From the NCBI RefSeq assembly GCF_009906955.1, contig NZ_CP047656.1, positions 3,905,001 to 3,969,000 of the forward strand: DNA of 64,000 nt, given 5' to 3'. The translations under genes and the position numbers were made by a program. Of the stretch, positions 1 to 64,000 are shown one piece after another. The DNA is from Paraglaciecola mesophila. Lineage in GTDB: Bacteria > Pseudomonadota > Gammaproteobacteria > Enterobacterales > Alteromonadaceae. The notes under the pieces were generated by a model that was given only the letters and a program-made list of their open reading frames with translations, was not told the DNA's origin and searched no databases. Position 1 is the stretch's first letter, and every line of letters starts with the position of its first letter.

Positions 1-294
1 AGCGCGCATACCAATAGTTTGGCCGCCGTTGCGCCAAAACCATAAAAAGAACGCGATAACCCAAGCGCTAACCCAACCTTGTAATACGTATTGATAAATA
101 GGCGCATGCTGGATTAAATCACTGAAATGCTCGTAGCCGTGGTTATTCAGCACGTTATTTTCAACTAACAACAACATCGCCACCAACATCACCATGGCGG
201 CGCACATACCCACAGCAACAGCCACCAAAATATCGTAAATAATCGCGGCTAAGCGACGAAAAAAACCAGCGCGGTAATAATGCTCAGAAGTCAA
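1..294 (-). CDS. RDD family membrane protein (5' part, cut by window edge)
   Basis: The minus strand is open from a TTG at 294-292 to the window edge, giving 98 codons. The N-terminus reads HYYRAGFFRRLAAIIYD, which carries the R..D pattern that names the RDD family. Two hydrophobic helices follow, at about residues 20-44 and 70-87, and then NGGQTIGMR, the conserved segment before the third helix. RDD proteins are small integral membrane proteins, mostly of unknown function, with some linked to ion transport. The TTG start follows GAGAG at a workable distance. The 3' part lies outside the window. Confidence 0.85.
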   Translation of the reverse strand, partial: MTSEHYYRAGFFRRLAAIIYDILVAVAVGMCAAMVMLVAMLLLVENNVLNNHGYEHFSDLIQHAPIYQYVLQGWVSAWVIAFFLWFWRNGGQTIGMRA

Positions 295-468
295 AAGGGT
301 GCTCTCTCAGGTGAAACGAAATTCAGCATATAAAAATGTAAACGTTTAATAGTGATATTTTCATGCTAATAGTTTCGCATAGTTAATGAGGGTTAGGGTA
401 GGGACGATAGCAAAAATGACAAAGTTGATGATAAGTTGAGCAATTAAAACAGCAAGGCAAAAAATCAC

Positions 469-496
469 TTGCGCGCGCCAGGTAAATCGCTATAAT
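469..496 (+). promoter_or_regulatory. sigma-70 promoter of tRNA-Leu
   Basis: TTGCGC at 469-474 and a perfect TATAAT at 491-496 are 16 bp apart and lie about 40 bp upstream of the mature tRNA 5' end. The GC-rich stretch just after the -10 box (GCGGCGC) is the discriminator type found at stringently controlled stable-RNA promoters. Confidence 0.8.
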
Positions 497-537
497 GCGG
501 CGCTCTTAAAGGTTGCACGCAACCTAAAAGCGCCTTT

Positions 538-623
538 GCCAGTGTGATGGAATTGGTAGACATGACGGATTCAAAATCCGTTGCTGAATAAGCGTGGCGG
601 TTCGAGTCCGCCCACTGGTACCA
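538..623 (+). tRNA. tRNA-Leu (anticodon CAA)
   Basis: This 86-nt class II tRNA has a 7-bp acceptor stem (GCCAGTG with CACTGGT), an anticodon stem ACGGA/TCCGT around the loop TTCAAAA, a variable arm, a GGCGG-TTCGAGT-CCGCC T-arm and an encoded CCA end. The anticodon CAA is at 572-574, so it reads UUG leucine codons. It has its own promoter upstream and a terminator just downstream. Its last 21 bases recur further downstream (see the repeat entry). Confidence 0.97.
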
Positions 624-652
624 TCTCTTTTACCAATTAAAGAGATAACAAT

Positions 653-677
653 AAACCGACTTTACGTCGGTTTTTTT
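653..677 (+). terminator. intrinsic terminator of tRNA-Leu
   Basis: An AAACCGAC/GTCGGTTT stem with a short TTTAC loop is followed by a T run, 30 nt after the tRNA CCA end. Confidence 0.85.
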
Positions 678-888
678 GTGCCTGAAATTCACGTAGTCGC
701 CACGCAAGCGTGTCGGCCGAAGGTCGGTCCCATCGAGCCCGCCCACTGGTACCAAACATTTAAACCAACTTTTTAGTTGGTTTTTTTGTATCTGGGATTC
801 ACGAAGTCGCCACGCAAGCGCGTCGGCCGAAGGTCGGTCCCATTGAGCCCGCACTGGTACCAAACATTTAAACCAACTTTTTAGTTGG
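671..888 (+). repeat. two tandem ~110-bp units, each carrying a tRNA-Leu 3' end copy and a terminator
   Basis: Copy A is about 671-780 and copy B about 781-888. They are near-identical; B lacks two bases in the CCCGCC stretch. Each contains a CACGC-AA-GCGTG type hairpin, a GGCCGAAGGTCGG segment, a near-copy of the last 21 nt of the tRNA-Leu gene, and a 9-bp terminator hairpin. The tRNA-like ends are at 734-754 (one mismatch to 603-623) and 844-862 (shortened). Neither copy contains a full tRNA. They may be tRNA-derived duplications or scars of past integration events at the tRNA 3' end. Confidence 0.85.
762..787 (+). terminator. terminator of first tRNA-3'-end repeat unit
   Basis: AAACCAACT-TTTT-AGTTGGTTT forms a perfect 9-bp stem followed by four further T. 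It sits directly after the copied CCA end. Confidence 0.8.
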
Positions 889-895
889 TTTTTTT
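870..895 (+). terminator. terminator of second tRNA-3'-end repeat unit
   Basis: It has the same 9-bp stem, TTTT loop and T run as the terminator of the preceding unit, at the equivalent place after the second copied CCA end. Confidence 0.8.
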
Positions 896-945
896 GTGTT
901 TGTAGTTTGGGTTCTTAGATGTATTGAGTACATAGTTAACACATC

Positions 946-1185
946 CCTGATGACCGGCACCCAGCCCAGACGTCCATGTCTGGTCGTTCAGCTCGGTGGA
1001 ACTTCGTTCCTAAGAAGACGAGCATCACCCCTGATGAAATTCCCCCAGCCACCGCATCCATGCGGTGTCGTTCAGCTCGGCGGAACTTCGTTCCTAGGAA
1101 GACGAGCATCACCCCTGATAAAATTCCTCTAGCCACCGCATCCATGCGGTGTCGTTCAGCTCGGTGGAACTTCGTTCCTAAAATT
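946..1185 (+). repeat. three copies of an 84-bp hairpin repeat
   Basis: TCGTTCAGCTCGG starts at 984, 1068 and 1152, an exact 84-bp period. Each unit holds an 18-nt inverted repeat (966-983, 1050-1067, 1134-1151) followed by the short hairpin GGAAC-TTC-GTTCC. The first inverted repeat differs in sequence from the other two but keeps its base pairing. The third copy breaks off after the second hairpin. From 1186 to 1451 only AT-rich sequence is seen, presumably the promoter region of the Rhs gene. Reading frames crossing the repeats are an effect of a period divisible by three. Confidence 0.9.
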
Positions 1186-1451
1186 TCAGCTTCACCTGAG
1201 ATTTAGCGCAAAAAAACGTAGAATTGTTTTAATTTCTTTACTGAGTTGTTTTTTTACCTTTATGTTCTACTCTGTAATTTAACTTTTAACTCAGAATGAA
1301 GGTTTCATTTGTAAATGCTTGGTGTGAATTTTTAACCTGTTTTAGATCAGTTTTAACGGTATCGGTCATAGTCACTCAAAAATATACGTTACGCATGGGT
1401 AGTAATAAACCAATTACACATTCGATATTTTGAAGATTGAGAAGGGCTATG

Positions 1452-4400
1452 ATGGGCATGCTTACATTTGTGTATTCACTTAAGTTATATCTAATCGCGG
1501 TAGTAATTATATTGATTTCTTCGCCTAGTGTTGGGCAAGTTGAAGTCGAGCCAGAAAATACCCTAGCAACTAAAAATCACACGAAAGAAACAGCCCAAAC
1601 TCAGTCGATATTTGGTCCTCCGGATGATGGTGGGGGGAATTTCAATGGTGCATTTGAAGTAAAAGATTATGGCTACAATATCTTTGAAAATATCAACGAT
1701 AATCCGGAGCTAGCATCACTTACTACAGGATTACTGGGCGATAAAATAAGTATGTTCACTGGTGACATACGATTTGAGCAAGTCGATGTCTCTTTACCTG
1801 GGAATTCTGCAATCCCAGTTTCTATAACTCGTACTCTTTCAAATCCCGACTCTTGGTTTAAAGAAACGCTTGAATTTGAGAATTGGAGCTTAGCTATACC
1901 TCATGTCCGCTCCACTTACATAACGGACAGAAGCGGTAATTATAAAAGCGCCTATTGGCCGAATGGAAAAGCATGTACTAGCCGACTTAATGCTAATCCG
2001 TCTTTTTCTACAAGTACTGAAGGTACGTCATACTATATTCATTCAAATGGGTACTGGAATGGCGACTCTGTTTCAATTCCAGGTAAAGGTACAGTGAAGC
2101 TCACCACTAAAGCTGGGGATCCGTCACACAAGCGCTACAATAATTTGAACTGGAAAGTAGAGTGCATAACAAATACAGGTGCTGGGCATGAGGGATTTAA
2201 AGTAACCACCAAGGATGGGTTATCGTATTATTTTACCCAGAAGAAAATTGTACGCTCGATTAAAGACTTGAACCTTCAACCGCAAGTTCATCAATGCAGC
2301 CCGAACTGCCCTTCACCCTCTTTAGCGCCAGCAGGCGATGCTCCTAGGTTGTCTCGTTACCCGCAATATCACTACTTTATGTTAGTCACAAAAATACAAG
2401 ATCGATTTGGAAACTGGGTTAAATATACGTATGACGCAACTGGTTTAGCAACGCGAATATATGCAAATGATGGTCGCAATATCACCATTAGCAGTAGGAA
2501 TGGGCGGATTGAGAACGTGACCGCAAATGGAAGGCGGTGGAGATATCGCTACAATGACTATCGGTTGAGCACTTTACAAGAAGTCGAACGGCCAGATGGT
2601 AAACGATGGGAGTTTTCTCATGATAAGTCTTCGTCGAACACGTTTTGGTGGCATGTAAATATCGCTAAACATAGTCAAGTACCTACAAGAGGAATAGATT
2701 GTGTCGAGGGGGGATCAAGGGATTTTATTAATATTATTCACCCTGAGGGGGCAGAAGGGCATTTTGAGGTTGATGAGGTTTGTCATGGGCAATCCAATAT
2801 TCCCAAAATAAGAAAAGTAGATCCATCTAGAAGTGGTATTGATAGTTACTGGTTTCCAAAATCATATGCAACATTTGCACTGAAAAATAAGTCAATAACA
2901 TTAACCACAGGGGAGCAATATAACTGGAATTACATTTACTCTGCAAATGAAGGTCTATTTAAAGGAGAGACAATTAAAGCCCGTCATCGCCTCAATTTGG
3001 GTGTAAGTGGAGTGGAAACTGCCCATCTATCTTCAACGACGTTACGCCACCATGATGGTACCAAGGAAATACATTATTTTGATAGAAGGCATGGCGCTGG
3101 CCAAGGAAATTTACGCTATATAGAAATATACAATAATTCTGGTGATTTGCTGCAACGTAAGACCAAGGAATATGCAAACGGGGTATTTCACGGCAGCGCC
3201 AATATGTACCTCAACATCACAGGAGCACAAGATTCATTCTCAGCTAATGATATTAAAAATGGACATTCCGCTGAACGAATTCAAAGATTAACACGAGACA
3301 CAATCACTCAATTTTCGAATTCTAGCGATAAGTATGTTACACAATACTCTAATTTTGATCGGTACGACTTACCTAGTCTTAAATACGAATATAATACGAT
3401 AGGAAGTCGAAAACGCTATACAAAAACAACTTACTACCACGACACTAAACACTGGTTGTTAGGGTTACATGCTAAAACAGACATTTCTGCTAATGGCTCG
3501 AACTACAAAACGGCCAATCAGACGTCTTATCACAGTTCATCAGGTAGTTATAAATCACTCCCAAACTACTCTTATTCCTATGGGCGCTGGCATACACGAA
3601 ATACCAGTTACCATACTTCGGGAGTGAACGCTGGGTTACCAAATCAAATTCACTATAACGGTGCGAACCGCTGGGTGGTATTGTCTAATTATAAGAGAGG
3701 AGTAGCTCAGACAATTAGAACTCCTTCTAGCCTTAGTACGTCTAGTCAGTATGCATATAAGCAAGTTGATGCTAACGGGTGGGTGACTAAACACACCGAT
3801 TTTCTCGGGAATTGTGTTAACTATCGTTACAATTCAATTGGGCGCCTTACGCTAATCGATCCATGCAACAGTAAGTGGCTTAGTACCTCTATAAATTATA
3901 GCACCACAGCGAATAGTGAGGGATATACTCACGTCAGGCAAGGCATGCTAAAAAGGACGATAAAAAGGGGGAATTATAGCTATTTAACTTATTACGATAA
4001 TTTACTTCGGCCAAAAATGACCAAGGAATCAGATATTTCGCGAGACGGTGAAACTAAACGATATACTCGGACGAGTTATGACTCATTTAATCGGCCTACA
4101 TATCAGAGTAAACCGCACAGCCTTAATGGTACGCCTTACGGTGTATCTATTAAATATGATGCACTGGGTCGATCTTTAAAAAAAGATGATAATACGACTG
4201 CTGGTGCCATAACTTACAATTATCTTTCAAGTAATAGGGTTCAAGTATCAAACAATAGAGGCTACAAGACGACGACTAAATTTTTAGCATACGGTCACCC
4301 TAAATTAGACAAACCCGAGAGTATTGCATCTCCACACGGAGTGACTACAACGCTGGCATATAACGTATACGGAAATGTTACGTCTATCAATCAAGGTGGA

Positions 4401-6392
4401 ATGAATGAAACTCGAGTATACGATTCATATCAGCAACTTTGTAAAACGATTCGCCCTGATGTTGGCAACGTAGCATTTTTCAAAAATGCGCTGGGGAAAA
4501 CCGAATGGTCTGCAAGCGGAAGTTCGATAAACAGCAGCACCAATGGTTGTGATTATTCCATCAGCTCTGCAGATAAAACGACTTTTAGTTATGACAATCT
4601 AGGACAAGTGAAACGAGTATCTTACGGTGACGGCACACCGAGCAAGGTATATGAGTATGATAAAAACAAAAGACTCACGCGATTAAGTTTTGGCAATGTG
4701 ACCCAAAATTACACGTATGATGATCTTGGCAATCTTTTAACAGAACGCCTGCGCGTTGACCATATCGATTGGTCACTCAAGTATCTCTACAACAGTACAG
4801 GAAATTTACATAGAACAACTTACCCTTCTGGGCGAAATGTAGATTATCACCCTAATGCACTAGGCCAACCTAGATATGTTGGGGCTTTCGCCAACAGCGT
4901 ATTATTCCACCCAGATGGCCAATACAAGAGCTTTAAACAGGCTAACGGGTGTGTTAACAGCAAGAGCCTTCGTGGTAGTGGGTTGCCTTATATTCAACGA
5001 ACTCAGTGCGGCGCTACGAATGTGGTATACAATCAATATACGTACGATGCGAATGGCAACCTAACCTATTGGGACGATAAACAATCAAATGTTTATGATT
5101 TACGGTTTGTCTACGATCAACTGGATCGCCTTGATAACATTAGAAAATCTAACAATGTCCTTGTCGGTGATATGAATTATGACTCAATGGGGAATATTAC
5201 AAAATTCGACTCTATCGTTGGGACAATTCACTACAGCTACAACAGCAAAAAGCAATTGCAATCTACTAGTGGTAGTCGTAACTACGATTTCAATTATGAC
5301 CATAGAGGGGCGGTAACTGATAACGGTTTTCATCGGTTTTACTATAATTTAGCTAACCAAATGACAGAGGCGGGTGGCAATCAGTATTTATACGATGGGC
5401 ATAATAAACGGGTAAAGACTAACGATGGTAAAGGTATTCGCTATTCTATGTACTCTATGCTTAATGAAAAATTGTTGCAGGAACAAATCAATGGGGCTAA
5501 TCGAGAATACTTTTATTTAGACCAGCAGTTAGTCGCTCAGAACGGTGCAGGGAGCCTAACATATGTACACACAGATTTGCTGGGCACGAGTGCAGCGAAG
5601 ACTAGCTCAGCAGGCAGTGTAATTAAGCGGATTAGATATGCCCCATTTGGACTTCAGTGGGGGCACTCTAATGCAGAAACCGGAGAAAATGAAATTGGTT
5701 ATACAGGGCATAAGCATGATGCAGATATTGGCTTAACCTATATGCAAGCCCGTTATTACGACCCAGTAATTGGGCGGTTTTACTCGAATGATCCAGTGGA
5801 TGCTATGGGGCACATGCAACGTGGTAACAGCATTGCGCATGGCTTTAACAGATATGCCTATGCTAACAATAATCCATACAGATATACGGACCCTGATGGA
5901 GAATTTATATTTCAAGCTGTTGGTTTTGCTATCGGAGCGGTTAGTTCTTATAACGCAGCTAAGAAAGCGGGACTCTCTGGAAAGAGCTTAGCAGCGGCAA
6001 CTCTAGTTGGAGGAGGCGTAGGCGCTTTGACCGGGGGATTAGGCGGAACAGTTGCATCTACATCAATTAAAGCTGCTGTTGGCAAAGCTCTAAATGCAAC
6101 TGCTGCTCAAAACGTCAAAACAATTGCTGGAAGCACCGCATCAGGCGCAGCCGCAGGCGCGACAGGAGAAACTGTCGGAAGTCTTGCAAACGATCAATTA
6201 CCTACAAAAGAAGGACTTATTGATGCAACTTCCAAAGGGGCATTTAGCGGAGCCGTAGGAGGCGCTGTAGCCACTACAGCGGGATCTGTTGCTGGAGCGG
6301 TTGCTTCAACAATTACAGAGTCTATCGGAAATGCAGTGGGTGCTGAAAATGAACAGCCAACAGAAGTCGTTAGGGACAAAGAAAATCGATAG
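1452..6392 (+). CDS. secreted Rhs/YD-repeat protein with glycine-zipper C-terminus
   Basis: The 1646-residue product begins with a hydrophobic export segment (about residues 3-28). Many YD/RHS repeats (YDATG, YNSIGRL, YDQLDRL and similar) build the large beta-cage shell of this family. The conserved RHS-associated core is at about 1400-1480, with GYTGHKHDADIGLTYMQARY and the end motif YRYTDPDGEF. The roughly 165-residue tail after the core is where Rhs proteins carry a variable toxin. Here it is rich in Gly, Ala, Ser and Thr, with GGGVGALTGGLGG and similar stretches, and shows no nuclease or deaminase motif. I start at ATG 1452 because AGAAGGG at 1440-1446 is well spaced for it; 1449, or TTG 1437, is possible. 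The next gene is a small membrane protein 63 bp downstream. Function as a polymorphic toxin is inferred. Confidence 0.9.
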   Translation: MGMLTFVYSLKLYLIAVVIILISSPSVGQVEVEPENTLATKNHTKETAQTQSIFGPPDDGGGNFNGAFEVKDYGYNIFENINDNPELASLTTGLLGDKISMFTGDIRFEQVDVSLPGNSAIPVSITRTLSNPDSWFKETLEFENWSLAIPHVRSTYITDRSGNYKSAYWPNGKACTSRLNANPSFSTSTEGTSYYIHSNGYWNGDSVSIPGKGTVKLTTKAGDPSHKRYNNLNWKVECITNTGAGHEGFKVTTKDGLSYYFTQKKIVRSIKDLNLQPQVHQCSPNCPSPSLAPAGDAPRLSRYPQYHYFMLVTKIQDRFGNWVKYTYDATGLATRIYANDGRNITISSRNGRIENVTANGRRWRYRYNDYRLSTLQEVERPDGKRWEFSHDKSSSNTFWWHVNIAKHSQVPTRGIDCVEGGSRDFINIIHPEGAEGHFEVDEVCHGQSNIPKIRKVDPSRSGIDSYWFPKSYATFALKNKSITLTTGEQYNWNYIYSANEGLFKGETIKARHRLNLGVSGVETAHLSSTTLRHHDGTKEIHYFDRRHGAGQGNLRYIEIYNNSGDLLQRKTKEYANGVFHGSANMYLNITGAQDSFSANDIKNGHSAERIQRLTRDTITQFSNSSDKYVTQYSNFDRYDLPSLKYEYNTIGSRKRYTKTTYYHDTKHWLLGLHAKTDISANGSNYKTANQTSYHSSSGSYKSLPNYSYSYGRWHTRNTSYHTSGVNAGLPNQIHYNGANRWVVLSNYKRGVAQTIRTPSSLSTSSQYAYKQVDANGWVTKHTDFLGNCVNYRYNSIGRLTLIDPCNSKWLSTSINYSTTANSEGYTHVRQGMLKRTIKRGNYSYLTYYDNLLRPKMTKESDISRDGETKRYTRTSYDSFNRPTYQSKPHSLNGTPYGVSIKYDALGRSLKKDDNTTAGAITYNYLSSNRVQVSNNRGYKTTTKFLAYGHPKLDKPESIASPHGVTTTLAYNVYGNVTSINQGGMNETRVYDSYQQLCKTIRPDVGNVAFFKNALGKTEWSASGSSINSSTNGCDYSISSADKTTFSYDNLGQVKRVSYGDGTPSKVYEYDKNKRLTRLSFGNVTQNYTYDDLGNLLTERLRVDHIDWSLKYLYNSTGNLHRTTYPSGRNVDYHPNALGQPRYVGAFANSVLFHPDGQYKSFKQANGCVNSKSLRGSGLPYIQRTQCGATNVVYNQYTYDANGNLTYWDDKQSNVYDLRFVYDQLDRLDNIRKSNNVLVGDMNYDSMGNITKFDSIVGTIHYSYNSKKQLQSTSGSRNYDFNYDHRGAVTDNGFHRFYYNLANQMTEAGGNQYLYDGHNKRVKTNDGKGIRYSMYSMLNEKLLQEQINGANREYFYLDQQLVAQNGAGSLTYVHTDLLGTSAAKTSSAGSVIKRIRYAPFGLQWGHSNAETGENEIGYTGHKHDADIGLTYMQARYYDPVIGRFYSNDPVDAMGHMQRGNSIAHGFNRYAYANNNPYRYTDPDGEFIFQAVGFAIGAVSSYNAAKKAGLSGKSLAAATLVGGGVGALTGGLGGTVASTSIKAAVGKALNATAAQNVKTIAGSTASGAAAGATGETVGSLANDQLPTKEGLIDATSKGAFSGAVGGAVATTAGSVAGAVASTITESIGNAVGAENEQPTEVVRDKENR

Positions 6393-6455
6393 TATTCAAG
6401 CCATGAGGTAATTCTCTTGGCTTAATCGGACGGCCTAAAGTGAAGGGGGAAAAAC

Positions 6456-6965
6456 ATGACTATAGAGCCTGAAGAAAAAGCAGCTAAACAAAAATATACT
6501 TTCAACTTGGTTAGCTTAGTATTTTTCATAGTGCTTGGTATTGCATTACTTACTGACTGGTTTGTCCCCTACGCGCCTTTACCAAACGAGGATTTACTTG
6601 TCTGTGAACGAGGAAGTCTATTATTTAACAAACAAAACAAGAGTTTTAATTTTACTTCATCAACGGGATTGACTGTTCCCTTATGTAAGAATACATGGAT
6701 CGATGCTAAAGATCTCTCGTCATATTTTGCTCAAACGAAGGAGAAGCAAGCCGAAGTAAAAGTTTATCCAGCAGACCAGAAAAATAGAAGTAGCAGATGT
6801 CTTACTGTTTTTGGCCTAACGATAGATGAGAAAACTGTCGTAGAAATAGACGATGTCAAGAAAGCGAAAGAGTTTACCAAACTAATTTTTAACTCAATCG
6901 CAATTATTTTTATCTTGGTGGGTTTGTTTAAAGGATATTCATTAAGAAAGTCTATTGATAGTTAA
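6456..6965 (+). CDS. two-helix membrane protein, possible immunity partner of the Rhs protein
   Basis: I do not recognise this 169-residue protein. It has a transmembrane helix at about residues 18-38 (LVSLVFFIVLGIALL) and another at about 142-160 (IFNSIAIIFILVGLF). The roughly 100-residue loop between them contains three cysteines and should lie outside the inner membrane. The start has a strong GAAGGGGG ribosome site. It lies 63 bp after the Rhs gene on the same strand, followed by an intrinsic terminator, so the two are probably co-transcribed. The position directly after an Rhs tail fits an immunity protein, and a membrane location would suit a membrane-active toxin. This is context inference only. 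Confidence 0.75.
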   Translation: MTIEPEEKAAKQKYTFNLVSLVFFIVLGIALLTDWFVPYAPLPNEDLLVCERGSLLFNKQNKSFNFTSSTGLTVPLCKNTWIDAKDLSSYFAQTKEKQAEVKVYPADQKNRSSRCLTVFGLTIDEKTVVEIDDVKKAKEFTKLIFNSIAIIFILVGLFKGYSLRKSIDS

Positions 6966-6995
6966 ACGTACACTTGACTGAGCTTTTTTGAATCC

Positions 6996-7024
6996 AAAGC
7001 CTTGCACTCTCAGGGCTTTTTGTT
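6996..7024 (+). terminator. intrinsic terminator after the Rhs pair
   Basis: AAAGCCTTG and CAGGGCTTT form a 9-bp stem with one G-T pair around the loop CACTCT, followed by a T-rich run, about 30 bp after the stop of the small membrane protein. Confidence 0.8.
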
Positions 7025-7186
7025 GTGTTCAATAATATCAGCAAGGGGCTTTATTTTTGGCCACTTTTGAAGCCAAAAAGGTAAACGAGTAAATCTTTCC
7101 GTTTACTAACGGAAAAGTGTTCCTCTGTATGCTTTTAAAAAGCGATTCGCAGCGTTAGCGTTAAGATAATGCGCAGCTATATTTCG

Positions 7187-7912
7187 CTAGCTGTATTTAC
7201 AATCCCCATCGCTTTTGTTCGCAGTGTTTTCCTCTTCTTTCACCATTTTTAAATAGGTTGCTAGGCTCTTGTCTTTTTCGTCTTGGTAACGGGTGTTGAG
7301 TTTTGTGAAGTCAGATATTCGGTCGAGGCGGAAGTTTCTATATGCGCCGCGCAGTTCGCACCAGCCGGCGAGTAGCCAAATTGGACTAAATGAAATCAGT
7401 GCCAGAGGCCGGATAGTTCGTTGACTTTGCTGTTCGCTTAAATCTGTGTAGGTAAAGCTTACAAGGTGCTTGCGCCTTATGCATTCTCGCACTTCGGTGA
7501 AGTTTACCTGCCATGGGATCTTATAGCGGCTTGGGGCTGAAAAGGTGCTGATTTGGTGAAGCTCGTTGATGAGCGGCGCGGGCAAGGTTGCTTGTATTTT
7601 TCGATAAGCACTTTGCGCTTTTTCAGCGAACTTTTCATCGGTCCAGTTACTTACCATACCAATGCCCAAGGCGATTGCTTCTAGTTCGTCGGCATCGAAC
7701 ATGATGGGAGGCAAATGGTATTTTTTATCAATCACGTAGCCTACGCCCGCCTCACCCAAAATTGGCACACCTGAGTCAATTAGGTCTTGTATATCGCGAT
7801 AAATGGTTCTGTGACTTACCTTTAATGTTTCAGCTAAGGTTTGCGCCGTCACTGCTTGGTGCATTCTGCGTAAGTGATGAACAATATCGTTGAGTCTTTC
7901 GGCTTTGCGCAT
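7187..7912 (-). CDS. HTH/WYL-domain transcriptional regulator (YafY type)
   Basis: This 241-residue protein has an N-terminal winged helix-turn-helix (about residues 5-60, with AQTLAETLKVSHRTIYRDI) as in the DeoR-like HTH_11 family. A linker rich in acidic residues follows, then a WYL ligand-sensing domain at about 130-215 (VRECIRRKHLVSFTYTD, PIWLLAGWCELR, FRLDRI). YafY-type regulators commonly repress or activate a divergent neighbour. Here the neighbour is a VOC protein 122 bp away, and a perfect palindrome sits between the two starts. The ligand cannot be deduced. Confidence 0.9.
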   Translation of the reverse strand: MRKAERLNDIVHHLRRMHQAVTAQTLAETLKVSHRTIYRDIQDLIDSGVPILGEAGVGYVIDKKYHLPPIMFDADELEAIALGIGMVSNWTDEKFAEKAQSAYRKIQATLPAPLINELHQISTFSAPSRYKIPWQVNFTEVRECIRRKHLVSFTYTDLSEQQSQRTIRPLALISFSPIWLLAGWCELRGAYRNFRLDRISDFTKLNTRYQDEKDKSLATYLKMVKEEENTANKSDGDCKYS

Positions 7913-7960
7913 AGTTGATTGCTTTGGCGTTGTGAATACCTGACGTTATGTTATTCAAAC

Positions 7961-7985
7961 ACTACTGACATTAGCTGTCAGTAGT
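7961..7985. promoter_or_regulatory. palindromic operator between WYL regulator and VOC gene
   Basis: ACTACTGACA (7961-7970) and TGTCAGTAGT (7976-7985) are perfect 10-bp inverted arms around TTAGC. The site is 49 bp upstream of both divergent starts, as expected for autoregulation and control of the VOC gene. There is no T run, so it is not a terminator. Confidence 0.75.
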
Positions 7986-8034
7986 CAATGGCTACTATGA
8001 AGTTGCGTTAATTAATAACTTACAGGAGAGCGCA

Positions 8035-8421
8035 ATGATTGGTTACGTAACGGTTGGAACAGCTGACTTGGCAAAGTCTGGAGCATTTTATGATGCATTG
8101 TTAGGAACGATAGGGGCGACGCGATTTATGGAAGAGCCTAACTACTTTATTGCATGGGCGAAAGCTCAGAGTGAGCCATCTCTTGGGGTGGCAGTGCCAT
8201 TTAATAAAGAACCCGCCACTGTGGGGAATGGCACTATGGTGGCGATTGCGTTAGACACCCCTAAACAAGTGGATGCGTTTTATCATAAAGCACTTGAGTT
8301 AGGTGCCACCTCTGAGGGTGATGTTGGCTTTCGCCCAGCGGATGCTGCATCAGGATTTTATGCCGGTTATTTTAGGGATTTAGATGGCAATAAGCTTAAT
8401 GCATTTTGCATCGTGGAATAA
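8035..8421 (+). CDS. VOC family (glyoxalase/dioxygenase fold) protein
   Basis: This 128-residue single-domain protein has two beta-alpha-beta-beta-beta modules: MIGYVTVGTADLAKSGAFYDALL at the N-terminus and FRDLDGNKLNAFCI at the C-terminus, the typical edges of the vicinal-oxygen-chelate fold. Family members include glyoxalases, antibiotic-binding proteins and ring-cleaving dioxygenases, and the substrate cannot be read from sequence. Several metal-ligand positions are not clearly filled, so it may be a binding protein. CAGGAG precedes the ATG. It is divergent from the WYL regulator and ends before a terminator at 8529. Confidence 0.88.
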   Translation: MIGYVTVGTADLAKSGAFYDALLGTIGATRFMEEPNYFIAWAKAQSEPSLGVAVPFNKEPATVGNGTMVAIALDTPKQVDAFYHKALELGATSEGDVGFRPADAASGFYAGYFRDLDGNKLNAFCIVE

Positions 8422-8528
8422 CGTTTATAGCTAGGTGTTTCGATTGTTTATTGCATTTTGTACTTAACGCCCAACACCTTAAACTGGGTGAGTAATATGG
8501 TCAGTTTAGCTATGCATACTTGAGCCAG

Positions 8529-8560
8529 AATGCTCTGCTCATCGGGGGCAGGGCATTTTT
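8529..8560 (+). terminator. intrinsic terminator after VOC gene
   Basis: AATGCTCTGC and GCAGGGCATT form a 10-bp stem with one G-T pair around a 9-nt loop, followed by TTT. It lies about 110 bp after the VOC stop codon. Confidence 0.75.
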
Positions 8561-8805
8561 ATATTGGTTTATTTAACGTAAAAGTGTAAAGGCAAACTTT
8601 ACATTTCTATTGGAGTAAACCGCTGTAATCTGCGTTAGCATATCTCTTTGTTGTTTTTCATCAGTACTGCATTCGAACTTTATACACATATCGCATTCTA
8701 AAGCGGACGCAACAGGGGCGATTTTGTTGACGAGTTGTGTATCGTCACACAAACGTAGCGTTTTAGCCAAATATACAACCAATTGACTATTTTAAGGACT
8801 CTTAC

Positions 8806-9399
8806 ATGAAACATCACTTGAAAATATCATCAGCATTACTTATCACCACTTTGTCCCTTTCTTCGCAGGCATTTGCAAATGACACTGTGGATAAACTAAA
8901 AGGACTTTTGGGTAATTCGGGTAGCACTGAGTCAACGCAATCTACACAAGCTGAAGCTGCGAGCACTTCAACATCTGAATCACTGGATATTGCAAGCCTT
9001 GTGAGCATGGTGTCTGATAATTTAGGGGTAACAGAAGAGCAGTCGCAGGGTGGTGTTGCTTCAATCTTTGATTACGCCAAGGACAATCTTTCTAGTGGAG
9101 ATTACAGCCAACTTGCGTCAAGTCTTCCTGGTTTAGACAGCCTAATGGATTACGTACCAGATCTGTCTTCTGACTCATCATCAAAAAGCTCAGCGATGTC
9201 TGGCTTATTAAATAAAGCTTCTGAATACAGCTCTTCGTTAAGCAGCATTAACGAATTGAAGAAGCAGTTTGAAGCTCTAGGTTTAGATTCAGACATGATC
9301 AGCAGTTTTGTTACTCAAATTAACGCTTACTTAAGCGGTGACAACGATACTCAAGCATTGCTTCAGTCTGGGCTAGGTAAATTAACGTCATTGCTTTAA
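8806..9399 (+). CDS. exported DUF2780 (VcgC/VcgE-like) protein
   Basis: The 197-residue product has a clear signal peptide (KHHLKISSALLITTLSLSSQ, then AFA) and a low-complexity Ser/Thr/Gln/Glu stretch up to about residue 60. The rest matches the DUF2780 pattern seen in Vibrio VcgC/VcgE: LVSMVSDNLGVTEEQSQGGV, then SLPGLDSLMDYVP and an amphipathic C-terminus. The function of the family is unknown and it is expected to be periplasmic. The ATG follows AAGGA with 7-nt spacing. It lies 83 bp upstream of the DUF748 gene and has no recognisable partner. Confidence 0.85.
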   Translation: MKHHLKISSALLITTLSLSSQAFANDTVDKLKGLLGNSGSTESTQSTQAEAASTSTSESLDIASLVSMVSDNLGVTEEQSQGGVASIFDYAKDNLSSGDYSQLASSLPGLDSLMDYVPDLSSDSSSKSSAMSGLLNKASEYSSSLSSINELKKQFEALGLDSDMISSFVTQINAYLSGDNDTQALLQSGLGKLTSLL

Positions 9400-9482
9400 T
9401 CGAATTTGAGCGAGCTTATTGACTATCAGTGATGAGCTCGCCATGCCTATAATACTCTTTTCGTTCTAACAACAAGCTTCTT

Positions 9483-12400
9483 ATGTCTTTTAAAAACCTA
9501 GCAAGATCCTTTCATGAGCAAGCGAAGTGGGTGCGTATTTCCACTTACGTTATTATTGCCTATCTTATTTATGCCTTTATTGTTGGCGTCGTTACTCCGC
9601 TGATTTTGCAGTCACAGCTACCCAGTGTATTAAGTGAAAAGACAGGGCGTAGTGTTAGCATCGAAAAAATACGTATCAACCCTTTTTTATTGCGTGCACG
9701 CGTAGCGAATTTTCAAATCGATGAGCAAAGCAGTCAGGCTAATTTTATTCGCTTTGAGCAATTAGAGCTTGATGTAGGCTTCTGGCAATCTGTTTTTCAA
9801 TTTACTCCCACCATAGAACACATAGACTTGGTTGCGCCATATGTGCACTTATCGCGCTTAGAAGAGGAGGAAGCAACACGATTTAATTTCTCCGATATCA
9901 TCGATAAGTTTAGCCACTCAGCTGAAGAGCCTGAAAAACCAGAAGAAGGGGCTGGTGTTCCGCACATTCGCATTGGGCTAATTCAGCTGAGCAGAGGCCA
10001 TGTTATGTTGTCAGATAAGGTCAGTGGTACCGAGCTAGACTACCCCGAGTTGGCTTTTGCGCTCAATGATTTGGACACGCAAACAACCTTAGTTGAATTA
10101 TCAGAGAATAAAACGACCTCAACGGCTAAAAATCACTATGTATTTAAATTGACCACAGCTGAAAACGGCAGGGTAGATTTCACTGGGCAGTTTCAGTTAA
10201 ATCCCCTTGAAATCAACGGCAGTGTTGATTTAGCTGATATCGCTTTGGCGCCTCTATGGCCGTTATCAAACGACTTAGTTGAGGCCAAACTAACAGATGG
10301 TTTGCTGAACTTTCATATAGATTACTCGCTCTGTGAACAGGCCAGCGAAATGCGTGTACACGCTACCAATGGTCAACTTAGTCTTTCACAGGTGAGTGTT
10401 AGCGATAGCAACAAACCGCGTTTTACCTTAGGCCGCATGCAGATCAGCGATTTGTCGCTAGACACTAAGAATAAGCAAGTGAATATCAACGATATTCAGA
10501 TTAATAAGCCTTGGCTTGACGGTGAATTTAGCCCAAATGGGCTCGACTTAGTCTCTTTACTGACACCGAAAACAGCGCATGCTTCAGCACAAAATCCTGC
10601 GACGACATCGACCACGGCAGGGGAAACCGTGCGATCGCAGCAGGCCGTTTCGACTCACAACAAGGTTACAGCTGGCGGCAGTGCAGCACACACAGCCGAG
10701 GAAGAGTGGCGTATCATTTTACAGTCTTTTGCTTTAAACGATGGGGAAGTGAATATACACGAGAGTGCGATTTCTCACGGTATGTTTTGGCGTGTATCGT
10801 CAATTAATGTCACAACAAGTGTCGTTGATACTCTGTTTAATGAACCAATTGACTATACACTGGGCTTGGACGTTGCCGGCGATCCCAATGAATTTTCAGC
10901 GGAGACTTTGGGTAACGTGAAGACCAACGGGGCGGTAGATGTTCATCAACAAAAAGTGACAGGCAAGGTTGATGTAAACCAACTAAATTTGGCTCAAATT
11001 CAGGCTTACTTAAAACCTTACGTTACGCTTGAGCTGCAGGATGGTATCGCCGATGTTAGCGGTACGTTTAATGCGAATGCAGATAAAACACTGTTATTTC
11101 AGGGGCAAGCAAATGTTTCAGCATTGGCGATAAATGACGGATTAACACAAGACCCTTTGCTTAAATGGCAAGAAATGCAAGTTACAGGTATTAAGTACAG
11201 CACGGGCGAAAATAGCTTCTCGATAGACAAAATTGAACTGCAAAAGCCCTATGCCAAGGTAATTATTAATCAAAACGGACAAACGAATGTCAGCGATGTG
11301 TTGGTCACCTCCGCGACAGCCAACGAAATATCATCTGCTAAGCAACAAACAGGACACACGGATGACGCCGCACCTGCTGACAATAGTCAGCACGAATCAC
11401 TAACGCCGTCATCTTCTGCCTTGGCCATTCGTATCGCTGAAATCAACTTACTTGATGGTAGTACTTACTTTGAAGATAACTCCCTGCGACCTCGTTTTGC
11501 GTCAGGGATTGAAGCGTTAAATGGCAAGATAACAGGGTTATCATCTAGTGCTGAGACGCCTGCTGATGTGGATATTAGCGGTAAAATCGATGGTTATGCG
11601 CCTGTGGCGTTAAGCGGTGCGATTAACCCCTTGATTGAAGAGATGTTTCTCGATCTAAACTTTTCTGTGAAAGGTGCTGAATTGACGTCAGTTAATCCAT
11701 ATTCGGGTACCTATATGGGGCATTTTATCGACAAAGGATTATTGTCACTCGATGTAAAGTACGCGCTTGAGAACAATCAATTGCGTGGTGATAATCACGT
11801 AGTGATAGATCAGCTCACTTTGGGTAGGAAAACCGCTTCAGATCAGGCTCTTAGCTTACCATTAGGCTTAGCCATAGCTTTGTTGCAAGACTCCGATGGT
11901 GTGATTGATTTGGGCATGGAAGTGTCAGGGGACTTAGACAACCCTAGCTTTGGGTTTGGCTCAATCATTTTAAAAGCCTTAGGCAATTTGATCACCAAAG
12001 CCGTCACCGCTCCTTTCTCATTGTTGGCAAATTTAGTTGGCAGTGATGACGAATTAAATGAAATAGACTTTGCACACGGCTCAGCAGTTCTTTCAGCGCA
12101 AATGACTGAAAAACTAAACACGTTGGCCGAAGCATTGGCGCAGCGACCCGGGCTGCGGGTCAATATTGAAGGGACTGTGGACCAGGTGCCTGATGCCTAC
12201 GAACTGGCAGAACAAACTTTGCAGAACCGGTTATTGGAGTTGTCAGGAGAACCTAGGTTACCTGATGATACCTCTGCGAGCACATTTCCCCTTACTGGGC
12301 CCTTTGCTAACGCACTTGAAACCCTTTTTACTCAAAGCACATCTAAATCGCTGGAAGAAGAGCGTCAAGTGGTAAAAGCGAAGCTGCAAAACGGTGACCA

Positions 12401-12647
12401 AGAAGCGGAAATAGAAGAGCCGCGCCTTTCACAAGCGCTGAGTATTGCTATGTACAACCAAACAAGAAATGCGATCGATATTCCTCGTCGAGCATTGGCA
12501 AAACTGGCTGATGAACGGGCGAAGGTGATTAAAACCTTTTTGATAAACAACGCGAATGTAGATGCTAATCGGTTGTTTTTGCTCAACAGCCGTCAACACT
12601 TGACGCTGGACAAAAGCGCAGCTGAGCTGACGTTAGAAGCCAACTAG
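9483..12647 (+). CDS. DUF748 (AsmA-like) envelope protein
   Basis: This 1054-residue protein has one N-terminal membrane anchor (about residues 17-38) followed by GRSVSIEKIRINPFLLRARV, the opening of DUF748 proteins. Repeated beta-rich AsmA-like blocks follow. The family end module around 800-900 includes GSAVLSAQMTEKLNTLAEAL and GLRVNIEGTVD, which resembles a peptidoglycan-associated fold. AsmA-like proteins are long bridge or groove proteins between the inner and outer membranes, several of them implicated in phospholipid transport; that role here is inferred. The ribosome site is weak. Low-complexity Ala/Thr/Ser linkers occur near 365-395 and 610-640. Confidence 0.88.
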   Translation: MSFKNLARSFHEQAKWVRISTYVIIAYLIYAFIVGVVTPLILQSQLPSVLSEKTGRSVSIEKIRINPFLLRARVANFQIDEQSSQANFIRFEQLELDVGFWQSVFQFTPTIEHIDLVAPYVHLSRLEEEEATRFNFSDIIDKFSHSAEEPEKPEEGAGVPHIRIGLIQLSRGHVMLSDKVSGTELDYPELAFALNDLDTQTTLVELSENKTTSTAKNHYVFKLTTAENGRVDFTGQFQLNPLEINGSVDLADIALAPLWPLSNDLVEAKLTDGLLNFHIDYSLCEQASEMRVHATNGQLSLSQVSVSDSNKPRFTLGRMQISDLSLDTKNKQVNINDIQINKPWLDGEFSPNGLDLVSLLTPKTAHASAQNPATTSTTAGETVRSQQAVSTHNKVTAGGSAAHTAEEEWRIILQSFALNDGEVNIHESAISHGMFWRVSSINVTTSVVDTLFNEPIDYTLGLDVAGDPNEFSAETLGNVKTNGAVDVHQQKVTGKVDVNQLNLAQIQAYLKPYVTLELQDGIADVSGTFNANADKTLLFQGQANVSALAINDGLTQDPLLKWQEMQVTGIKYSTGENSFSIDKIELQKPYAKVIINQNGQTNVSDVLVTSATANEISSAKQQTGHTDDAAPADNSQHESLTPSSSALAIRIAEINLLDGSTYFEDNSLRPRFASGIEALNGKITGLSSSAETPADVDISGKIDGYAPVALSGAINPLIEEMFLDLNFSVKGAELTSVNPYSGTYMGHFIDKGLLSLDVKYALENNQLRGDNHVVIDQLTLGRKTASDQALSLPLGLAIALLQDSDGVIDLGMEVSGDLDNPSFGFGSIILKALGNLITKAVTAPFSLLANLVGSDDELNEIDFAHGSAVLSAQMTEKLNTLAEALAQRPGLRVNIEGTVDQVPDAYELAEQTLQNRLLELSGEPRLPDDTSASTFPLTGPFANALETLFTQSTSKSLEEERQVVKAKLQNGDQEAEIEEPRLSQALSIAMYNQTRNAIDIPRRALAKLADERAKVIKTFLINNANVDANRLFLLNSRQHLTLDKSAAELTLEAN

Positions 12648-12765
12648 ACGTTTAAGCTAAACGACTCCTGAGCGGACTTTATGTCGCAATGTGCGTGGGA
12701 GGTTTGGCACTATGGCGAGAAACTTTTGTAGCTTGTTATCGAGTAATACTATATATGCCATAAAT

Positions 12766-12811
12766 AGAAAAATGCCGCTCAGATCTTCTATTTAAAAGAG
12801 CTGAGCGGCAT
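12766..12811 (-). terminator. terminator of the alginate TonB-receptor operon
   Basis: On the minus strand ATGCCGCTCAG and CTGAGCGGCAT form an 11-bp stem around an 18-nt loop, followed by a T run (AAAAA on the plus strand at 12768-12772). It lies just downstream of the TonB receptor stop. Confidence 0.8.
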
Positions 12812-12848
12812 GTTGGACTCACCGTTGTGCGGTATTTGGGGCTACACG

Positions 12849-15800
12849 TTAATACTTCACGCTGACCCCAGCGAACAAGCGAGGGCCGTAGTCATTCACT
12901 TCCCCTAGGTTGCCTTGCACATAATAATCCTGAGATTTTGGCGCGCTAAACAGGTTAATTGCTTCAACTTTCACCCGTATATTGCTATTGATTTTATATG
13001 AAGCACGAGCTTCCCATACACCGACTTCATCAACATAACGTAAACGGGTTCCATTGCTGGTGTAAGGTTGGAAATACTCGCTACGATATTTGTAAATAAT
13101 CGCAGTGTCTAAATCGCCCACTTGGTAGTAAAGCTGGCTGCTAAACACATGCTCAGAAAAACCAGGTACCGAGCCAGGGGGGATTATTCCAGCGGTAAGC
13201 TGCGTTGTATTACCGTCTAAATCGGTAATAAAGGTATCGCCATACAAGCTGTCTTCAAACTCAAAATCAGTATCTGCATAGTTGTAACCTATTTTAATAC
13301 CGATACCATTATCCCAGCGGTATGCAATAGAGGTTTCAATACCAAATAAATCAGCTTCGTCATCTGTGGTAACCGAGTTCGTTACCGGTAATGCGAAGGT
13401 TTCGCCGTCAATTTCAAAGTTCTCTAATACGGTTCTTTGCTGGAATCCACCTTGGAATTGCTTGTAATAGAAGCCAAATGCAAAGATAGAGTCTTCGTTT
13501 GGATACCACTCAAATGCTAGGTCATAGTTCCAAGACATTAGAGGCTGAGTATCTGGGTTACCAGAGCCGTTTACACCGACCAGTAAGTCTGCCAAAGAGG
13601 TTGGTGCAATATCGTCATCTGTTTGGAATGTGCGGCTGTAGCCCATATCAGATGGGTCTGCACGTGACATACCGCGGTAAATACCACCGCGTAGCAAGAT
13701 ATCATCGCTGTAATTCACCACAAGGTTAAAGCTAGGCAGCACTTCTGTATAGTCGCCGCCACCCTCAATGCGCTCTAACGAATCACCGGTGACAAGGCTA
13801 AGTACGCCGAGTTCATCCGTCACGACATCAAAGGTGTTTCTGAAACCGATGGAGGTGACTTCTGTATCAACTACCCGCACACCGAAGTTACCGCGTACTA
13901 ATTTACCAAACATTTCAGTGTCGTAGCTTGTCATAACGTAAGCTGAGTTGGTTTTTTCTGTCACATCTATGGTGCCGCTGTTCTCGTACTCTAACTCAGG
14001 GTAAGCGAACTCTGCACCTTGAGAGGCGGCTACTGCACGAGAGAAGCATAAATTGTCATAGGTAGCCCATGACGAACCTGTTCCACTGTCAACCACATTT
14101 CCATCGCTATCTACATGAGTCACTAAGTTGCCGTCAGACACCTCAGATAAAAAATCCGACTCAGGGAAGTCTTTTTGACAGCTCTCTAACACCTCTAAGG
14201 CAGTGGTATTACTTGTGTCTAAGGTATACTCATTTCTTGAGCCATTGCCTTGACTACCACCATATTGAACAAAGCTCAATTCAGATGTGCGCAGGCCAGC
14301 TTTCACACTGGTGAACACTTCTCCATCTAGGGCGTATTCAAAATCGAGTCGGGCTGATTTAATTTCATTGTCGCGGGTGTTTTCTCTATCAATACGCGTG
14401 CGCAGACTGTCAGTGAAATTACTGATGTCAGTCAAATCTATGTCCGTAACGGTAAAGTGTGGAATATTCTCGCCCATATCCCAACTAAAGAACTGTCTGT
14501 CGGCGGTACGCCCTCTATTAGAGACCTGCAGTTCTTCACGTTCGGTTTTAGAATAAGAGACATCAAAATTGATCGTCAGTGCATCAGTAGCATAATGCTC
14601 AATGTTCAAACCATAACCTCGATAGTTTTCTTCTCGAGAAAATTGCTCACCGGCAGATTCAATGCGATCTTGTCCTTCCCAGTGCAATATTCCGCCTACA
14701 CTATTAGTAACCAAAGTCGGGCCGGTTAAACCAGGAATAGCGCGCTTTTGTAAGAAGATTAAGTCGTGACGAGACTCTTGTTGAGTCCGGTCAGATACTT
14801 GCGCATCGAAGTTGATATCCCAGGCGTCGGATGGCTGAAACTGCAATGCTAAAAACAGTGCGTCTCGCTCGTCAGACGTCTCATTTTGACGAAAACTGCG
14901 ACTACTACCCGTCCAAGCATAAGGGCTGCCATCACTAATGGCTTTGCCTGTTTCAGGATCGATGTCGGTATTGTAACCTTGGTTACTGCTGCCGCTTACT
15001 TGATCCTCACAGTCTCCGGCACTGCTGCGATAAAAGCCTTCATTTGTATTCGTAGGATCATTTAAGCAGGCCCATAAAGATGAGCCAGTGGGACTGGAAC
15101 TTCTATATTCAGCTTCTGGCTGGCTAATGTCTTGGCGCTGCACACCAAAAGACACCCCGAGTGCTTGGCCATTATCAAACTCAAATTGGTCTACGTAACT
15201 AAAGGTACCACGAAAGCCTAAGTCGCCTTGTAGCGAGTTGTCTACGTTGCCCTCATCTGGGTTGTAGTTGGCTTTGACTTCACCTTGAAAGCGTTGCTTG
15301 CCGAAATCGAGCGGTTGCACGGTTTCCAGTGAGATCACCCCGGCGACACCGCCTTCAATCATCGAAGCATCTTGGGTTTTATATATTGCGACTTTTTTGA
15401 CAAGCTCTGATGGGAACTGGGAAAAGTTCACCGAGCGATCACCACTGCCGTTTGTTGCTTGGCGGCCATTGATGTGCGTGGCACTTAGAAAGGGTCCAAG
15501 GCCTCGAATAGTGATTTCTGTGGCGCCGCCATTTTCACGGTGAGATGCCGCACCGGTAATCGACTCAAGTGCTTCACCAATAGAAAGCGCAGGTAAGTCA
15601 CCGATATCTTCTGAGGAAAGACCATCAACCACTGTGGTGGATTCGCGTTTTATGGCGATTTGATCCTGAATGGTTCGACGCGTTCCTACGACGTCAATGA
15701 TTTCCAGTTCCGCTTCATTGTCGTCAGTTAATTCTTGAGCCTCTTGTGCGTGCAAGGTAAAAGCGGTTGCACTGGCTAAACTGGCGATAATTGCTGTTTT

Positions 15801-15890
15801 CATCCATTTTGCAACGGGACTCAATCTAAATTCTGGTCCCTTAATTCTATGGGACGTTGAGGTGTTCATCTGTTGTGTGTTCAACGACAT
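12849..15890 (-). CDS. TonB-dependent outer-membrane receptor, probably for alginate oligosaccharides
   Basis: This 1013-residue protein has an export signal (MKTAIIASLASATAFTLHAQ after a 29-residue N-terminal extension) and a TonB-box-like segment ELEIIDVVGTRR. A plug domain follows (about 75-190: GEALESITGAASHRENGGA, RGLGPFLSATHINGR, EGGVAGVISLETVQP). The long beta-barrel ends in an aromatic residue (AGVSVKY). A GGAGA ribosome site precedes the ATG at 15890. It lies 78 bp downstream of the beta-helix lipoprotein gene on the same strand and ends at a terminator, so the two form an operon. Alginate as substrate is inferred from the PL7 lyase and PL6-like genes next to it. Confidence 0.92.
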   Translation of the reverse strand: MSLNTQQMNTSTSHRIKGPEFRLSPVAKWMKTAIIASLASATAFTLHAQEAQELTDDNEAELEIIDVVGTRRTIQDQIAIKRESTTVVDGLSSEDIGDLPALSIGEALESITGAASHRENGGATEITIRGLGPFLSATHINGRQATNGSGDRSVNFSQFPSELVKKVAIYKTQDASMIEGGVAGVISLETVQPLDFGKQRFQGEVKANYNPDEGNVDNSLQGDLGFRGTFSYVDQFEFDNGQALGVSFGVQRQDISQPEAEYRSSSPTGSSLWACLNDPTNTNEGFYRSSAGDCEDQVSGSSNQGYNTDIDPETGKAISDGSPYAWTGSSRSFRQNETSDERDALFLALQFQPSDAWDINFDAQVSDRTQQESRHDLIFLQKRAIPGLTGPTLVTNSVGGILHWEGQDRIESAGEQFSREENYRGYGLNIEHYATDALTINFDVSYSKTEREELQVSNRGRTADRQFFSWDMGENIPHFTVTDIDLTDISNFTDSLRTRIDRENTRDNEIKSARLDFEYALDGEVFTSVKAGLRTSELSFVQYGGSQGNGSRNEYTLDTSNTTALEVLESCQKDFPESDFLSEVSDGNLVTHVDSDGNVVDSGTGSSWATYDNLCFSRAVAASQGAEFAYPELEYENSGTIDVTEKTNSAYVMTSYDTEMFGKLVRGNFGVRVVDTEVTSIGFRNTFDVVTDELGVLSLVTGDSLERIEGGGDYTEVLPSFNLVVNYSDDILLRGGIYRGMSRADPSDMGYSRTFQTDDDIAPTSLADLLVGVNGSGNPDTQPLMSWNYDLAFEWYPNEDSIFAFGFYYKQFQGGFQQRTVLENFEIDGETFALPVTNSVTTDDEADLFGIETSIAYRWDNGIGIKIGYNYADTDFEFEDSLYGDTFITDLDGNTTQLTAGIIPPGSVPGFSEHVFSSQLYYQVGDLDTAIIYKYRSEYFQPYTSNGTRLRYVDEVGVWEARASYKINSNIRVKVEAINLFSAPKSQDYYVQGNLGEVNDYGPRLFAGVSVKY

Positions 15891-15968
15891 TTTGAGATCT
15901 CCGTTGTGTCTTTAAATGTATTTAAGGCGGCTTGTTGTGTGCGCGTGATTAAAGGTGTTGATGCTGTG

Positions 15969-18698
15969 TTATTCATCGTTGGCTACCCATGTAGAGCCAA
16001 CGCCTACCTCTGATGCTTGAATATAATGAAGCCCTTTTGCTCCAGCGATTGCTTGAGCACCATTCGGATCTGATTCAATGAGCGTGCTGCTGGCGGTGAT
16101 AAACTCAGGTACTTCTTTGCCATTATCAGCTGGGTTTTGATCAATCGCTCCATCAGTATTGAATTCACCGTTACCATCAAGATTACGAATATCTACCCAA
16201 TCGTCCGAGGTGTCGCCCGACATATAACTATCGCTGAAACCAAAGTTATTGGTGAATGCAGATTCAGTGTGGTTGATGAGATCGCAGTCGTATTCGAACG
16301 AATGGTCACTGAAGTCCCCGTCAGCATTTAAGTAGAGGCCTTCAGTGCTGGCATTGTCGTTAAAACCGTTAGCAATGACATTGGCATCGAAATCGATAAC
16401 AAAGAAGTTCTTCGTAAGGGCATACAATTGAGGGCTATTTGTAGCTGTGAGTTCGTCACAGTCCCCAACAGGGGCTCTTGAACCGATTTCTGTACTAAAT
16501 ACGATAGGCTGAAGTGAGTTAAGAACGCTATTGCTGGTGACGGTTAACGTTAAATCACCGGTGCCGTCGAGTATAGCTTGATTACCCGAGTTAGGTACGC
16601 CACCGTCAGCTTGAGAAAACGGATTTGCGGTAAAGACAATACCACCGGCCTCTTTGTTGCCTGAACGGATCCCCGCAATGTAGTTATTAGTTATTGTATG
16701 ACCTAAAGGCGTGACGAGTACGCCACTTGGTCTATCATCGTCTTGGTCTTTTCCATCCGTAATGAGTAGATCTGTCGTACGAATAATGATGTTATCCCTA
16801 ACGTTATTAAACCCACCGTCCTCTAGAGAAATACCGCCACTAGCATCAACAATTGTATTCCCTTTTATAGTGGCACCAGATGTTTGCACGCGCATTAAGC
16901 GACGACCAGTCCTTACATTATCAATAAGGTTATACTGTACGGTAAAATTCGCCATATCGGCAGCGTCAGTGCCTGTTGTGCTGCCTAGGTTAAGGAGTAG
17001 TAAGCTAGAATTATCGTAGTTGGGATTATTACTGTCGCTGAATAAGTTGTATTGAATAACGTGATCCGAACCAGAGGAGGCTAATTTGATGATCGAGCCT
17101 TCTGTCGCTACGGTGCGGCCTGTAAACGTGTTGCGCTCAATTAGGGCCCCATTTCCTTTAATAACGAGCCAATGGTAGGCATCATCTGGGTAGTTTAATG
17201 TTGCTTGCTCGCCATCCATCGTATTTTGCGAAAATACAAAGTTATCACCTTCAGAATAGATAACCGCTTCTTCGCCGCTATCACAACTAGAGCTTGAAAG
17301 TGTATCAATATCAGTGAAGGTTAGCCCTGTGACGGTTGCACCATCTACTCCACTGGCTACGTGAATACACACATCGCCGGATACAGTAGGCGTTTGCCCC
17401 TCGATAGCACGCAACGTAATTGCACTGGTTAGTTCTATCGCTGCGCCAGGGCTGTAAACATTCGTGTTTAGACCTAACACATCACCATCGGCTAGGCCGC
17501 CGACCGCATTCTCAAGTGCAGCTGTATCACCCACGACTTGGGTATAGACAAGGGTGTCCAGTGAATCGGTAACTGTGTCAGTAAACGCATCGTTATCTGT
17601 GTACGACGCGCTAACGGATATAATCGAGCCCGCTTGACTTGTAGGGGTGAAGGTTTTGCTATTGGCATCCGCGATGACCACACCATCGGCTGACCATGTG
17701 TAGACAACATTGCTTTCATCAACGCCATTGTTGTCAGTAATTTCGGCCGTAAGTGTTGCTGTGGTTAAGTAAGGAGAGGTACCAATAATGTCGATACGGC
17801 CAGCTTGATCCACCGCGACATTCGTAACGGTAATAGTTGGCGCGGAGACATAGTTTTCGTCAAAACTGTTATCGTCAACATACGTTAGCTCTACCGTGAT
17901 AACACGGCCAACGATTGACGCGTCAACGACGTATTCAGCGCTGGTGGCCCCTGATATAGCGTTGCCATCAGCATACCATTGGTAAGCTACTGTGCCTGTT
18001 ACGCCATCCGGATCGGTTATCTCAGTGGTTAGGGTATTTCCAACTGTTGGTGTGCCTTGTATCACCACTGTGCCGGCGGAGTTTACACGGGACACCGTAT
18101 CTGTGCCGCTCGAAGTAACAGATTCGCTAAATCCTCTGTCATCTTCAAATGTCGCGTTTACTGTGATGATAGTGCCAAATTCATTATCACTCAGAGTTAA
18201 CTCGGCGGTCACTTGATCATCAATGACCGTGTCGTCAGCGAACCATGCATAAACAATCGTTGCGTTTTCTATACCGTTTTGGTCGGCCACTGTTGCACTG
18301 AGGGTAGAGCCAACGAGTGCATCGCCACTAATGGATACCGAAGCAGGAAATGCGATAGCAGATACATCAGCCGTAGGATCGCTAATATGTGACTCGTTAG
18401 TGTTGCCATCGTCGGTATACAGCGCTTGAACCGTAACTGATAAACCAATTTGTTCGTCTGTTAAAGTAAGGGTCGATGTGTTTTCATCTACGATGGCTTG
18501 GCCGTCAGCATACCAATAATAGGTGATCGTGCCTGAGATCCCATCGGGATCATTGACTGTCGCACTGAGTGTTTCGCCAGATGTTGGGGTCCCAGACAGT
18601 GCAATAGAGCCCAGTGTATTTGGGTTATTATCTGAGTCGGTGCCACAGCCTGATATGGCTGCCGCAATCGCACAAAGTGCAAATGTTTTAAACTTCAT
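15969..18698 (-). CDS. lipoprotein with Ig-like repeats and a PL6-like beta-helix lacking the catalytic residues
   Basis: This 909-residue protein has a lipobox signal peptide (AAAISGC, Cys about 18). Four repeats of about 90 residues follow (about 30-385), each containing the pattern TLSATVxDxxGxxxxTxxYxWxADG, typical of bacterial Ig-like modules. A right-handed beta-helix covers about 390-880, with NTFTGRTVATEGSIIKL, NTIVDASGGISL and NYIAGIRSGN. The order of rungs follows chondroitinase-B/PL6 alginate lyases. Judged by eye against PL6, the catalytic Lys position is Gln605, the catalytic Arg position, 21 residues later, is Glu626, and the two Ca-binding Glu positions are Gly and Arg. It may therefore bind rather than cleave alginate, or belong to an unrecognised family. 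It is probably surface-anchored and co-transcribed with the TonB receptor. Confidence 0.8.
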   Translation of the reverse strand: MKFKTFALCAIAAAISGCGTDSDNNPNTLGSIALSGTPTSGETLSATVNDPDGISGTITYYWYADGQAIVDENTSTLTLTDEQIGLSVTVQALYTDDGNTNESHISDPTADVSAIAFPASVSISGDALVGSTLSATVADQNGIENATIVYAWFADDTVIDDQVTAELTLSDNEFGTIITVNATFEDDRGFSESVTSSGTDTVSRVNSAGTVVIQGTPTVGNTLTTEITDPDGVTGTVAYQWYADGNAISGATSAEYVVDASIVGRVITVELTYVDDNSFDENYVSAPTITVTNVAVDQAGRIDIIGTSPYLTTATLTAEITDNNGVDESNVVYTWSADGVVIADANSKTFTPTSQAGSIISVSASYTDNDAFTDTVTDSLDTLVYTQVVGDTAALENAVGGLADGDVLGLNTNVYSPGAAIELTSAITLRAIEGQTPTVSGDVCIHVASGVDGATVTGLTFTDIDTLSSSSCDSGEEAVIYSEGDNFVFSQNTMDGEQATLNYPDDAYHWLVIKGNGALIERNTFTGRTVATEGSIIKLASSGSDHVIQYNLFSDSNNPNYDNSSLLLLNLGSTTGTDAADMANFTVQYNLIDNVRTGRRLMRVQTSGATIKGNTIVDASGGISLEDGGFNNVRDNIIIRTTDLLITDGKDQDDDRPSGVLVTPLGHTITNNYIAGIRSGNKEAGGIVFTANPFSQADGGVPNSGNQAILDGTGDLTLTVTSNSVLNSLQPIVFSTEIGSRAPVGDCDELTATNSPQLYALTKNFFVIDFDANVIANGFNDNASTEGLYLNADGDFSDHSFEYDCDLINHTESAFTNNFGFSDSYMSGDTSDDWVDIRNLDGNGEFNTDGAIDQNPADNGKEVPEFITASSTLIESDPNGAQAIAGAKGLHYIQASEVGVGSTWVANDE

Positions 18699-18755
18699 AA
18701 TAGCTCTATTCTCCGTATTATTGGTTTAGTTTGACGTGCTTTTCCGTAGAGGTGC

Positions 18756-18937
18756 TGTTACCAAATGCTTTAATTGTTGTTACCAAATTGTGATTTATTT
18801 TGTTATTTTGTTAACCTCTTTGGCTATATAACCATAATAATTCGGCATGATCCAGTTGGTATTTATCATTTTATTAACAATTTCGTTTTGGTAGCCATAA
18901 TATTTGGCATGCCCTTATGCTCTTTTGGTATTACCAA
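18756..18937. promoter_or_regulatory. cluster of TTGGTA/TACCAA half-sites with one full operator, upstream of the beta-helix lipoprotein
   Basis: TACCAA occurs at 18759 and 18781, TTGGTA at 18856 and 18888, and the complete inverted repeat TTGGTATTACCAA at 18925-18937. The last fits TNGTNNNACNA, the operator pattern of FadR-type GntR regulators. The region is otherwise AT-rich and gene-free between the lipoprotein start (18698) and the PL7 stop (19068). A similar TTGG-N5-CCAA site lies upstream of the PL7 gene. Confidence 0.55.
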
Positions 18938-19067
18938 TATTCTTGGTGTGGTTTGGCTATAAGCCATTGGAGCTGCATTACGTACAGAAAGGATGGTATT
19001 TAATGGAAATGAAGTGAAAGCAAGCTGAAGGATACGGCACACGTTGTGCCGTATTTGGAATTGGGGG

Positions 19068-20075
19068 TTAATGACGGTATCCGGAATGTTGATTATCTAA
19101 ATGGTAGAATGTCGCTTGTACATAGTCTTTAGGGTCACCACCGTTATTTTGATTGTAAACTCCCGCTTTAAAGTACATATATTGGTTACTCTTATCGTAA
19201 CCACTGTTACTCATGTCATAGACTTTCGTAATATTCGGTTTATCTAGACGGACAAGTGTCACGAATAACACATTGTTTTCCACACTTATCTTATAGCTAA
19301 ATTTTTCATTTAATTTAATTCCATCATGTGGGTTTTCTAATCTATGAGAGCGAGAGCCTACAAGATTAATCCAGGTGTCATCTCCACCGTTTACTTCGTG
19401 CGCAAAGTAAATTGAGCCATGCTCATTGTTAGGCAACTTACGATAATAGAGGCGAATAGGTTCATCCTTGGTCGCATGAATTTGGCCAATGATCACCCGG
19501 CCGACCATTTTTTCATCGCCAGTGGTTGATACGCGATTCACTGCTAGCGTTGCTTCTAGGCTGCCTTCAATGGCGCCTGCTTTTCTTTTAACAGAGCCGT
19601 GTGCACCAGAGAAAACCCAGTTATTACCGGTTATGCCTTGGGTTTTTATACGATTATTACCCCGTCGTAGCATTTCTCGAAGTTCAGTGCGAACATACTT
19701 GGTGTTTTTTGAGGTTTTAGCGCCAACATTTGGACTGGCGAACACCATGCCACCATCATCTGCGGTATAAAACAGCGGCTTGAGTTCGAAGCCATTGCTA
19801 AGGGGCTTCTCATAAATCATATCAGCTTTAAGATCTTTATTTAGATCCGTTGGCAAGGTTAAGCTCCAGTCCATTAAATCAAAGTTTTCACTGGGAGGCT
19901 TATCGTTTACTAATTCTCTCTTAGCACCCAACAAAACACCTTGAGGGAGAGTTTGATGAGAGTCAGGGATAAGGCGCGATAAACTTGCTTCATCCACTAT
20001 CTCGCTATTTGCGGCGGTTGAGTTAAAAGCGCTGAATGCAACCAAATTCAACACGACCTTATGGATTAACTTCAT
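19068..20075 (-). CDS. secreted PL7 family alginate lyase
   Basis: This 335-residue protein has an N-terminal signal peptide (about residues 1-22). All three hallmark motifs of PL7 alginate lyases are present in order: RTELREM at 129-135, QIH at 198-200 and YFKAGVYNQ at 301-309. These supply the catalytic Arg, Gln, His and Tyr on the beta-jelly-roll sheet. The enzyme cleaves alginate by beta-elimination. Ile in QIH is usually associated with preference for guluronate-containing blocks. There is a single catalytic domain and no binding module. It is the first of three minus-strand alginate genes, divergent from a propeller sensor, with a TTGG-N5-CCAA palindrome upstream. Confidence 0.95.
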   Translation of the reverse strand: MKLIHKVVLNLVAFSAFNSTAANSEIVDEASLSRLIPDSHQTLPQGVLLGAKRELVNDKPPSENFDLMDWSLTLPTDLNKDLKADMIYEKPLSNGFELKPLFYTADDGGMVFASPNVGAKTSKNTKYVRTELREMLRRGNNRIKTQGITGNNWVFSGAHGSVKRKAGAIEGSLEATLAVNRVSTTGDEKMVGRVIIGQIHATKDEPIRLYYRKLPNNEHGSIYFAHEVNGGDDTWINLVGSRSHRLENPHDGIKLNEKFSYKISVENNVLFVTLVRLDKPNITKVYDMSNSGYDKSNQYMYFKAGVYNQNNGGDPKDYVQATFYHLDNQHSGYRH

Positions 20076-20747
20076 TATATTTCCTTTATTTTTCAGCTTA
20101 GAACAAGCCTACAAGTAAATAACCTCAAGCAGAATTAGAGAGCTTCAACACTAAGTTAGTGACGCCTATTTGTTAACTATCAGTATTGGTAATGTTTTTA
20201 AAATGTAACCAATTTCGCGTTGGCGTGTCAAATTGGTCTTGCCAATTATGTTTATCGTTTCATGTTTTTGGTCAAGCTAGATTACTGATTAGAGAAATAA
20301 GAAACCTGCTGAGGGATCGTGATGTTAATTGATGAAAAAATAATCATGTAGCTAATGTATTGAGATATTATCCATTGCTTTAATAAGGAGCGTTCTCGTC
20401 GACAAAACGACTTTGGGCAACATGTGGCTAGGTGATTGGCTATGCAAATTCATGGGTTAAAACACGACATGTGTATTTAAAAATTGAATTTAGCTTATTG
20501 AAAATGTGCCATGAAATTAAGTGAGTTTCTAACGGGGAAAACTAACTTCATTCTAGTGCGTGCTCGAATTTGCTTATCGCATTTTTGGCGCTTATTATAC
20601 CCGTAAATAAGTCGTACAATAATGCCTGAATCTGCTTTCGCATTGGTACTTTCGATCTTTCCTAACCTTATGTATCTGAATTGATTTTTAGGCATAAACA
20701 AAACGATTGGTGAGATCCTTTATTATAATAATAAGATTGATATATTT
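20076..20747. other. gene-free divergent control region between PL7 lyase and propeller sensor
   Basis: This 672-bp stretch is AT-rich and has no convincing gene. It contains the AATTGG/CCAATT palindrome at 20231-20247 and further TTGG/CCAA half-sites near 20184-20213. Both flanking genes start from it. A 68-codon minus-strand frame at 20495-20701 has no ribosome site or recognisable domain and is not called. Confidence 0.6.
20231..20247. promoter_or_regulatory. palindromic operator upstream of PL7 lyase gene
   Basis: AATTGG (20231-20236) and CCAATT (20242-20247) are perfect arms around TCTTG. The core TTGG-N5-CCAA has the same arm spacing as the site at 18925-18937 before the beta-helix lipoprotein, which suggests one shared regulator. 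Confidence 0.5.
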
Positions 20748-23700
20748 ATGTTCAAAAACGGAATGATCTGGGTCGTACTATCCGTCTTTTTCAGTATTGG
20801 CATTAGCGCGAGTGAAAGGACTTTCTTTAGTTTTACGCCAGCTAACTTTAGTAAACAGCTCTCGCAAAAAACAGTTCGCCAAGTATACCAAGATAGCACT
20901 GGGTATTTGTGGTTTGTTACCCAAGAAGGGCTTAGCCGCTATGACGGATACCAACTGCTTAAATTTGTGCACGATCCCCGAGACCCCAGTTCAATCAGTT
21001 CAGATAACGTCCGTTCAATACTAGAAGATAACCAAAAACGCTTATGGATAGTCACTGACGGAGGAGGATTAAATCGCTTCGAGCCATTAAGCCAAACATT
21101 CACTAAATGGCGTGCAGGTGGTGAAAAGTCTCAATCTATTATTTCAGATCATATTCGAAGCATGTATTTGGCAAGCGATGGAGCAATTTGGTTAGGCTAT
21201 AACAACGGTAGTTTTAGTCGTTTGAATCAAAATGATATGAAGTTCGAGCACTTTAACACGCGCGAATTGCTACCTGAACTGACGAAAAATGCATTCGTCA
21301 CATCTATTGCCGAAGATAAACATAATATTTGGCTAGCCACGGATGGAAATGGGCTTTTGCAGCTTAATAAAGATACTTATCAACTCAGGCGTTATTTTAA
21401 GGGAGGAATATTCCCTTTGTTTAGTGACAGGCTTACCAAGGTTTTTATTGATAACCAAAAGCGTATTTGGTTGACGAGTTATGATGCCGGTATCAGTATT
21501 TTTGAGGTAGAAAAAAACACTTTCTCCGCGTGGCGTCACGATCCGCGGAAAATTCGCAGTATTGCTTCTGATTTGGTTCATACAGTTTATCAAGATCACC
21601 ATCAACGATTATGGTTCGGTACAGAAGGGGGCCTAAGTCTTTTTGACGAAAACGGCGGCTTTACCACGTTTAAAAAAAATAATGGTATGAGTGACAACAA
21701 AATACTCTCGATACTTCAGGACCCTTCGGGAATAATGTGGTTAGGCACCTATAGTGGTATTACAAAAGGCATAGAAGTCCCCTTTGAACAAATTGATAAG
21801 GGCCTTGCGAGCAAGATTGTATTAGGCTTCGCGGAAACTACATCAAGTAAAGGCGAGCGAACAATTTGGGTCGCAGGGTATGACGGGTTAACTCAGTTAG
21901 ACAGTGCGGGTCAGGTTCAAAACGTGTTAAATGCCCAGAGCGTCCCAGCGTTAAATGACACTCGAGTGATGACAGTAAGTGGTGACAAACATATCTTGTG
22001 GTTTGGCACCAGAGGTGGAGGCCTTGGACGGTTAAACGTTGATACTATGGAAGTCGATTATTTGGTTCATGACCCAAATAACTCTGCAAGTTTGAGCTTT
22101 GATGGTGTTACCAGTATTCACCTAGATCAAGATAAAAATCTATGGGTTGGCACCTTTGGTGGAGGGCTTAATCTGTTAAAACATAATGGTAATGGCTTTG
22201 CTCATTTTAGAGAGCAGCACGGAGACCTGAGAAGTTTAAATCATGATCGGGTTGTTGCGGTATCCGAATTACTTGACGGTAGAATAATTGTTGGAACAAT
22301 TAAAGGCATTAATATCTTTAATCCCACTTCGTTGGATTTCGATCGCATCGAACATGAACCGGATAATGTTGATAGTTTATCAGCACCTATGGCATGGGCA
22401 TTTTATCAAGATGATGCTGAACAACTTTGGGTTGGTACGCAAGGCGGCGGTCTGAATCAGTGGCGTAAAAAAGACCTTAAGGCACTAAATAACCATTTTA
22501 GTCGCTACAATAGTGTGAATGGATTACCGAGTAGCCACATTTACTCTATTCAAGCAGATGAAATGGACAATTTGTGGTTAAGTAGCACTGCTGGTTTATC
22601 ACGGTTTAATCCCGCGACTGGAAAAATTCGCCATTTCGATTCATCGCAAGGCTTAAACGATAGTGAGTTTAATTTCGGTGCAGGCTTTACTGATAGCCAA
22701 GGTGTTATGTATTTTGGCGGTAATTTTGGTTTTGTACGCTTTCAACCAAATGAGATAAAAGACAGCAAGACAGTCCCGCCTGTGGTGTTAGTGCGTATTA
22801 AAAAGTTAAATGAAGAAGTGGGTGTCGATATACAGTACCAAGAGCAGCATGAAATCGTGCTCAATTATCTGGATTACTATATCTCGTTTGAATTTGCGGC
22901 CCTGGATTTTAACGCTCCAGAACTGAATGAATACCGCTACAAATTAGAAGGGTTAGATCCTAACTGGGTTGAACTAGGGCACGCTCGGTTGGCTTCTTTC
23001 AGTAACTTACCACCGGGCAAGTATGTTCTTAAGGTGCAAGCGAGTAATCATTTAGGCTTGTGGAATTCCGAAGGGGTCGCACTGCAGATTCGAGTATTAC
23101 CTCCACCATGGCGAACTTGGTGGGCGTATAGCGTTTATGCCATTCTTTTGATTGTCATTGTGCTTGACGTTATCCGGCGTTATCGTCTCAAACAACAACG
23201 TGCGTCTCAGCATTTAATTGATTTGGAAGAAAAGGTAGAAGAGCGTACGACCGATCTGCGTTTAGTCAATGAAAAGTTAGAACAAATCAGTTTTACAGAT
23301 CCGCTTACTGGGCTTAAAAATCGTCGCTACTTAACACAGCACTTGGACAATGATGTGGAGTTAATTCTTGCTAAGCATCGAGAGTATTCGTTGAATCAAT
23401 CTCAACTAGCGTCTAAAGATGCAGATTTAATTTTCTTTTTAATGGATTTAGATCACTTTAAGCAAGTTAACGATAAGTATGGGCACAGCGCCGGAGATGC
23501 GGTCCTTGTGGCCGTTAAGTCTATCTTGGAGACCGTATTTCGTGATACCGACTATCTACTGCGTTGGGGCGGGGAAGAATTTCTTATTGTTGCACGTTTT
23601 GTTGACCGTAGTAGTGCCGCGACACTAGCTGAGCGACTACGATGTGCTATTCAAGCACATCGGTTTAACATTGAAGACAATACTGCAATAAACGTGACGT

Positions 23701-23963
23701 GTTCGATTGGTTTTAGTGTGTTCCCATTGCTATCCAATCAACCAACGGTCTTGAACTGGGAGCGAACGATAGATGTGGCTGACTTGTGTCTTTATGCAGC
23801 GAAAAAGTCTAACCGTAACACCTGGGTTGGCTTATTAGACTTAACGTGCGACGAGCAAGATGTCTTTTCAGCAGTGGTGGATAAAACCGAACAGCTCATT
23901 CAGTCAGGGCAATTGACTCTGGTTAGCTCAATCTCAGATATCAACAACATACGCTGGCGCTAA
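20748..23963 (+). CDS. periplasmic-propeller sensor with diguanylate cyclase (GGEEF) output
   Basis: This 1071-residue protein has a signal peptide (about 1-21) and then about fourteen Reg_prop repeats forming two beta-propellers (about 35-680; for example VRQVYQDSTGYLWFVTQEG). A Y_Y_Y domain follows (about 700-770), then a transmembrane helix near 780-805, a short coiled coil (LEEKVEERTTDLRLVNEKLE) and a GGDEF domain. The active site is RWGGEEF at 939-945. An inhibition-site RxxD (R932-D935) lies exactly five residues before GGEEF, so feedback control by c-di-GMP is likely. Such propeller sensors bind oligosaccharides in Bacteroidetes hybrid systems, and the divergent PL7 gene suggests alginate products as the signal (inferred). 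It is paralogous to the hybrid kinase at 34871. Confidence 0.93.
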   Translation: MFKNGMIWVVLSVFFSIGISASERTFFSFTPANFSKQLSQKTVRQVYQDSTGYLWFVTQEGLSRYDGYQLLKFVHDPRDPSSISSDNVRSILEDNQKRLWIVTDGGGLNRFEPLSQTFTKWRAGGEKSQSIISDHIRSMYLASDGAIWLGYNNGSFSRLNQNDMKFEHFNTRELLPELTKNAFVTSIAEDKHNIWLATDGNGLLQLNKDTYQLRRYFKGGIFPLFSDRLTKVFIDNQKRIWLTSYDAGISIFEVEKNTFSAWRHDPRKIRSIASDLVHTVYQDHHQRLWFGTEGGLSLFDENGGFTTFKKNNGMSDNKILSILQDPSGIMWLGTYSGITKGIEVPFEQIDKGLASKIVLGFAETTSSKGERTIWVAGYDGLTQLDSAGQVQNVLNAQSVPALNDTRVMTVSGDKHILWFGTRGGGLGRLNVDTMEVDYLVHDPNNSASLSFDGVTSIHLDQDKNLWVGTFGGGLNLLKHNGNGFAHFREQHGDLRSLNHDRVVAVSELLDGRIIVGTIKGINIFNPTSLDFDRIEHEPDNVDSLSAPMAWAFYQDDAEQLWVGTQGGGLNQWRKKDLKALNNHFSRYNSVNGLPSSHIYSIQADEMDNLWLSSTAGLSRFNPATGKIRHFDSSQGLNDSEFNFGAGFTDSQGVMYFGGNFGFVRFQPNEIKDSKTVPPVVLVRIKKLNEEVGVDIQYQEQHEIVLNYLDYYISFEFAALDFNAPELNEYRYKLEGLDPNWVELGHARLASFSNLPPGKYVLKVQASNHLGLWNSEGVALQIRVLPPPWRTWWAYSVYAILLIVIVLDVIRRYRLKQQRASQHLIDLEEKVEERTTDLRLVNEKLEQISFTDPLTGLKNRRYLTQHLDNDVELILAKHREYSLNQSQLASKDADLIFFLMDLDHFKQVNDKYGHSAGDAVLVAVKSILETVFRDTDYLLRWGGEEFLIVARFVDRSSAATLAERLRCAIQAHRFNIEDNTAINVTCSIGFSVFPLLSNQPTVLNWERTIDVADLCLYAAKKSNRNTWVGLLDLTCDEQDVFSAVVDKTEQLIQSGQLTLVSSISDINNIRWR

Positions 23964-23984
23964 AGAGTTATGTACTTGTGATAA

Positions 23985-25391
23985 TTAAACGTGAGACCTT
24001 ACCAACTGTCCTAAACGCTTAATGGCAGCGAGGCGTTTTCCGCTTATCTCATGAACAAAACTGAGCCGCATACTATTGCTAAAAGCATCGTTGGTAGAAA
24101 ACAGGTTGCCAGGGGTGGGAATAATGCCTTCTTTTATAGCTTCTTGGTAAATATGTATGCAATTCACTGTTTGTTCGAATGTTACCATTAGTGCTAGGCC
24201 ACCACTCGGGGTGGTGTAAGTGAAGGGGACAAACCAATTTTCCCGTAAAATGTTAATTAACTCATTCCGTTGTTTTTCCAATGTTTGGCGATATTGCAAC
24301 AAATGGCGCCTAAAATGCCCCTCGCTAATAAAACGCGCTAAACCTTGTTGAACCGCTTGATTATTGGCTAAGTTATTCACCATTGACAAATGCACAATAG
24401 CCTCATGGTGTTTGCCTCCCATTATCCAACCTGTGCGCAGGTCACGTGAAAGGGATTTGGAAAAAGAGCTACATAAGATCACGTTATTTTGCTGATCCAA
24501 ACCTTTTAGTGGTTGAGTTGAAAAATGAAAACCTAAATCCCCGTATATATCATCTTCAATAAGGGTGAATTCATATTTTTGTGCCAATCGACATAATGTT
24601 CGCTTTTCCTCTTGAGGCATACAGGCTCCCGTAGGGGTGGCGAAATTCGGGGTGACAATGCATGCTTTAATCCGCCATTGCTGTGCCGCTTGCTCTAATG
24701 CTTGAGTCGGTAACCCGTCACTAAATGACGCGGGGATCTCGATAACATTGAGTTTTAGTGTCTGTAGTAGTTGTAAAATTCCGTAGAACGAAGGACTCTC
24801 AATTGCCACCGTATCGCCTGGCTGGCAACAGCTGCTCAAAGCCAAGAATAGACTATTCTGGCAACCCGACGTGATGCAAATTTCCTCTGCTGAAATGAAT
24901 AAGTCACGACCTCTGTAATGTTGGCTTATTTGTTCCCTCAGCGCGATATCCCCTTTAGGGGACCCATAATAAAGCGCATGACGTGCTGCTTGTTGTCGCA
25001 TTGCACGGTTAATATTTCGATTAAGGGTTTGAATGTGTGAACTTGGCGCTTTGACATTACCGCTAGGATAAATGTCGAAGGCGGCTGAGCGCGCCATAAT
25101 TTCGTGAAAAACAGCTGGCATGGTGACTAAACCTGGCGCCTTTTGTGTTGTTTGTGACAGTACAGGAGATGAACTGTCTTGGGCGACAACATAGTAGCCT
25201 GAGCGAGATCGCGCTTTTACTAAGCCGTTTGCTTCTAGTTTGTGCAATGCATTTTGAACCGAAACTTTGGAAACCTGATATTCGCTGCTCAGAACACGAA
25301 TTGACGGCAAGCGCTCTTCTGCACGCCATACATTTGAGATGATTTTATGTTTTAGCTCAGCCGCCAGAGCAATGTATTTAAATTGGCTCAT
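23985..25391 (-). CDS. MocR-type GntR/aminotransferase-fold transcriptional regulator
   Basis: This 468-residue protein has an N-terminal GntR winged helix (about 5-70: RLPSIRVLSSEYQVSKVSVQ) fused to a fold-type I aminotransferase domain. The PLP lysine lies in SSFSKSLSRDLRTGW (Lys312), after ITSGCQNSLFLAL and EDDIYGDLGF. MocR regulators use PLP-bound ligands as signals, for example vitamin B6, GABA or taurine. The start at ATG 25391 (MSQFKYIAL) has GAGA upstream; an upstream TTG at 25409 is possible. It is divergent from the CcoG-like gene across a 113-bp AT-rich region, and convergent with the propeller cyclase 21 bp away. Target and ligand are unknown. Confidence 0.93.
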   Translation of the reverse strand: MSQFKYIALAAELKHKIISNVWRAEERLPSIRVLSSEYQVSKVSVQNALHKLEANGLVKARSRSGYYVVAQDSSSPVLSQTTQKAPGLVTMPAVFHEIMARSAAFDIYPSGNVKAPSSHIQTLNRNINRAMRQQAARHALYYGSPKGDIALREQISQHYRGRDLFISAEEICITSGCQNSLFLALSSCCQPGDTVAIESPSFYGILQLLQTLKLNVIEIPASFSDGLPTQALEQAAQQWRIKACIVTPNFATPTGACMPQEEKRTLCRLAQKYEFTLIEDDIYGDLGFHFSTQPLKGLDQQNNVILCSSFSKSLSRDLRTGWIMGGKHHEAIVHLSMVNNLANNQAVQQGLARFISEGHFRRHLLQYRQTLEKQRNELINILRENWFVPFTYTTPSGGLALMVTFEQTVNCIHIYQEAIKEGIIPTPGNLFSTNDAFSNSMRLSFVHEISGKRLAAIKRLGQLVRSHV

Positions 25392-25504
25392 TTGGTTTCT
25401 CGTTAACAAACTGTACCTATATTAATTTATATTTTTGTATATATGAATGACAAAGTGAGATGAATAAGATGCGCTCCACATAAAATAAGCAGGTAGAAAA
25501 CTTT

Positions 25505-26878
25505 GTGAGCCAGTCTTTAGCCTCTAAACAAGATGTTATTTTTCAAACGTCTCAGCTAGATGGAAAAATATATATACGAGAACAGAAAGGCGACTTTCAA
25601 CGTATTCGTCGTTACCTTAGTTGGGTGCTAGTGAGTGGCTTTATGCTGCTCCCTTGGGTTCAATATCATGGTCAGCAAGGGATTCTTTTTAATGTCCCAG
25701 AGCAAAAACTGACCTTGTTTGACATCACGTTATTTCCTCAGGATATGTTTATATTTAGCCTGATTTTTATTCTGGCTGCATTTTTATTGTTCTATATCAC
25801 ACGTTTATACGGGCGCGTTTGGTGCGGATACACCTGTCCTCAAACCATATGGATGCTTATGTTTAACTGGGTTGAGCGTAGAGTCGAGGGTAGCTTTAGG
25901 CAAAGCCAAGCGCTCGATAATGCGCCGCTTGGTACATCAAAAGTCATTAAAAAAGCGGTGAAGCATAGTATTTGGTTAGCGATTTCATTTCTGACTGCGC
26001 TGGTATTTATGTCGTATTTCGTACCGGTATCACAGCTATATTCTTCAGTATTCACTTTTCAGGCATCTACTATAGTGCTGGGGTGGGTGTTCTTTTTTAC
26101 GGCTTGTACCTATATCAATGGTGGCTGGATAAAAGAAAAAATGTGTCTGCATATTTGCCCTTATGCTCGGTTTCAATCTGTTATGTTCAGCAATACCACG
26201 ACGCTAATTACCTATGATAATACGCGAGGTGAGAATCGCGGGCCGCGTAAATTAAAGGCGCAGAAAGCCACAGATATGGGGGATTGTGTTGACTGTGGTT
26301 TGTGTGTTGATGTGTGCCCAGTCGGGATCGATATTCGTCAGGGGCTACAATACGAGTGCATCAATTGCGGATTGTGCGCAGATGCTTGCAATGATGTTAT
26401 GCGCAAATTTAACTATCCGCGATACCTAATTAAATATGCGCCCAAACAGGAGAGCAAACGCAGATGGTCTGCGCATTTGGGGTATGGTGTCGCGTCATTG
26501 CTATGTTTATGCTTTATTGTTCAGTGGGCGTTTAGTCGAGATGAGTTTGACGTGAGCATCATTCGTGACCGCCAGGCGCTTTACCGTGTGAACACCCAAG
26601 GGAAAGTAGAAAATACCTTTGTGCTGAAGATCATTAACAAAACCCAACAAACAAGAGGATATTTACTCAAAATAGAGCATGATGAAAATCTAATAATTCA
26701 AGGAACGCCTGAGTATGTCGTCTCGCCCACCGAGCAAGCAATGACTTATGTTACCGTAGTTGCGCGACACGCACCTAGTGCACAGAAAATACCGATCCAC
26801 TTTGCCATTCTAGACCAGAAAAGTCATGAAGTGATCCAGAAATCTTCATCGTTTTTTAGCCCGACAGATGCTTGGTAG
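25505..26878 (+). CDS. ccoG: CcoG/FixG/RdxA-type membrane 4Fe-4S protein
   Basis: This 457-residue protein of usual family length has transmembrane helices at about 36-54, 80-103, 157-178 and 187-205, plus one near 340-360. The N-terminal motif is GRVWCGYTCPQTIW. Two ferredoxin-like clusters follow (CVDCGLCVDVCPVG and CINCGLCADACN), and a C-terminal periplasmic Ig-like domain. CcoG reduces or handles copper during cbb3 oxidase assembly. No ccoNOPQ or ccoHIS genes lie nearby, so this is a detached copy whose role may differ. The GTG start is preceded by AGGTAG. It is divergent from a MocR regulator, which may control it. Confidence 0.93.
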   Translation: MSQSLASKQDVIFQTSQLDGKIYIREQKGDFQRIRRYLSWVLVSGFMLLPWVQYHGQQGILFNVPEQKLTLFDITLFPQDMFIFSLIFILAAFLLFYITRLYGRVWCGYTCPQTIWMLMFNWVERRVEGSFRQSQALDNAPLGTSKVIKKAVKHSIWLAISFLTALVFMSYFVPVSQLYSSVFTFQASTIVLGWVFFFTACTYINGGWIKEKMCLHICPYARFQSVMFSNTTTLITYDNTRGENRGPRKLKAQKATDMGDCVDCGLCVDVCPVGIDIRQGLQYECINCGLCADACNDVMRKFNYPRYLIKYAPKQESKRRWSAHLGYGVASLLCLCFIVQWAFSRDEFDVSIIRDRQALYRVNTQGKVENTFVLKIINKTQQTRGYLLKIEHDENLIIQGTPEYVVSPTEQAMTYVTVVARHAPSAQKIPIHFAILDQKSHEVIQKSSSFFSPTDAW

Positions 26879-27040
26879 CCAAATGTAGGCTGCTAAAACG
26901 GGTGAGAGAGCAGTTCTGATTGACGGGGGGAGTGGAACAGACTAGTTTAAAAAATGCACGACTAAAGTTTAAGGGTAAATAGCGGTAAATACTTGATACT
27001 TAGTTATTAATTACTCGAATTCAGGCGTAGCGAGAGAGCA

Positions 27041-28504
27041 ATGAAAATATCAAGTAAGCTAATGCTTATTGTGATGCTGACAATATTCGAAATATCCATG
27101 ACCTTACTGGCGGTATTCGAGATCTCAAAAGGTGCTAAATTCCACCAACTCAATTCCCTTCATTTTAAATATATAGTCCAATATTCTGAGTTGATTAACG
27201 ATTTCGAGAGAAGCTCAACAAAAGACGTTTCACCATTAATCAATGTGATAATTAATATGCGACAACAACCTATCGAGTGCGTTGAAGCCGTGAGTTGGCT
27301 GAATGTTATTATCATGCAGCAAATTAACACTTATCACGCGGTAGATATTTGCCGGAAAGACATTGACGATGCCAACAACATACTAAAGGTGATTGCTAAC
27401 TTTGAAGCGGGGGAGCTCAGCGCAAAGCAGTTAATCGTTGATCTCAGGGAGTCAGCTAAGGTCTTTAATCAAAACTCTGCATTATTTGAAAAACCGATTA
27501 CGGATACAGTCACTTTTATCATGCGAGTGGCGATCCCGTTTTTGGTGGCCATATCCTTGTTCAATATATTATTCATTTCCTATATGTCGAAAAATATTTC
27601 AGGTTCTATTCGTAATGCGATCCGTTTGTTGAAAAGGGGAACACGTGAGAAAAGCTTAATTGACGAAATCGATTCAAATGTGACAGGGGAATTGAAAACC
27701 TTATTGCTTGTAGCAAAAGAGCGATTGGCCAATGAGGTACTTGTGGCTGAAATTAATCAAAAACTAGAAAAGTTAGTCGAGCAAAGAACCCAGAGTTTAA
27801 CCCGAGCTAACGAAGAACTTGCTCAGTTTGCCTATCGAGCATCCCATGATTTAAAAGCCCCGCTAACATCATCAAAATTGCTTACCCAATTTATTATTGA
27901 AGACATAGAAAGTGGAAATATTAATAGCGCGATCGATGATGCGAATAAGATTTATGGGCAAATGGAAAAACTCGAAAAATTGGTTGTGGGTATTTTGTCT
28001 TTGACAGAAGCAGATGCGATTGATGACACGAAAACGAGCATCGATTTGGCGTCCATTATAGATGATATTCGGTTACGTTTGTTGGAACCACGGAATCTGG
28101 CGAATGGGTTTATTCGCTGCACAACTGACATAACAAGTGAATTCACCAGTGAAAAAGTGCGTATTGTCCAAATTTTGGAAAATCTAATCTCCAATTCTGA
28201 AAAATATAAAGATGAGGCTAAGCCCGAAGCGCCATTCATTAATATAACACTGCAAGAAACAGACCTTGATTACCGACTTGTCGTTGAGGATAACGGCTTG
28301 GGGATCCCCGCTAATCGCCATGATGAAGTATTTCAGATGTTTAAACGTTTTCACCCAGAAGTTAGTTCAGGCTCGGGGTTAGGGCTAGCCATTGTTAAAA
28401 AACATGTAAGTTTTTTAAAGGGACAAATTGATATGCAATCATCAGCGCTAGGCACAGTGTTTACCATCACCTTGCCTAAGGAGAAATTCAATGAAGAATA
28501 TTAA
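27041..28504 (+). CDS. membrane sensor histidine kinase (HDLKAPL type)
   Basis: This 487-residue protein has two transmembrane helices (about 5-26 and 163-187) flanking a roughly 135-residue periplasmic sensor with no recognised domain. A HAMP-like linker and coiled coil follow (about 190-255). The phosphoacceptor segment is ASHDLKAPLTSSK with His269, and the HATPase_c boxes are NLISNSEKY, VEDNGLGIP and GSGLGLAIVKKHV. The HDLKAPL form of the H-box is typical of kinases paired with Rcp1-like receivers, and that is what follows, overlapping by 14 bp. A GAGAGAG ribosome site precedes the ATG. It is the first gene of a four-gene signalling cluster. Confidence 0.92.
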   Translation: MKISSKLMLIVMLTIFEISMTLLAVFEISKGAKFHQLNSLHFKYIVQYSELINDFERSSTKDVSPLINVIINMRQQPIECVEAVSWLNVIIMQQINTYHAVDICRKDIDDANNILKVIANFEAGELSAKQLIVDLRESAKVFNQNSALFEKPITDTVTFIMRVAIPFLVAISLFNILFISYMSKNISGSIRNAIRLLKRGTREKSLIDEIDSNVTGELKTLLLVAKERLANEVLVAEINQKLEKLVEQRTQSLTRANEELAQFAYRASHDLKAPLTSSKLLTQFIIEDIESGNINSAIDDANKIYGQMEKLEKLVVGILSLTEADAIDDTKTSIDLASIIDDIRLRLLEPRNLANGFIRCTTDITSEFTSEKVRIVQILENLISNSEKYKDEAKPEAPFINITLQETDLDYRLVVEDNGLGIPANRHDEVFQMFKRFHPEVSSGSGLGLAIVKKHVSFLKGQIDMQSSALGTVFTITLPKEKFNEEY

Positions 28505-28916
28505 TGTACTGATCGTCGATGACAGTGAGCTAGACCGATATATCCTTAGAAGACAGCTCACGGGGCTCGGTGTAGAGCACATTGTAGAGAAAGACGATGG
28601 CTCTAGCGCGTTAGACTATTTAAAAGACTACGATAGAAACTACCAACTTTTCCCAGGCAAATTTCCACCGATTATCATTTTTCTCGATATCAATATGCCT
28701 AAAGTGAATGGATTTGATTTTCTTGATGAGTTTGCCAAAATCCGGCGGCAGTTCGACTTTCGCTCCTGCGTAGTGGCTATGTATTCTTCCTCCGAACGTA
28801 CTGAGGATAAAGAGCGCGCGTTGAAATACGAATTTGTCTCGCGTTACTTGGTTAAAGGTGAGATAACCGAATCGTATCTTGATGAAACTCTTCAGGCGCT
28901 TAATAAGTCTAACTGA
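28491..28916 (+). CDS. single-domain response regulator (Rcp1-like)
   Basis: This 141-residue stand-alone receiver has acidic residues in NVLIVDDSELDRY, a phosphoacceptor Asp66 in IIFLDINMPKVNGF, a Ser-rich T-loop (VVAMYSSSE) and Lys in RYLVKGEIT. There is no output domain. The Rcp1 type has a longer loop before the phosphorylation site (here about 10 residues with YDRNYQLFPGKFPP). Its start overlaps the upstream kinase gene, so it should be co-translated and is the likely phosphate acceptor of that kinase. It may relay onwards to the downstream proteins. Confidence 0.92.
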   Translation: MKNINVLIVDDSELDRYILRRQLTGLGVEHIVEKDDGSSALDYLKDYDRNYQLFPGKFPPIIIFLDINMPKVNGFDFLDEFAKIRRQFDFRSCVVAMYSSSERTEDKERALKYEFVSRYLVKGEITESYLDETLQALNKSN

Positions 28917-28936
28917 AACTAGGGAAAGGAGTTCCC

Positions 28937-30460
28937 ATGCCTGATATTGATAGTTATGTTGGCCAGCCCTATTTAGCCAATCCACACGACAAATTATTGA
29001 ATCTAGATGAAGGCATTCAGCTAAATCTAGACAGTATTTGCGAATTGGTTTTACCCATTTTCGATGCCCACTTCTGTCGCTTGTTTTGTTGTTATGACAA
29101 GACAATGTTTTTAGTGTCTCAAAAGGGGGAAATGAATCAAGTAACTCAACAGCTGATTATTAGCAAAAAAGAATTAGTAGCATTAGCGCAGAGTAGCAAT
29201 TCGTTGAATACGCTTGCGCGTATTACAACCCCAAATGACGAAAGCCTACTTCGTCATATCTCTCCTATCATTTTACCGTCAGGTCTTGTATTTGGTTATC
29301 TCGAATTTTACCGAGACAAGGGGGCAAGTCTAAATTCTAAAGAGCAAGCGATTATTACTGTACTTCAGCGAGATATCGGTAACCATCTTTTACAACATAA
29401 ACATTTGCTTGCAGCGGCAAAATCGCGGGAATTACACCTTCTTATCTCGAAACACAATCGAGACTGGATCTTTGTGAAGGACACCGACTTTAGAATTGTT
29501 TATGCCAATGAAGCGTTTTTAAATGCATACCCGCAAGCCGCTAGCAGCATAAGTGAACAAGACCCATCATCTTCTATGTATCAGTCTATTACTACCGCAG
29601 CGTCGCTGGAGCAAGATAAAATCGCTTTATCTCAGGGCCAGAGCGTGACCACCGAAGACATGACCGCAGCAGACGGGAGTATCATGGTATATGAAACGGT
29701 AAAACGGCGATTCGAGGATGGCGACGGGGTCCCTTATATTTTATGTATACGCAGAGACATCACGGAGCGTGAAAGATTTATTCGGCAGTTAAAAGAAGCA
29801 AATAATGATCTAGATGACTTTACTAAGATTGCCTCCCATGACTTAAAAGCGCCTTTAAATGCAATTCGGCGATTGCTTAGCTGGATTGAAGAGGACTGCC
29901 AACATATATTGCCTGAAGAGTCTGTCGAGAACTTACGCCTAGTGATTAGCCGAGCGAATAGAATGCAGTCGTTGCTAGAAGACCTACTGACGTTTGCTAA
30001 GATTGGTAGAGAAGATAAAACCGTCACGTGCATAGAATTGGCAAAGTTAATTTCAGATTTAAACCCCTTGTTGGATTTACCTGCAGGATTTGAAATTAAC
30101 GTGGAGCCAGCAGAGTTAGTGGTGCCAAGCGTACCGTTTAAGACCGTTATGCTCAATTTAGTTGGTAATGCGATTAAACACAATGACAAAGACTTGGGCA
30201 AAGTGGAAGTCGGATGCAAGATAAACAAGTTTTGCTATGAAATCAGTATTAGCGACAACGGACCTGGTATTGAGGAGAAATACTTCGAACGTATTTTTCA
30301 ATTGTTTCAAACGCTTAAATCCCGAGACGAACTAGAAGCCAGTGGAATTGGTTTAGCTGTGGTGAAGAAATACGTTAATCAGTTTGGTGGAAGAATAGAA
30401 ATAGACTCTGATGGCGTAAACGGCACGACTTTTACGGTTTTTTGGCCTAAACCTAAATAG
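28937..30460 (+). CDS. cytoplasmic PAS-domain histidine kinase
   Basis: This 507-residue protein has no transmembrane segment. A GAF-like N-terminal region (about 20-160) is followed by a PAS domain at about 165-280 (RDWIFVKDTDFRIVYANEAF) and a PAC end (YILCIRRDITERERF). The H-box is IASHDLKAPLNAIRRLL with His301, and the HATPase_c boxes are NLVGNAIKHND, ISDNGPGIE and SGIGLAVVKKYV. AAAGGAG precedes the ATG, 20 bp after the receiver gene. It shares the HDLKAPL signature of the kinase at 27041, so both may feed the same receivers. The PAS ligand is not evident. Confidence 0.92.
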   Translation: MPDIDSYVGQPYLANPHDKLLNLDEGIQLNLDSICELVLPIFDAHFCRLFCCYDKTMFLVSQKGEMNQVTQQLIISKKELVALAQSSNSLNTLARITTPNDESLLRHISPIILPSGLVFGYLEFYRDKGASLNSKEQAIITVLQRDIGNHLLQHKHLLAAAKSRELHLLISKHNRDWIFVKDTDFRIVYANEAFLNAYPQAASSISEQDPSSSMYQSITTAASLEQDKIALSQGQSVTTEDMTAADGSIMVYETVKRRFEDGDGVPYILCIRRDITERERFIRQLKEANNDLDDFTKIASHDLKAPLNAIRRLLSWIEEDCQHILPEESVENLRLVISRANRMQSLLEDLLTFAKIGREDKTVTCIELAKLISDLNPLLDLPAGFEINVEPAELVVPSVPFKTVMLNLVGNAIKHNDKDLGKVEVGCKINKFCYEISISDNGPGIEEKYFERIFQLFQTLKSRDELEASGIGLAVVKKYVNQFGGRIEIDSDGVNGTTFTVFWPKPK

Positions 30461-30559
30461 TGCAACGAATACTAATGAATTCATATTAGTAAAATACCGC
30501 CTTCCTAGTATTAAGGTGTATTGAATTTATTCAACGTGCGAGCTTATCTGGATGGTGCA

Positions 30560-32269
30560 ATGAAAGTTTTGATAGTAGATGATGATATCGTTGATAGAAA
30601 AGTGGTAAAGCGAACTCTGTGCGCATCTAGCGACTCCCATCACGATGTTCAAGAAGCCACGTCAGCCGCGCAAGGAATGAGCCTGTTAAGTGCCAACCAA
30701 TTTGATGTCATTTTACTTGATTACAGAATGCCAGAAGTTGACGGCATTGAGATGGTGAGTGACATGCGCGCCAAACCCGATATGGGCAACACCGCAATTG
30801 TAATGATCAGTGCCTATGATGAACCTTCATTAGCACTGGATTGTATTGAGGCAGGTGCGCAAGATTTTTTATCGAAAAGTGAAATTACGCTCAACAAACT
30901 TGAGAAAGCGATTCTCTACGCCAACAAACGCTTCGAAATTGAACAGCGTATGCATAAAAGTTATTTAGCCGTTAAGAAAATGGCTGAGAAAGATCCGCTA
31001 ACTGGCTTGTCTAATCGTTATCACTTTGAAGAAACGTTAAAAATATTGATTGCAAGTAACAAGCGCCTGACCAGCAAGGTTGCGTTACTCGCGTTAGATT
31101 TAGATAACTTTAAACATATTAACGACACCTTGGGTCATGCCGCGGGTGACAAAGTACTGCAGCAATCCGTTAAACGAATGCGCAAGTGTCTGCGCAATAA
31201 CGAGGGCTTTGCTCGGCTGGGTGGTGATGAGTTCGCCATTATTTTAGGCAATATAATCTCTGGTGATGAAATCAGCCGCATCGCTAATCGCATTCTTGAC
31301 TCGTTCAACGTTGCATTCAATATTGATGATAAAGAGGTGCACTGTGGTGTGAGCATTGGTGTAGCTCTATGTCCAGATGACTCGGTTAACGCGCAAACGT
31401 TACTTAAATGCGCAGATATTGCGATGTACCGGGCGAAACAAAATGGCAAGAACGGGGTAAGCTTTTATGAATCCTACTATCAAACCGAGTTTAACCAGCG
31501 TTTCTTAATTCAGAACGAATTGATTGGTGTCTTGGAAAACGCCTCGTTTAGATTGCTTTATCAACCTTTGTTTTCAGCTACTGATAAATCCTTATTAGGC
31601 TTTGAAGCGCTTATTCGATGGCCGGAAATAGAGCCTTATTTTACGCCAGAGGAATTCATTCCTGTGGCGGAGCAAAGCAAGCTGATAAATCGCATCGGGC
31701 AATGGGTAATTGCTACTGCGTTGCATCAGTTATCTCAGTGGCATAGTCAATTTAATGCGGCTCTCACTATGTCGGTGAATATTTCTGCTGTACAGCTGCA
31801 TGACATCGAGCTGTTACCTTATTTATCGCATACCCTTGAAAAGCTGTCGCTACCTGCAAGTAGCGTTATATTAGAAATTACAGAAACAGCACTGATTAAG
31901 GACAACAAAAAGGTAACTGATATATTACGCGTTTTGTCTGGGCGTGGGTTTAAGATAGCCCTTGATGACTTCGGTATGGGCTTCTCTTCGGTATCGCATT
32001 TAATGGAATACCCTATTGATATTGTTAAATTAGACAAGAGCATGCAAACCTCTAATGATAGTTCAGACAAGCATCAGCGAATATTTAAAGCCCTCGCACT
32101 CATGCTCAAAACCTTAGACTTTGTTGTTGTTGCAGAAGGAATTGAAACGAAAGAACAACTACTGCAATGCCAACAATTTAACTTAGAACGTTTGCAAGGG
32201 AACTATTTAGGTTTGCCGTTAAATAAAGAAAAAAGTGAATTATTCCTCGCAAGTATCTTCGATGTATAG
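30560..32269 (+). CDS. response regulator with GGDEF and EAL domains
   Basis: This roughly 569-residue protein has a receiver (about 1-120: VLIVDDDIVDRK, VILLDYRMPEVDG), a GGDEF domain with intact RLGGDEFAII, and an EAL domain with GFEALIRWPE, DDFGMGFSSV and VVAEGIETKEQ. Both catalytic motifs look intact, so it could make and break c-di-GMP under phosphorylation control. There is no RxxD inhibition site five residues before GGDEF (the position reads RNNE). I start at ATG 30560 (MKVLIVDDD). A longer in-frame TTG start at 30521 adds 13 residues with no better ribosome site. It is the last gene of the four-gene cluster, 99 bp after the PAS kinase. Confidence 0.92.
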   Translation: MKVLIVDDDIVDRKVVKRTLCASSDSHHDVQEATSAAQGMSLLSANQFDVILLDYRMPEVDGIEMVSDMRAKPDMGNTAIVMISAYDEPSLALDCIEAGAQDFLSKSEITLNKLEKAILYANKRFEIEQRMHKSYLAVKKMAEKDPLTGLSNRYHFEETLKILIASNKRLTSKVALLALDLDNFKHINDTLGHAAGDKVLQQSVKRMRKCLRNNEGFARLGGDEFAIILGNIISGDEISRIANRILDSFNVAFNIDDKEVHCGVSIGVALCPDDSVNAQTLLKCADIAMYRAKQNGKNGVSFYESYYQTEFNQRFLIQNELIGVLENASFRLLYQPLFSATDKSLLGFEALIRWPEIEPYFTPEEFIPVAEQSKLINRIGQWVIATALHQLSQWHSQFNAALTMSVNISAVQLHDIELLPYLSHTLEKLSLPASSVILEITETALIKDNKKVTDILRVLSGRGFKIALDDFGMGFSSVSHLMEYPIDIVKLDKSMQTSNDSSDKHQRIFKALALMLKTLDFVVVAEGIETKEQLLQCQQFNLERLQGNYLGLPLNKEKSELFLASIFDV

Positions 32270-32521
32270 CCTTGGTGATAAAAAATAAACGTGCCCATTA
32301 TTGAAAATAATGATTGCAGCCAAAAGTATGGGGGCAATCATATATTTCATTCGAAATTTTCATTGTAAAGCGTTCAATATTTTCACTGTAAATTAAAACC
32401 CATAAAAAACAGTTGGTTACGAGTTGGCCTGTTGGTTGCATTAACTTGCTCACACAATGTGCGTATCAGGTTTGCTGCTTAGCACCGATATCGAGCGACG
32501 TTTAATGAAGGGTAATTTTAC

Positions 32522-34678
32522 ATGAAACTAAAATTTAAAAAGAAAGGCGCAATGTTAGTTGCAGGAGTGATGAGCTTAACTGCTTTGCCTGCGCTTGCAT
32601 CGAGTAACGGATTGCTTGGGCTTAACTTAACTCAGGTGGTAACAAACGCAGATGTTTCAGAGTTGACTACATCGTTAGGTTTACCTGATGTGCCTGTGGT
32701 CGACAGCATATTGAAAATGAACAATGAAATATTGATTCAAGGCGGCGAGATAAAAGTCTTGCGTGAACTGATTGAAAAGATCGGTGGCTTGGTGACCCAT
32801 GAATTACCGTTGGTGGGAGGAATTGGTGTTAGAGTCAGCGACTTACAGCTGGCAATTTTGCAGAAGCTACCGAGTAGTCTTATTAAAATTACCAAAAACG
32901 ATGCGGTTTTTACTTCAAGCGCACTGGATCACTGTTCTGTTTACGGAAGCCATGTGGTCGATTTAACAGCAAATAAAATCAGCTGGAATTTATACAACGC
33001 AAAGGATATGAAAGCGAACGCAGAGGAAATGACCTTCACTTGGCCTGAGCGTTTAGGGCAAGTTCGCTCAGTAAAATTTAATGGAAGGTTAGTATATTGG
33101 AGTTTATTTGGTCGTCAAAATGGCGAGTTAACACTGGATGCGAACGCCTTAAAGCGCTACGCCAATTTAGATGCCTACGAGAGTGCGACTGTCGAGGTCT
33201 CATTTACGCGATATGGGGCTGATAATTACACCCAAGGCGACTTCTCTATGGATGTTGAGTTTGCGCAAGGGTGTGATCGAAGTTTAGTTAAAGGGTATGA
33301 CACTCAAGCTAATAGCGAAGACAGCAATAGCTACTATGTTAATAACATTGGAGCTGATGAGCTGCATGATAATGGTATTACGGGTAAAGATGTCACGGTT
33401 GCCGTTATTGATAGCGGGCTTTGGGCTGCACACAGTGCACTAAGACAAAATACACAAAATCGCTCACGTATCACAGCAGCATATGATGCCCTTGAAGATA
33501 CTGAAGTGAAAGTGAGGAATATGACTGATGAAAACAGTCACGGTACTCACATTACAGGCATTATTGCCAATAGTGATCGTGCTGTTGTTGATGGGCAAAT
33601 GCGCAGTTATTATCAAGGTGTTGCCCCAGACGCTAACCTAGTGGTAGTAAAAGCGTTCTATGAAGACGGCCACAGTACCTACCTAGATGCGTTACGCGCA
33701 TTGCAGTACATCGCGGATAATCACAAAGCATTGAATATACGCGTGGTGAACTTATCGTTCGGTGCACCTCCTCGTTCTAATTACTGGGATGACCCAATTA
33801 ACCAAGCTGTTATGGCACTTTGGGAACAAGATGTTGTGGTTGTGACATCAGCGGGTAATACCGGGCCAAGTGCAATGACCATTGGCGTGCCCGCTAACGT
33901 ACCTTACGTTATCAGTGTTGGTGCCATCAGTGATAACTACACCCAAGATAACCCGAACGATGATACCTTGCTTTCATTTTCTTCTCAGGGGCCGACTCAC
34001 GAGGCGTTTATCAAACCCGATATGGTCGCGCCTGGTGGGCACATGTTCAGCTTAGCGAATGAAGATATGTATGTGCCAAGCAAGTTTCCTCAGTACATGG
34101 TAGGTAAAGACCGATTTATTATGTCTGGCACATCTCAAGCGTCGGGTGTGGTCAGTGGTGTTGTCGCTCTAATGCTGCAAAACGATCCAAGCTTGAGCGC
34201 GAATGATGTGAAGTGCCGTTTGATGAGTAGTACGACTATGGCCCAAGTGAATGGCAAACTGGCTTATAGCCCATTTCAACAAGGTTCAGGCAGTGTGAAT
34301 GCGGTGAAAGCCGTTGAATCGAGTGAATCAGGTTGTGCAAATAATGGCATGGATATCGCTGCCGATCTAAGTGGTGAGCAACATTACATGGGGGCTGCAC
34401 GTAAAGACGAGAACGGCAATTACTACATAAAAGGTTTTGAGTTCGAAGTGTGGGAAGAAGCCTTCATGTGGGAAGAAGCCTTCATGTGGGAAGAAGCCTT
34501 CATGTGGGAAGAAGCTTTCATGTGGGAAGAAGCCTTCATGTGGGAAGAAGCCTTCATGTGGGAAGAAGCCTTCATGTGGGAAGAGGCCTTCATGTGGGAA
34601 GAGGCCTTCATGTGGGAAGAGGCCTTCATGTGGGAAGAAGCGCATATGAACCAAGAGAACTTCATGCTTCAAGAATAA
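32522..34678 (+). CDS. exported subtilisin-like (S8) protease with C-terminal WEEAFM repeats
   Basis: This 718-residue protein has a signal peptide (KKGAMLVAGVMSLTALPALA, about 8-27). A roughly 250-residue N-terminal region of unrecognised type with two cysteines follows, then a subtilase domain with the full catalytic triad: Asp297 in AVIDSGLW, His340 in NSHGTHITG, Ser538 in MSGTSQASG. After about residue 600 comes an acidic linker. Residues 644-703 are ten perfect copies of the hexapeptide WEEAFM, followed by WEEAHM and the end NQENFMLQE. I know of no sorting signal of this form. The protein should be periplasmic, surface-bound or secreted. AAGGG precedes the ATG and a terminator follows the stop. 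Confidence 0.93.
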   Translation: MKLKFKKKGAMLVAGVMSLTALPALASSNGLLGLNLTQVVTNADVSELTTSLGLPDVPVVDSILKMNNEILIQGGEIKVLRELIEKIGGLVTHELPLVGGIGVRVSDLQLAILQKLPSSLIKITKNDAVFTSSALDHCSVYGSHVVDLTANKISWNLYNAKDMKANAEEMTFTWPERLGQVRSVKFNGRLVYWSLFGRQNGELTLDANALKRYANLDAYESATVEVSFTRYGADNYTQGDFSMDVEFAQGCDRSLVKGYDTQANSEDSNSYYVNNIGADELHDNGITGKDVTVAVIDSGLWAAHSALRQNTQNRSRITAAYDALEDTEVKVRNMTDENSHGTHITGIIANSDRAVVDGQMRSYYQGVAPDANLVVVKAFYEDGHSTYLDALRALQYIADNHKALNIRVVNLSFGAPPRSNYWDDPINQAVMALWEQDVVVVTSAGNTGPSAMTIGVPANVPYVISVGAISDNYTQDNPNDDTLLSFSSQGPTHEAFIKPDMVAPGGHMFSLANEDMYVPSKFPQYMVGKDRFIMSGTSQASGVVSGVVALMLQNDPSLSANDVKCRLMSSTTMAQVNGKLAYSPFQQGSGSVNAVKAVESSESGCANNGMDIAADLSGEQHYMGAARKDENGNYYIKGFEFEVWEEAFMWEEAFMWEEAFMWEEAFMWEEAFMWEEAFMWEEAFMWEEAFMWEEAFMWEEAFMWEEAHMNQENFMLQE
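34451..34648 (+). repeat. 18-bp tandem repeat array encoding WEEAFM x10 plus WEEAHM
   Basis: Eleven in-frame 18-bp units start at 34451 and recur every 18 bp. Six of the first seven are identical at the DNA level, the fourth has one silent change (GCC to GCT), units 8-10 share a GAA to GAG change, and the eleventh is diverged. The near identity implies recent expansion, and shared silent variants show block duplication. All six frames are open across it, which is a by-product of the period. Confidence 0.95.
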
Positions 34679-34693
34679 CGTTACTTAGTAGAG

Positions 34694-34739
34694 AAGTCCC
34701 GTACCGAATAAACATTGTTTGAAAGGAGCGGGGCTTTTT
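34694..34739 (+). terminator. probable terminator after the subtilase gene
   Basis: AAGTCCCG and CGGGGCTT form an 8-bp stem with one G-T pair around a 27-nt loop, followed by a T run. Confidence 0.6.
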
Positions 34740-34753
34740 AGGTTATAAAAGCT

Positions 34754-34773
34754 ATTTAATGGAATTGGTATGA
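34754..34773 (+). repeat. 20-bp dispersed repeat, single arm
   Basis: ATTTAATGGAATTGGTATGA is identical to 45996-46015, where it forms the right arm of a long hairpin. Here the left arm is missing. Confidence 0.7.
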
Positions 34774-34870
34774 TGTCGTCTGCCAAGTGATTGTATCGCC
34801 TGTTGATTGTTGGCATTTTTAAGGGTTTGGGTTAGTCTATTTTTAAAAAAGAATAAGACGTAATTCAAAC

Positions 34871-37800
34871 ATGTTCAAAACAGGAATTTATTGGTTTGTA
34901 TGTTTTCTCACTTTTAGCCTTAATGCGCACAGTGCTGATAGCCCGAATTTCAGCTTCACCCCAGCGGAATTAAGTCAGCAATTAACACAAAAAACAGTAC
35001 GTCAAATATATCAAGACTCTACCGGTTATATATGGGTTGTCACCCAAGAAGGTATAAGTCGCTATGATGGCTATCAACTCCTTAGTTTTGTACACGACCC
35101 ACGCAAGCCCGATAGCCTAAGCTCAGATAATGTTCGAGCGATACTTGAAGATCATAAACAGCGCTTGTGGATTGCTACTGATGGAGGTGGCTTAAACCTC
35201 TTCAATTCGGCCAAACAAACCTTTTCTCATTGGAAAGCCACAAAAAATTCAACCAATTCACCCACTTCAAACAGGCAACAGTCACTATACTTAGATTCTG
35301 AAAATAATATTTGGCTAGGTTATCGAGATGGTAACTTTAGTCGTTTTAACCCAGACAATATGTCGTTTGAGCATTTCGATACGCGCACACTTCTACCCGA
35401 GCTAGAAAAAGACGCAGCAATCACAGCAATCATTGAAGATGGTCAGTGTATTTGGTTAGCCACTGACGGAAATGGGTTACTTAAGCTCGACAAGCAAACC
35501 AATACACTAATACGCCTGCATACAGGTGCCACCAATCCATTCTTTAGTGATCGACTAACTCAACTATTCATTGATGTACAACAACGTTTATGGATAACCA
35601 GTCATGATGCTGGGATCAGTATGCTGGATCCACAGCGCTTAAAGTTTACTACTTGGCAGCACAATGAAAATCAGCCTAGCAGTATCGCGGCTGATTTAGT
35701 TCACACTATTTATCAAGATCAGAAGCAACGTATTTGGTTAGGAACCGAAGCGGGAGCGAGTCTTTGGAACGGACGCAATAAATTCACTAGCTACAATACA
35801 GAAGATGGCTTAAGCGATAATAAAGTGTTGTCGATTTTGCAAGACCCTTCTGGGTTGATGTGGTTCGGGACATATAACGGCATTACGAAGAATATCGAGG
35901 TGCCGTTTGAGCATATTGATAGCGGATTAGCTAGCAATGTTGTACTTGGTTTTGCTGAAACAAAGTCATCCACTGGTGAGCGGGCTATTTGGGTCGCAAG
36001 TTATGGGGGCTTAACGCGTCTTAATAGCCAGGGCGAAGTCAGCGCGGTGATTAACAAAAGCAGTAAACCCGCTCTACAAGATGCAAGGGTTATGACAGTG
36101 CGTGGTGATAACAATCTACTTTGGTTTGGTACCCGAGGCAGTGGATTAGGGCGACTTAATGTGGATACGATGAACATCGAGACCTTTGTCCATGACCCGG
36201 ACAATCCCAATAGTTTGAGTTTTAACGGAGTGACTAGTGTATTTCCTGATAGTGCGGGCAATATATGGGTTGGTACGTTCGGTGGAGGCTTAAATTACTT
36301 ACCCGCAGGAAGTACTGATTTTGTTCATTACCGAGCAGATGAAAATAATCCTAGAAGCCTTAATAGCGATAGAGTGCTCGCAATGTATCAGTTGCTAGAT
36401 GGAACGATAATTGTTGGGACTGTGGCCGGCATCAATGTTATGGATCCAGTCACGCTTGATTTTGATCATATAGAACACCAGCCTGATGATTTTGATAGTT
36501 TATCTGCTCCCATGGCGTGGGCCTTTTACCAAGACGCCAAAGCGCAATTATGGGTCGGAACCCAAGGCGGTGGTCTCAATAAATGGTCTGCCCAAGACAA
36601 AGCTCTGCTTCACAATCACTTCACCCGTTATGACAGTTTTAGTGGCTTACCCAGTAGTCATATCTATGCAATCTTACAAGATGATAGAGAGCACTTATGG
36701 CTGAGCAGTACAGCGGGTTTAACCCGTTTGAACCCAGATACAGGGCACGTACGTCATTTCGATACCTCCCAAGGCTTAAAAGACAGTGAGTTTAATTTTG
36801 GTGCAGGTTTTAAGGACAGCCAAGGGGTCATGTATTTTGGTGGTAATGCCGGAGTTGTGCGTTTTCACCCTGACGATATCAAAGACAGTGACGTGGTACC
36901 GCCCGTGGTCTTGGTACGCATTAAAAAGTTAAATGAGCAGGTATGGTTTGATGTGCCTTACCAACGTTTGCAAGGCTTAGAGCTTGACTACAAAGATTAT
37001 TTTATTTCTTTTGAATTTGCCGCGCTTGATTTCAATGCCCCTGGTTTAAATCAATATCGTTACAAGTTAGAAGGTCTGGATCCAAATTGGATAGAGCTAG
37101 AGTATCGGCGGCTGGCGACGTTTACTAATCTCCCCGCAGGTGACTATGTACTGAAAGTGCAAGCCAGTAACAATCAGGGTTTATGGAACACCCAAGGTGT
37201 TTCGTTACCCATTAATGTGTTACCACCGCCTTGGAAGACCCTATGGGCCTATGCACTTTATGGCCTGATTGTTTTACTAATCATGCTGAATATTATCTGG
37301 CGATATCGGCAAAAACGTATGCGTGAGATGAAACAGCTGATTGAACTCGAAGAGAAGGTAGAAGAGCGCACTAAAGAACTACGCCATGCTAATACTCAGC
37401 TTGAACACTCCATGGAAGAAACTGAAAAAGCCCGTAGGTTAGCCGAACAAGCGAGTAAAGAGAAAAGTGACTTCTTAGCCATTATGAGTCACGAAATTCG
37501 TACCCCAATGAACGGGGTATTGGGGATGACCGAGGTACTGCTAAGTTCTGATCTGAAGCCAAAACAACAACATTTTGCTCAATTAGTTTATCGCTCTGGT
37601 AGGCTATTGCTGGACTTACTCAACAATATTTTGGATTTCTCAAAGCTGGAGGCCGGCAAGGCCACGCTGGAGTCTGTGCCAGTTGACTTAGAAGCCCTTA
37701 TTGAGGAAGTGACGGATCTATTTAGTGAAGCCGCTTATAATAAAGGGCTGAATATAAATGCCATTTTATCACCAGAACCCTTACCGCAAGTGTATGCGGA

Positions 37801-39475
37801 CCCTGCACGATTACGCCAGATTATTGCCAACCTAACCAGTAACGCAATCAAGTTTACCGAGCGCGGGGAAGTGAACGTCAGTATTAAGCGTGTCGCCTGT
37901 CACAATATTCTTTCAGGTGGGGATGATGCCGGTGTTCAACATAGCGGTTTTGTTTTCTGCGTTCAGGATACAGGGATTGGTATGGCGCCAGATCGCCAGC
38001 AAAAAGTATTTGAAATGTTTACCCAAGCGGATGCATCAACCACGCGGAAATACGGTGGTACTGGACTCGGTTTAGCCATATGTAAGCAATTAACTGCCCT
38101 AATGGGAGGTAACTTAGGTGTACAGTCTAATATCGGTGAAGGCAGTCGCTTTAGTTTGGAAGTTGATCTCCCCCTGACGGCAAACCCGCTGGCGCAACTT
38201 GGATCGATTGATAATTGCCCGACGGTGCACTTGGTCAACCTAACGGGAGGCTTAGGCCAATCAATCGAGGTTATGCTTGGAAAATTAAATATAAAAGCGG
38301 TGCACGTACAGCGCGTTAAATCTGAGTTAGCCAGTGCTAAAAATGGCTTATGGATCAGCCAAGCTGAATATGAGCGTACTTTGTTAGAGGCTGGGATCCC
38401 CTTGTCGAACTGGATCTGTTTACTTCCCACTTCACAGTGGCAGGAGAATGACACACGAAACATATTGCCATTGCCAGTGCACTTTAGTGGCTTACATAAC
38501 AGCATAAGTCGCGCTTTGGGTATTGAAACTGAGGAGCAACAGCGTCTAGATGACGACCTTCGAAATCACCAGCGGTTTGAAGCAAATATTCTGGTAGCAG
38601 AAGACAGCCTCACCAACCAGGAAGTCGCTAAAAGCATGTTAGGTCTCTTGGGGTGTGAAGCTTGGCTTGCTGACAATGGTGCAGAGGCGGTTGAGCAAAT
38701 CAATCTGCAACGGCCTGACCTAGTGCTCATGGACTGCCAAATGCCAGTAATGGATGGTTATGCGGCTACCAGAGCAATCCGTAAAAATTGGCCTGATATT
38801 CCCATTGTCGCGCTCACAGCTGGGATGGGTGACAATTTACGCCAACAGTGTTTGGATGCCGGCATGAATGACGTTATGTCTAAACCTTTTTCGTTGCAAG
38901 AGTTAGAGCAAACACTGCTTCGCTTTTTGCCTGTACCTAGCGGGCAGAAATCTAGAGATGTTTTTGAAGCGCCGACGTTACCGGAGCACACTTCACCGGA
39001 TAAAAATAGCGGCGAAGCGTTCAAGGTAAATCAACAAGCGCAAACTCATGACCAAACAGAGGCGCTTGATGTCGTGTCAGAGCGTGCGCCAAATGAGCCT
39101 GATCCTGTTGAGCAAGATACTCTACTGGATATGTCAACAGTCGAAACGTTGCGCAAAATTTCCCAAGACACAGGCAATCCAGTGTTTGAGCGAGTACTCG
39201 ACGCATTCAAGCAAGAGGCCGAAAAACTCGTTTCTCAGTTGGTTGGGCAAGTACAGCAAGAGCCCCTCGATTTCTTAACGATTGGTGAAACAGCGCATGC
39301 GCTTAAGTCGATGTCGGGGAACGCTGGGGCAAAAGCCTTATACGAATTGTGTAGAGAGCTAGAGGAAAAAATGAAGAATACTCAAAGTGATAATATTCAT
39401 TCTTTAGTTCAGCGCATTCAGTTGGCGTTTACTACTAGCAGCGAGAAATTGGAGACATTCAGACATGTCGAATGA
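34871..39475 (+). CDS. propeller-type hybrid sensor kinase (HisKA-HATPase-receiver-HPt)
   Basis: This 1534-residue protein has a signal peptide, two Reg_prop beta-propellers and a Y_Y_Y domain (about 30-770), a transmembrane helix near 785-805 and a coiled coil. Its histidine kinase core has His874 in FLAIMSHEIRTPMNG and ATP-binding motifs NLTSNAIKF, DTGIGM and GTGLGLAICKQL. A degenerate receiver-like stretch follows (about 1115-1220), then a true receiver with Asp1288 in DLVLMDCQMPVMDG and a C-terminal HPt domain with His1476 in ETAHALKSMSGN. This makes a complete His-Asp-His phosphorelay. The sensor half is closely similar to the cyclase at 20748. It overlaps the next gene by 11 bp. Confidence 0.94.
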   Translation: MFKTGIYWFVCFLTFSLNAHSADSPNFSFTPAELSQQLTQKTVRQIYQDSTGYIWVVTQEGISRYDGYQLLSFVHDPRKPDSLSSDNVRAILEDHKQRLWIATDGGGLNLFNSAKQTFSHWKATKNSTNSPTSNRQQSLYLDSENNIWLGYRDGNFSRFNPDNMSFEHFDTRTLLPELEKDAAITAIIEDGQCIWLATDGNGLLKLDKQTNTLIRLHTGATNPFFSDRLTQLFIDVQQRLWITSHDAGISMLDPQRLKFTTWQHNENQPSSIAADLVHTIYQDQKQRIWLGTEAGASLWNGRNKFTSYNTEDGLSDNKVLSILQDPSGLMWFGTYNGITKNIEVPFEHIDSGLASNVVLGFAETKSSTGERAIWVASYGGLTRLNSQGEVSAVINKSSKPALQDARVMTVRGDNNLLWFGTRGSGLGRLNVDTMNIETFVHDPDNPNSLSFNGVTSVFPDSAGNIWVGTFGGGLNYLPAGSTDFVHYRADENNPRSLNSDRVLAMYQLLDGTIIVGTVAGINVMDPVTLDFDHIEHQPDDFDSLSAPMAWAFYQDAKAQLWVGTQGGGLNKWSAQDKALLHNHFTRYDSFSGLPSSHIYAILQDDREHLWLSSTAGLTRLNPDTGHVRHFDTSQGLKDSEFNFGAGFKDSQGVMYFGGNAGVVRFHPDDIKDSDVVPPVVLVRIKKLNEQVWFDVPYQRLQGLELDYKDYFISFEFAALDFNAPGLNQYRYKLEGLDPNWIELEYRRLATFTNLPAGDYVLKVQASNNQGLWNTQGVSLPINVLPPPWKTLWAYALYGLIVLLIMLNIIWRYRQKRMREMKQLIELEEKVEERTKELRHANTQLEHSMEETEKARRLAEQASKEKSDFLAIMSHEIRTPMNGVLGMTEVLLSSDLKPKQQHFAQLVYRSGRLLLDLLNNILDFSKLEAGKATLESVPVDLEALIEEVTDLFSEAAYNKGLNINAILSPEPLPQVYADPARLRQIIANLTSNAIKFTERGEVNVSIKRVACHNILSGGDDAGVQHSGFVFCVQDTGIGMAPDRQQKVFEMFTQADASTTRKYGGTGLGLAICKQLTALMGGNLGVQSNIGEGSRFSLEVDLPLTANPLAQLGSIDNCPTVHLVNLTGGLGQSIEVMLGKLNIKAVHVQRVKSELASAKNGLWISQAEYERTLLEAGIPLSNWICLLPTSQWQENDTRNILPLPVHFSGLHNSISRALGIETEEQQRLDDDLRNHQRFEANILVAEDSLTNQEVAKSMLGLLGCEAWLADNGAEAVEQINLQRPDLVLMDCQMPVMDGYAATRAIRKNWPDIPIVALTAGMGDNLRQQCLDAGMNDVMSKPFSLQELEQTLLRFLPVPSGQKSRDVFEAPTLPEHTSPDKNSGEAFKVNQQAQTHDQTEALDVVSERAPNEPDPVEQDTLLDMSTVETLRKISQDTGNPVFERVLDAFKQEAEKLVSQLVGQVQQEPLDFLTIGETAHALKSMSGNAGAKALYELCRELEEKMKNTQSDNIHSLVQRIQLAFTTSSEKLETFRHVE

Positions 39476-41237
39476 GGCAAAAGTTAACATTCTCGTTTGT
39501 GATGATGACCTAACAGCGCGGATCTTAATGAAAGAAACGCTAGCGAGCGACAGTATTGAGGTCATCGAAGCCGAAAATGGCCAGCGGGCAATTGAGCAGT
39601 TCGAAAAGCATTCACCAGCGCTTCTATTGCTTGATGTGTCGATGCCCAAGATGAATGGCTTTGAGGTGTGTGAACATATTCGTGAGCACAAGAAAGGTAA
39701 ACATATTCCTATCATTATGGTAACGGGCTCTGATGATCTGGAATCCATTCATAAATCCTATGCGGTAGGCGCAACAGACTTTATCGCTAAACCCATTAAA
39801 TGGCCCATTTTGGGGGAACGGGTTAAGTATATTTTGCGTGCCAGTCAGGCATTCGCTGATTTAGTGACGCAACAGCAAGAGCTTCATCAATTGGCATTTT
39901 ATGACTCGTTAACTGGGCTACCTAATCGCCAATACCTTATGCAGGATTTACAACGTTTTTTAGCCATGGCCCAGCGTAATCATTATCAGGCTGCCATGCT
40001 ATTTATCGACCTTGATCGCTTTAAGCGTATCAACGACACCATGGGGCACAGCTACGGCGATAAATTGTTGCGCAAAGTGGCACATCGTTTACAGGCCAAT
40101 CTGCGGGACAGTGACACCTTTGCTCGTGTGGGCTCAGAACAATCTAGCCAAGAACCGCAGTTGTCGAGTTTTGGTGGGGATGAATTTACTATATTTTTAA
40201 GCCGATTAAACGATCCTAACGAAGCCATGCTGGTGGCAGAGCGTGTGATACGTAGCTTTAGTACGCCATTTCAATTAGAGCAGTTTGAAGTTGTGGTCAC
40301 CCCAAGTATCGGCATTTCAATGTTCCCTAATGATGGAGATAACGCCGAAACCTTGCTTAAAAATGCCGACACTGCCATGTACTTTGCCAAACAGTCTGGC
40401 CGTTGTTGTTATAAATTTTATCAAGACTCAATGAATGCTAAGGCGGCAGCACGTTTGCAGTTAGAGCAAGATTTGCGCAGAGCGCTTAAGAGCGACGAGA
40501 TTGTACCCTTTTATCAACCTCAGATTTGTGCCCAGTCAGGGCGTATAGTCGGGGTGGAAGCGTTAGTGCGTTGGCTTCCAGCGAAAGGAGGGATTATCCC
40601 ACCGGATGAGTTTATTCCTATTGCAGAAGAAACTGGCCTGATAAATGAGTTAGGCCGTTTGGTGTTAGAGAGAGGGTGTTATCAAGCGAAACAATGGTTC
40701 AATGAAGGCAATCCTGTACGTATGGCAATCAATGTGTCGGCTCATCAGTTTAGGCAATTAGATTTTACCCAAGTCGTAGCAGACGTATTACGGCAATCTG
40801 GCCTTGCCCCTGAATTACTGGAGTTAGAGCTGACCGAATCGGTGATTATGAGCGATGCAGAAGAAAATATAGCTCGCTTGATTGAATTAAAAGCCTTGGG
40901 TGTTTCATTAGCTGTTGATGATTTTGGAACTGGGTACTCGTCATTAAGTTATTTGAAACGCTTTCCTATCGACATACTCAAAATAGACCGCTCATTTATG
41001 TGTGATGTTAATTCAGCTCCCGATGATTTAGCGATAGTCGAGGCGATACTTGCGCTGGCAGAAAGTTTGAAGCTCGGGGTGATTGCGGAAGGAATTGAGT
41101 ATGGAAGCCAGATTGCCATTTTGAAAAACACTAAGCAATTATTATTACAAGGTTACTTGTTTTCACGCCCTGTTGCAGCGGAATATATTTCGCCGTTGCT
41201 TAACCAAGACTTTAACCATTTGATGCCAGGATTATGA
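39465..41237 (+). CDS. response regulator with GGDEF and EAL domains, insertion before GGDEF
   Basis: This 590-residue protein has a receiver (about 7-125: NILVCDDDLTARI, LLLLDVSMPKMNGF), a GGDEF domain and an EAL domain (GVEALVRW, DDFGTGYSSLSYL, VIAEGIEYG). The inhibition-like motif RDSD and following TFARV are canonical, but about 14 extra residues (GSEQSSQEPQLSSF) separate them from GGDEF. Both catalytic motifs appear intact. It overlaps the upstream hybrid kinase gene by 11 bp and the downstream sigma-54 activator by 4 bp (ATGA). It is therefore the expected phosphate acceptor of that kinase's HPt domain and the c-di-GMP arm of the operon. Confidence 0.93.
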   Translation: MSNEAKVNILVCDDDLTARILMKETLASDSIEVIEAENGQRAIEQFEKHSPALLLLDVSMPKMNGFEVCEHIREHKKGKHIPIIMVTGSDDLESIHKSYAVGATDFIAKPIKWPILGERVKYILRASQAFADLVTQQQELHQLAFYDSLTGLPNRQYLMQDLQRFLAMAQRNHYQAAMLFIDLDRFKRINDTMGHSYGDKLLRKVAHRLQANLRDSDTFARVGSEQSSQEPQLSSFGGDEFTIFLSRLNDPNEAMLVAERVIRSFSTPFQLEQFEVVVTPSIGISMFPNDGDNAETLLKNADTAMYFAKQSGRCCYKFYQDSMNAKAAARLQLEQDLRRALKSDEIVPFYQPQICAQSGRIVGVEALVRWLPAKGGIIPPDEFIPIAEETGLINELGRLVLERGCYQAKQWFNEGNPVRMAINVSAHQFRQLDFTQVVADVLRQSGLAPELLELELTESVIMSDAEENIARLIELKALGVSLAVDDFGTGYSSLSYLKRFPIDILKIDRSFMCDVNSAPDDLAIVEAILALAESLKLGVIAEGIEYGSQIAILKNTKQLLLQGYLFSRPVAAEYISPLLNQDFNHLMPGL

Positions 41238-44200
41238 TTCAAAGCTCTCCTGTATTTTCCGCCTTCGTTGAGGATATTGAACGTATTAGATTGTATGTTG
41301 AAAAGCCCAATGTACCGCTTGTGGCTGAGTTGCAGCAGTACGTTGCCGCAACTGAGTTTCAATTCGATATTGTGCTATTGAGTTCGGCACTAACGGATAA
41401 TGACACACCTGAGCAATATCTAGGTGGCGCGCTGTTAGTCGCATGCGACTCACAAGAACATGCACTAACCCTGACAGAAGAGTACGCTTTGTTAGAACAA
41501 CCAGTGCATTGGCTGGTCGAAAATACTGTTGATTTGCAAAACAATCAGTTAATCCCAGGGCATCACTTTGTTGATTGGCGAGCCGCTGGTGTGCTAACCA
41601 TGATGCTAAGCCAATTGAAACAACAAGCTAATATTCACCAAGACAAGGTGTACGTGGAGCACAAGTTAGCTTTGTTATCTGATTGCTTGGGGAGTTTATC
41701 GCTTACGTTAAGCGCCGATGGCACGATTAAGCACATTAACCAAGAGTTAATGTTGAAAATGGGTACTAAGGGGCTTTCCGCCAAGGGACAACGCTGGCAG
41801 ACCAGTCTACCTATACCGTCGAGTACGGCGAAGACGCGAATGCAGCAAATTTTAGCGGACTTAAGTCATACTCACTCAATGACTAGGCTTCCTCCTTTTC
41901 CTATTCAATTAGATAAAACCGTATTGATGGTCGATGGGGTCGCAGGGCCGCTTCCTAACGATGAAAGTTTGCTTATTTTACGGCAAGTTGCCCAGTGGCA
42001 GAGTCATGAATGGGTTGAACAATTAAGTGAGCAAAGCACACCCGTCACCTTGTTGCTGGTTAACCCGGACGACTTTGCCGAATTAAACCGAATGCATGGG
42101 CGAGAAGTCGGCGACCAAGTGCTTGAAGAGATCATGCAATGTATGTTCCAGGTACTTCGCGCAGATGATTTTGCCAGTCGATATAGCGGAGCCGTTTTTG
42201 CAGCTCATTTACCCGAAACTAATGAACAGCAAGGCCAAGTGCTAGCATCACGCATGCTACAGAAACTGCGAAGTCAGGCTTTTTCAAAAAAGAAACTCAA
42301 TCTTGCGTTTAGTTTTGGACTTGCTACCTTGGACTCTGAAGAGCTTTTAGGTGAGCAATCACCATTGGAGTTATTCAGACGAGCCAATGCAGCTCTTCAA
42401 GCTGCCCGTAGCATTGGAGGCGGGAAGCTAGTCAGTTGGCAGCCTCAGTTTGATGCTAATATTTTGGCCAACCTTGACCGTATGAGCGGCAAGTTTTCTC
42501 AAGCCCCCAGTGACGATTTCAGGTTAATGAACCTTCAGTGGGATATTATTCGCCTAATCGGCAGCACACATTCTTTACAGACATTTTCATCGCAAGTATG
42601 CCAGTTGCTGGCAACCGGGCTACAGAGTAAGTTTACCGGTTTGTATATGCAGCAAGGTGCGCACTTTAAGTGTCTGTCATCTCGCTTGACTAGCTCTGAC
42701 ATTGATGAAGATACCATTCACCAGTGGGCCAAAACACATATTAAGCTGGCCCCTAACGGGAGCAAGTTAGTACAACCAACGGCTGCGCTTGGTTCCTTTC
42801 ATTATGTGGTCATTCCTTTAGTTACGCGCAGCCATTGTGTCGGGTTTCTATTGGCATGCTGGGAGTCATCCGCTCAAGAAAGTGCCAAAAAATGCGCTGA
42901 ACAACTTGCCCAGGTCACCCCAAATTTAGCGGCGGCAATTGATCGAATCATGTTACTAGAGCAAGACGAAAATAGGCGTGTTGGTGCGGATAAAGAGCTA
43001 TCAGGTGAGCACGAATTGTTGTTTGAATCACCTGCAATGCGTACCTTAATGCAACAAGTTCAATTAGTGGCCCCCACGGATGCATCTGTGTTAATTATCG
43101 GTGAATCAGGTACGGGTAAAGAGGTGATCGCTCAGCAGATCCACAATCACAGTTTGCATCCTGATAAACCATTTATAACGGTTGATTGCTCGACCATTGT
43201 AGAACACCTTATGGAAAGTGAGTTGTTTGGCCACAGACGTGGAGCCTTTACTGGGGCAACAAGTGATCAACCGGGTAAAATTGCGCAAGCAGACGGCGGT
43301 ACTTTGTTTTTAGATGAAGTAGGCGAGCTACCACTGGATATTCAATCAAAGTTACTGCGTTTTGTGCAGGAAAAAACGTTCGTTGCTGTGGGTGACCAGA
43401 GGGTGCGTAAGGTGGATGTACGCTTGGTTTTGGCGACCAACAGAAACTTACCTGATGAGGTGGCACAAGGGCGTTTCCGAGCCGATTTATATTATCGTAT
43501 CAATGTATTTACTTTAAATCTGCCTGCCTTGAATGAGAGGGGAAATGATCCGCTCATGCTAGCTCGACACTTTATTCAAAAGTTTGCCCGCCAATATAAT
43601 AAAGATATTAGCGACTTTTCTACCGCGTCACTGGGTAAGCTAGAGAAGTATCACTGGCCTGGAAACGTGCGCGAATTACGTAACTGCATGATGCGAGCGG
43701 TCATTTTGTGTTCAGAAGGATATATAGAGCCAGAGCATCTTATTTTACAAGAACCATCAGATGATAATGTGGTACCGATTAAACCAAATGTCGCGTCAAT
43801 TCCATCGATTAACGCCTGTGACGTAAGTGAAGTTCAAAGTGAAGAACTAAGACAAGTCGCCGTGCTGCTCACTGAAGTGGTTGCGCTGGTAAAACAGCAA
43901 GCCAAGGTGTTATCCGTGAGTAACTGGTTAGAAAAACAATGGTTGAATCAATGTGTTTTAAAATGGGGGAGTTTATATCAGGTCGCACAACAGTTAGCTC
44001 AATCCGAATCTACCATTCGCAGACGCTACGCTAAGCTCAACAAACAAGATTTCAGCCAAGATGAGTTATCTCCATTGACTGAGCGTTGCAATCATTTGTT
44101 TGAGAGTATGCTTGATACCGAGACGCATAATACTTTGTGGCCAAGTATAGAGGCGACATTGCATCAAATAGTCATTCAACAAGACGTAAGTCAACAGCAG

Positions 44201-44266
44201 AAAGCCAAACTGCTAGACGTGACGCAGCCTACCTTACGCAAAATTATCCAACAATCTCAAGGGTGA
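41234..44266 (+). CDS. sigma-54 activator with degenerate I-site GGDEF and GAF domains
   Basis: This 1010-residue protein has an unrecognised N-terminal region (1-150), a PAS-like stretch, and a GGDEF-fold domain (about 255-400). The active site of that domain is SGAVF (318-322) instead of GGDEF, but RxxD is kept at R309-D312, exactly five residues before it. A GAF domain follows (about 430-570), then a sigma-54 AAA+ domain (about 590-830: GESGTGKEVIA, GAFTGA, LFLDEVGELPL, WPGNVRELRN). The C-terminus is a long helical region ending in a helix-turn-helix (KAKLLDVTQPTLRKIIQ). The intact GAFTGA loop predicts contact with sigma-54. Binding of c-di-GMP by the I-site is inferred. The ATGA overlap couples it to the GGDEF-EAL gene. 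Confidence 0.92.
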   Translation: MIQSSPVFSAFVEDIERIRLYVEKPNVPLVAELQQYVAATEFQFDIVLLSSALTDNDTPEQYLGGALLVACDSQEHALTLTEEYALLEQPVHWLVENTVDLQNNQLIPGHHFVDWRAAGVLTMMLSQLKQQANIHQDKVYVEHKLALLSDCLGSLSLTLSADGTIKHINQELMLKMGTKGLSAKGQRWQTSLPIPSSTAKTRMQQILADLSHTHSMTRLPPFPIQLDKTVLMVDGVAGPLPNDESLLILRQVAQWQSHEWVEQLSEQSTPVTLLLVNPDDFAELNRMHGREVGDQVLEEIMQCMFQVLRADDFASRYSGAVFAAHLPETNEQQGQVLASRMLQKLRSQAFSKKKLNLAFSFGLATLDSEELLGEQSPLELFRRANAALQAARSIGGGKLVSWQPQFDANILANLDRMSGKFSQAPSDDFRLMNLQWDIIRLIGSTHSLQTFSSQVCQLLATGLQSKFTGLYMQQGAHFKCLSSRLTSSDIDEDTIHQWAKTHIKLAPNGSKLVQPTAALGSFHYVVIPLVTRSHCVGFLLACWESSAQESAKKCAEQLAQVTPNLAAAIDRIMLLEQDENRRVGADKELSGEHELLFESPAMRTLMQQVQLVAPTDASVLIIGESGTGKEVIAQQIHNHSLHPDKPFITVDCSTIVEHLMESELFGHRRGAFTGATSDQPGKIAQADGGTLFLDEVGELPLDIQSKLLRFVQEKTFVAVGDQRVRKVDVRLVLATNRNLPDEVAQGRFRADLYYRINVFTLNLPALNERGNDPLMLARHFIQKFARQYNKDISDFSTASLGKLEKYHWPGNVRELRNCMMRAVILCSEGYIEPEHLILQEPSDDNVVPIKPNVASIPSINACDVSEVQSEELRQVAVLLTEVVALVKQQAKVLSVSNWLEKQWLNQCVLKWGSLYQVAQQLAQSESTIRRRYAKLNKQDFSQDELSPLTERCNHLFESMLDTETHNTLWPSIEATLHQIVIQQDVSQQQKAKLLDVTQPTLRKIIQQSQG

Positions 44267-44610
44267 CCAAGTCATTCTTGGGTTTATATCTCGCACCCAC
44301 ACCTACACTTAATTCTTCTCTCAATTGTGTATATCGAAACATCATGCAGATTGTTTTTATGTTCAGGCGTGATATTTGCATTTCACTTATTAAGAACGAC
44401 TGACTAGTGATCTAGAGCGCTTGGTAAGATAACGAGGATTCATTCAACAAACAGTCTTCATTCTTGGCCGAATAGGGCCTGCTTGGCATATCTGCCACTT
44501 TATCAATGTTTACTCGGTAATAAATTATCTGCTCTAACGCTTGTTAATTAGGCTTCAATAGTTTGTCAGGTGTATGCCTTTGACGACATGCTCACGAGGG
44601 AGTGAATCAA
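44267..44610. other. gene-free interval before the Ig-like protein
   Basis: These 344 bp are AT-rich with no convincing gene, terminator or strong promoter. A GG/GC spacing for a sigma-54 promoter was sought around 44460-44500 and not found. GAGGGAG at 44596-44602 is the ribosome site of the next gene. Confidence 0.5.
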
Positions 44611-45948
44611 ATGTGGAGCCACACGGCAATACAAGGTATCCGAATGGAAAAAATCACACGCTTACTGTTGGTTATGTGGGTCAGTGTCTTACTCATTTTG
44701 GGAGGCAGTCTGCACGCGGCGCCGGACGGCGGGTTTGCACTAGATACCAATATTAAGGATGGTATGAATGTACCGGCCTACACGTTGATCGACATCAAGG
44801 GAGTGGGTGATAAAGGCGCAAAGATCGATGTTAAACTGCTCAAAGATGGCGCGACGGTCACCATGGCCAGAGCAACAATAAATGACGCAGGAAGCTGGCA
44901 GGTATCGCTGCGCGAACAGCCCCCGAGTGGCCCTTATCAGTTGATCATCAGCGACGGTAAACACAGTCAGTTCGTTAATGACCTGTATGTGGGCAAGCGC
45001 GATCTTCAGGCACGTAATCCAATGGGCCGGATTATTCTCTCTACGCGTTTGAAAGATAACATGCATTTACAGCCATATGAGGCAATACAGGTCAGTGGAT
45101 TGGCAGAGCCTGGGCGAAAGATTGATATAAAGCTTAAAAGAGAAGATGAAACCTTGACCATGGCCAGAGTACAGGTGGACGGAGCTGGGCGCTGGCAAGT
45201 GACCATGGCAGGGCAAAAAGCGGGTGGACCGTTTTCGCTCACTGTTACTGATAGCACACACTACCAAACCGTCAATGGGATCATCATAGGTCACGCAGAC
45301 GTTAAAGCAGCGCCTGAGGTCAAACAGGTACTGGCATCAAATACGATAAAAGAGCAAACCGCAGATAAAGTTGAGCCTGAGCTCCAAGGTATTCAAGAAG
45401 AGAAAAAACCGAACCAGACAAAACCGAACCAGACAAAACCAACAATACCTGAGCCACCCCCAGTGAAAAAACCAGTTTCTGAGCCTGAAGAAGCCAAAGC
45501 GGTAGCGGCAATTGATAACAAAGTAGTACCGATAAAAAGAGAGTTTTTTGAGCCGAAATTTGATGATTTAGCATGGCCACTAGTCAATTTAAATGCATTG
45601 GAAAGTGTGCCGAACAATACTCCCTTGGTTGCGCGTAAGCATGTGCACTTTGCGATTGAGCCAGAAGAAGTTAGCTTGAGTGTGGGCCAAGCGAATCAAA
45701 TTGAGCAAATTTACATAAATGGCCAGGCGTTAGATAGTGATGAGTGGCAAAGTAACCCATTAAAAATCAAAGTGCCCAGTGACTGGTTTCGTTCTGGAGA
45801 TAACGTGATTGCCTTGGTGTCTTTGCAAGAGTGGGACAATACACGTTTTATCGGTAAGTCAGGTCGCTTTAATTTAAGCATTGACCAATTTAATCTAGAG
45901 CTATCGAACAATTGGAGTGTGTTTCATTCTGGACTTGAAAGTTTATGA
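44611..45948 (+). CDS. exported protein made of sialate-O-acetylesterase flanking domains without the esterase
   Basis: The 445-residue product has a signal peptide (TRLLLVMWVSVLLILGGSL). Two repeats of about 90 residues follow, each with the pattern DGMxxxxYxxIxxxGxxxxGxKIDxKL, then AGxWQV and GGPFxLxxxD. This is the N-terminal beta-sandwich pattern of sialate O-acetylesterases. A linker rich in Pro, Lys, Glu and Gln follows (about 240-300, with PNQTK repeats), and then a C-terminal jelly-roll-like domain (IYINGQALDSDEWQ, VPSDWFRSGDNVIALVSL) like the end of the same enzymes. The SGNH catalytic domain with its GQSNM motif is absent. ATG 44611 is chosen because GAGGGAG is 8 nt upstream; a later ATG at 44644 also precedes the signal peptide. 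Function is unknown, possibly carbohydrate or surface binding. A TonB gene follows. Confidence 0.75.
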   Translation: MWSHTAIQGIRMEKITRLLLVMWVSVLLILGGSLHAAPDGGFALDTNIKDGMNVPAYTLIDIKGVGDKGAKIDVKLLKDGATVTMARATINDAGSWQVSLREQPPSGPYQLIISDGKHSQFVNDLYVGKRDLQARNPMGRIILSTRLKDNMHLQPYEAIQVSGLAEPGRKIDIKLKREDETLTMARVQVDGAGRWQVTMAGQKAGGPFSLTVTDSTHYQTVNGIIIGHADVKAAPEVKQVLASNTIKEQTADKVEPELQGIQEEKKPNQTKPNQTKPTIPEPPPVKKPVSEPEEAKAVAAIDNKVVPIKREFFEPKFDDLAWPLVNLNALESVPNNTPLVARKHVHFAIEPEEVSLSVGQANQIEQIYINGQALDSDEWQSNPLKIKVPSDWFRSGDNVIALVSLQEWDNTRFIGKSGRFNLSIDQFNLELSNNWSVFHSGLESL

Positions 45949-45960
45949 TGTAAATTTGAC

Positions 45961-46011
45961 ACCAATTCCATTAAATAATTAACCACTCTGTGAAAATTTA
46001 ATGGAATTGGT
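45961..46011. repeat. 16-bp perfect inverted repeat (long hairpin), dispersed element
   Basis: ACCAATTCCATTAAAT (45961-45976) and ATTTAATGGAATTGGT (45996-46011) are perfect arms around 19 nt. There is no T run, so it is not a normal terminator. The right arm recurs alone at 34754, which points to a small mobile or REP-like element. Confidence 0.75.
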
Positions 46012-46121
46012 ATGAGGCTTAAATTTGGCCCTTTTAAGCACGATATTTTCCTGAATTGAAAATAATTTAACCCCTTTTCAGTGGCTCGCGCGTTACTTCT
46101 TTAAATCACAGGAGAATAACG

Positions 46122-46781
46122 ATGCACACAACTATTGATTTAGCTTCAAGGCCCGCTTTGTACTTTAATGGTCAAGCGATAGTCCGCACGACAGGTACTA
46201 TACTCTTGGCCGCCTCAGTAACGTTCGGCTTGTTTGTTGCCATGCAAAAACTGATCGAAAACAACCAAAGTTCAACAACACCAGAACCCGCATTACCAAT
46301 CATTACTTTGTTTCAAAATATAGACGATAGCAAAGTGGTGGAGAAGCCAAAGCCTTTGCCTAAGCCCAAGCCTATACCGATCCCTAAGGAACAAGTTAAG
46401 CCGCAAGAAGAGGCGCCAGACAAATCGGTTTTGCTCTCGAAGTATGTTCCCGATATCACCATTGCTAGCCCGTCAGACCCAATTGGAACACAAATTACCT
46501 TGAATGAAGGCGAGGCGAGACCTGTGGTACGAATTGAGCCCAAATACCCTGCACAAGCAGCTAGGGATGGGATTGAGGGCTGGGTTAAGCTGAAGTTCTC
46601 TATCGGTACAAGAGGCCAAGTTTTGAATATTGATGTGCTTGAAGCACAGCCCAAGCGCACATTTGACCGTGAAGCTAAGCGGGCTTTGGGAAAATGGAAA
46701 TACAAACCACAAGTTGTAGGCGGAAAACCTCAGCAGCAAGATGGCATTACTGTCGTTTTAGATTTCAAGCTATCCCAGTAA
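46122..46781 (+). CDS. TonB energy transducer
   Basis: This 219-residue protein has an N-terminal cytoplasmic stretch, a single transmembrane helix (about 25-43: TGTILLAASVTFGLFVAM) and a Pro/Lys-rich spacer (about 68-92: KPKPLPKPKPIPIPKEQ). The TonB C-terminal domain covers about 130-219 (VRIEPKYPAQAARDGIEGWV, FDREAKRALGKWKY). It passes proton-motive energy from ExbB/ExbD to outer-membrane receptors. No exbB or exbD lies nearby. An AGGAG ribosome site precedes the ATG. It sits between the esterase-flank protein and an ECF sigma gene. The receptor it serves is unknown; the alginate receptor in this window is one candidate. Confidence 0.92.
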   Translation: MHTTIDLASRPALYFNGQAIVRTTGTILLAASVTFGLFVAMQKLIENNQSSTTPEPALPIITLFQNIDDSKVVEKPKPLPKPKPIPIPKEQVKPQEEAPDKSVLLSKYVPDITIASPSDPIGTQITLNEGEARPVVRIEPKYPAQAARDGIEGWVKLKFSIGTRGQVLNIDVLEAQPKRTFDREAKRALGKWKYKPQVVGGKPQQQDGITVVLDFKLSQ

Positions 46782-46816
46782 ATTAGGATCTGGCATAGTG
46801 GACTCACATCGTTGGC

Positions 46817-47416
46817 ATGGAAAGTACACCTGAAAAGGGGAAGCGATTGACGATAAACATGATGGTAAAATCTTGGTTTACTCTATCAAGCACTAATGAA
46901 AGCTTGATGACGCGCTATTCGCATTCTGGTGATCAGGCGCTCTTAGTAAAATTATATGATGCTTGTGGTGATGATTTGTACCATTTTTTATTGACCTTAT
47001 CTGATAGCTCACTGGCAAAAGATATTTGCCAGAAAACGTGGCTTAAAGTAATGGAAAAAAGGCATATGTACCAAGATTCAGGATTGTTTAAAGCGTGGTT
47101 ATTTACACTTGCGCGCAATCTGTTGATGGATGAATATCGTGCTGTTCAACGCCTATCGTCAATAGATAATGTACATGATCTCCCGGGAGAGACGCTTGAC
47201 ATGAGTGGTTCGATCTTAGGTGTTTTTGACAAGGCCTTGATGTCTTTGCCTTTTGCGCAGCGCGAAGCTTTTTGTTTGCAGCAGGAAGGGTTTAGTTTAA
47301 AAGAGATAGCGCAGATCACACATAGTGAACACGAAACAATTAAAAGCCGTCTTCGTTATGCTAAAGCAACGTTGCAAGTGTTACTGAAGGATTTTGCTGG
47401 AGATGCATATGTCTGA
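46817..47416 (+). CDS. ECF-type sigma-70 family RNA polymerase sigma factor
   Basis: This 199-residue protein has sigma region 2 (about 35-110: YDACGDDLYHFLLTL, AKDICQKTWLKVME, FKAWLFTLARNLLMDEYR) and region 4 (about 140-190: LPFAQREAFCLQQEGFSLKEIAQIT, then ESVxS-type SEHETIKSRLRYAK). It directs RNA polymerase to a small regulon. The start is uncertain: TTG 46847, well spaced after AAGGGG, or ATG 46859 would remove an N-terminal tail with no family match. Its stop overlaps the start of the next gene by 8 bp, and that gene is its probable anti-sigma factor. Confidence 0.9.
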   Translation: MESTPEKGKRLTINMMVKSWFTLSSTNESLMTRYSHSGDQALLVKLYDACGDDLYHFLLTLSDSSLAKDICQKTWLKVMEKRHMYQDSGLFKAWLFTLARNLLMDEYRAVQRLSSIDNVHDLPGETLDMSGSILGVFDKALMSLPFAQREAFCLQQEGFSLKEIAQITHSEHETIKSRLRYAKATLQVLLKDFAGDAYV

Positions 47417-48020
47417 GCGCAATGATTGGGAGAACGACCCGAAAAACGATCAAGCGACTGAGTCAATTAATCGTTTGTATCAGCAGCGTAAAGCCCAGTT
47501 TAAAGCACCACCGGGTATCAAGCGCATAATGTTAAGTTCACATGATTCCCGCCATTGTGTGAATCAACTTGGTCGACGAATGGGGCACATTGCGCTTGCC
47601 GCTAGCACGTTCTTATTAATACTGATTACGTTTTGGCATCATATTGTATGGGAGGGTTCGTCTGAAGAGTTTGCTCAAGCGAGTTATACGCAAGTGACAC
47701 TGCACTCTTTAGCAAATCACAAACAATCGGAAGTCATTTCAGAACGATTTGCTCAGCACTATGCTGATTATTTGGCGCAGCGGGAGCTCTTGGTTATGCA
47801 TCATCAAAAACACGCAGTACTCGCCCAATTGAATAACGGTTGGCAGCTTAAAACTTGCGATGCACAGATTGTCAAAGTGGCACAAGATTTAATTGATGCA
47901 CTGCGCAGTATTCATCAAATAGAAGGGCACTTTAGTCGAGGGGATTTAGTTGCCGTGAGGTTTGACAAGAATGGCATCATTTTGGGGATAGAGCACAGCG
48001 AGCAATATCAGCATTGCTAA
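47409..48020 (+). CDS. single-pass membrane protein, probable anti-sigma factor
   Basis: This 203-residue protein has a polar N-terminal cytoplasmic domain (about 1-60), one transmembrane helix (about 63-80: IALAASTFLLILITFW) and a periplasmic domain rich in His and Gln. It has no zinc-binding anti-sigma motif that I can see. The start at ATG 47409 follows GGAG by 6 nt and overlaps the end of the sigma gene by 8 bp, the usual arrangement of ECF sigma/anti-sigma pairs. The anti-sigma role is inferred from this arrangement and the topology; I do not recognise the family with certainty. Confidence 0.75.
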   Translation: MSERNDWENDPKNDQATESINRLYQQRKAQFKAPPGIKRIMLSSHDSRHCVNQLGRRMGHIALAASTFLLILITFWHHIVWEGSSEEFAQASYTQVTLHSLANHKQSEVISERFAQHYADYLAQRELLVMHHQKHAVLAQLNNGWQLKTCDAQIVKVAQDLIDALRSIHQIEGHFSRGDLVAVRFDKNGIILGIEHSEQYQHC

Positions 48021-48187
48021 TTTATATATTCGCTTTATCAACTTTTCATTGAAAGTCTTTATCTGTCTAGCTAGTTTTTGAATGTAAGCACAGCAGATAC
48101 CATTTCATCACTGTCGGTAACAAACTTGTGTAAGCTATAAAAAAGCACGGGTGTTGTTACTAAAGCCAACGAACGTGATGAAATTCA

Positions 48188-48832
48188 ATGGATAACGCAA
48201 TGCTCACTCTTATCGTAAAATTTTTAGTCAAACCAGATCAATTAGCGGTCTTTAGGCAGGCGCTTAATAGCAACAGGTTAGGTTCACAAAGTGAGCCTGG
48301 CATGCGCGAAATGCGCTTTTTTGAGGATAAGGATTCACCTAACAGCATTTTTGCTTATGAGCGATGGGAGAATGCCCAAGCCCATCAAGCGCATATTAAT
48401 CAGCCGTATGCGCAGACCTTATTGCAACTTGCTGAGAACGCTTTGTTATCCCCTATTGAGGTGATGACATTACAAGATACGAAGCCAGCCCCTTTGCATG
48501 AAAATAACCCCAAGCAAGTGCAAGCCGAAGACGATGTATTTAGCCTCTTTTTTATATTCAAAATCAAAGAGGGGTATAAAGAACTGCTATTGCAACAATT
48601 TACGGCCCACGTGGCCCAAACGCGTAGTGAAGAGCCAGGAAACATCGTATTTGACTTGTACACCATAGACGGGAAAGACGACACGCTGGTGATTTACGAG
48701 CATTGGCGTAAAGAGTCTGACCTGTGGGATATCCATTTCAAACAGCCCTATGCGATTGAAACAAGTAAGCTGTTAGAGCAGGCTATTGTGGGTGATATGA
48801 AACAATATATGAATGTCGTCAACGAGTTTTAA
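48188..48832 (+). CDS. tandem antibiotic-biosynthesis-monooxygenase (ABM) domain protein
   Basis: This 214-residue protein has two ABM/ferredoxin-like repeats: LTLIVKFLVKPDQLAVFRQA through YERWENAQAHQAHINQPYAQ (about 5-80), and SLFFIFKIKEGYKELLLQQF through YEHWRKESDLWDIHFKQPYA (about 115-195). They are joined by a polar linker. ABM domains are usually homodimeric, so a tandem copy can form the dimer within one chain. Members include quinol monooxygenases and haem-degrading proteins, and the substrate is not evident. It is followed by a strong terminator. Confidence 0.87.
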   Translation: MDNAMLTLIVKFLVKPDQLAVFRQALNSNRLGSQSEPGMREMRFFEDKDSPNSIFAYERWENAQAHQAHINQPYAQTLLQLAENALLSPIEVMTLQDTKPAPLHENNPKQVQAEDDVFSLFFIFKIKEGYKELLLQQFTAHVAQTRSEEPGNIVFDLYTIDGKDDTLVIYEHWRKESDLWDIHFKQPYAIETSKLLEQAIVGDMKQYMNVVNEF

Positions 48833-48893
48833 TTCGCTCAATAACCTAGATTACTGCGAACTTTTTGTGTGTCATCCTGAGTGACTTCCTATT

Positions 48894-48936
48894 GGCCATA
48901 ATTGCGTGTAATGACGCTTTATGGTCTTTTTTTTTT
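48894..48936 (+). terminator. intrinsic terminator after ABM protein gene
   Basis: GGCCATAA pairs with TTATGGTC, an inner GCGT/ACGC stem extends it, and ten T follow. Confidence 0.85.
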
Positions 48937-49069
48937 GCCAGTTCCCTCTAAGCTCTTATTGGACTACAGGACTGACCTCTGATATAAATCTGTTACGGGG
49001 AAGTGAGTTAGGTGTCTGCACTGGGTGGACTGCGGCTCATTCAACACCGAAAAAATGAATAGGGATATT

Positions 49070-50074
49070 ATGCTACCACTCACACGAATTTTCTGTGTTT
49101 TTTTCATTTTGGGCGCAGTGAACGCTCATGGGCAAGACACGGCACCAAGCCAAGAATCAAACCAAGCATCGAGCCAAGACAGTAGTCAGACACAAGCATC
49201 AATCGAACAAACACAACAAGAAAAAGAACAGCAGGAATATATGCTGTGGGCCAATGCCTTGTGGGAATCAATGACACCGCAAACCGGCAATATTGCACTA
49301 TCTGGGGATGTCGCAGAATTAAACGTCCCTGATAATTTTTATTATTTGAATGCGCAAGACTCCCGCAAAGTGTTGGAAGACATTTGGGGCAACCCACCAG
49401 GCAGTGCAGATGGAATGTTAGGCATGTTGTTTCCTGCGGGGGCGACTCCGTTTGAGGGCGATTCATGGGGTGTCACCATTGAGTATCAACAAGATGGCTA
49501 TGTGACAGATGAAGACGCTGATGAGATAAATTATGATGACTTATTGGCGCAGATGCAGGAAGACACGCAGCTAAGCAGTGAAGAGCGCGTAACCCAAGGG
49601 TATGAGGCGATTTCACTTATCGGTTGGGCGGCTGAGCCATATTATGATCAGGCCTCAAATAAATTGCACTGGGCAAAAGAACTAAAATTCGGTGACGCTC
49701 CAGTTAATACTCTGAACTACAATATTCGCGTACTCGGTCGCAAAGGGGTGTTAGTGCTGAACTTTATTGCAGGCATGGACCAACTCCCATTGATTAATCA
49801 AAACCTAGACACGGTTTTGACCATGGCTGATTTTAAAGAAGGCTCTAAATACGCTGACTTTAATCCTGAAATTGATGACGTAGCGGCTTATGGAATTGGT
49901 GCCTTGGTCGCGGGTAAAGTGCTGGCAAAAACGGGGTTAATAGCAGCGGCCTTAGTGTTTTTAAAGAAGTTTGGCGTGATTATTGTGCTTGCGCTGGGCG
50001 CATTTGCACGCAGACTTTATAAAGGGCGAAAAAGCAAAGTTCAAGAAAGCAAAGCCGAAGAAAGCACAGAATAG
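49070..50074 (+). CDS. DUF2167 membrane-anchored protein
   Basis: The roughly 334-residue product has a signal peptide (MLPLTRIFCVFFILGAVNAHG) and a Gln/Ser/Glu-rich stretch (about 20-55). The DUF2167 core follows (about 70-290: DNFYYLNAQDSRKVLEDIWG, WGVTIEYQQDGYVTDEDAD, LIGWAAEPYYD, LHWAKELKFG). A C-terminal hydrophobic segment lies at about 282-315, followed by Arg/Lys. The function of the family is unknown. I choose ATG 49070 because it opens directly into the signal peptide with AGGGA nearby; ATG 49055 and GTG 49025 are in frame upstream. It stands alone and ends at a terminator. Confidence 0.87.
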   Translation: MLPLTRIFCVFFILGAVNAHGQDTAPSQESNQASSQDSSQTQASIEQTQQEKEQQEYMLWANALWESMTPQTGNIALSGDVAELNVPDNFYYLNAQDSRKVLEDIWGNPPGSADGMLGMLFPAGATPFEGDSWGVTIEYQQDGYVTDEDADEINYDDLLAQMQEDTQLSSEERVTQGYEAISLIGWAAEPYYDQASNKLHWAKELKFGDAPVNTLNYNIRVLGRKGVLVLNFIAGMDQLPLINQNLDTVLTMADFKEGSKYADFNPEIDDVAAYGIGALVAGKVLAKTGLIAAALVFLKKFGVIIVLALGAFARRLYKGRKSKVQESKAEESTE

Positions 50075-50093
50075 TCGCTTCTTTCGATTGGTA

Positions 50094-50124
50094 CGAAAAC
50101 GCTGCCCTCAGGCAGCGTTTTTTT
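50094..50124. terminator. bidirectional terminator between DUF2167 gene and galactose operon
   Basis: AAAACGCTGCC-CTCA-GGCAGCGTTTT is a perfect 11-bp hairpin with a T run on the plus side and an A run before it. It lies between convergent genes and can serve both. Confidence 0.9.
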
Positions 50125-50173
50125 AAGTATCACTGGCTTTTCGCGCTCATTCTATTTCGTTAAGAATATCGCA

Positions 50174-51256
50174 TTAAGAAAAAGACACGTGATACTCAGT
50201 GACAGAGTGGTGCGCTTCATCGGCTTTAAGCGTTGCACTTGGAAAACTAGGTTGGTTTGGTGAATCAGGGTAAAACTGGCTTTCAAAACAATATGCATGT
50301 TTTCCTTGGTACTCAGTAGCGCCTTTACCTATCGGCTTAGGCCCCACGTAATTTGCAGTGTACAATTGCATACCTGGCATAGTGGTCAATACACTGAGCG
50401 TCCTGCCACTGGCAGTATCTACCGCTTTAGCAACTAATTCTGGCGATTCCATATCGTTATGATAGGCGTCTAAACACCAGTTGTGATCAAAGCCATTCCC
50501 TAATTTAATTTGCGCATGGCTAGATTGCAGCGGCCCACTAAGCGTTGTAAGTTCACGTAGATCAAAGGGTGAGTCTGCTACATCAACTCGCTCTCCTAAC
50601 GGAATCGCATTTTCATCTGTTGGCGTATAGCGGCTGGCTAAAATTTGCACCTGATGATTTTCCACGGAGCCACTGTCGTGGCCAGCTAGATTAAAGTAAG
50701 TGTGCTGGGTAGGATTAAAAACCGTATCTTGGGTGGAATGTGCCTGATAACTAATTTTTAATCCTGATGGCGCTAATGTATAGGTAACGTTGACCGTCAG
50801 TCGTCCAGGAAAACCTTGGTCACCGTCTTCACTCACCAAGGTTAATTTCAAAGACGGGTGTGTGACGTCGTCAAGCTCTTGTACTTGCCAAACTCGGCGA
50901 TTAAAACCGTCGCCGCCACCGTGTAAGCAATTTCCTGCCTGATTGACATCGACTTGGTGGTTCACATCATTAAGAGTAAATTGACCTTTTGCAATGCGGT
51001 TGGCATAACGCCCAACCACTGCGCCTAAATAGGCTTGGTCAGCAATATAATCCTCAAGTGTGTCAAAGCCTAATACGATATCCACTTTTGCTTGGCTGTC
51101 GCTGTTCTCTGAGCTATTAACAGCGGGCACTAACCAGCGACGAATAATACCGCCTAAGTCCAGAATATCTACTTGCATGCCATGCTCATTGCTTAGTGAG
51201 TATTCCATGACTTTTTGACCATTTACGAGGGTGCCAAATAAACGTTTAGTGATCAT
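50174..51256 (-). CDS. galM: aldose 1-epimerase (galactose mutarotase)
   Basis: This 360-residue protein of normal family length carries the mutarotase motifs [32 protein letters not shown] (catalytic His) and the C-terminal [18 protein letters not shown] with the catalytic Glu. It interconverts alpha and beta anomers of galactose, which feeds aldose dehydrogenases that use one anomer. It is the last gene of a six-gene minus-strand operon and overlaps the glycerol kinase gene by 4 bp (ATGA), so the two are translationally coupled. Galactose rather than glucose is inferred from the dgoK gene in the operon. Confidence 0.93.
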
Positions 51257-52746
51257 TTGGAATACCCTAACGTGCTTTGTACTGCGTTTTCCCAGCCTGA
51301 GATAAGCTTTCTGCGTTGCGATGACGCCATGCTCGCTTCAAAACTGCTTTCTACCTCATTCATACTGGCTAACTGCTCGCATGATTGGTAGATACCCGCC
51401 TTTAGCCCAGCGAGGTATGCCGCTCCTAAAGCGGTGGTTTCCATTATCTTGGGTCGCTCAACGGTGACATCGAGAATACCCGCTAGAAATTGACATAACC
51501 AATTATTGCCCACCATACCGCCATCTACGCGGATTTTATCCAAAGATACGCCGTCTTCGGCCATAGCGTGAAGTAAGTCAGATGTTTGATAGCACACTGA
51601 TTCAAGTGCTGCGCGAACGAAATGCGCATTTGTGGTGCCACGGGTAAGACCGAAAACGGCACCGCGCGCGTCGGGCGCCCAGTGCGGTGCACCTAAACCA
51701 GCAAAGGCCGGCACCATATATACACCGTGCTCATCATCTAAAGATTTGGCCAAGTCTTCGGTTTCTGATGCACTTTTGATGACGCCTAATCCATCGCGGA
51801 GCCATTGAATGGCAGCGCCAGCGATAAAAATTGAGCCTTCAAGCGCATAGTGTGTTTCACCTTTAATGGTGTAGGCCACGGTAGTGAGTAACTTGTTCTT
51901 TGATTTGAAGGCTTTTGTACCTGTGTTGAGCATAACAAAGCAGCCCGTGCCGTAGGTGCTTTTGATTTCCCCTTCATTGAAGCAGCATTGCCCTATACTA
52001 GCGGCTTGTTGATCGCCTGCCACACCCAATATTGGTAAGGAAAAGCCAAACAAGTCTTCCGTTGTGTGACCAAAATCATCGGCACACTCTTTAACAACAG
52101 GTAGCACAGATTTAGGTACATTAAACACTTCTAGTAGCTTAGGATCCCATGCCATATCATGGATATTGAATAAATTGGTTCTACTTGCATTGGTCACGTC
52201 TGTGGCATGCATTTGCCCGTCTGTTAAACGCCAGATAAGGAAAGAGTCAATGGTCCCAAATGCGAGATCGCCAGCTTCGGCCTTTTCGCGGGCACCGTCA
52301 ACATTGTCTAGGATCCAGGCGACTTTTGAGGCAGAAAAATAAGGGTCGAGTAATAACCCTGTGCGAGAATTCACTACGTCGAACAAGCCCTTATCTTGCA
52401 TATCTCGACAAGTTTGCGCGGTGCGTCTGTCTTGCCAAACAATCGCATTATAAATCGCTTGTCCTGTGTTTCTGTCCCAAACAACTGTGGTTTCACGTTG
52501 GTTTGTTACTCCAATGGCAGCAATACGCGCGCCTTTTGCAATCGCTTCTGATATCGCCTGGCGGCACACAACCACAGTAGAAGACCAGATATCTTCAGGG
52601 TCGTGTTCTACCCAACCATCGTTCGGGTAATGTTGAGCGAACTCTTGTTGAGCTACCGCAATAATGCTTGAGTCAGGCGCAAAAATGATAGCTCGTGTTG
52701 AGGTAGTGCCTTGGTCAATAGCTAATATACAATCTTTGATCCGCAT
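51253..52746 (-). CDS. glpK: glycerol kinase
   Basis: This 497-residue FGGY-family kinase has the glycerol kinase signatures: [15 protein letters not shown] at the N-terminus, [25 protein letters not shown], the substrate-binding [10 protein letters not shown], and [13 protein letters not shown]. Length and motifs match GlpK closely. It phosphorylates glycerol to sn-glycerol 3-phosphate. It is unusual to find it inside a galactose-oxidation operon rather than with glpF or glpD. It lies 24 bp after the FadR-type regulator gene and overlaps galM by 4 bp. AAGGAT precedes the ATG. Confidence 0.95.
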
Positions 52747-52770
52747 CGCAATTTCGATCCTTTTACAGGT

Positions 52771-53505
52771 TTAACTTTGTTGAGATTTTCTACTTTTTTC
52801 TTCATCTAATGCTTTATTTAGCAAGGTCTTAGCTTCTAATAGCAGGCTGCGCATTTGATTTTCAGCTGCTTGATGATCCCCTGCTAAAATGTAATCTAAG
52901 ATCTCTTGATGATCTTCTACGCTTGCTCGGTCTACCCCTTTGTGACGATTGGTGATCCGTATACTAAAACGCAGTGCGACTTCTATGGTGTGGCGCATAT
53001 TCCAGAAAAATCGATTACCGCTGGCTTCCAAAATGCCCACATGAAAGGCAATATCTGCATCCAAATGATCATCTTCGCCGCGAGCAGCTGCTTCCATCCG
53101 CCCGATTGCAGCCGTTAAATTCTGACGATTTTCATTGGTTAAATTTGAAGCTGCCAAGCCTGCTGCAGCGGGCTCTATGGCTAATCGCATGTCGGCAAAT
53201 TCGGAAATTATCGGTAATGAGCCTTTGCGATCTAATAACCAATTTAAAATGTCTGGATCAGACAAATTCCAATGTGACTCAGGTAATACAATTGTGCCTC
53301 GTCTGGGCCTTGCATCTAGCATCCCCTTCGCTGTGAGCATTTTTACTGCTTCTCGCAGCACAGTGCGGCTGGCGTCAAACGATTCGCAAAGGGCTGCTTC
53401 TGCCATTAAAGGCTCCCCCTGAGGGTATTCGCCTAACGCGATTGCTTTACCCAAAGACTGAACGATGTGTCGAGTGAAATTACCGCTAAACATTCTACTT
53501 GCCAT
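52771..53505 (-). CDS. FadR-type GntR regulator (FCD domain), DgoR-like
   Basis: This 244-residue protein has a GntR winged helix (about 8-75: MAEAALCESFDASRTVLREA, MLDARPRRGTIV) and an FCD ligand domain (about 95-225). The Asp and three His typical of the metal site are seen around DADIAFHVGILEASGN, MRHTIEVALR and SVEDHQEILDYI. Such proteins regulate sugar-acid catabolism, and DgoR is the galactonate example. It lies inside the operon, between the lactonase and glycerol kinase genes, so it probably autoregulates the operon in response to an aldonate or keto-deoxy intermediate. The ligand is inferred. Confidence 0.92.
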   Translation of the reverse strand: MASRMFSGNFTRHIVQSLGKAIALGEYPQGEPLMAEAALCESFDASRTVLREAVKMLTAKGMLDARPRRGTIVLPESHWNLSDPDILNWLLDRKGSLPIISEFADMRLAIEPAAAGLAASNLTNENRQNLTAAIGRMEAAARGEDDHLDADIAFHVGILEASGNRFFWNMRHTIEVALRFSIRITNRHKGVDRASVEDHQEILDYILAGDHQAAENQMRSLLLEAKTLLNKALDEEKSRKSQQS

Positions 53506-53531
53506 GTTGATTTCCGCGTTTCATTGTTATT

Positions 53532-54503
53532 TTAATTCTTCAAGCTGACAGATACCGTTTCTACAGCAGCATGTTGTTGCCTTGCAGGAACGGTGCATAT
53601 CGGCTCCGCTATTCCTTGATATGGCGTGCGATAAACAAATACCGCCCCATTATTCTTATGTTTTCTATCCTCATCGCTGGACAACCCGTCACGTGCAGAT
53701 GTAATGATTAGGTGATTGAGGTTTGGACCACCGAAGCTTACGCATGATGGCTGTAGGCAATCAATGGGTAGGGTGAAATCTAATTGTCCTGTTGGGGAAT
53801 ATCGTTTTACACTGGCGCTTCCCCACTGAGCATTCCAAAGGTAACCTTGGTTGTCAATGCATGAGCCATCAGGAAAGGCATTGCCACTTGTTTTAAAGAA
53901 AATATCTCGTCTACTAGTGGAGTCATTTTGTCGCGTCAATTCGCTACACCACACTGTCTGTTTTGGTGAGTCGGCAAAGAACATAGTTTTGTTATCTGAG
54001 CTGAAAGACAATCCATTGGCAATAATGACGTCGTCAAAAATAGGCTTTGCTTGTCCATTCTCGCTCAGGCGATATAGCTTAGCCCGTTTGTCTTTGCTCA
54101 ATTGGTTCGCATCTATTTTGTCATCTTCAATCATGGAGCCAGCCCAAAAGCGCCCTTGGCGATCAACTTTACCGTCATTCATGCGCGTGTAAGGTAGGTC
54201 CGTTTCAACTTTCGTTATCCACTGAATCTGTTGCTCAAAAGGATTGAAAAACGCAAAACCTGATTCAAAAGCAACAATAAACCATTCGGGTTCTGGGGTT
54301 AACCCAAAAGAGCATAATCGTTCAGGGCATGGGTAATGTGTGACGGATCCATCAAAGTTCCAGCGGTAGAATTGCTTGCCTACTATGTCTGTCCAAAATG
54401 CACATTGCTGCCGAACGTCCCACACAATACCTTCACCTAGCTCGTTTTCAACCGCTAAGCAGGTGTGTAGCTGGATCCCTTTTGGCATACTTAAATCACC
54501 CAT
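53532..54503 (-). CDS. SMP-30/gluconolaconase family aldonolactonase
   Basis: This roughly 323-residue six-bladed propeller has the metal-site segments of the SMP-30 family: ENELGEGIVWD (Glu ligand), RMNDGKVDRQGRFWAG (Asn), IIANGLSFSSDNKTMFFADS and FPDGSCIDNQGYLWNA (Asp). It hydrolyses aldonolactones to aldonates, here presumably galactonolactone. I start at ATG 54503, one base after the dgoK stop; ATG 54488 with GGGTGA upstream is equally possible. A longer frame from 54593 runs inside dgoK and lacks family similarity. It lies 26 bp before the regulator gene. Confidence 0.9.
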   Translation of the reverse strand: MGDLSMPKGIQLHTCLAVENELGEGIVWDVRQQCAFWTDIVGKQFYRWNFDGSVTHYPCPERLCSFGLTPEPEWFIVAFESGFAFFNPFEQQIQWITKVETDLPYTRMNDGKVDRQGRFWAGSMIEDDKIDANQLSKDKRAKLYRLSENGQAKPIFDDVIIANGLSFSSDNKTMFFADSPKQTVWCSELTRQNDSTSRRDIFFKTSGNAFPDGSCIDNQGYLWNAQWGSASVKRYSPTGQLDFTLPIDCLQPSCVSFGGPNLNHLIITSARDGLSSDEDRKHKNNGAVFVYRTPYQGIAEPICTVPARQQHAAVETVSVSLKN

Positions 54504-54504
54504 G

Positions 54505-55461
54505 CTAAATTTGCTCACTGGGTGCATCAGCAGCCAGATCACGCCAATTGACTGAAGCCAATGTTTGTAAGCCGAGTAAGGTCGCATCCTCACTGCTAAA
54601 ATGTTCTGTGCTGATCCCCATGTATTCCAGTGCTTCTACATACAAGCCACAGATATGGTCTGAGCCAATAACGGCCACATGAGAGAAAATATCAAAATCT
54701 TGCATTGCAGCTTTTACGTCTGAGCCAATAAGTAAGCCTGATAAATAGCCTGCGGCTTCTGCATTGGTGCGTTTATCTAGGATTTGATATGCACGGGTTG
54801 CGAACAGAGTATGCAGTAAATTACTTGATTGATGCATACCAATGCGCAGGCCGCTCGTGAAGCTACTTTTGCACCAGCTCGGCACAGATGCTGGGCTGAG
54901 CAATACACTATGCTGACTCAACACTTCATACAGCTCTCCAACTGGGCTGGTTACGAAAGAGGTAATGTTATCTTTCTCACACTGTGCCCACTTAGTATGT
55001 GTGCCGGGAAGGCAAATTAATCGTTTTTCTTCGGCTTTTGGCAGTTGTGACAGAAAACCGAATACTTGGGTTTCTTCACCGCGCATAATGTCAGGTAAAT
55101 GATGCCGGTTTTGACAGGAAACACCCGGCAATATTGTGATGTTCAGGCCGCGCGCTGAAAAGTTTTTACTTAACGCCAATAAATTATTTTTATCAGTGGG
55201 ACAGGGGACATAGTTAGTTTGTTGCCATCCTGTGTCTGAGCCCACTGCACCGATCAAAAAAGCGGAAATATTGCCATACTGCTCAATCCAAGGCTGGCAC
55301 AGTTCAAAAAAACGCGCCTCAGGGTTATTAATGTACTTAATACCCATGCCCTTGGTACGAGCCAAAACGGTTAGTGCTTGCTGGTGAAAACGACATAGAT
55401 AAAGGCGGCACACACTTGTGCCCCAATCACCCAAAATAATGATATCTGATTGAGTATTCAT
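54505..55461 (-). CDS. dgoK: 2-dehydro-3-deoxygalactonokinase
   Basis: This 318-residue protein has the DgoK family signatures ILGDWGTSVCRLYL (phosphate loop), AFLIGAVGSDTGWQ, PDIMRGEETQVFGFL and LICLPGTHTKWAQC, followed by SPVGELYEVL. It phosphorylates 2-keto-3-deoxygalactonate to the 6-phosphate in the De Ley-Doudoroff route of galactose breakdown. The start codon overlaps the stop of the dehydrogenase gene by one base. Galactonate dehydratase and the KDPGal aldolase are not in this window and must be elsewhere if the pathway is complete. Confidence 0.93.
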   Translation of the reverse strand: MNTQSDIIILGDWGTSVCRLYLCRFHQQALTVLARTKGMGIKYINNPEARFFELCQPWIEQYGNISAFLIGAVGSDTGWQQTNYVPCPTDKNNLLALSKNFSARGLNITILPGVSCQNRHHLPDIMRGEETQVFGFLSQLPKAEEKRLICLPGTHTKWAQCEKDNITSFVTSPVGELYEVLSQHSVLLSPASVPSWCKSSFTSGLRIGMHQSSNLLHTLFATRAYQILDKRTNAEAAGYLSGLLIGSDVKAAMQDFDIFSHVAVIGSDHICGLYVEALEYMGISTEHFSSEDATLLGLQTLASVNWRDLAADAPSEQI

Positions 55462-56228
55462 TACGTTCGACCTGCATCAATAACAAATTGTTGGCCAGTC
55501 ACCATTGCACTGTCTTCTGCGGCTAGAAATAGCGCCATGTTCGCCACATGAATTGGCTCAAGACTGCCACGTAAGGCCACAGATTTTTGCCACTCTTTAT
55601 CTGCTTCAGGGGTCAACCAAAGGGCGAGTTGGCGGTCCGTTGCGACCCAGCCAGGCAAAATCGTGTTCACCCGAATACCATATTCGCCGTATTGGTTGGC
55701 GAGGGATTTACTCAAGCCGTTTAAAGCAGACTTGGCGGCCACATAGCCTGGCATTTGTTTTGGCCCGATTAATACATTAATAGAGCTCATGTTAATGATA
55801 TTGCCGTTGCGCTTATCGCGCATTAAGCGAATTGCGCTCTGGCAGGCAAAAAAGGTAGAGTCGAGATTAACGGCCATGCAATCACGCCAACCTTGTTGAT
55901 CGATATCAAGTGGAGAGTGACGTGTGTCATTTGCGACATTGTTAATCAGTACGTCTAAGCGTCCGTGGCTTTGCCCGATAGAGCTGATAAAAGATTGCAG
56001 CTCCTCTATGTGGGTGGTGTCTAGGGCTTTAAAAACAGGGGCCTTACCTAATTCATCATGCAGTTTGCTGCACAGTGCATGAGCCGCCTCTTCCTGTACG
56101 TCAACAAACAATACTTCAGCATGTTGACGCATAAACGCTTCTACCATCACCGCACCGATACCAGTTGCACCGCCGGTGATTAGAATGACTTTGCCTTTGA
56201 GGCTAGGGTAAGTTGCGTAATTGGGCAT
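55461..56228 (-). CDS. SDR-family aldose 1-dehydrogenase
   Basis: This 255-residue short-chain dehydrogenase has the cofactor motif TGGATGIGA, the NNVAND segment (normally NNAG) and the YVAAK catalytic pair after MSSINVL. The opening YPSLKGKVILITGG and the NVANDTRH stretch resemble Caulobacter xylose dehydrogenase XylB and related aldose dehydrogenases. Oxidation of galactose to galactonolactone is inferred from dgoK and the lactonase downstream. I start at ATG 56228 because similarity begins there; a TTG at 56282 would add 18 unsupported residues. It is the first gene of the operon. Confidence 0.88.
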   Translation of the reverse strand: MPNYATYPSLKGKVILITGGATGIGAVMVEAFMRQHAEVLFVDVQEEAAHALCSKLHDELGKAPVFKALDTTHIEELQSFISSIGQSHGRLDVLINNVANDTRHSPLDIDQQGWRDCMAVNLDSTFFACQSAIRLMRDKRNGNIINMSSINVLIGPKQMPGYVAAKSALNGLSKSLANQYGEYGIRVNTILPGWVATDRQLALWLTPEADKEWQKSVALRGSLEPIHVANMALFLAAEDSAMVTGQQFVIDAGRT

Positions 56229-56696
56229 AACTAACTCATTGATATTGATTGGACTGTCATTATAAGCAAACTCGTGATTCAATCACTAATGCGACACAGC
56301 TTCTCATGTACATATATATTATAATATTATTTATTTTCAAATTTAACTCATTTTATTTACATATTTAACCACTTTTCCTCAGCGCACAATTCACAAGATG
56401 ATTAAAAATCCTCCGTTTTTCCTGCCTTAGGGCCCAGTGAGTGACATTTATTTGCCTCATGTGATGCCAAAATGCGCCACATTTTAGAATTCTCTCCACA
56501 TATCAGCCACTTCAGTCTATGCCTTGATTTCTCTGGCTTAGGGCAATCTGAAATTGCCTGTTTTATCCCTTGACATGATAGACAAGAGATACCTAAACTG
56601 TGCATTGTGGGTAAAAGTGGCAAAAAGTGGATCAAAACGGTTAATTTTTGCCAAGAATGATAAATATTGAGTAACAAATAACAAAAGGCTTGGGCA
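56229..56696. other. divergent control region between galactose/glycerol operon and mra cluster
   Basis: The region is AT-rich and without a gene. It holds the palindrome ATATTATAATAT at 56316-56327 near the operon start, which could be an operator but could also be chance in AT-rich DNA. The GTGG repeats of the mra promoter are at 56607-56630. A minus-strand frame across 56402-56755 is an overlap artefact. Confidence 0.5.
56607..56630 (+). promoter_or_regulatory. MraZ operator: three GTGG repeats at 10-bp period
   Basis: GTGG occurs at 56607, 56617 and 56627, each once per helical turn and followed by A-rich spacers, 67 bp before the mraZ start. MraZ is known to bind TGGG-type direct repeats with this spacing upstream of its own operon. 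Confidence 0.8.
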
Positions 56697-57155
56697 ATGT
56701 TCCGCGGTGCGAATGCAATTAATCTAGATATAAAAGGACGTGTAACGATACCCACGAAGTATCGTCAGTCTTTGCTGGATGATTGTCAGGGCCAACTGGT
56801 GTGTACTATTGATACCCAGCAACCTTGTTTGTTGCTTTACCCACTGGCTGAATGGGAAGAAATCGAGCTTAAACTGTCTCGCTTATCGAGTATGAACCCT
56901 CACGAACGCAGATTACAGCGTTTGTTGCTCGGTTATGCGACGGAAGGCGAGATGGATAAAAGCGGTCGTTTCTTACTGACTGCGCCATTGCGTGAGCATG
57001 CTCATTTAGATAAACAAATTATGTTGGTTGGCCAGTTGAACAAATTCGAAATTTGGGATCACAGTGTCTGGCAACAACAAATACAACAAGATGTTGCGAC
57101 TGAGCAAGAAGCAGCCTTTGAATTAACTGAGCGCTTGCAGGACTTCTCACTCTAA
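56697..57155 (+). CDS. mraZ: MraZ transcriptional regulator of the division/cell-wall cluster
   Basis: This 152-residue protein has two AbrB-like SpoVT repeats: [20 protein letters not shown] at the N-terminus and [19 protein letters not shown] in the second half, each with the DxxGR loop. It binds direct repeats upstream of its own gene and tunes the dcw cluster. Length and start are standard. The stop overlaps the rsmH start by one base. Repeats fitting its operator lie 67 bp upstream. Confidence 0.97.
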
Positions 57156-58090
57156 TGACTACGCAAACATCACACTTATCTGTACTTCTGCAAGAATCTC
57201 TTGAGGGCTTAAGTATCAAGCCTGATGGGGTCTACTTAGATGCTACATTCGGCAGAGGCGGCCATAGCAAGCAAATATTGACGCAATTGTCAGACAAAGG
57301 GCGTTTAATTGCACTTGATCGCGACCCATCTGCTATTGAAGCGGCGAAAGTGCTTGCTGACGACCCACGTTTTAGTATTCATCACTGTAACTTTTCTGAG
57401 ATGGAAGACGTTCTCACCTCCCTTGAATTGCATGGAAGAGTCGATGGCATTCTGATGGACTTAGGCGTCTCATCACCTCAGCTAGATGAACCAGAGCGCG
57501 GCTTTAGCTTCATGCGCGAAGGGCCGTTGGATATGCGTATGAACCCGACGAAAGGACAAAGCGCGGCTCAGTGGTTAGCCCATGCAGAAGAACAAGATAT
57601 TGCGCAGGTCATCAAAGAGTTCGGCGAAGAGAAATTTGGCAAGCGGATCGCCCATGGCATCGTAAATGCTCGCCAACAAGTGCCTATTACCACAACGGCT
57701 CAGCTGGCTGAAATCATCGATATTGCTGTGCCGGTTAAAGACAAATTTAAGCACCCAGCCACCCGCAGTTTCCAAGGGATCCGCATTTATATCAACAGTG
57801 AGTTAGATGAGATCCGCACAGGATTAAAATCCGCGCTGAATAGTTTGAATTCAGGTGGCCGTTTGTCTGTGATTAGCTTTCATTCGCTGGAAGACAGATT
57901 AGTTAAGCGCTTTATTCGTGAACAAAGTCGTGGTTTGCAAGTGCCTCATGGCTTACCCATCATGCAGTCAGAAATTGATTCTCATAAAGCCTTAAAAGCG
58001 ATCGGCAAAGCAATTAAGCCATCTCCTGAAGAACTCTCGCGCAACGTACGTGCCCGTAGCTCTGTACTTAGGGTGGCCGAAAAACTATGA
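57155..58090 (+). CDS. rsmH: 16S rRNA (cytosine1402-N4)-methyltransferase
   Basis: This 311-residue protein matches RsmH throughout: [13 protein letters not shown], the SAM site [46 protein letters not shown] and the C-terminal [14 protein letters not shown]. It methylates N4 of C1402 in the decoding centre of 16S rRNA. It is the second gene of the mra/mur cluster, starts on the last base of mraZ, and its stop overlaps the ftsL start by 4 bp. Confidence 0.98.
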
Positions 58091-58407
58091 GTACCCAAGA
58101 GACTAACTTCAAACTTGTCGGTTTTTTACTTGCCGACCTAGCCCGCCATCCCGTGCGGGTTTTGTTGTTTTTGTCACTGTTGGTTAGTGCAGGGGCGGTG
58201 ATCCTAAGCGCGCACCATAATCGTCAAGCATCTATCGCCCTGGAGCGCTTAATGCAAAAGAAAGATTTGCTTGATGTGGAGTGGCGCAATCTGATCTTAG
58301 AGCAAAGCGCGTTAACCGAGCACAATCGAATTGAAAACCTTGTATCTAAGCAATTAGATATGCGTCGCCCCCAAGCTGAAGAAGAAGTGGTGGTGAGAAT
58401 AAAATGA
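58087..58407 (+). CDS. ftsL: cell division protein FtsL
   Basis: This 106-residue bitopic protein has a cytoplasmic N-terminus, one transmembrane helix (about 21-41: [19 protein letters not shown]) and a periplasmic coiled coil with the conserved [18 protein letters not shown]. It forms the FtsQLB complex that activates septal synthesis by FtsW and FtsI. It sits between rsmH and ftsI with 4-bp overlaps on both sides. Confidence 0.96.
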
Positions 58408-60161
58408 GCCGAGTCAGCAACAAAAAACGCAACCAACAAGCGAAACAAAATGTCGCGCCTACTGCTTTGCATTGGCGTTACTTGCTTGTGATCTGCGTCA
58501 TTATGTTGGTGTTTGTTGGGCTATCAGCGCGGGCGGTTTATATTCAGGTAATCGACCCTGACTTGCTGATACAGCAAGGGGATAACCGCACATTACGCAC
58601 GCAAAATATGCCAGTTCATCGCGGGCTTATTACCGACAGAAATGGCCAAAATCTTGCGGTCAGTGTTCCCGTTCGTGCTATCTGGGCAGACCCTAAAACC
58701 ATAGTGGAAAATGGCTCATTGAATGACAAACGTCGCTGGCAAGCGCTAGCTGATGTGTTAGGCCAAGACTACGACAAATTGGTTTCTCGGGTTAAAAACC
58801 CCAAAAAACGTTTTGTATATATTCAGCGTCAGGTTTCACCTGCGATGGCTGATTATGTGGATCAGTTGTCTATTAACGGTGTATATCTGCGTGACGAGTC
58901 TCGTCGGTATTACCCTACAGGGGAGGTATCAGCGCAACTGATAGGGTTTACCAATGTTGACGACCAAGGCATTGAGGGAATCGAGAAACTCTACAACCAG
59001 TGGCTGAAAGGCTCACCTGGCAGTCGTAAAATCCGCCGCGATGCCAAGGGACGCCAGGTCGAAATTCTAGAGCAAGAGGCAGGTGAAGAACCGCGCGATA
59101 TTCAACTTACTATCGATCAGCGCATTCAGGCATTTGCTTATAAAGAACTGAAAAAAGCGGTGCAATATTACAAAGCCACATCTGCTTCTGCCGTGGTTGT
59201 CGATGTGCAAACGGGTGAGATATTGGCCATGGTCAACAACCCGTCTTATAACCCTAACAATCGTAGTGGTGTCTCAGGGCATAGAATTCGTAATCGCGCG
59301 ATTACTGATGCTTTTGAACCCGGTTCTTCTATTAAGCCTATCGCAGTATTAAGTGCCTTAGAGTTTGGTTCAGTTGAAATGGACAGCGTTATCGATACTT
59401 CCCCAGGTTGGATGCGGGTCGGTGGGAGTATGGTGCGAGACTCGCGTAATTATGGAGAGTTAGATTTAACCGGCATTATTCGCAAATCTAGCAATATGGG
59501 CACATCAAAACTGGCCTTATCAGTTCCCAAGCAATTTCTCATCGATCAGTATTACAACATGGGATTAATGAGTGACACAGGCTCGAATCTTATTGGTGAG
59601 AGTAGTGGTATTTTTCACGATCGCAGCCGTTGGTCAGAGTTTGAACTCTCAACATTATCATTTGGATATGGTCTATCTGTTACCACAGCGCAGCTGGCTC
59701 GAATGTACAGTACACTTGGCAGTGGCGGGATTAAGCGCCCATTGAGTATTATTAAAAGCGAACAGAAAGCGCCAGAAGAGCGTGTATTGAGTGAAGATAT
59801 CGCTCATGAAGTGCTGACCATGATGGAAAGTGTGGTCAATGAAGGTGGCTCAGGCACTAAAGCCCGTGTTCCCGGCTATCGAGTCGCGGGTAAAACAGGT
59901 ACCAGCCGTAAAGCTGTGGCGGGTGGCTACGGCGAAGAGTACGTGAGTATTTTTGCCGGCGTGGCACCGGTTTCAGACCCGCAGCTAGCCGTGGTAGTGC
60001 TTATCAATGAGCCTAGAGGCGATTTATATTACGCTGGGGATACAGCTGCTCCTGTGTTTTCAAAAATCATGTCCAATAGTTTGCAAATGTTAAACGTTCC
60101 CCCTGACGACAAAACCGTGTCTTCTCTGGCTGCAATTAGGGGAGATTCAAATGCAGGTTAA
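58404..60161 (+). CDS. ftsI: peptidoglycan transpeptidase FtsI (PBP3)
   Basis: This 585-residue class B penicillin-binding protein has a transmembrane anchor (about 23-43), a dimerisation/pedestal domain with HRGLITDRNGQNLAVS, and a transpeptidase domain. The active Ser308 lies in EPGSSIKPI, with the SSN motif (KSSNMGTSK) and KTGTSRK. It cross-links septal peptidoglycan at division. It overlaps murE by 11 bp. Confidence 0.98.
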   Translation: MSRVSNKKRNQQAKQNVAPTALHWRYLLVICVIMLVFVGLSARAVYIQVIDPDLLIQQGDNRTLRTQNMPVHRGLITDRNGQNLAVSVPVRAIWADPKTIVENGSLNDKRRWQALADVLGQDYDKLVSRVKNPKKRFVYIQRQVSPAMADYVDQLSINGVYLRDESRRYYPTGEVSAQLIGFTNVDDQGIEGIEKLYNQWLKGSPGSRKIRRDAKGRQVEILEQEAGEEPRDIQLTIDQRIQAFAYKELKKAVQYYKATSASAVVVDVQTGEILAMVNNPSYNPNNRSGVSGHRIRNRAITDAFEPGSSIKPIAVLSALEFGSVEMDSVIDTSPGWMRVGGSMVRDSRNYGELDLTGIIRKSSNMGTSKLALSVPKQFLIDQYYNMGLMSDTGSNLIGESSGIFHDRSRWSEFELSTLSFGYGLSVTTAQLARMYSTLGSGGIKRPLSIIKSEQKAPEERVLSEDIAHEVLTMMESVVNEGGSGTKARVPGYRVAGKTGTSRKAVAGGYGEEYVSIFAGVAPVSDPQLAVVVLINEPRGDLYYAGDTAAPVFSKIMSNSLQMLNVPPDDKTVSSLAAIRGDSNAG

Positions 60162-61698
60162 GCAAAACGTTCAACTTAATACGACGCAAAGCATTCAGCC
60201 TTTGTTAGCTAAGTTTGGCATTGAAACCGCTGATATCATGGTTGAATCTTTGGTGCTTGATAGTCGTGAAGTCGCTATTCATAGTGCGTTTGTCGCGCTT
60301 AAAGGGCATGTACGAGACGGACGCGATTTTATACCGCAAGCGGTTAGCCTTGGTGCGAAAGTCATCATTGCCGAGTGCGACACTCAACAAGAGCACGGGC
60401 AAACGAGTATGCGCGAGCAATCGTTGATTATTAGCTTTTTCAACTTATCAGCTCAGTTGTCAGCACTCGCTGCCGCGTTTTACAAATATCCTGCAACCGA
60501 AATGCTAATTATCGGTGTCACGGGCACCAATGGCAAAACTTCGACCGTACAATTGACTAGTCAATTGGCCGCTTTACTCGATAAACGTTCAGCTTCAATC
60601 GGTACTTTAGGTTCAGGCGTGATAAGTCGCGCAGGAGAATGTGCATCTTTCGGTGAAACCATCAATACCACACCTGATGCTATTACTATGCATAAGCTGA
60701 TGGCGCAATTTGCACAAGATAATGTCAAGCAAGTTGCCTTAGAAGTGTCATCACACGCCTTGGTACAAAAACGCGTTGCGGCCCTTAAAATGGACGTGGC
60801 TGTGTTTACAAATCTTACCCGCGACCATTTAGATTATCACGGAACGATGCAGGCTTACGCGCAAGCAAAGCGTGAGATTTTAGCTCAACCTGAGCTCAAA
60901 TTTGCGGTTTTAAACGGTAATGAAGTTGAAAGCAAGCAATGGCTAGCGCAGTTACCGCACTCTGTTACACCTGTGGTTTACGGGATGGATGATGAAAGTT
61001 TACTTTTGACTGATGCGCACCAAGTGTGCCTAGCTAAAGATGTTGAATACAGCAGTCAGGGGTGTCGTTTTTCCTTGGTGTCGTCATGGGGGGAATGCGA
61101 AATACAGTTAAGGTTATTTGGGCGTTTCAATATCTTCAATGCGTTAGCGGCAATAGCGTCACAGCTATGTTTAGGTAAAGGATTAACTGACATCGCTACT
61201 GTGGCCCGCCAACTCGTGCCTGTTGCTGGGCGGATGGAGCGCTTCAGTGATGAAACGTCCCCCACAGTGGTGGTGGATTACGCCCATACCCCTGATGCCC
61301 TTAAACAAGCATTGCTGGCGCTACGTCAGCACAGTGAAGGTCGCTTATTCGTTATTTTTGGTTGCGGTGGCGATCGCGACAAAGGCAAACGCTCCTTAAT
61401 GGGCGAGGCAGCTGAAACCTGTGCTGATGTGGTAATGATTACCAATGATAACAATCGTTCAGAAGACCCTAATGCTATTGTCAGCGATATTTTAGCGGGC
61501 TGTATTCACCCTGAAAAAATCCAGGTAGAGCTCGATCGTAAACGAGCTATCGCGATGGCTGTTGCTCAGGCCACCCCACAAGACATCATATTAGTGGCGG
61601 GTAAAGGTCACGAAGATTACCAAATTATTGGCAGCGAGACAGTTGCTTACAATGAACGCGAATACGTAAAACAAATGTTTGAGAGGAATATCACATGA
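60151..61698 (+). CDS. murE: UDP-MurNAc-L-Ala-D-Glu:meso-diaminopimelate ligase
   Basis: This 515-residue Mur ligase has the ATP loop GVTGTNGKTSTVQL, the substrate motif INTTPDA, EVSSHALVQKRV, and the meso-DAP-type C-terminal signature NRSEDPNAIVSDI (the DNPR-like box) followed by GKGHEDYQ. It adds the third residue of the peptidoglycan stem. It starts inside ftsI and overlaps murF by 4 bp. The sequence QVKQNVQLNTTQS before the family start may be a short extra N-terminus. Confidence 0.98.
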   Translation: MQVKQNVQLNTTQSIQPLLAKFGIETADIMVESLVLDSREVAIHSAFVALKGHVRDGRDFIPQAVSLGAKVIIAECDTQQEHGQTSMREQSLIISFFNLSAQLSALAAAFYKYPATEMLIIGVTGTNGKTSTVQLTSQLAALLDKRSASIGTLGSGVISRAGECASFGETINTTPDAITMHKLMAQFAQDNVKQVALEVSSHALVQKRVAALKMDVAVFTNLTRDHLDYHGTMQAYAQAKREILAQPELKFAVLNGNEVESKQWLAQLPHSVTPVVYGMDDESLLLTDAHQVCLAKDVEYSSQGCRFSLVSSWGECEIQLRLFGRFNIFNALAAIASQLCLGKGLTDIATVARQLVPVAGRMERFSDETSPTVVVDYAHTPDALKQALLALRQHSEGRLFVIFGCGGDRDKGKRSLMGEAAETCADVVMITNDNNRSEDPNAIVSDILAGCIHPEKIQVELDRKRAIAMAVAQATPQDIILVAGKGHEDYQIIGSETVAYNEREYVKQMFERNIT

Positions 61699-63110
61699 TC
61701 CCGGTGTCATTGACGTGGATAGCACAGCAAGTGCAGGGCGAGCTAATTCGCAGTGAAAATAGCATAGCTGCTAACGCCATCATTCAAGGCGTGAGTACTG
61801 ACACACGTCAAATCAACCCGGACGATTTATTTATTGCTTTGAGTGGCCCCAATTTTGATGGGCATAAGTTCATTGATAAAGCGCAGCAAGGTGGCGCTGT
61901 GGCGGCAATAGTAAGTCGAAAGGTTGACACGGAGCTTGCACAGATATTGGTTAGTGATACCAAAGAGGCGCTAGGCCGTTTAGGCCAAGCCATTAAGCGT
62001 GAGGTGGCACCTAAAACAGTAGCAATCACTGGTAGCAGTGGCAAAACCACAGTCAAAGAAATGGTAGCGGCCATTTTGTCGCGCCGAGGAAAAGTATTGG
62101 CCACCAAGGGCAACTTTAACAATGATATTGGCGTGCCTCTTACCTTGCTGCGTTTAGAAGCTGATCACGAGTTTGCTGTCGTGGAGCTTGGCGCAAATCA
62201 TCTTGGCGAAATAGCCTATACAACCGAGTTAGTAAAACCTGATGTGGCTACGATTGTGAACGCTGCCGCTGCACACCTAGAAGGTTTTGGTAGCCTGTTA
62301 GGCGTAGCTCGCGCCAAAAGTGAGATATTCAAAGGCCTAGGCAAAGATGGCTTAGCCATTTTTAATGCCGACAGTCAATTTTATGCGTTTTGGCATGGCA
62401 AGTATGAGCACCTACGCAATCAAGCGTTTTCCACTAAAGATGAAGTAGATTATTACGCCCAAGATGTGGTTTTGGGGTTAAACGGTTGTGCCGATTTTTT
62501 GATGGTTACACCGCTGGGGAAAGTGTCTATTTCATTACCCCTACCTGGTATTCACAATGTTAGTAATGCCCTTGTATCTGCTGCCTTAGCTATCGAAGTA
62601 GGTGCTAACTTACAAGACGTGCAAGATGGGCTTCAATATATGGCGCAAGTCAGCGGCCGCTTGCAGGTTAAGCAGCTAAGTGGGCAGGTTAAAGTACTTG
62701 ATGATACCTATAACGCCAATGTGGCGTCAGTCAATGCTGCTATCGATTTACTGGGCAGTTTCGCTGGTCGAAAAGTTTTAGTGCTGGGTGATATGGCAGA
62801 GCTGGGGGAGCGAGCGCGCTTTTATCATCAACAAGTGGGTGAATACGCCAAAGAAAAGGGCGTCGACGATTTATACACTTTGGGTGTGCTCAGTCAAAGT
62901 GCCAGCGATGTATATCAAAAAAGCGGATACCATTTTAGTGATAAAGACAAACTAGTCGCGGCGCTAGCCGAGAATTTAGCAACGGAGAAACGTGATATCA
63001 GTATTTTAGTGAAGGGCTCCCGTAGTGCCCGTATGGAGTTGGTTGTTGAAGCTTTGGAGGCATCCCCCGTGGGAAAGTTTGAACGCTTTAGGGAGCTAAT
63101 TGCATGCTAA
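61695..63110 (+). CDS. murF: UDP-MurNAc-tripeptide:D-Ala-D-Ala ligase
   Basis: This 471-residue Mur ligase has the N-terminal UDP-binding segment ([20 protein letters not shown]), ATP loop [29 protein letters not shown], and [18 protein letters not shown] in the C-terminal domain. It adds D-Ala-D-Ala to complete the pentapeptide precursor. It is coupled to murE by an ATGA overlap and to mraY by a 7-bp overlap. Confidence 0.98.
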
Positions 63111-64000
63111 TGCTATTGGCCGATTGGCTACAACAGTTCGAGCCTAGTTTTCGAGTATTCTCGTATCTGACCTTGCGTGCCATTTTAAGCACGTTAACCG
63201 CGCTATTGATTGCGGTGCTGATTGGTCCGCGCATGATCCGCTGGCTGCAGACCATGCAGATTGGCCAAACCGTGCGTGATGATGGCCCGCAATCTCATCT
63301 TGCGAAGTCAGGTACACCAACCATGGGTGGCTTACTTATTTTGGCGGCCATTGTAGTCAGTGTGTTGCTATGGGCAGATTTAACCAACCGTTACGTTTGG
63401 GTCACATTAAGCGTGGTTGTGGGGTATGGCATTATTGGTTTTATTGATGACTATCGTAAGGTCGTACGCAAAGATCCCAAAGGATTGATTGCTCGCTGGA
63501 AATACTTTTGGCAATCAGTGATTGCCATTGCTGTCGCTTTATATTTATACGCGAGCCAACAAGACCCTGCTGAAACGGCCCTATTGGTGCCATTTTTCAA
63601 AGATGTCATGCCTCAAATGGGGCTGCTATTTATACTCATGACGTACTTCGTCATTGTCGGTACCAGCAATGCGGTAAACCTTACCGATGGTTTAGATGGC
63701 TTAGCGATTGTACCAACGGTCTTGGTGGCAGGTGCGTTTGCCATTTTTGCCTATACCACAGGCAACATTAACTTTTCGGCTTACCTGAATATTCCCTATT
63801 TACCCTTAACCAGTGAGTTGGTGATTGTATGTACTGCCATTGTGGGGGCGGGCTTAGGCTTCTTGTGGTTCAACACATACCCAGCAATGGTGTTTATGGG
63901 TGACGTAGGGTCATTGGCATTAGGTGGAACGCTGGGTGTTATTGCCGTGTTAGTTCGTCAAGAAATTGTATTGGTGATCATGGGCGGTGTGTTCGTGATG
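63104..64000 (+). CDS. mraY: phospho-MurNAc-pentapeptide transferase (5' part, cut by window end)
   Basis: The frame is open for 299 codons to the window end. It encodes a multi-pass membrane protein with the MraY signatures [20 protein letters not shown]-like (here [20 protein letters not shown]), [23 protein letters not shown] and [20 protein letters not shown], including the catalytic aspartates. It makes lipid I from UDP-MurNAc-pentapeptide and undecaprenyl phosphate. GGGAG at 63091-63095 favours ATG 63104 over 63110. The C-terminal part, and presumably murD next, lie beyond the window. Confidence 0.97.

Follow-up and report, generated by a model that had tools for sequence, protein, structure and literature searches.

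Bacteroides hybrid two-component systems join a periplasmic propeller and a Y_Y_Y domain to a kinase output and a C-terminal AraC-type domain in the same chain. To our knowledge, most sensors of the Reg_prop/Y_Y_Y class have no known ligand, and the ligands that are known are sugars. In the Com and Agr systems, a peptide pheromone precursor is encoded next to its receptor kinase. Two papers present the Bacteroides hybrid systems as sensors of carbohydrates (PMC3404733, PMC3243724), and a third presents PorZ as a Bacteroidota beta-propeller of type IX secretion (PMC5121618).

In a 64-kb window (the whole stretch of DNA analysed) of a Paraglaciecola genome of 5.04 Mb in two contigs, we found a sensor with the same propeller/Y_Y_Y architecture and kinase output as the Bacteroides proteins, but with a protease as its neighbour. 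The sensors of such pairs have HK-REC-Hpt, GGDEF or GGDEF-EAL outputs and differ from the Bacteroides systems in this respect, and no AraC-type DNA-binding domain was found in the window sensor or the relatives scanned. The protease has the D, H, N and S residues, signal-peptide-like N-terminus and N-terminal pre-domain of the subtilases (MEROPS S8, PF00082), to which its family adds a tail formed by an array of a Trp-centred motif and, usually, a sensor partner. As in Com and Agr, a variable, signal-like repeat gene stands beside a co-diverging sensor, but in this case an enzyme carries the repeats as its tail, the receptor would be a beta-propeller and peptide release is hypothetical. PorZ is likewise an envelope beta-propeller in a pathway of exported proteins with a C-terminal signal, but it is a secretion component, and one sensor relative matches the PorZ profile below the cut-off only. 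We found no paper on the motif strings or the subtilase-sensor pairing in the open-access literature; both the repeat class and the module seem to be new to the literature, their components being known families. We propose, with a probability of roughly 0.5, that subtilase and adjacent sensor form a two-gene signalling module in which the tail is the ligand of the sensor's propeller.

The subtilase gene (Table 1) gives a Peptidase_S8 match of 163 bits against a Pfam cut-off of 21.8, with the repeat in the same frame. By eye, its N-terminus resembles a signal peptide. The catalytic triad and oxyanion Asn (D297, H340, N446, S538) are invariant in alignment A1, as are the matching columns in A2, which holds 16 diverse subfamily members. 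No NCBIfam family scored above its cut-off for this protein, and the top match, Mycosin (TIGR03921), was rejected at 135 bits against a curated cut-off of 278.75. The ORF translation gives the tail the composition that a sequence-only reading of this DNA had reported, with ten WEEAFM units at residues 644-703, WEEAHM at 704-709 and NQENFMLQE at 710-718. Tandem Repeats Finder places the array at 34449-34641 (period 18, 10.7 copies, 97% matches) and finds no other high-copy array in the window. The ten WEEAFM units encode the same peptide in different DNA, with synonymous third-base changes only (GAA/GAG, GCC/GCT). Further tandem arrays lie near the window start at 661-897 and 983-1181, their units measuring about 110 and 84 bases.

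Table 1. Features of the subtilase, its tail and the propeller sensors, in window positions.
Feature	Position	Strand	Basis
Exported S8 subtilase of 718 aa, Trp-motif tail, ATG start	32522..34678	+	ORF, Pfam
Probable Sec signal peptide (MKLKFKKKGAMLVAGVMSLTALPALA)	32522..32599	+	by eye
Peptidase_S8 domain, residues 288-577	33383..34252	+	Pfam, alignments
Conserved linker CANNGMDIAADLSGEQHYMGAARKDENGNYYI from protease domain to tail, recognisable subfamily-wide	34334..34435	+	alignments
Tail of 11 hexapeptide units, WEEAFM x10 + WEEAHM	34451..34648	+	sequence, Tandem Repeats Finder
C-terminus NQENFMLQE, kept across the genus	34649..34675	+	sequence, orthologues
Adjacent sensor, 1534 aa: Reg_prop propeller, Y_Y_Y, HisKA, HATPase, receiver, Hpt; proposed tail reader	34871..39475	+	Pfam
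Second Reg_prop/Y_Y_Y sensor, GGDEF output, paralogous	20748..23963	+	Pfam, comparison

The protease or a relative is present in 10 of the 22 genomes of the genus, the window's own counted, and the orthologue of P. chathamensis S18K6 is 97% identical to the window protein. The arrays of these orthologues are built of WEEAFM or WDEAFM and number 2 to 12 units; where the C-terminal end is available, it reads QENFMLQE or nearly so. As both array and ending recur, they are not an assembly artefact, and the repeat, in frame with Peptidase_S8, is a real C-terminal feature of an exported subtilase, as had been claimed from the sequence. Within an array, units other than the first and last differ from each other by synonymous changes only. 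One Paraglaciecola orthologue is down to two units (L010, L032), and given the range of 2 to 12 copies among the orthologues of one genus, any dosage effect must be loose.

Searches with the A2 profile recovered the subfamily in 93 of 297 genomes of the bacterial family, 4 of 274 of the class and 6 of 398 across the phylum, each count including the window's genome. The border of the subfamily is sharp, since every full-length match in the bacterial-family search scored at least 462 bits and the one other match above threshold was a 241-bit fragment. Each of the 111 complete members that we retrieved has Trp-centred tandem repeats at its C-terminus, and Trp makes up 9.2% of tail residues compared to 1.0% elsewhere. 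The main Trp-Trp spacing is 6 residues in 50 proteins, 11 in 33, 12 in 20 and 13-16 in 6. Paralogues have units of different sequence and length that keep the core [DE][GA]x[LIV]W; with per-protein weighting, position -4 is D/E in 69%, -3 is G/A in 71% and -1 is L/I/V/M in 78%. Examples are WADGYL, WNEGSI, WPNAHL, WRDGNL and WHDGSL among hexamers, LLWKVSFETDG and GSVWDGSTALE among 11-residue units and QLWRNTSFNADS among 12-residue units, and longer units also occur. Many paralogues end in NxWVx[QHP][EQ].

A search for the motif itself in 274 gammaproteobacterial genomes matched four genomes, compared to zero for a reversed control. Three of these, including the window's, carry the tails on a recognisable subtilase, and in the fourth the matching protein is a fragment at a contig end whose C-terminus is of this type. 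The proposal that the tail matches no described repeat held up in the literature and in family searches: the window tail has no Pfam or NCBIfam match, and none of ten relatives' tails exceeded a Pfam cut-off, the nearest approach being Pentapeptide_3 in one tail (26.7 against 27). With no tail above a Pfam cut-off, we rejected known repeats such as the left-handed beta-helix hexapeptide and choline-binding repeats. A loose pattern (six TGG at 18-base spacing) run on 398 genomes returned mostly low-complexity DNA, and tblastn against plasmids returned generic subtilases of less than 40% identity, two of which were read and lack the Trp tail. In viral contigs the tight motif pattern found unrelated repeats such as WGNAKV proteins; contigs L097, L100, L104, L105 and L106 encode phage-associated proteins with many WGNA[KR]V-type hexapeptides that are unrelated to the subtilase tails.

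Comparing neighbouring units, we found pN below pS in all 95 arrays (49 of hexamers, 27 of 11 residues and 19 of 12), with a median pS of 0.485 and pN of 0.047 in the hexamer arrays. This marks purifying selection between copies and shows that the unit matters as a peptide. In the 11- and 12-residue arrays, positions near the Trp (-3 to +1) are more conserved between copies than the linkers. The variable unit length and copy number speak against a regular solenoid or a single fold and for a reiterated short linear motif. We rejected the strongly amphipathic helix suggested by the sequence-only reading, as (WEEAFM)n has a hydrophobic moment of 0.000 at 100 degrees, and a helix is unlikely in other members, whose units contain G, N or P. 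The structure prediction that it had called for gave no usable model, with AlphaFold on the whole protein (eight sequences) reaching a mean pLDDT of 43 and 19-22 in the tail. The tail alone, run without an alignment, came out as a helix, which we judged unreliable because of the G, N and P in other members' units. A derivation of the tail from propeller blades was also rejected: the two have a Gx[LI]W core in common, but positions +1 to +3 differ and the tail has no Reg_prop match. We regard this resemblance as weak and as no proof of a structural relationship.

The sensor directly downstream of the subtilase scores 129.6 bits for Reg_prop and 61.2 bits for Y_Y_Y, both above cut-off, in a genome that encodes three Y_Y_Y proteins altogether. 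A promoter and terminator scan of the gap between the two genes found no site on the coding strand. Across 30 genomes, 39 of 55 repeat-tailed subtilases have a Y_Y_Y domain no more than 5 kb away, against 0.63 expected from chance placement (binomial p about 5e-63, a statistic that ignores common descent). These genomes were selected for holding the subtilase, and certain of their loci had been inspected before the association with the neighbour emerged, but the count takes in all of their subtilases from the bacterial-family search. All 39 pairs are on the same strand, with the sensor downstream in 38, and at least one pair is present in each of the 30 genomes, which have just 1-12 such sensors apiece. 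The pairing of subtilase and sensor is well shown. No sensor lies within 5 kb of the other 16 subtilases, most of which are additional paralogues from a single genus, and there the tail is kept without an adjacent reader. The suggestion that this end of the protein serves attachment or activity control had picked the right end, but the comparative evidence points to partnership with the adjacent propeller sensor.

Pairs also occur in other gammaproteobacterial families, with the same arrangement in two genomes (G055, G509) and adjacent but divergent genes in a third (G468). Within Paraglaciecola, 10 of 22 genomes have both the protease and the propeller relative, and the other 12 have neither. 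Among 21 loci, just two gene groups turned up in more than four, the subtilase and a signalling-protein group that includes the sensor; a RiPP precursor was rejected as no conserved maturase lies next door in these loci. Distances between proteases and between sensors of 28 pairs correlate with a Mantel r of 0.87, a value that contains shared species history and was reached by none of 2000 permutations, and the nearest neighbour agrees for protease and sensor in 14 of the 28. In three of four pairs from two genomes (both pairs of G838 and the GGDEF-type pair of G740), protease and sensor are nearest to the same foreign genome, which shows that the pair was inherited as one; in the other G740 pair their nearest relatives differ. 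G012 has two proteases and two sensors, each sensor beside one protease and the pairs in tandem. The whole pair is tandemly duplicated there (C1 4074517-4085668), and the second protease match contains one in-frame TAA.

The propeller of the second sensor in the window is 63% identical to that of the first, and in G012 the likely counterpart of this second sensor is directly preceded by a repeat-tailed subtilase of its own. The second sensor is possibly another reader of the tail. By eye, this sensor (in a region spanning 12849-23963) adjoins an apparent alginate lyase (19068-20075, minus strand), with cell-surface-like and TonB-receptor-like proteins also nearby, and it may also be part of a polysaccharide locus. 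The subtilase-sensor pair is itself flanked by a dense signalling region (28937-32269 and 39465-44266) encoding a PAS kinase, two receiver-GGDEF-EAL proteins and a GGDEF-sigma54 activator.

In the mechanism that we propose, the tail is a string, probably flexible, in which a single short Trp-centred motif ([DE][GA]x[LIV]W...) recurs and which would bind the periplasmic propeller of its cognate sensor, either still on the protease or as cut peptides. The sensor would then alter its phosphorelay or c-di-GMP output, and the cell could thereby track its own protease, whether in amount, export or activity. The evidence reaches as far as the gene pair and the constrained repeat; from there we infer the tail-propeller binding, the release, the direction of the signal and the controlled output. 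Several observations weigh against this reading, namely the 16 of 55 subtilases that lack a sensor within 5 kb, the swing from 2 to 12 copies within one genus and the fact that tail and blade motif have only Gx[LI]W in common; the pairing would also be expected if the sensor merely controls the protease. The strongest rival takes up this last point and makes the tail an anchoring or export element that binds the envelope, the matrix or the secretion machinery, with the sensor only regulating protease synthesis. Many retention signals are C-terminal like this tail, a free copy number suits avidity binding, and the tails without a nearby sensor fit an anchor, as they would also fit a ligand. A common anchor, however, should keep one unit type per genome, whereas the units of paralogues differ in sequence and length, and it leaves unexplained both the single sensor class next door in 30 of 30 genomes and the small secreted repeat proteins beside other such sensors. 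On balance we consider it rather unlikely.

A special case of the ligand module, which we entertain as a possibility while doubting it, is a multi-copy pheromone or reporter precursor whose repeats, once excised (perhaps by the protease's own activity), would diffuse away and be sensed free, with a separate channel for each paralogue. The near-identical copies within a protein and different units between paralogues are as expected of such a precursor, as are the purifying selection on each copy, the adjacent, co-diverging receptor-like gene and the parallel small secreted repeat proteins, but the hexamer arrays have neither spacers nor an obvious processing site, and the orthologue with two units is a poor match to multi-copy release. 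That the tail acts on its own protease domain, as autoinhibitor or substrate decoy, is improbable. Subtilase pockets suit aromatic and hydrophobic residues of the kind found in the tail, which in every aligned member accompanies an intact catalytic triad; a single site would be enough, though, so that ten or more copies, a free copy number and a changing unit length are unexpected, and the link to the sensor goes unexplained. A functionless array produced by neutral slippage would account for the varying copy number, as tandem repeats in DNA do slip, but it is very unlikely given pN below pS in every array and a tail in every complete member.

Small secreted proteins accompany other sensors of this class. 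At 8 of 42 other sensor loci, one of them in the window genome, a small protein with a signal-peptide-like start is encoded about 140-370 bp downstream on the same strand (L252:12461-12610, at G000 C1 about 1134460, and L255, L277, L289, L299, L301, L302 and L304). Four consist mostly of a tandem Arg-containing motif, GTKRSQVRI (L255), GTRRTQVRI (L277), GTRPGTVRI (L289) or MGTTKVRIK (L304), and three end in one copy-like sequence, VGSVRF (L252), GNRGVRI (L299) or GRRAVRI (L302); the L301 protein lacks a GxxxxVR[IF]-like ending. Our tandem-repeat flag has a lax threshold that also catches low complexity (18 of 231 near, 5 of 358 far), and the argument from small proteins relies on the GxxxxVR[IF]-like group alone. 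These proteins are possibly a second type of repeat-encoded sensor ligand. That sensors of one class also stand next to another kind of secreted protein with repeats points to a principle in which the neighbour supplies a repeat-encoded ligand. As a tentative generalization, gammaproteobacterial exported proteases and small repeat proteins might carry private multi-copy peptide signals, each read by its own propeller kinase or cyclase; we know of no Gram-negative bacterium with peptide sensing of this class.

The pairing predicts a defined peptide ligand sequence, gene by gene, for many sensors. If the proposed module is correct, it would mean that, beyond the ways already known, Gram-negative bacteria can monitor exported enzymes through a repeat-encoded signal borne by the enzyme, and would provide natural motif-receptor pairs of differing specificity within one genome. 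In several of the small-protein loci, a conserved ORF of 33-34 aa, with endings like IEIKEMPASTWWN, lies 3' of the small repeat protein (L255:11312-11413, L277:9735-9836, L289:9786-9887, L299:4156-4257, L302:4128-4229 and L304:3933-4031).
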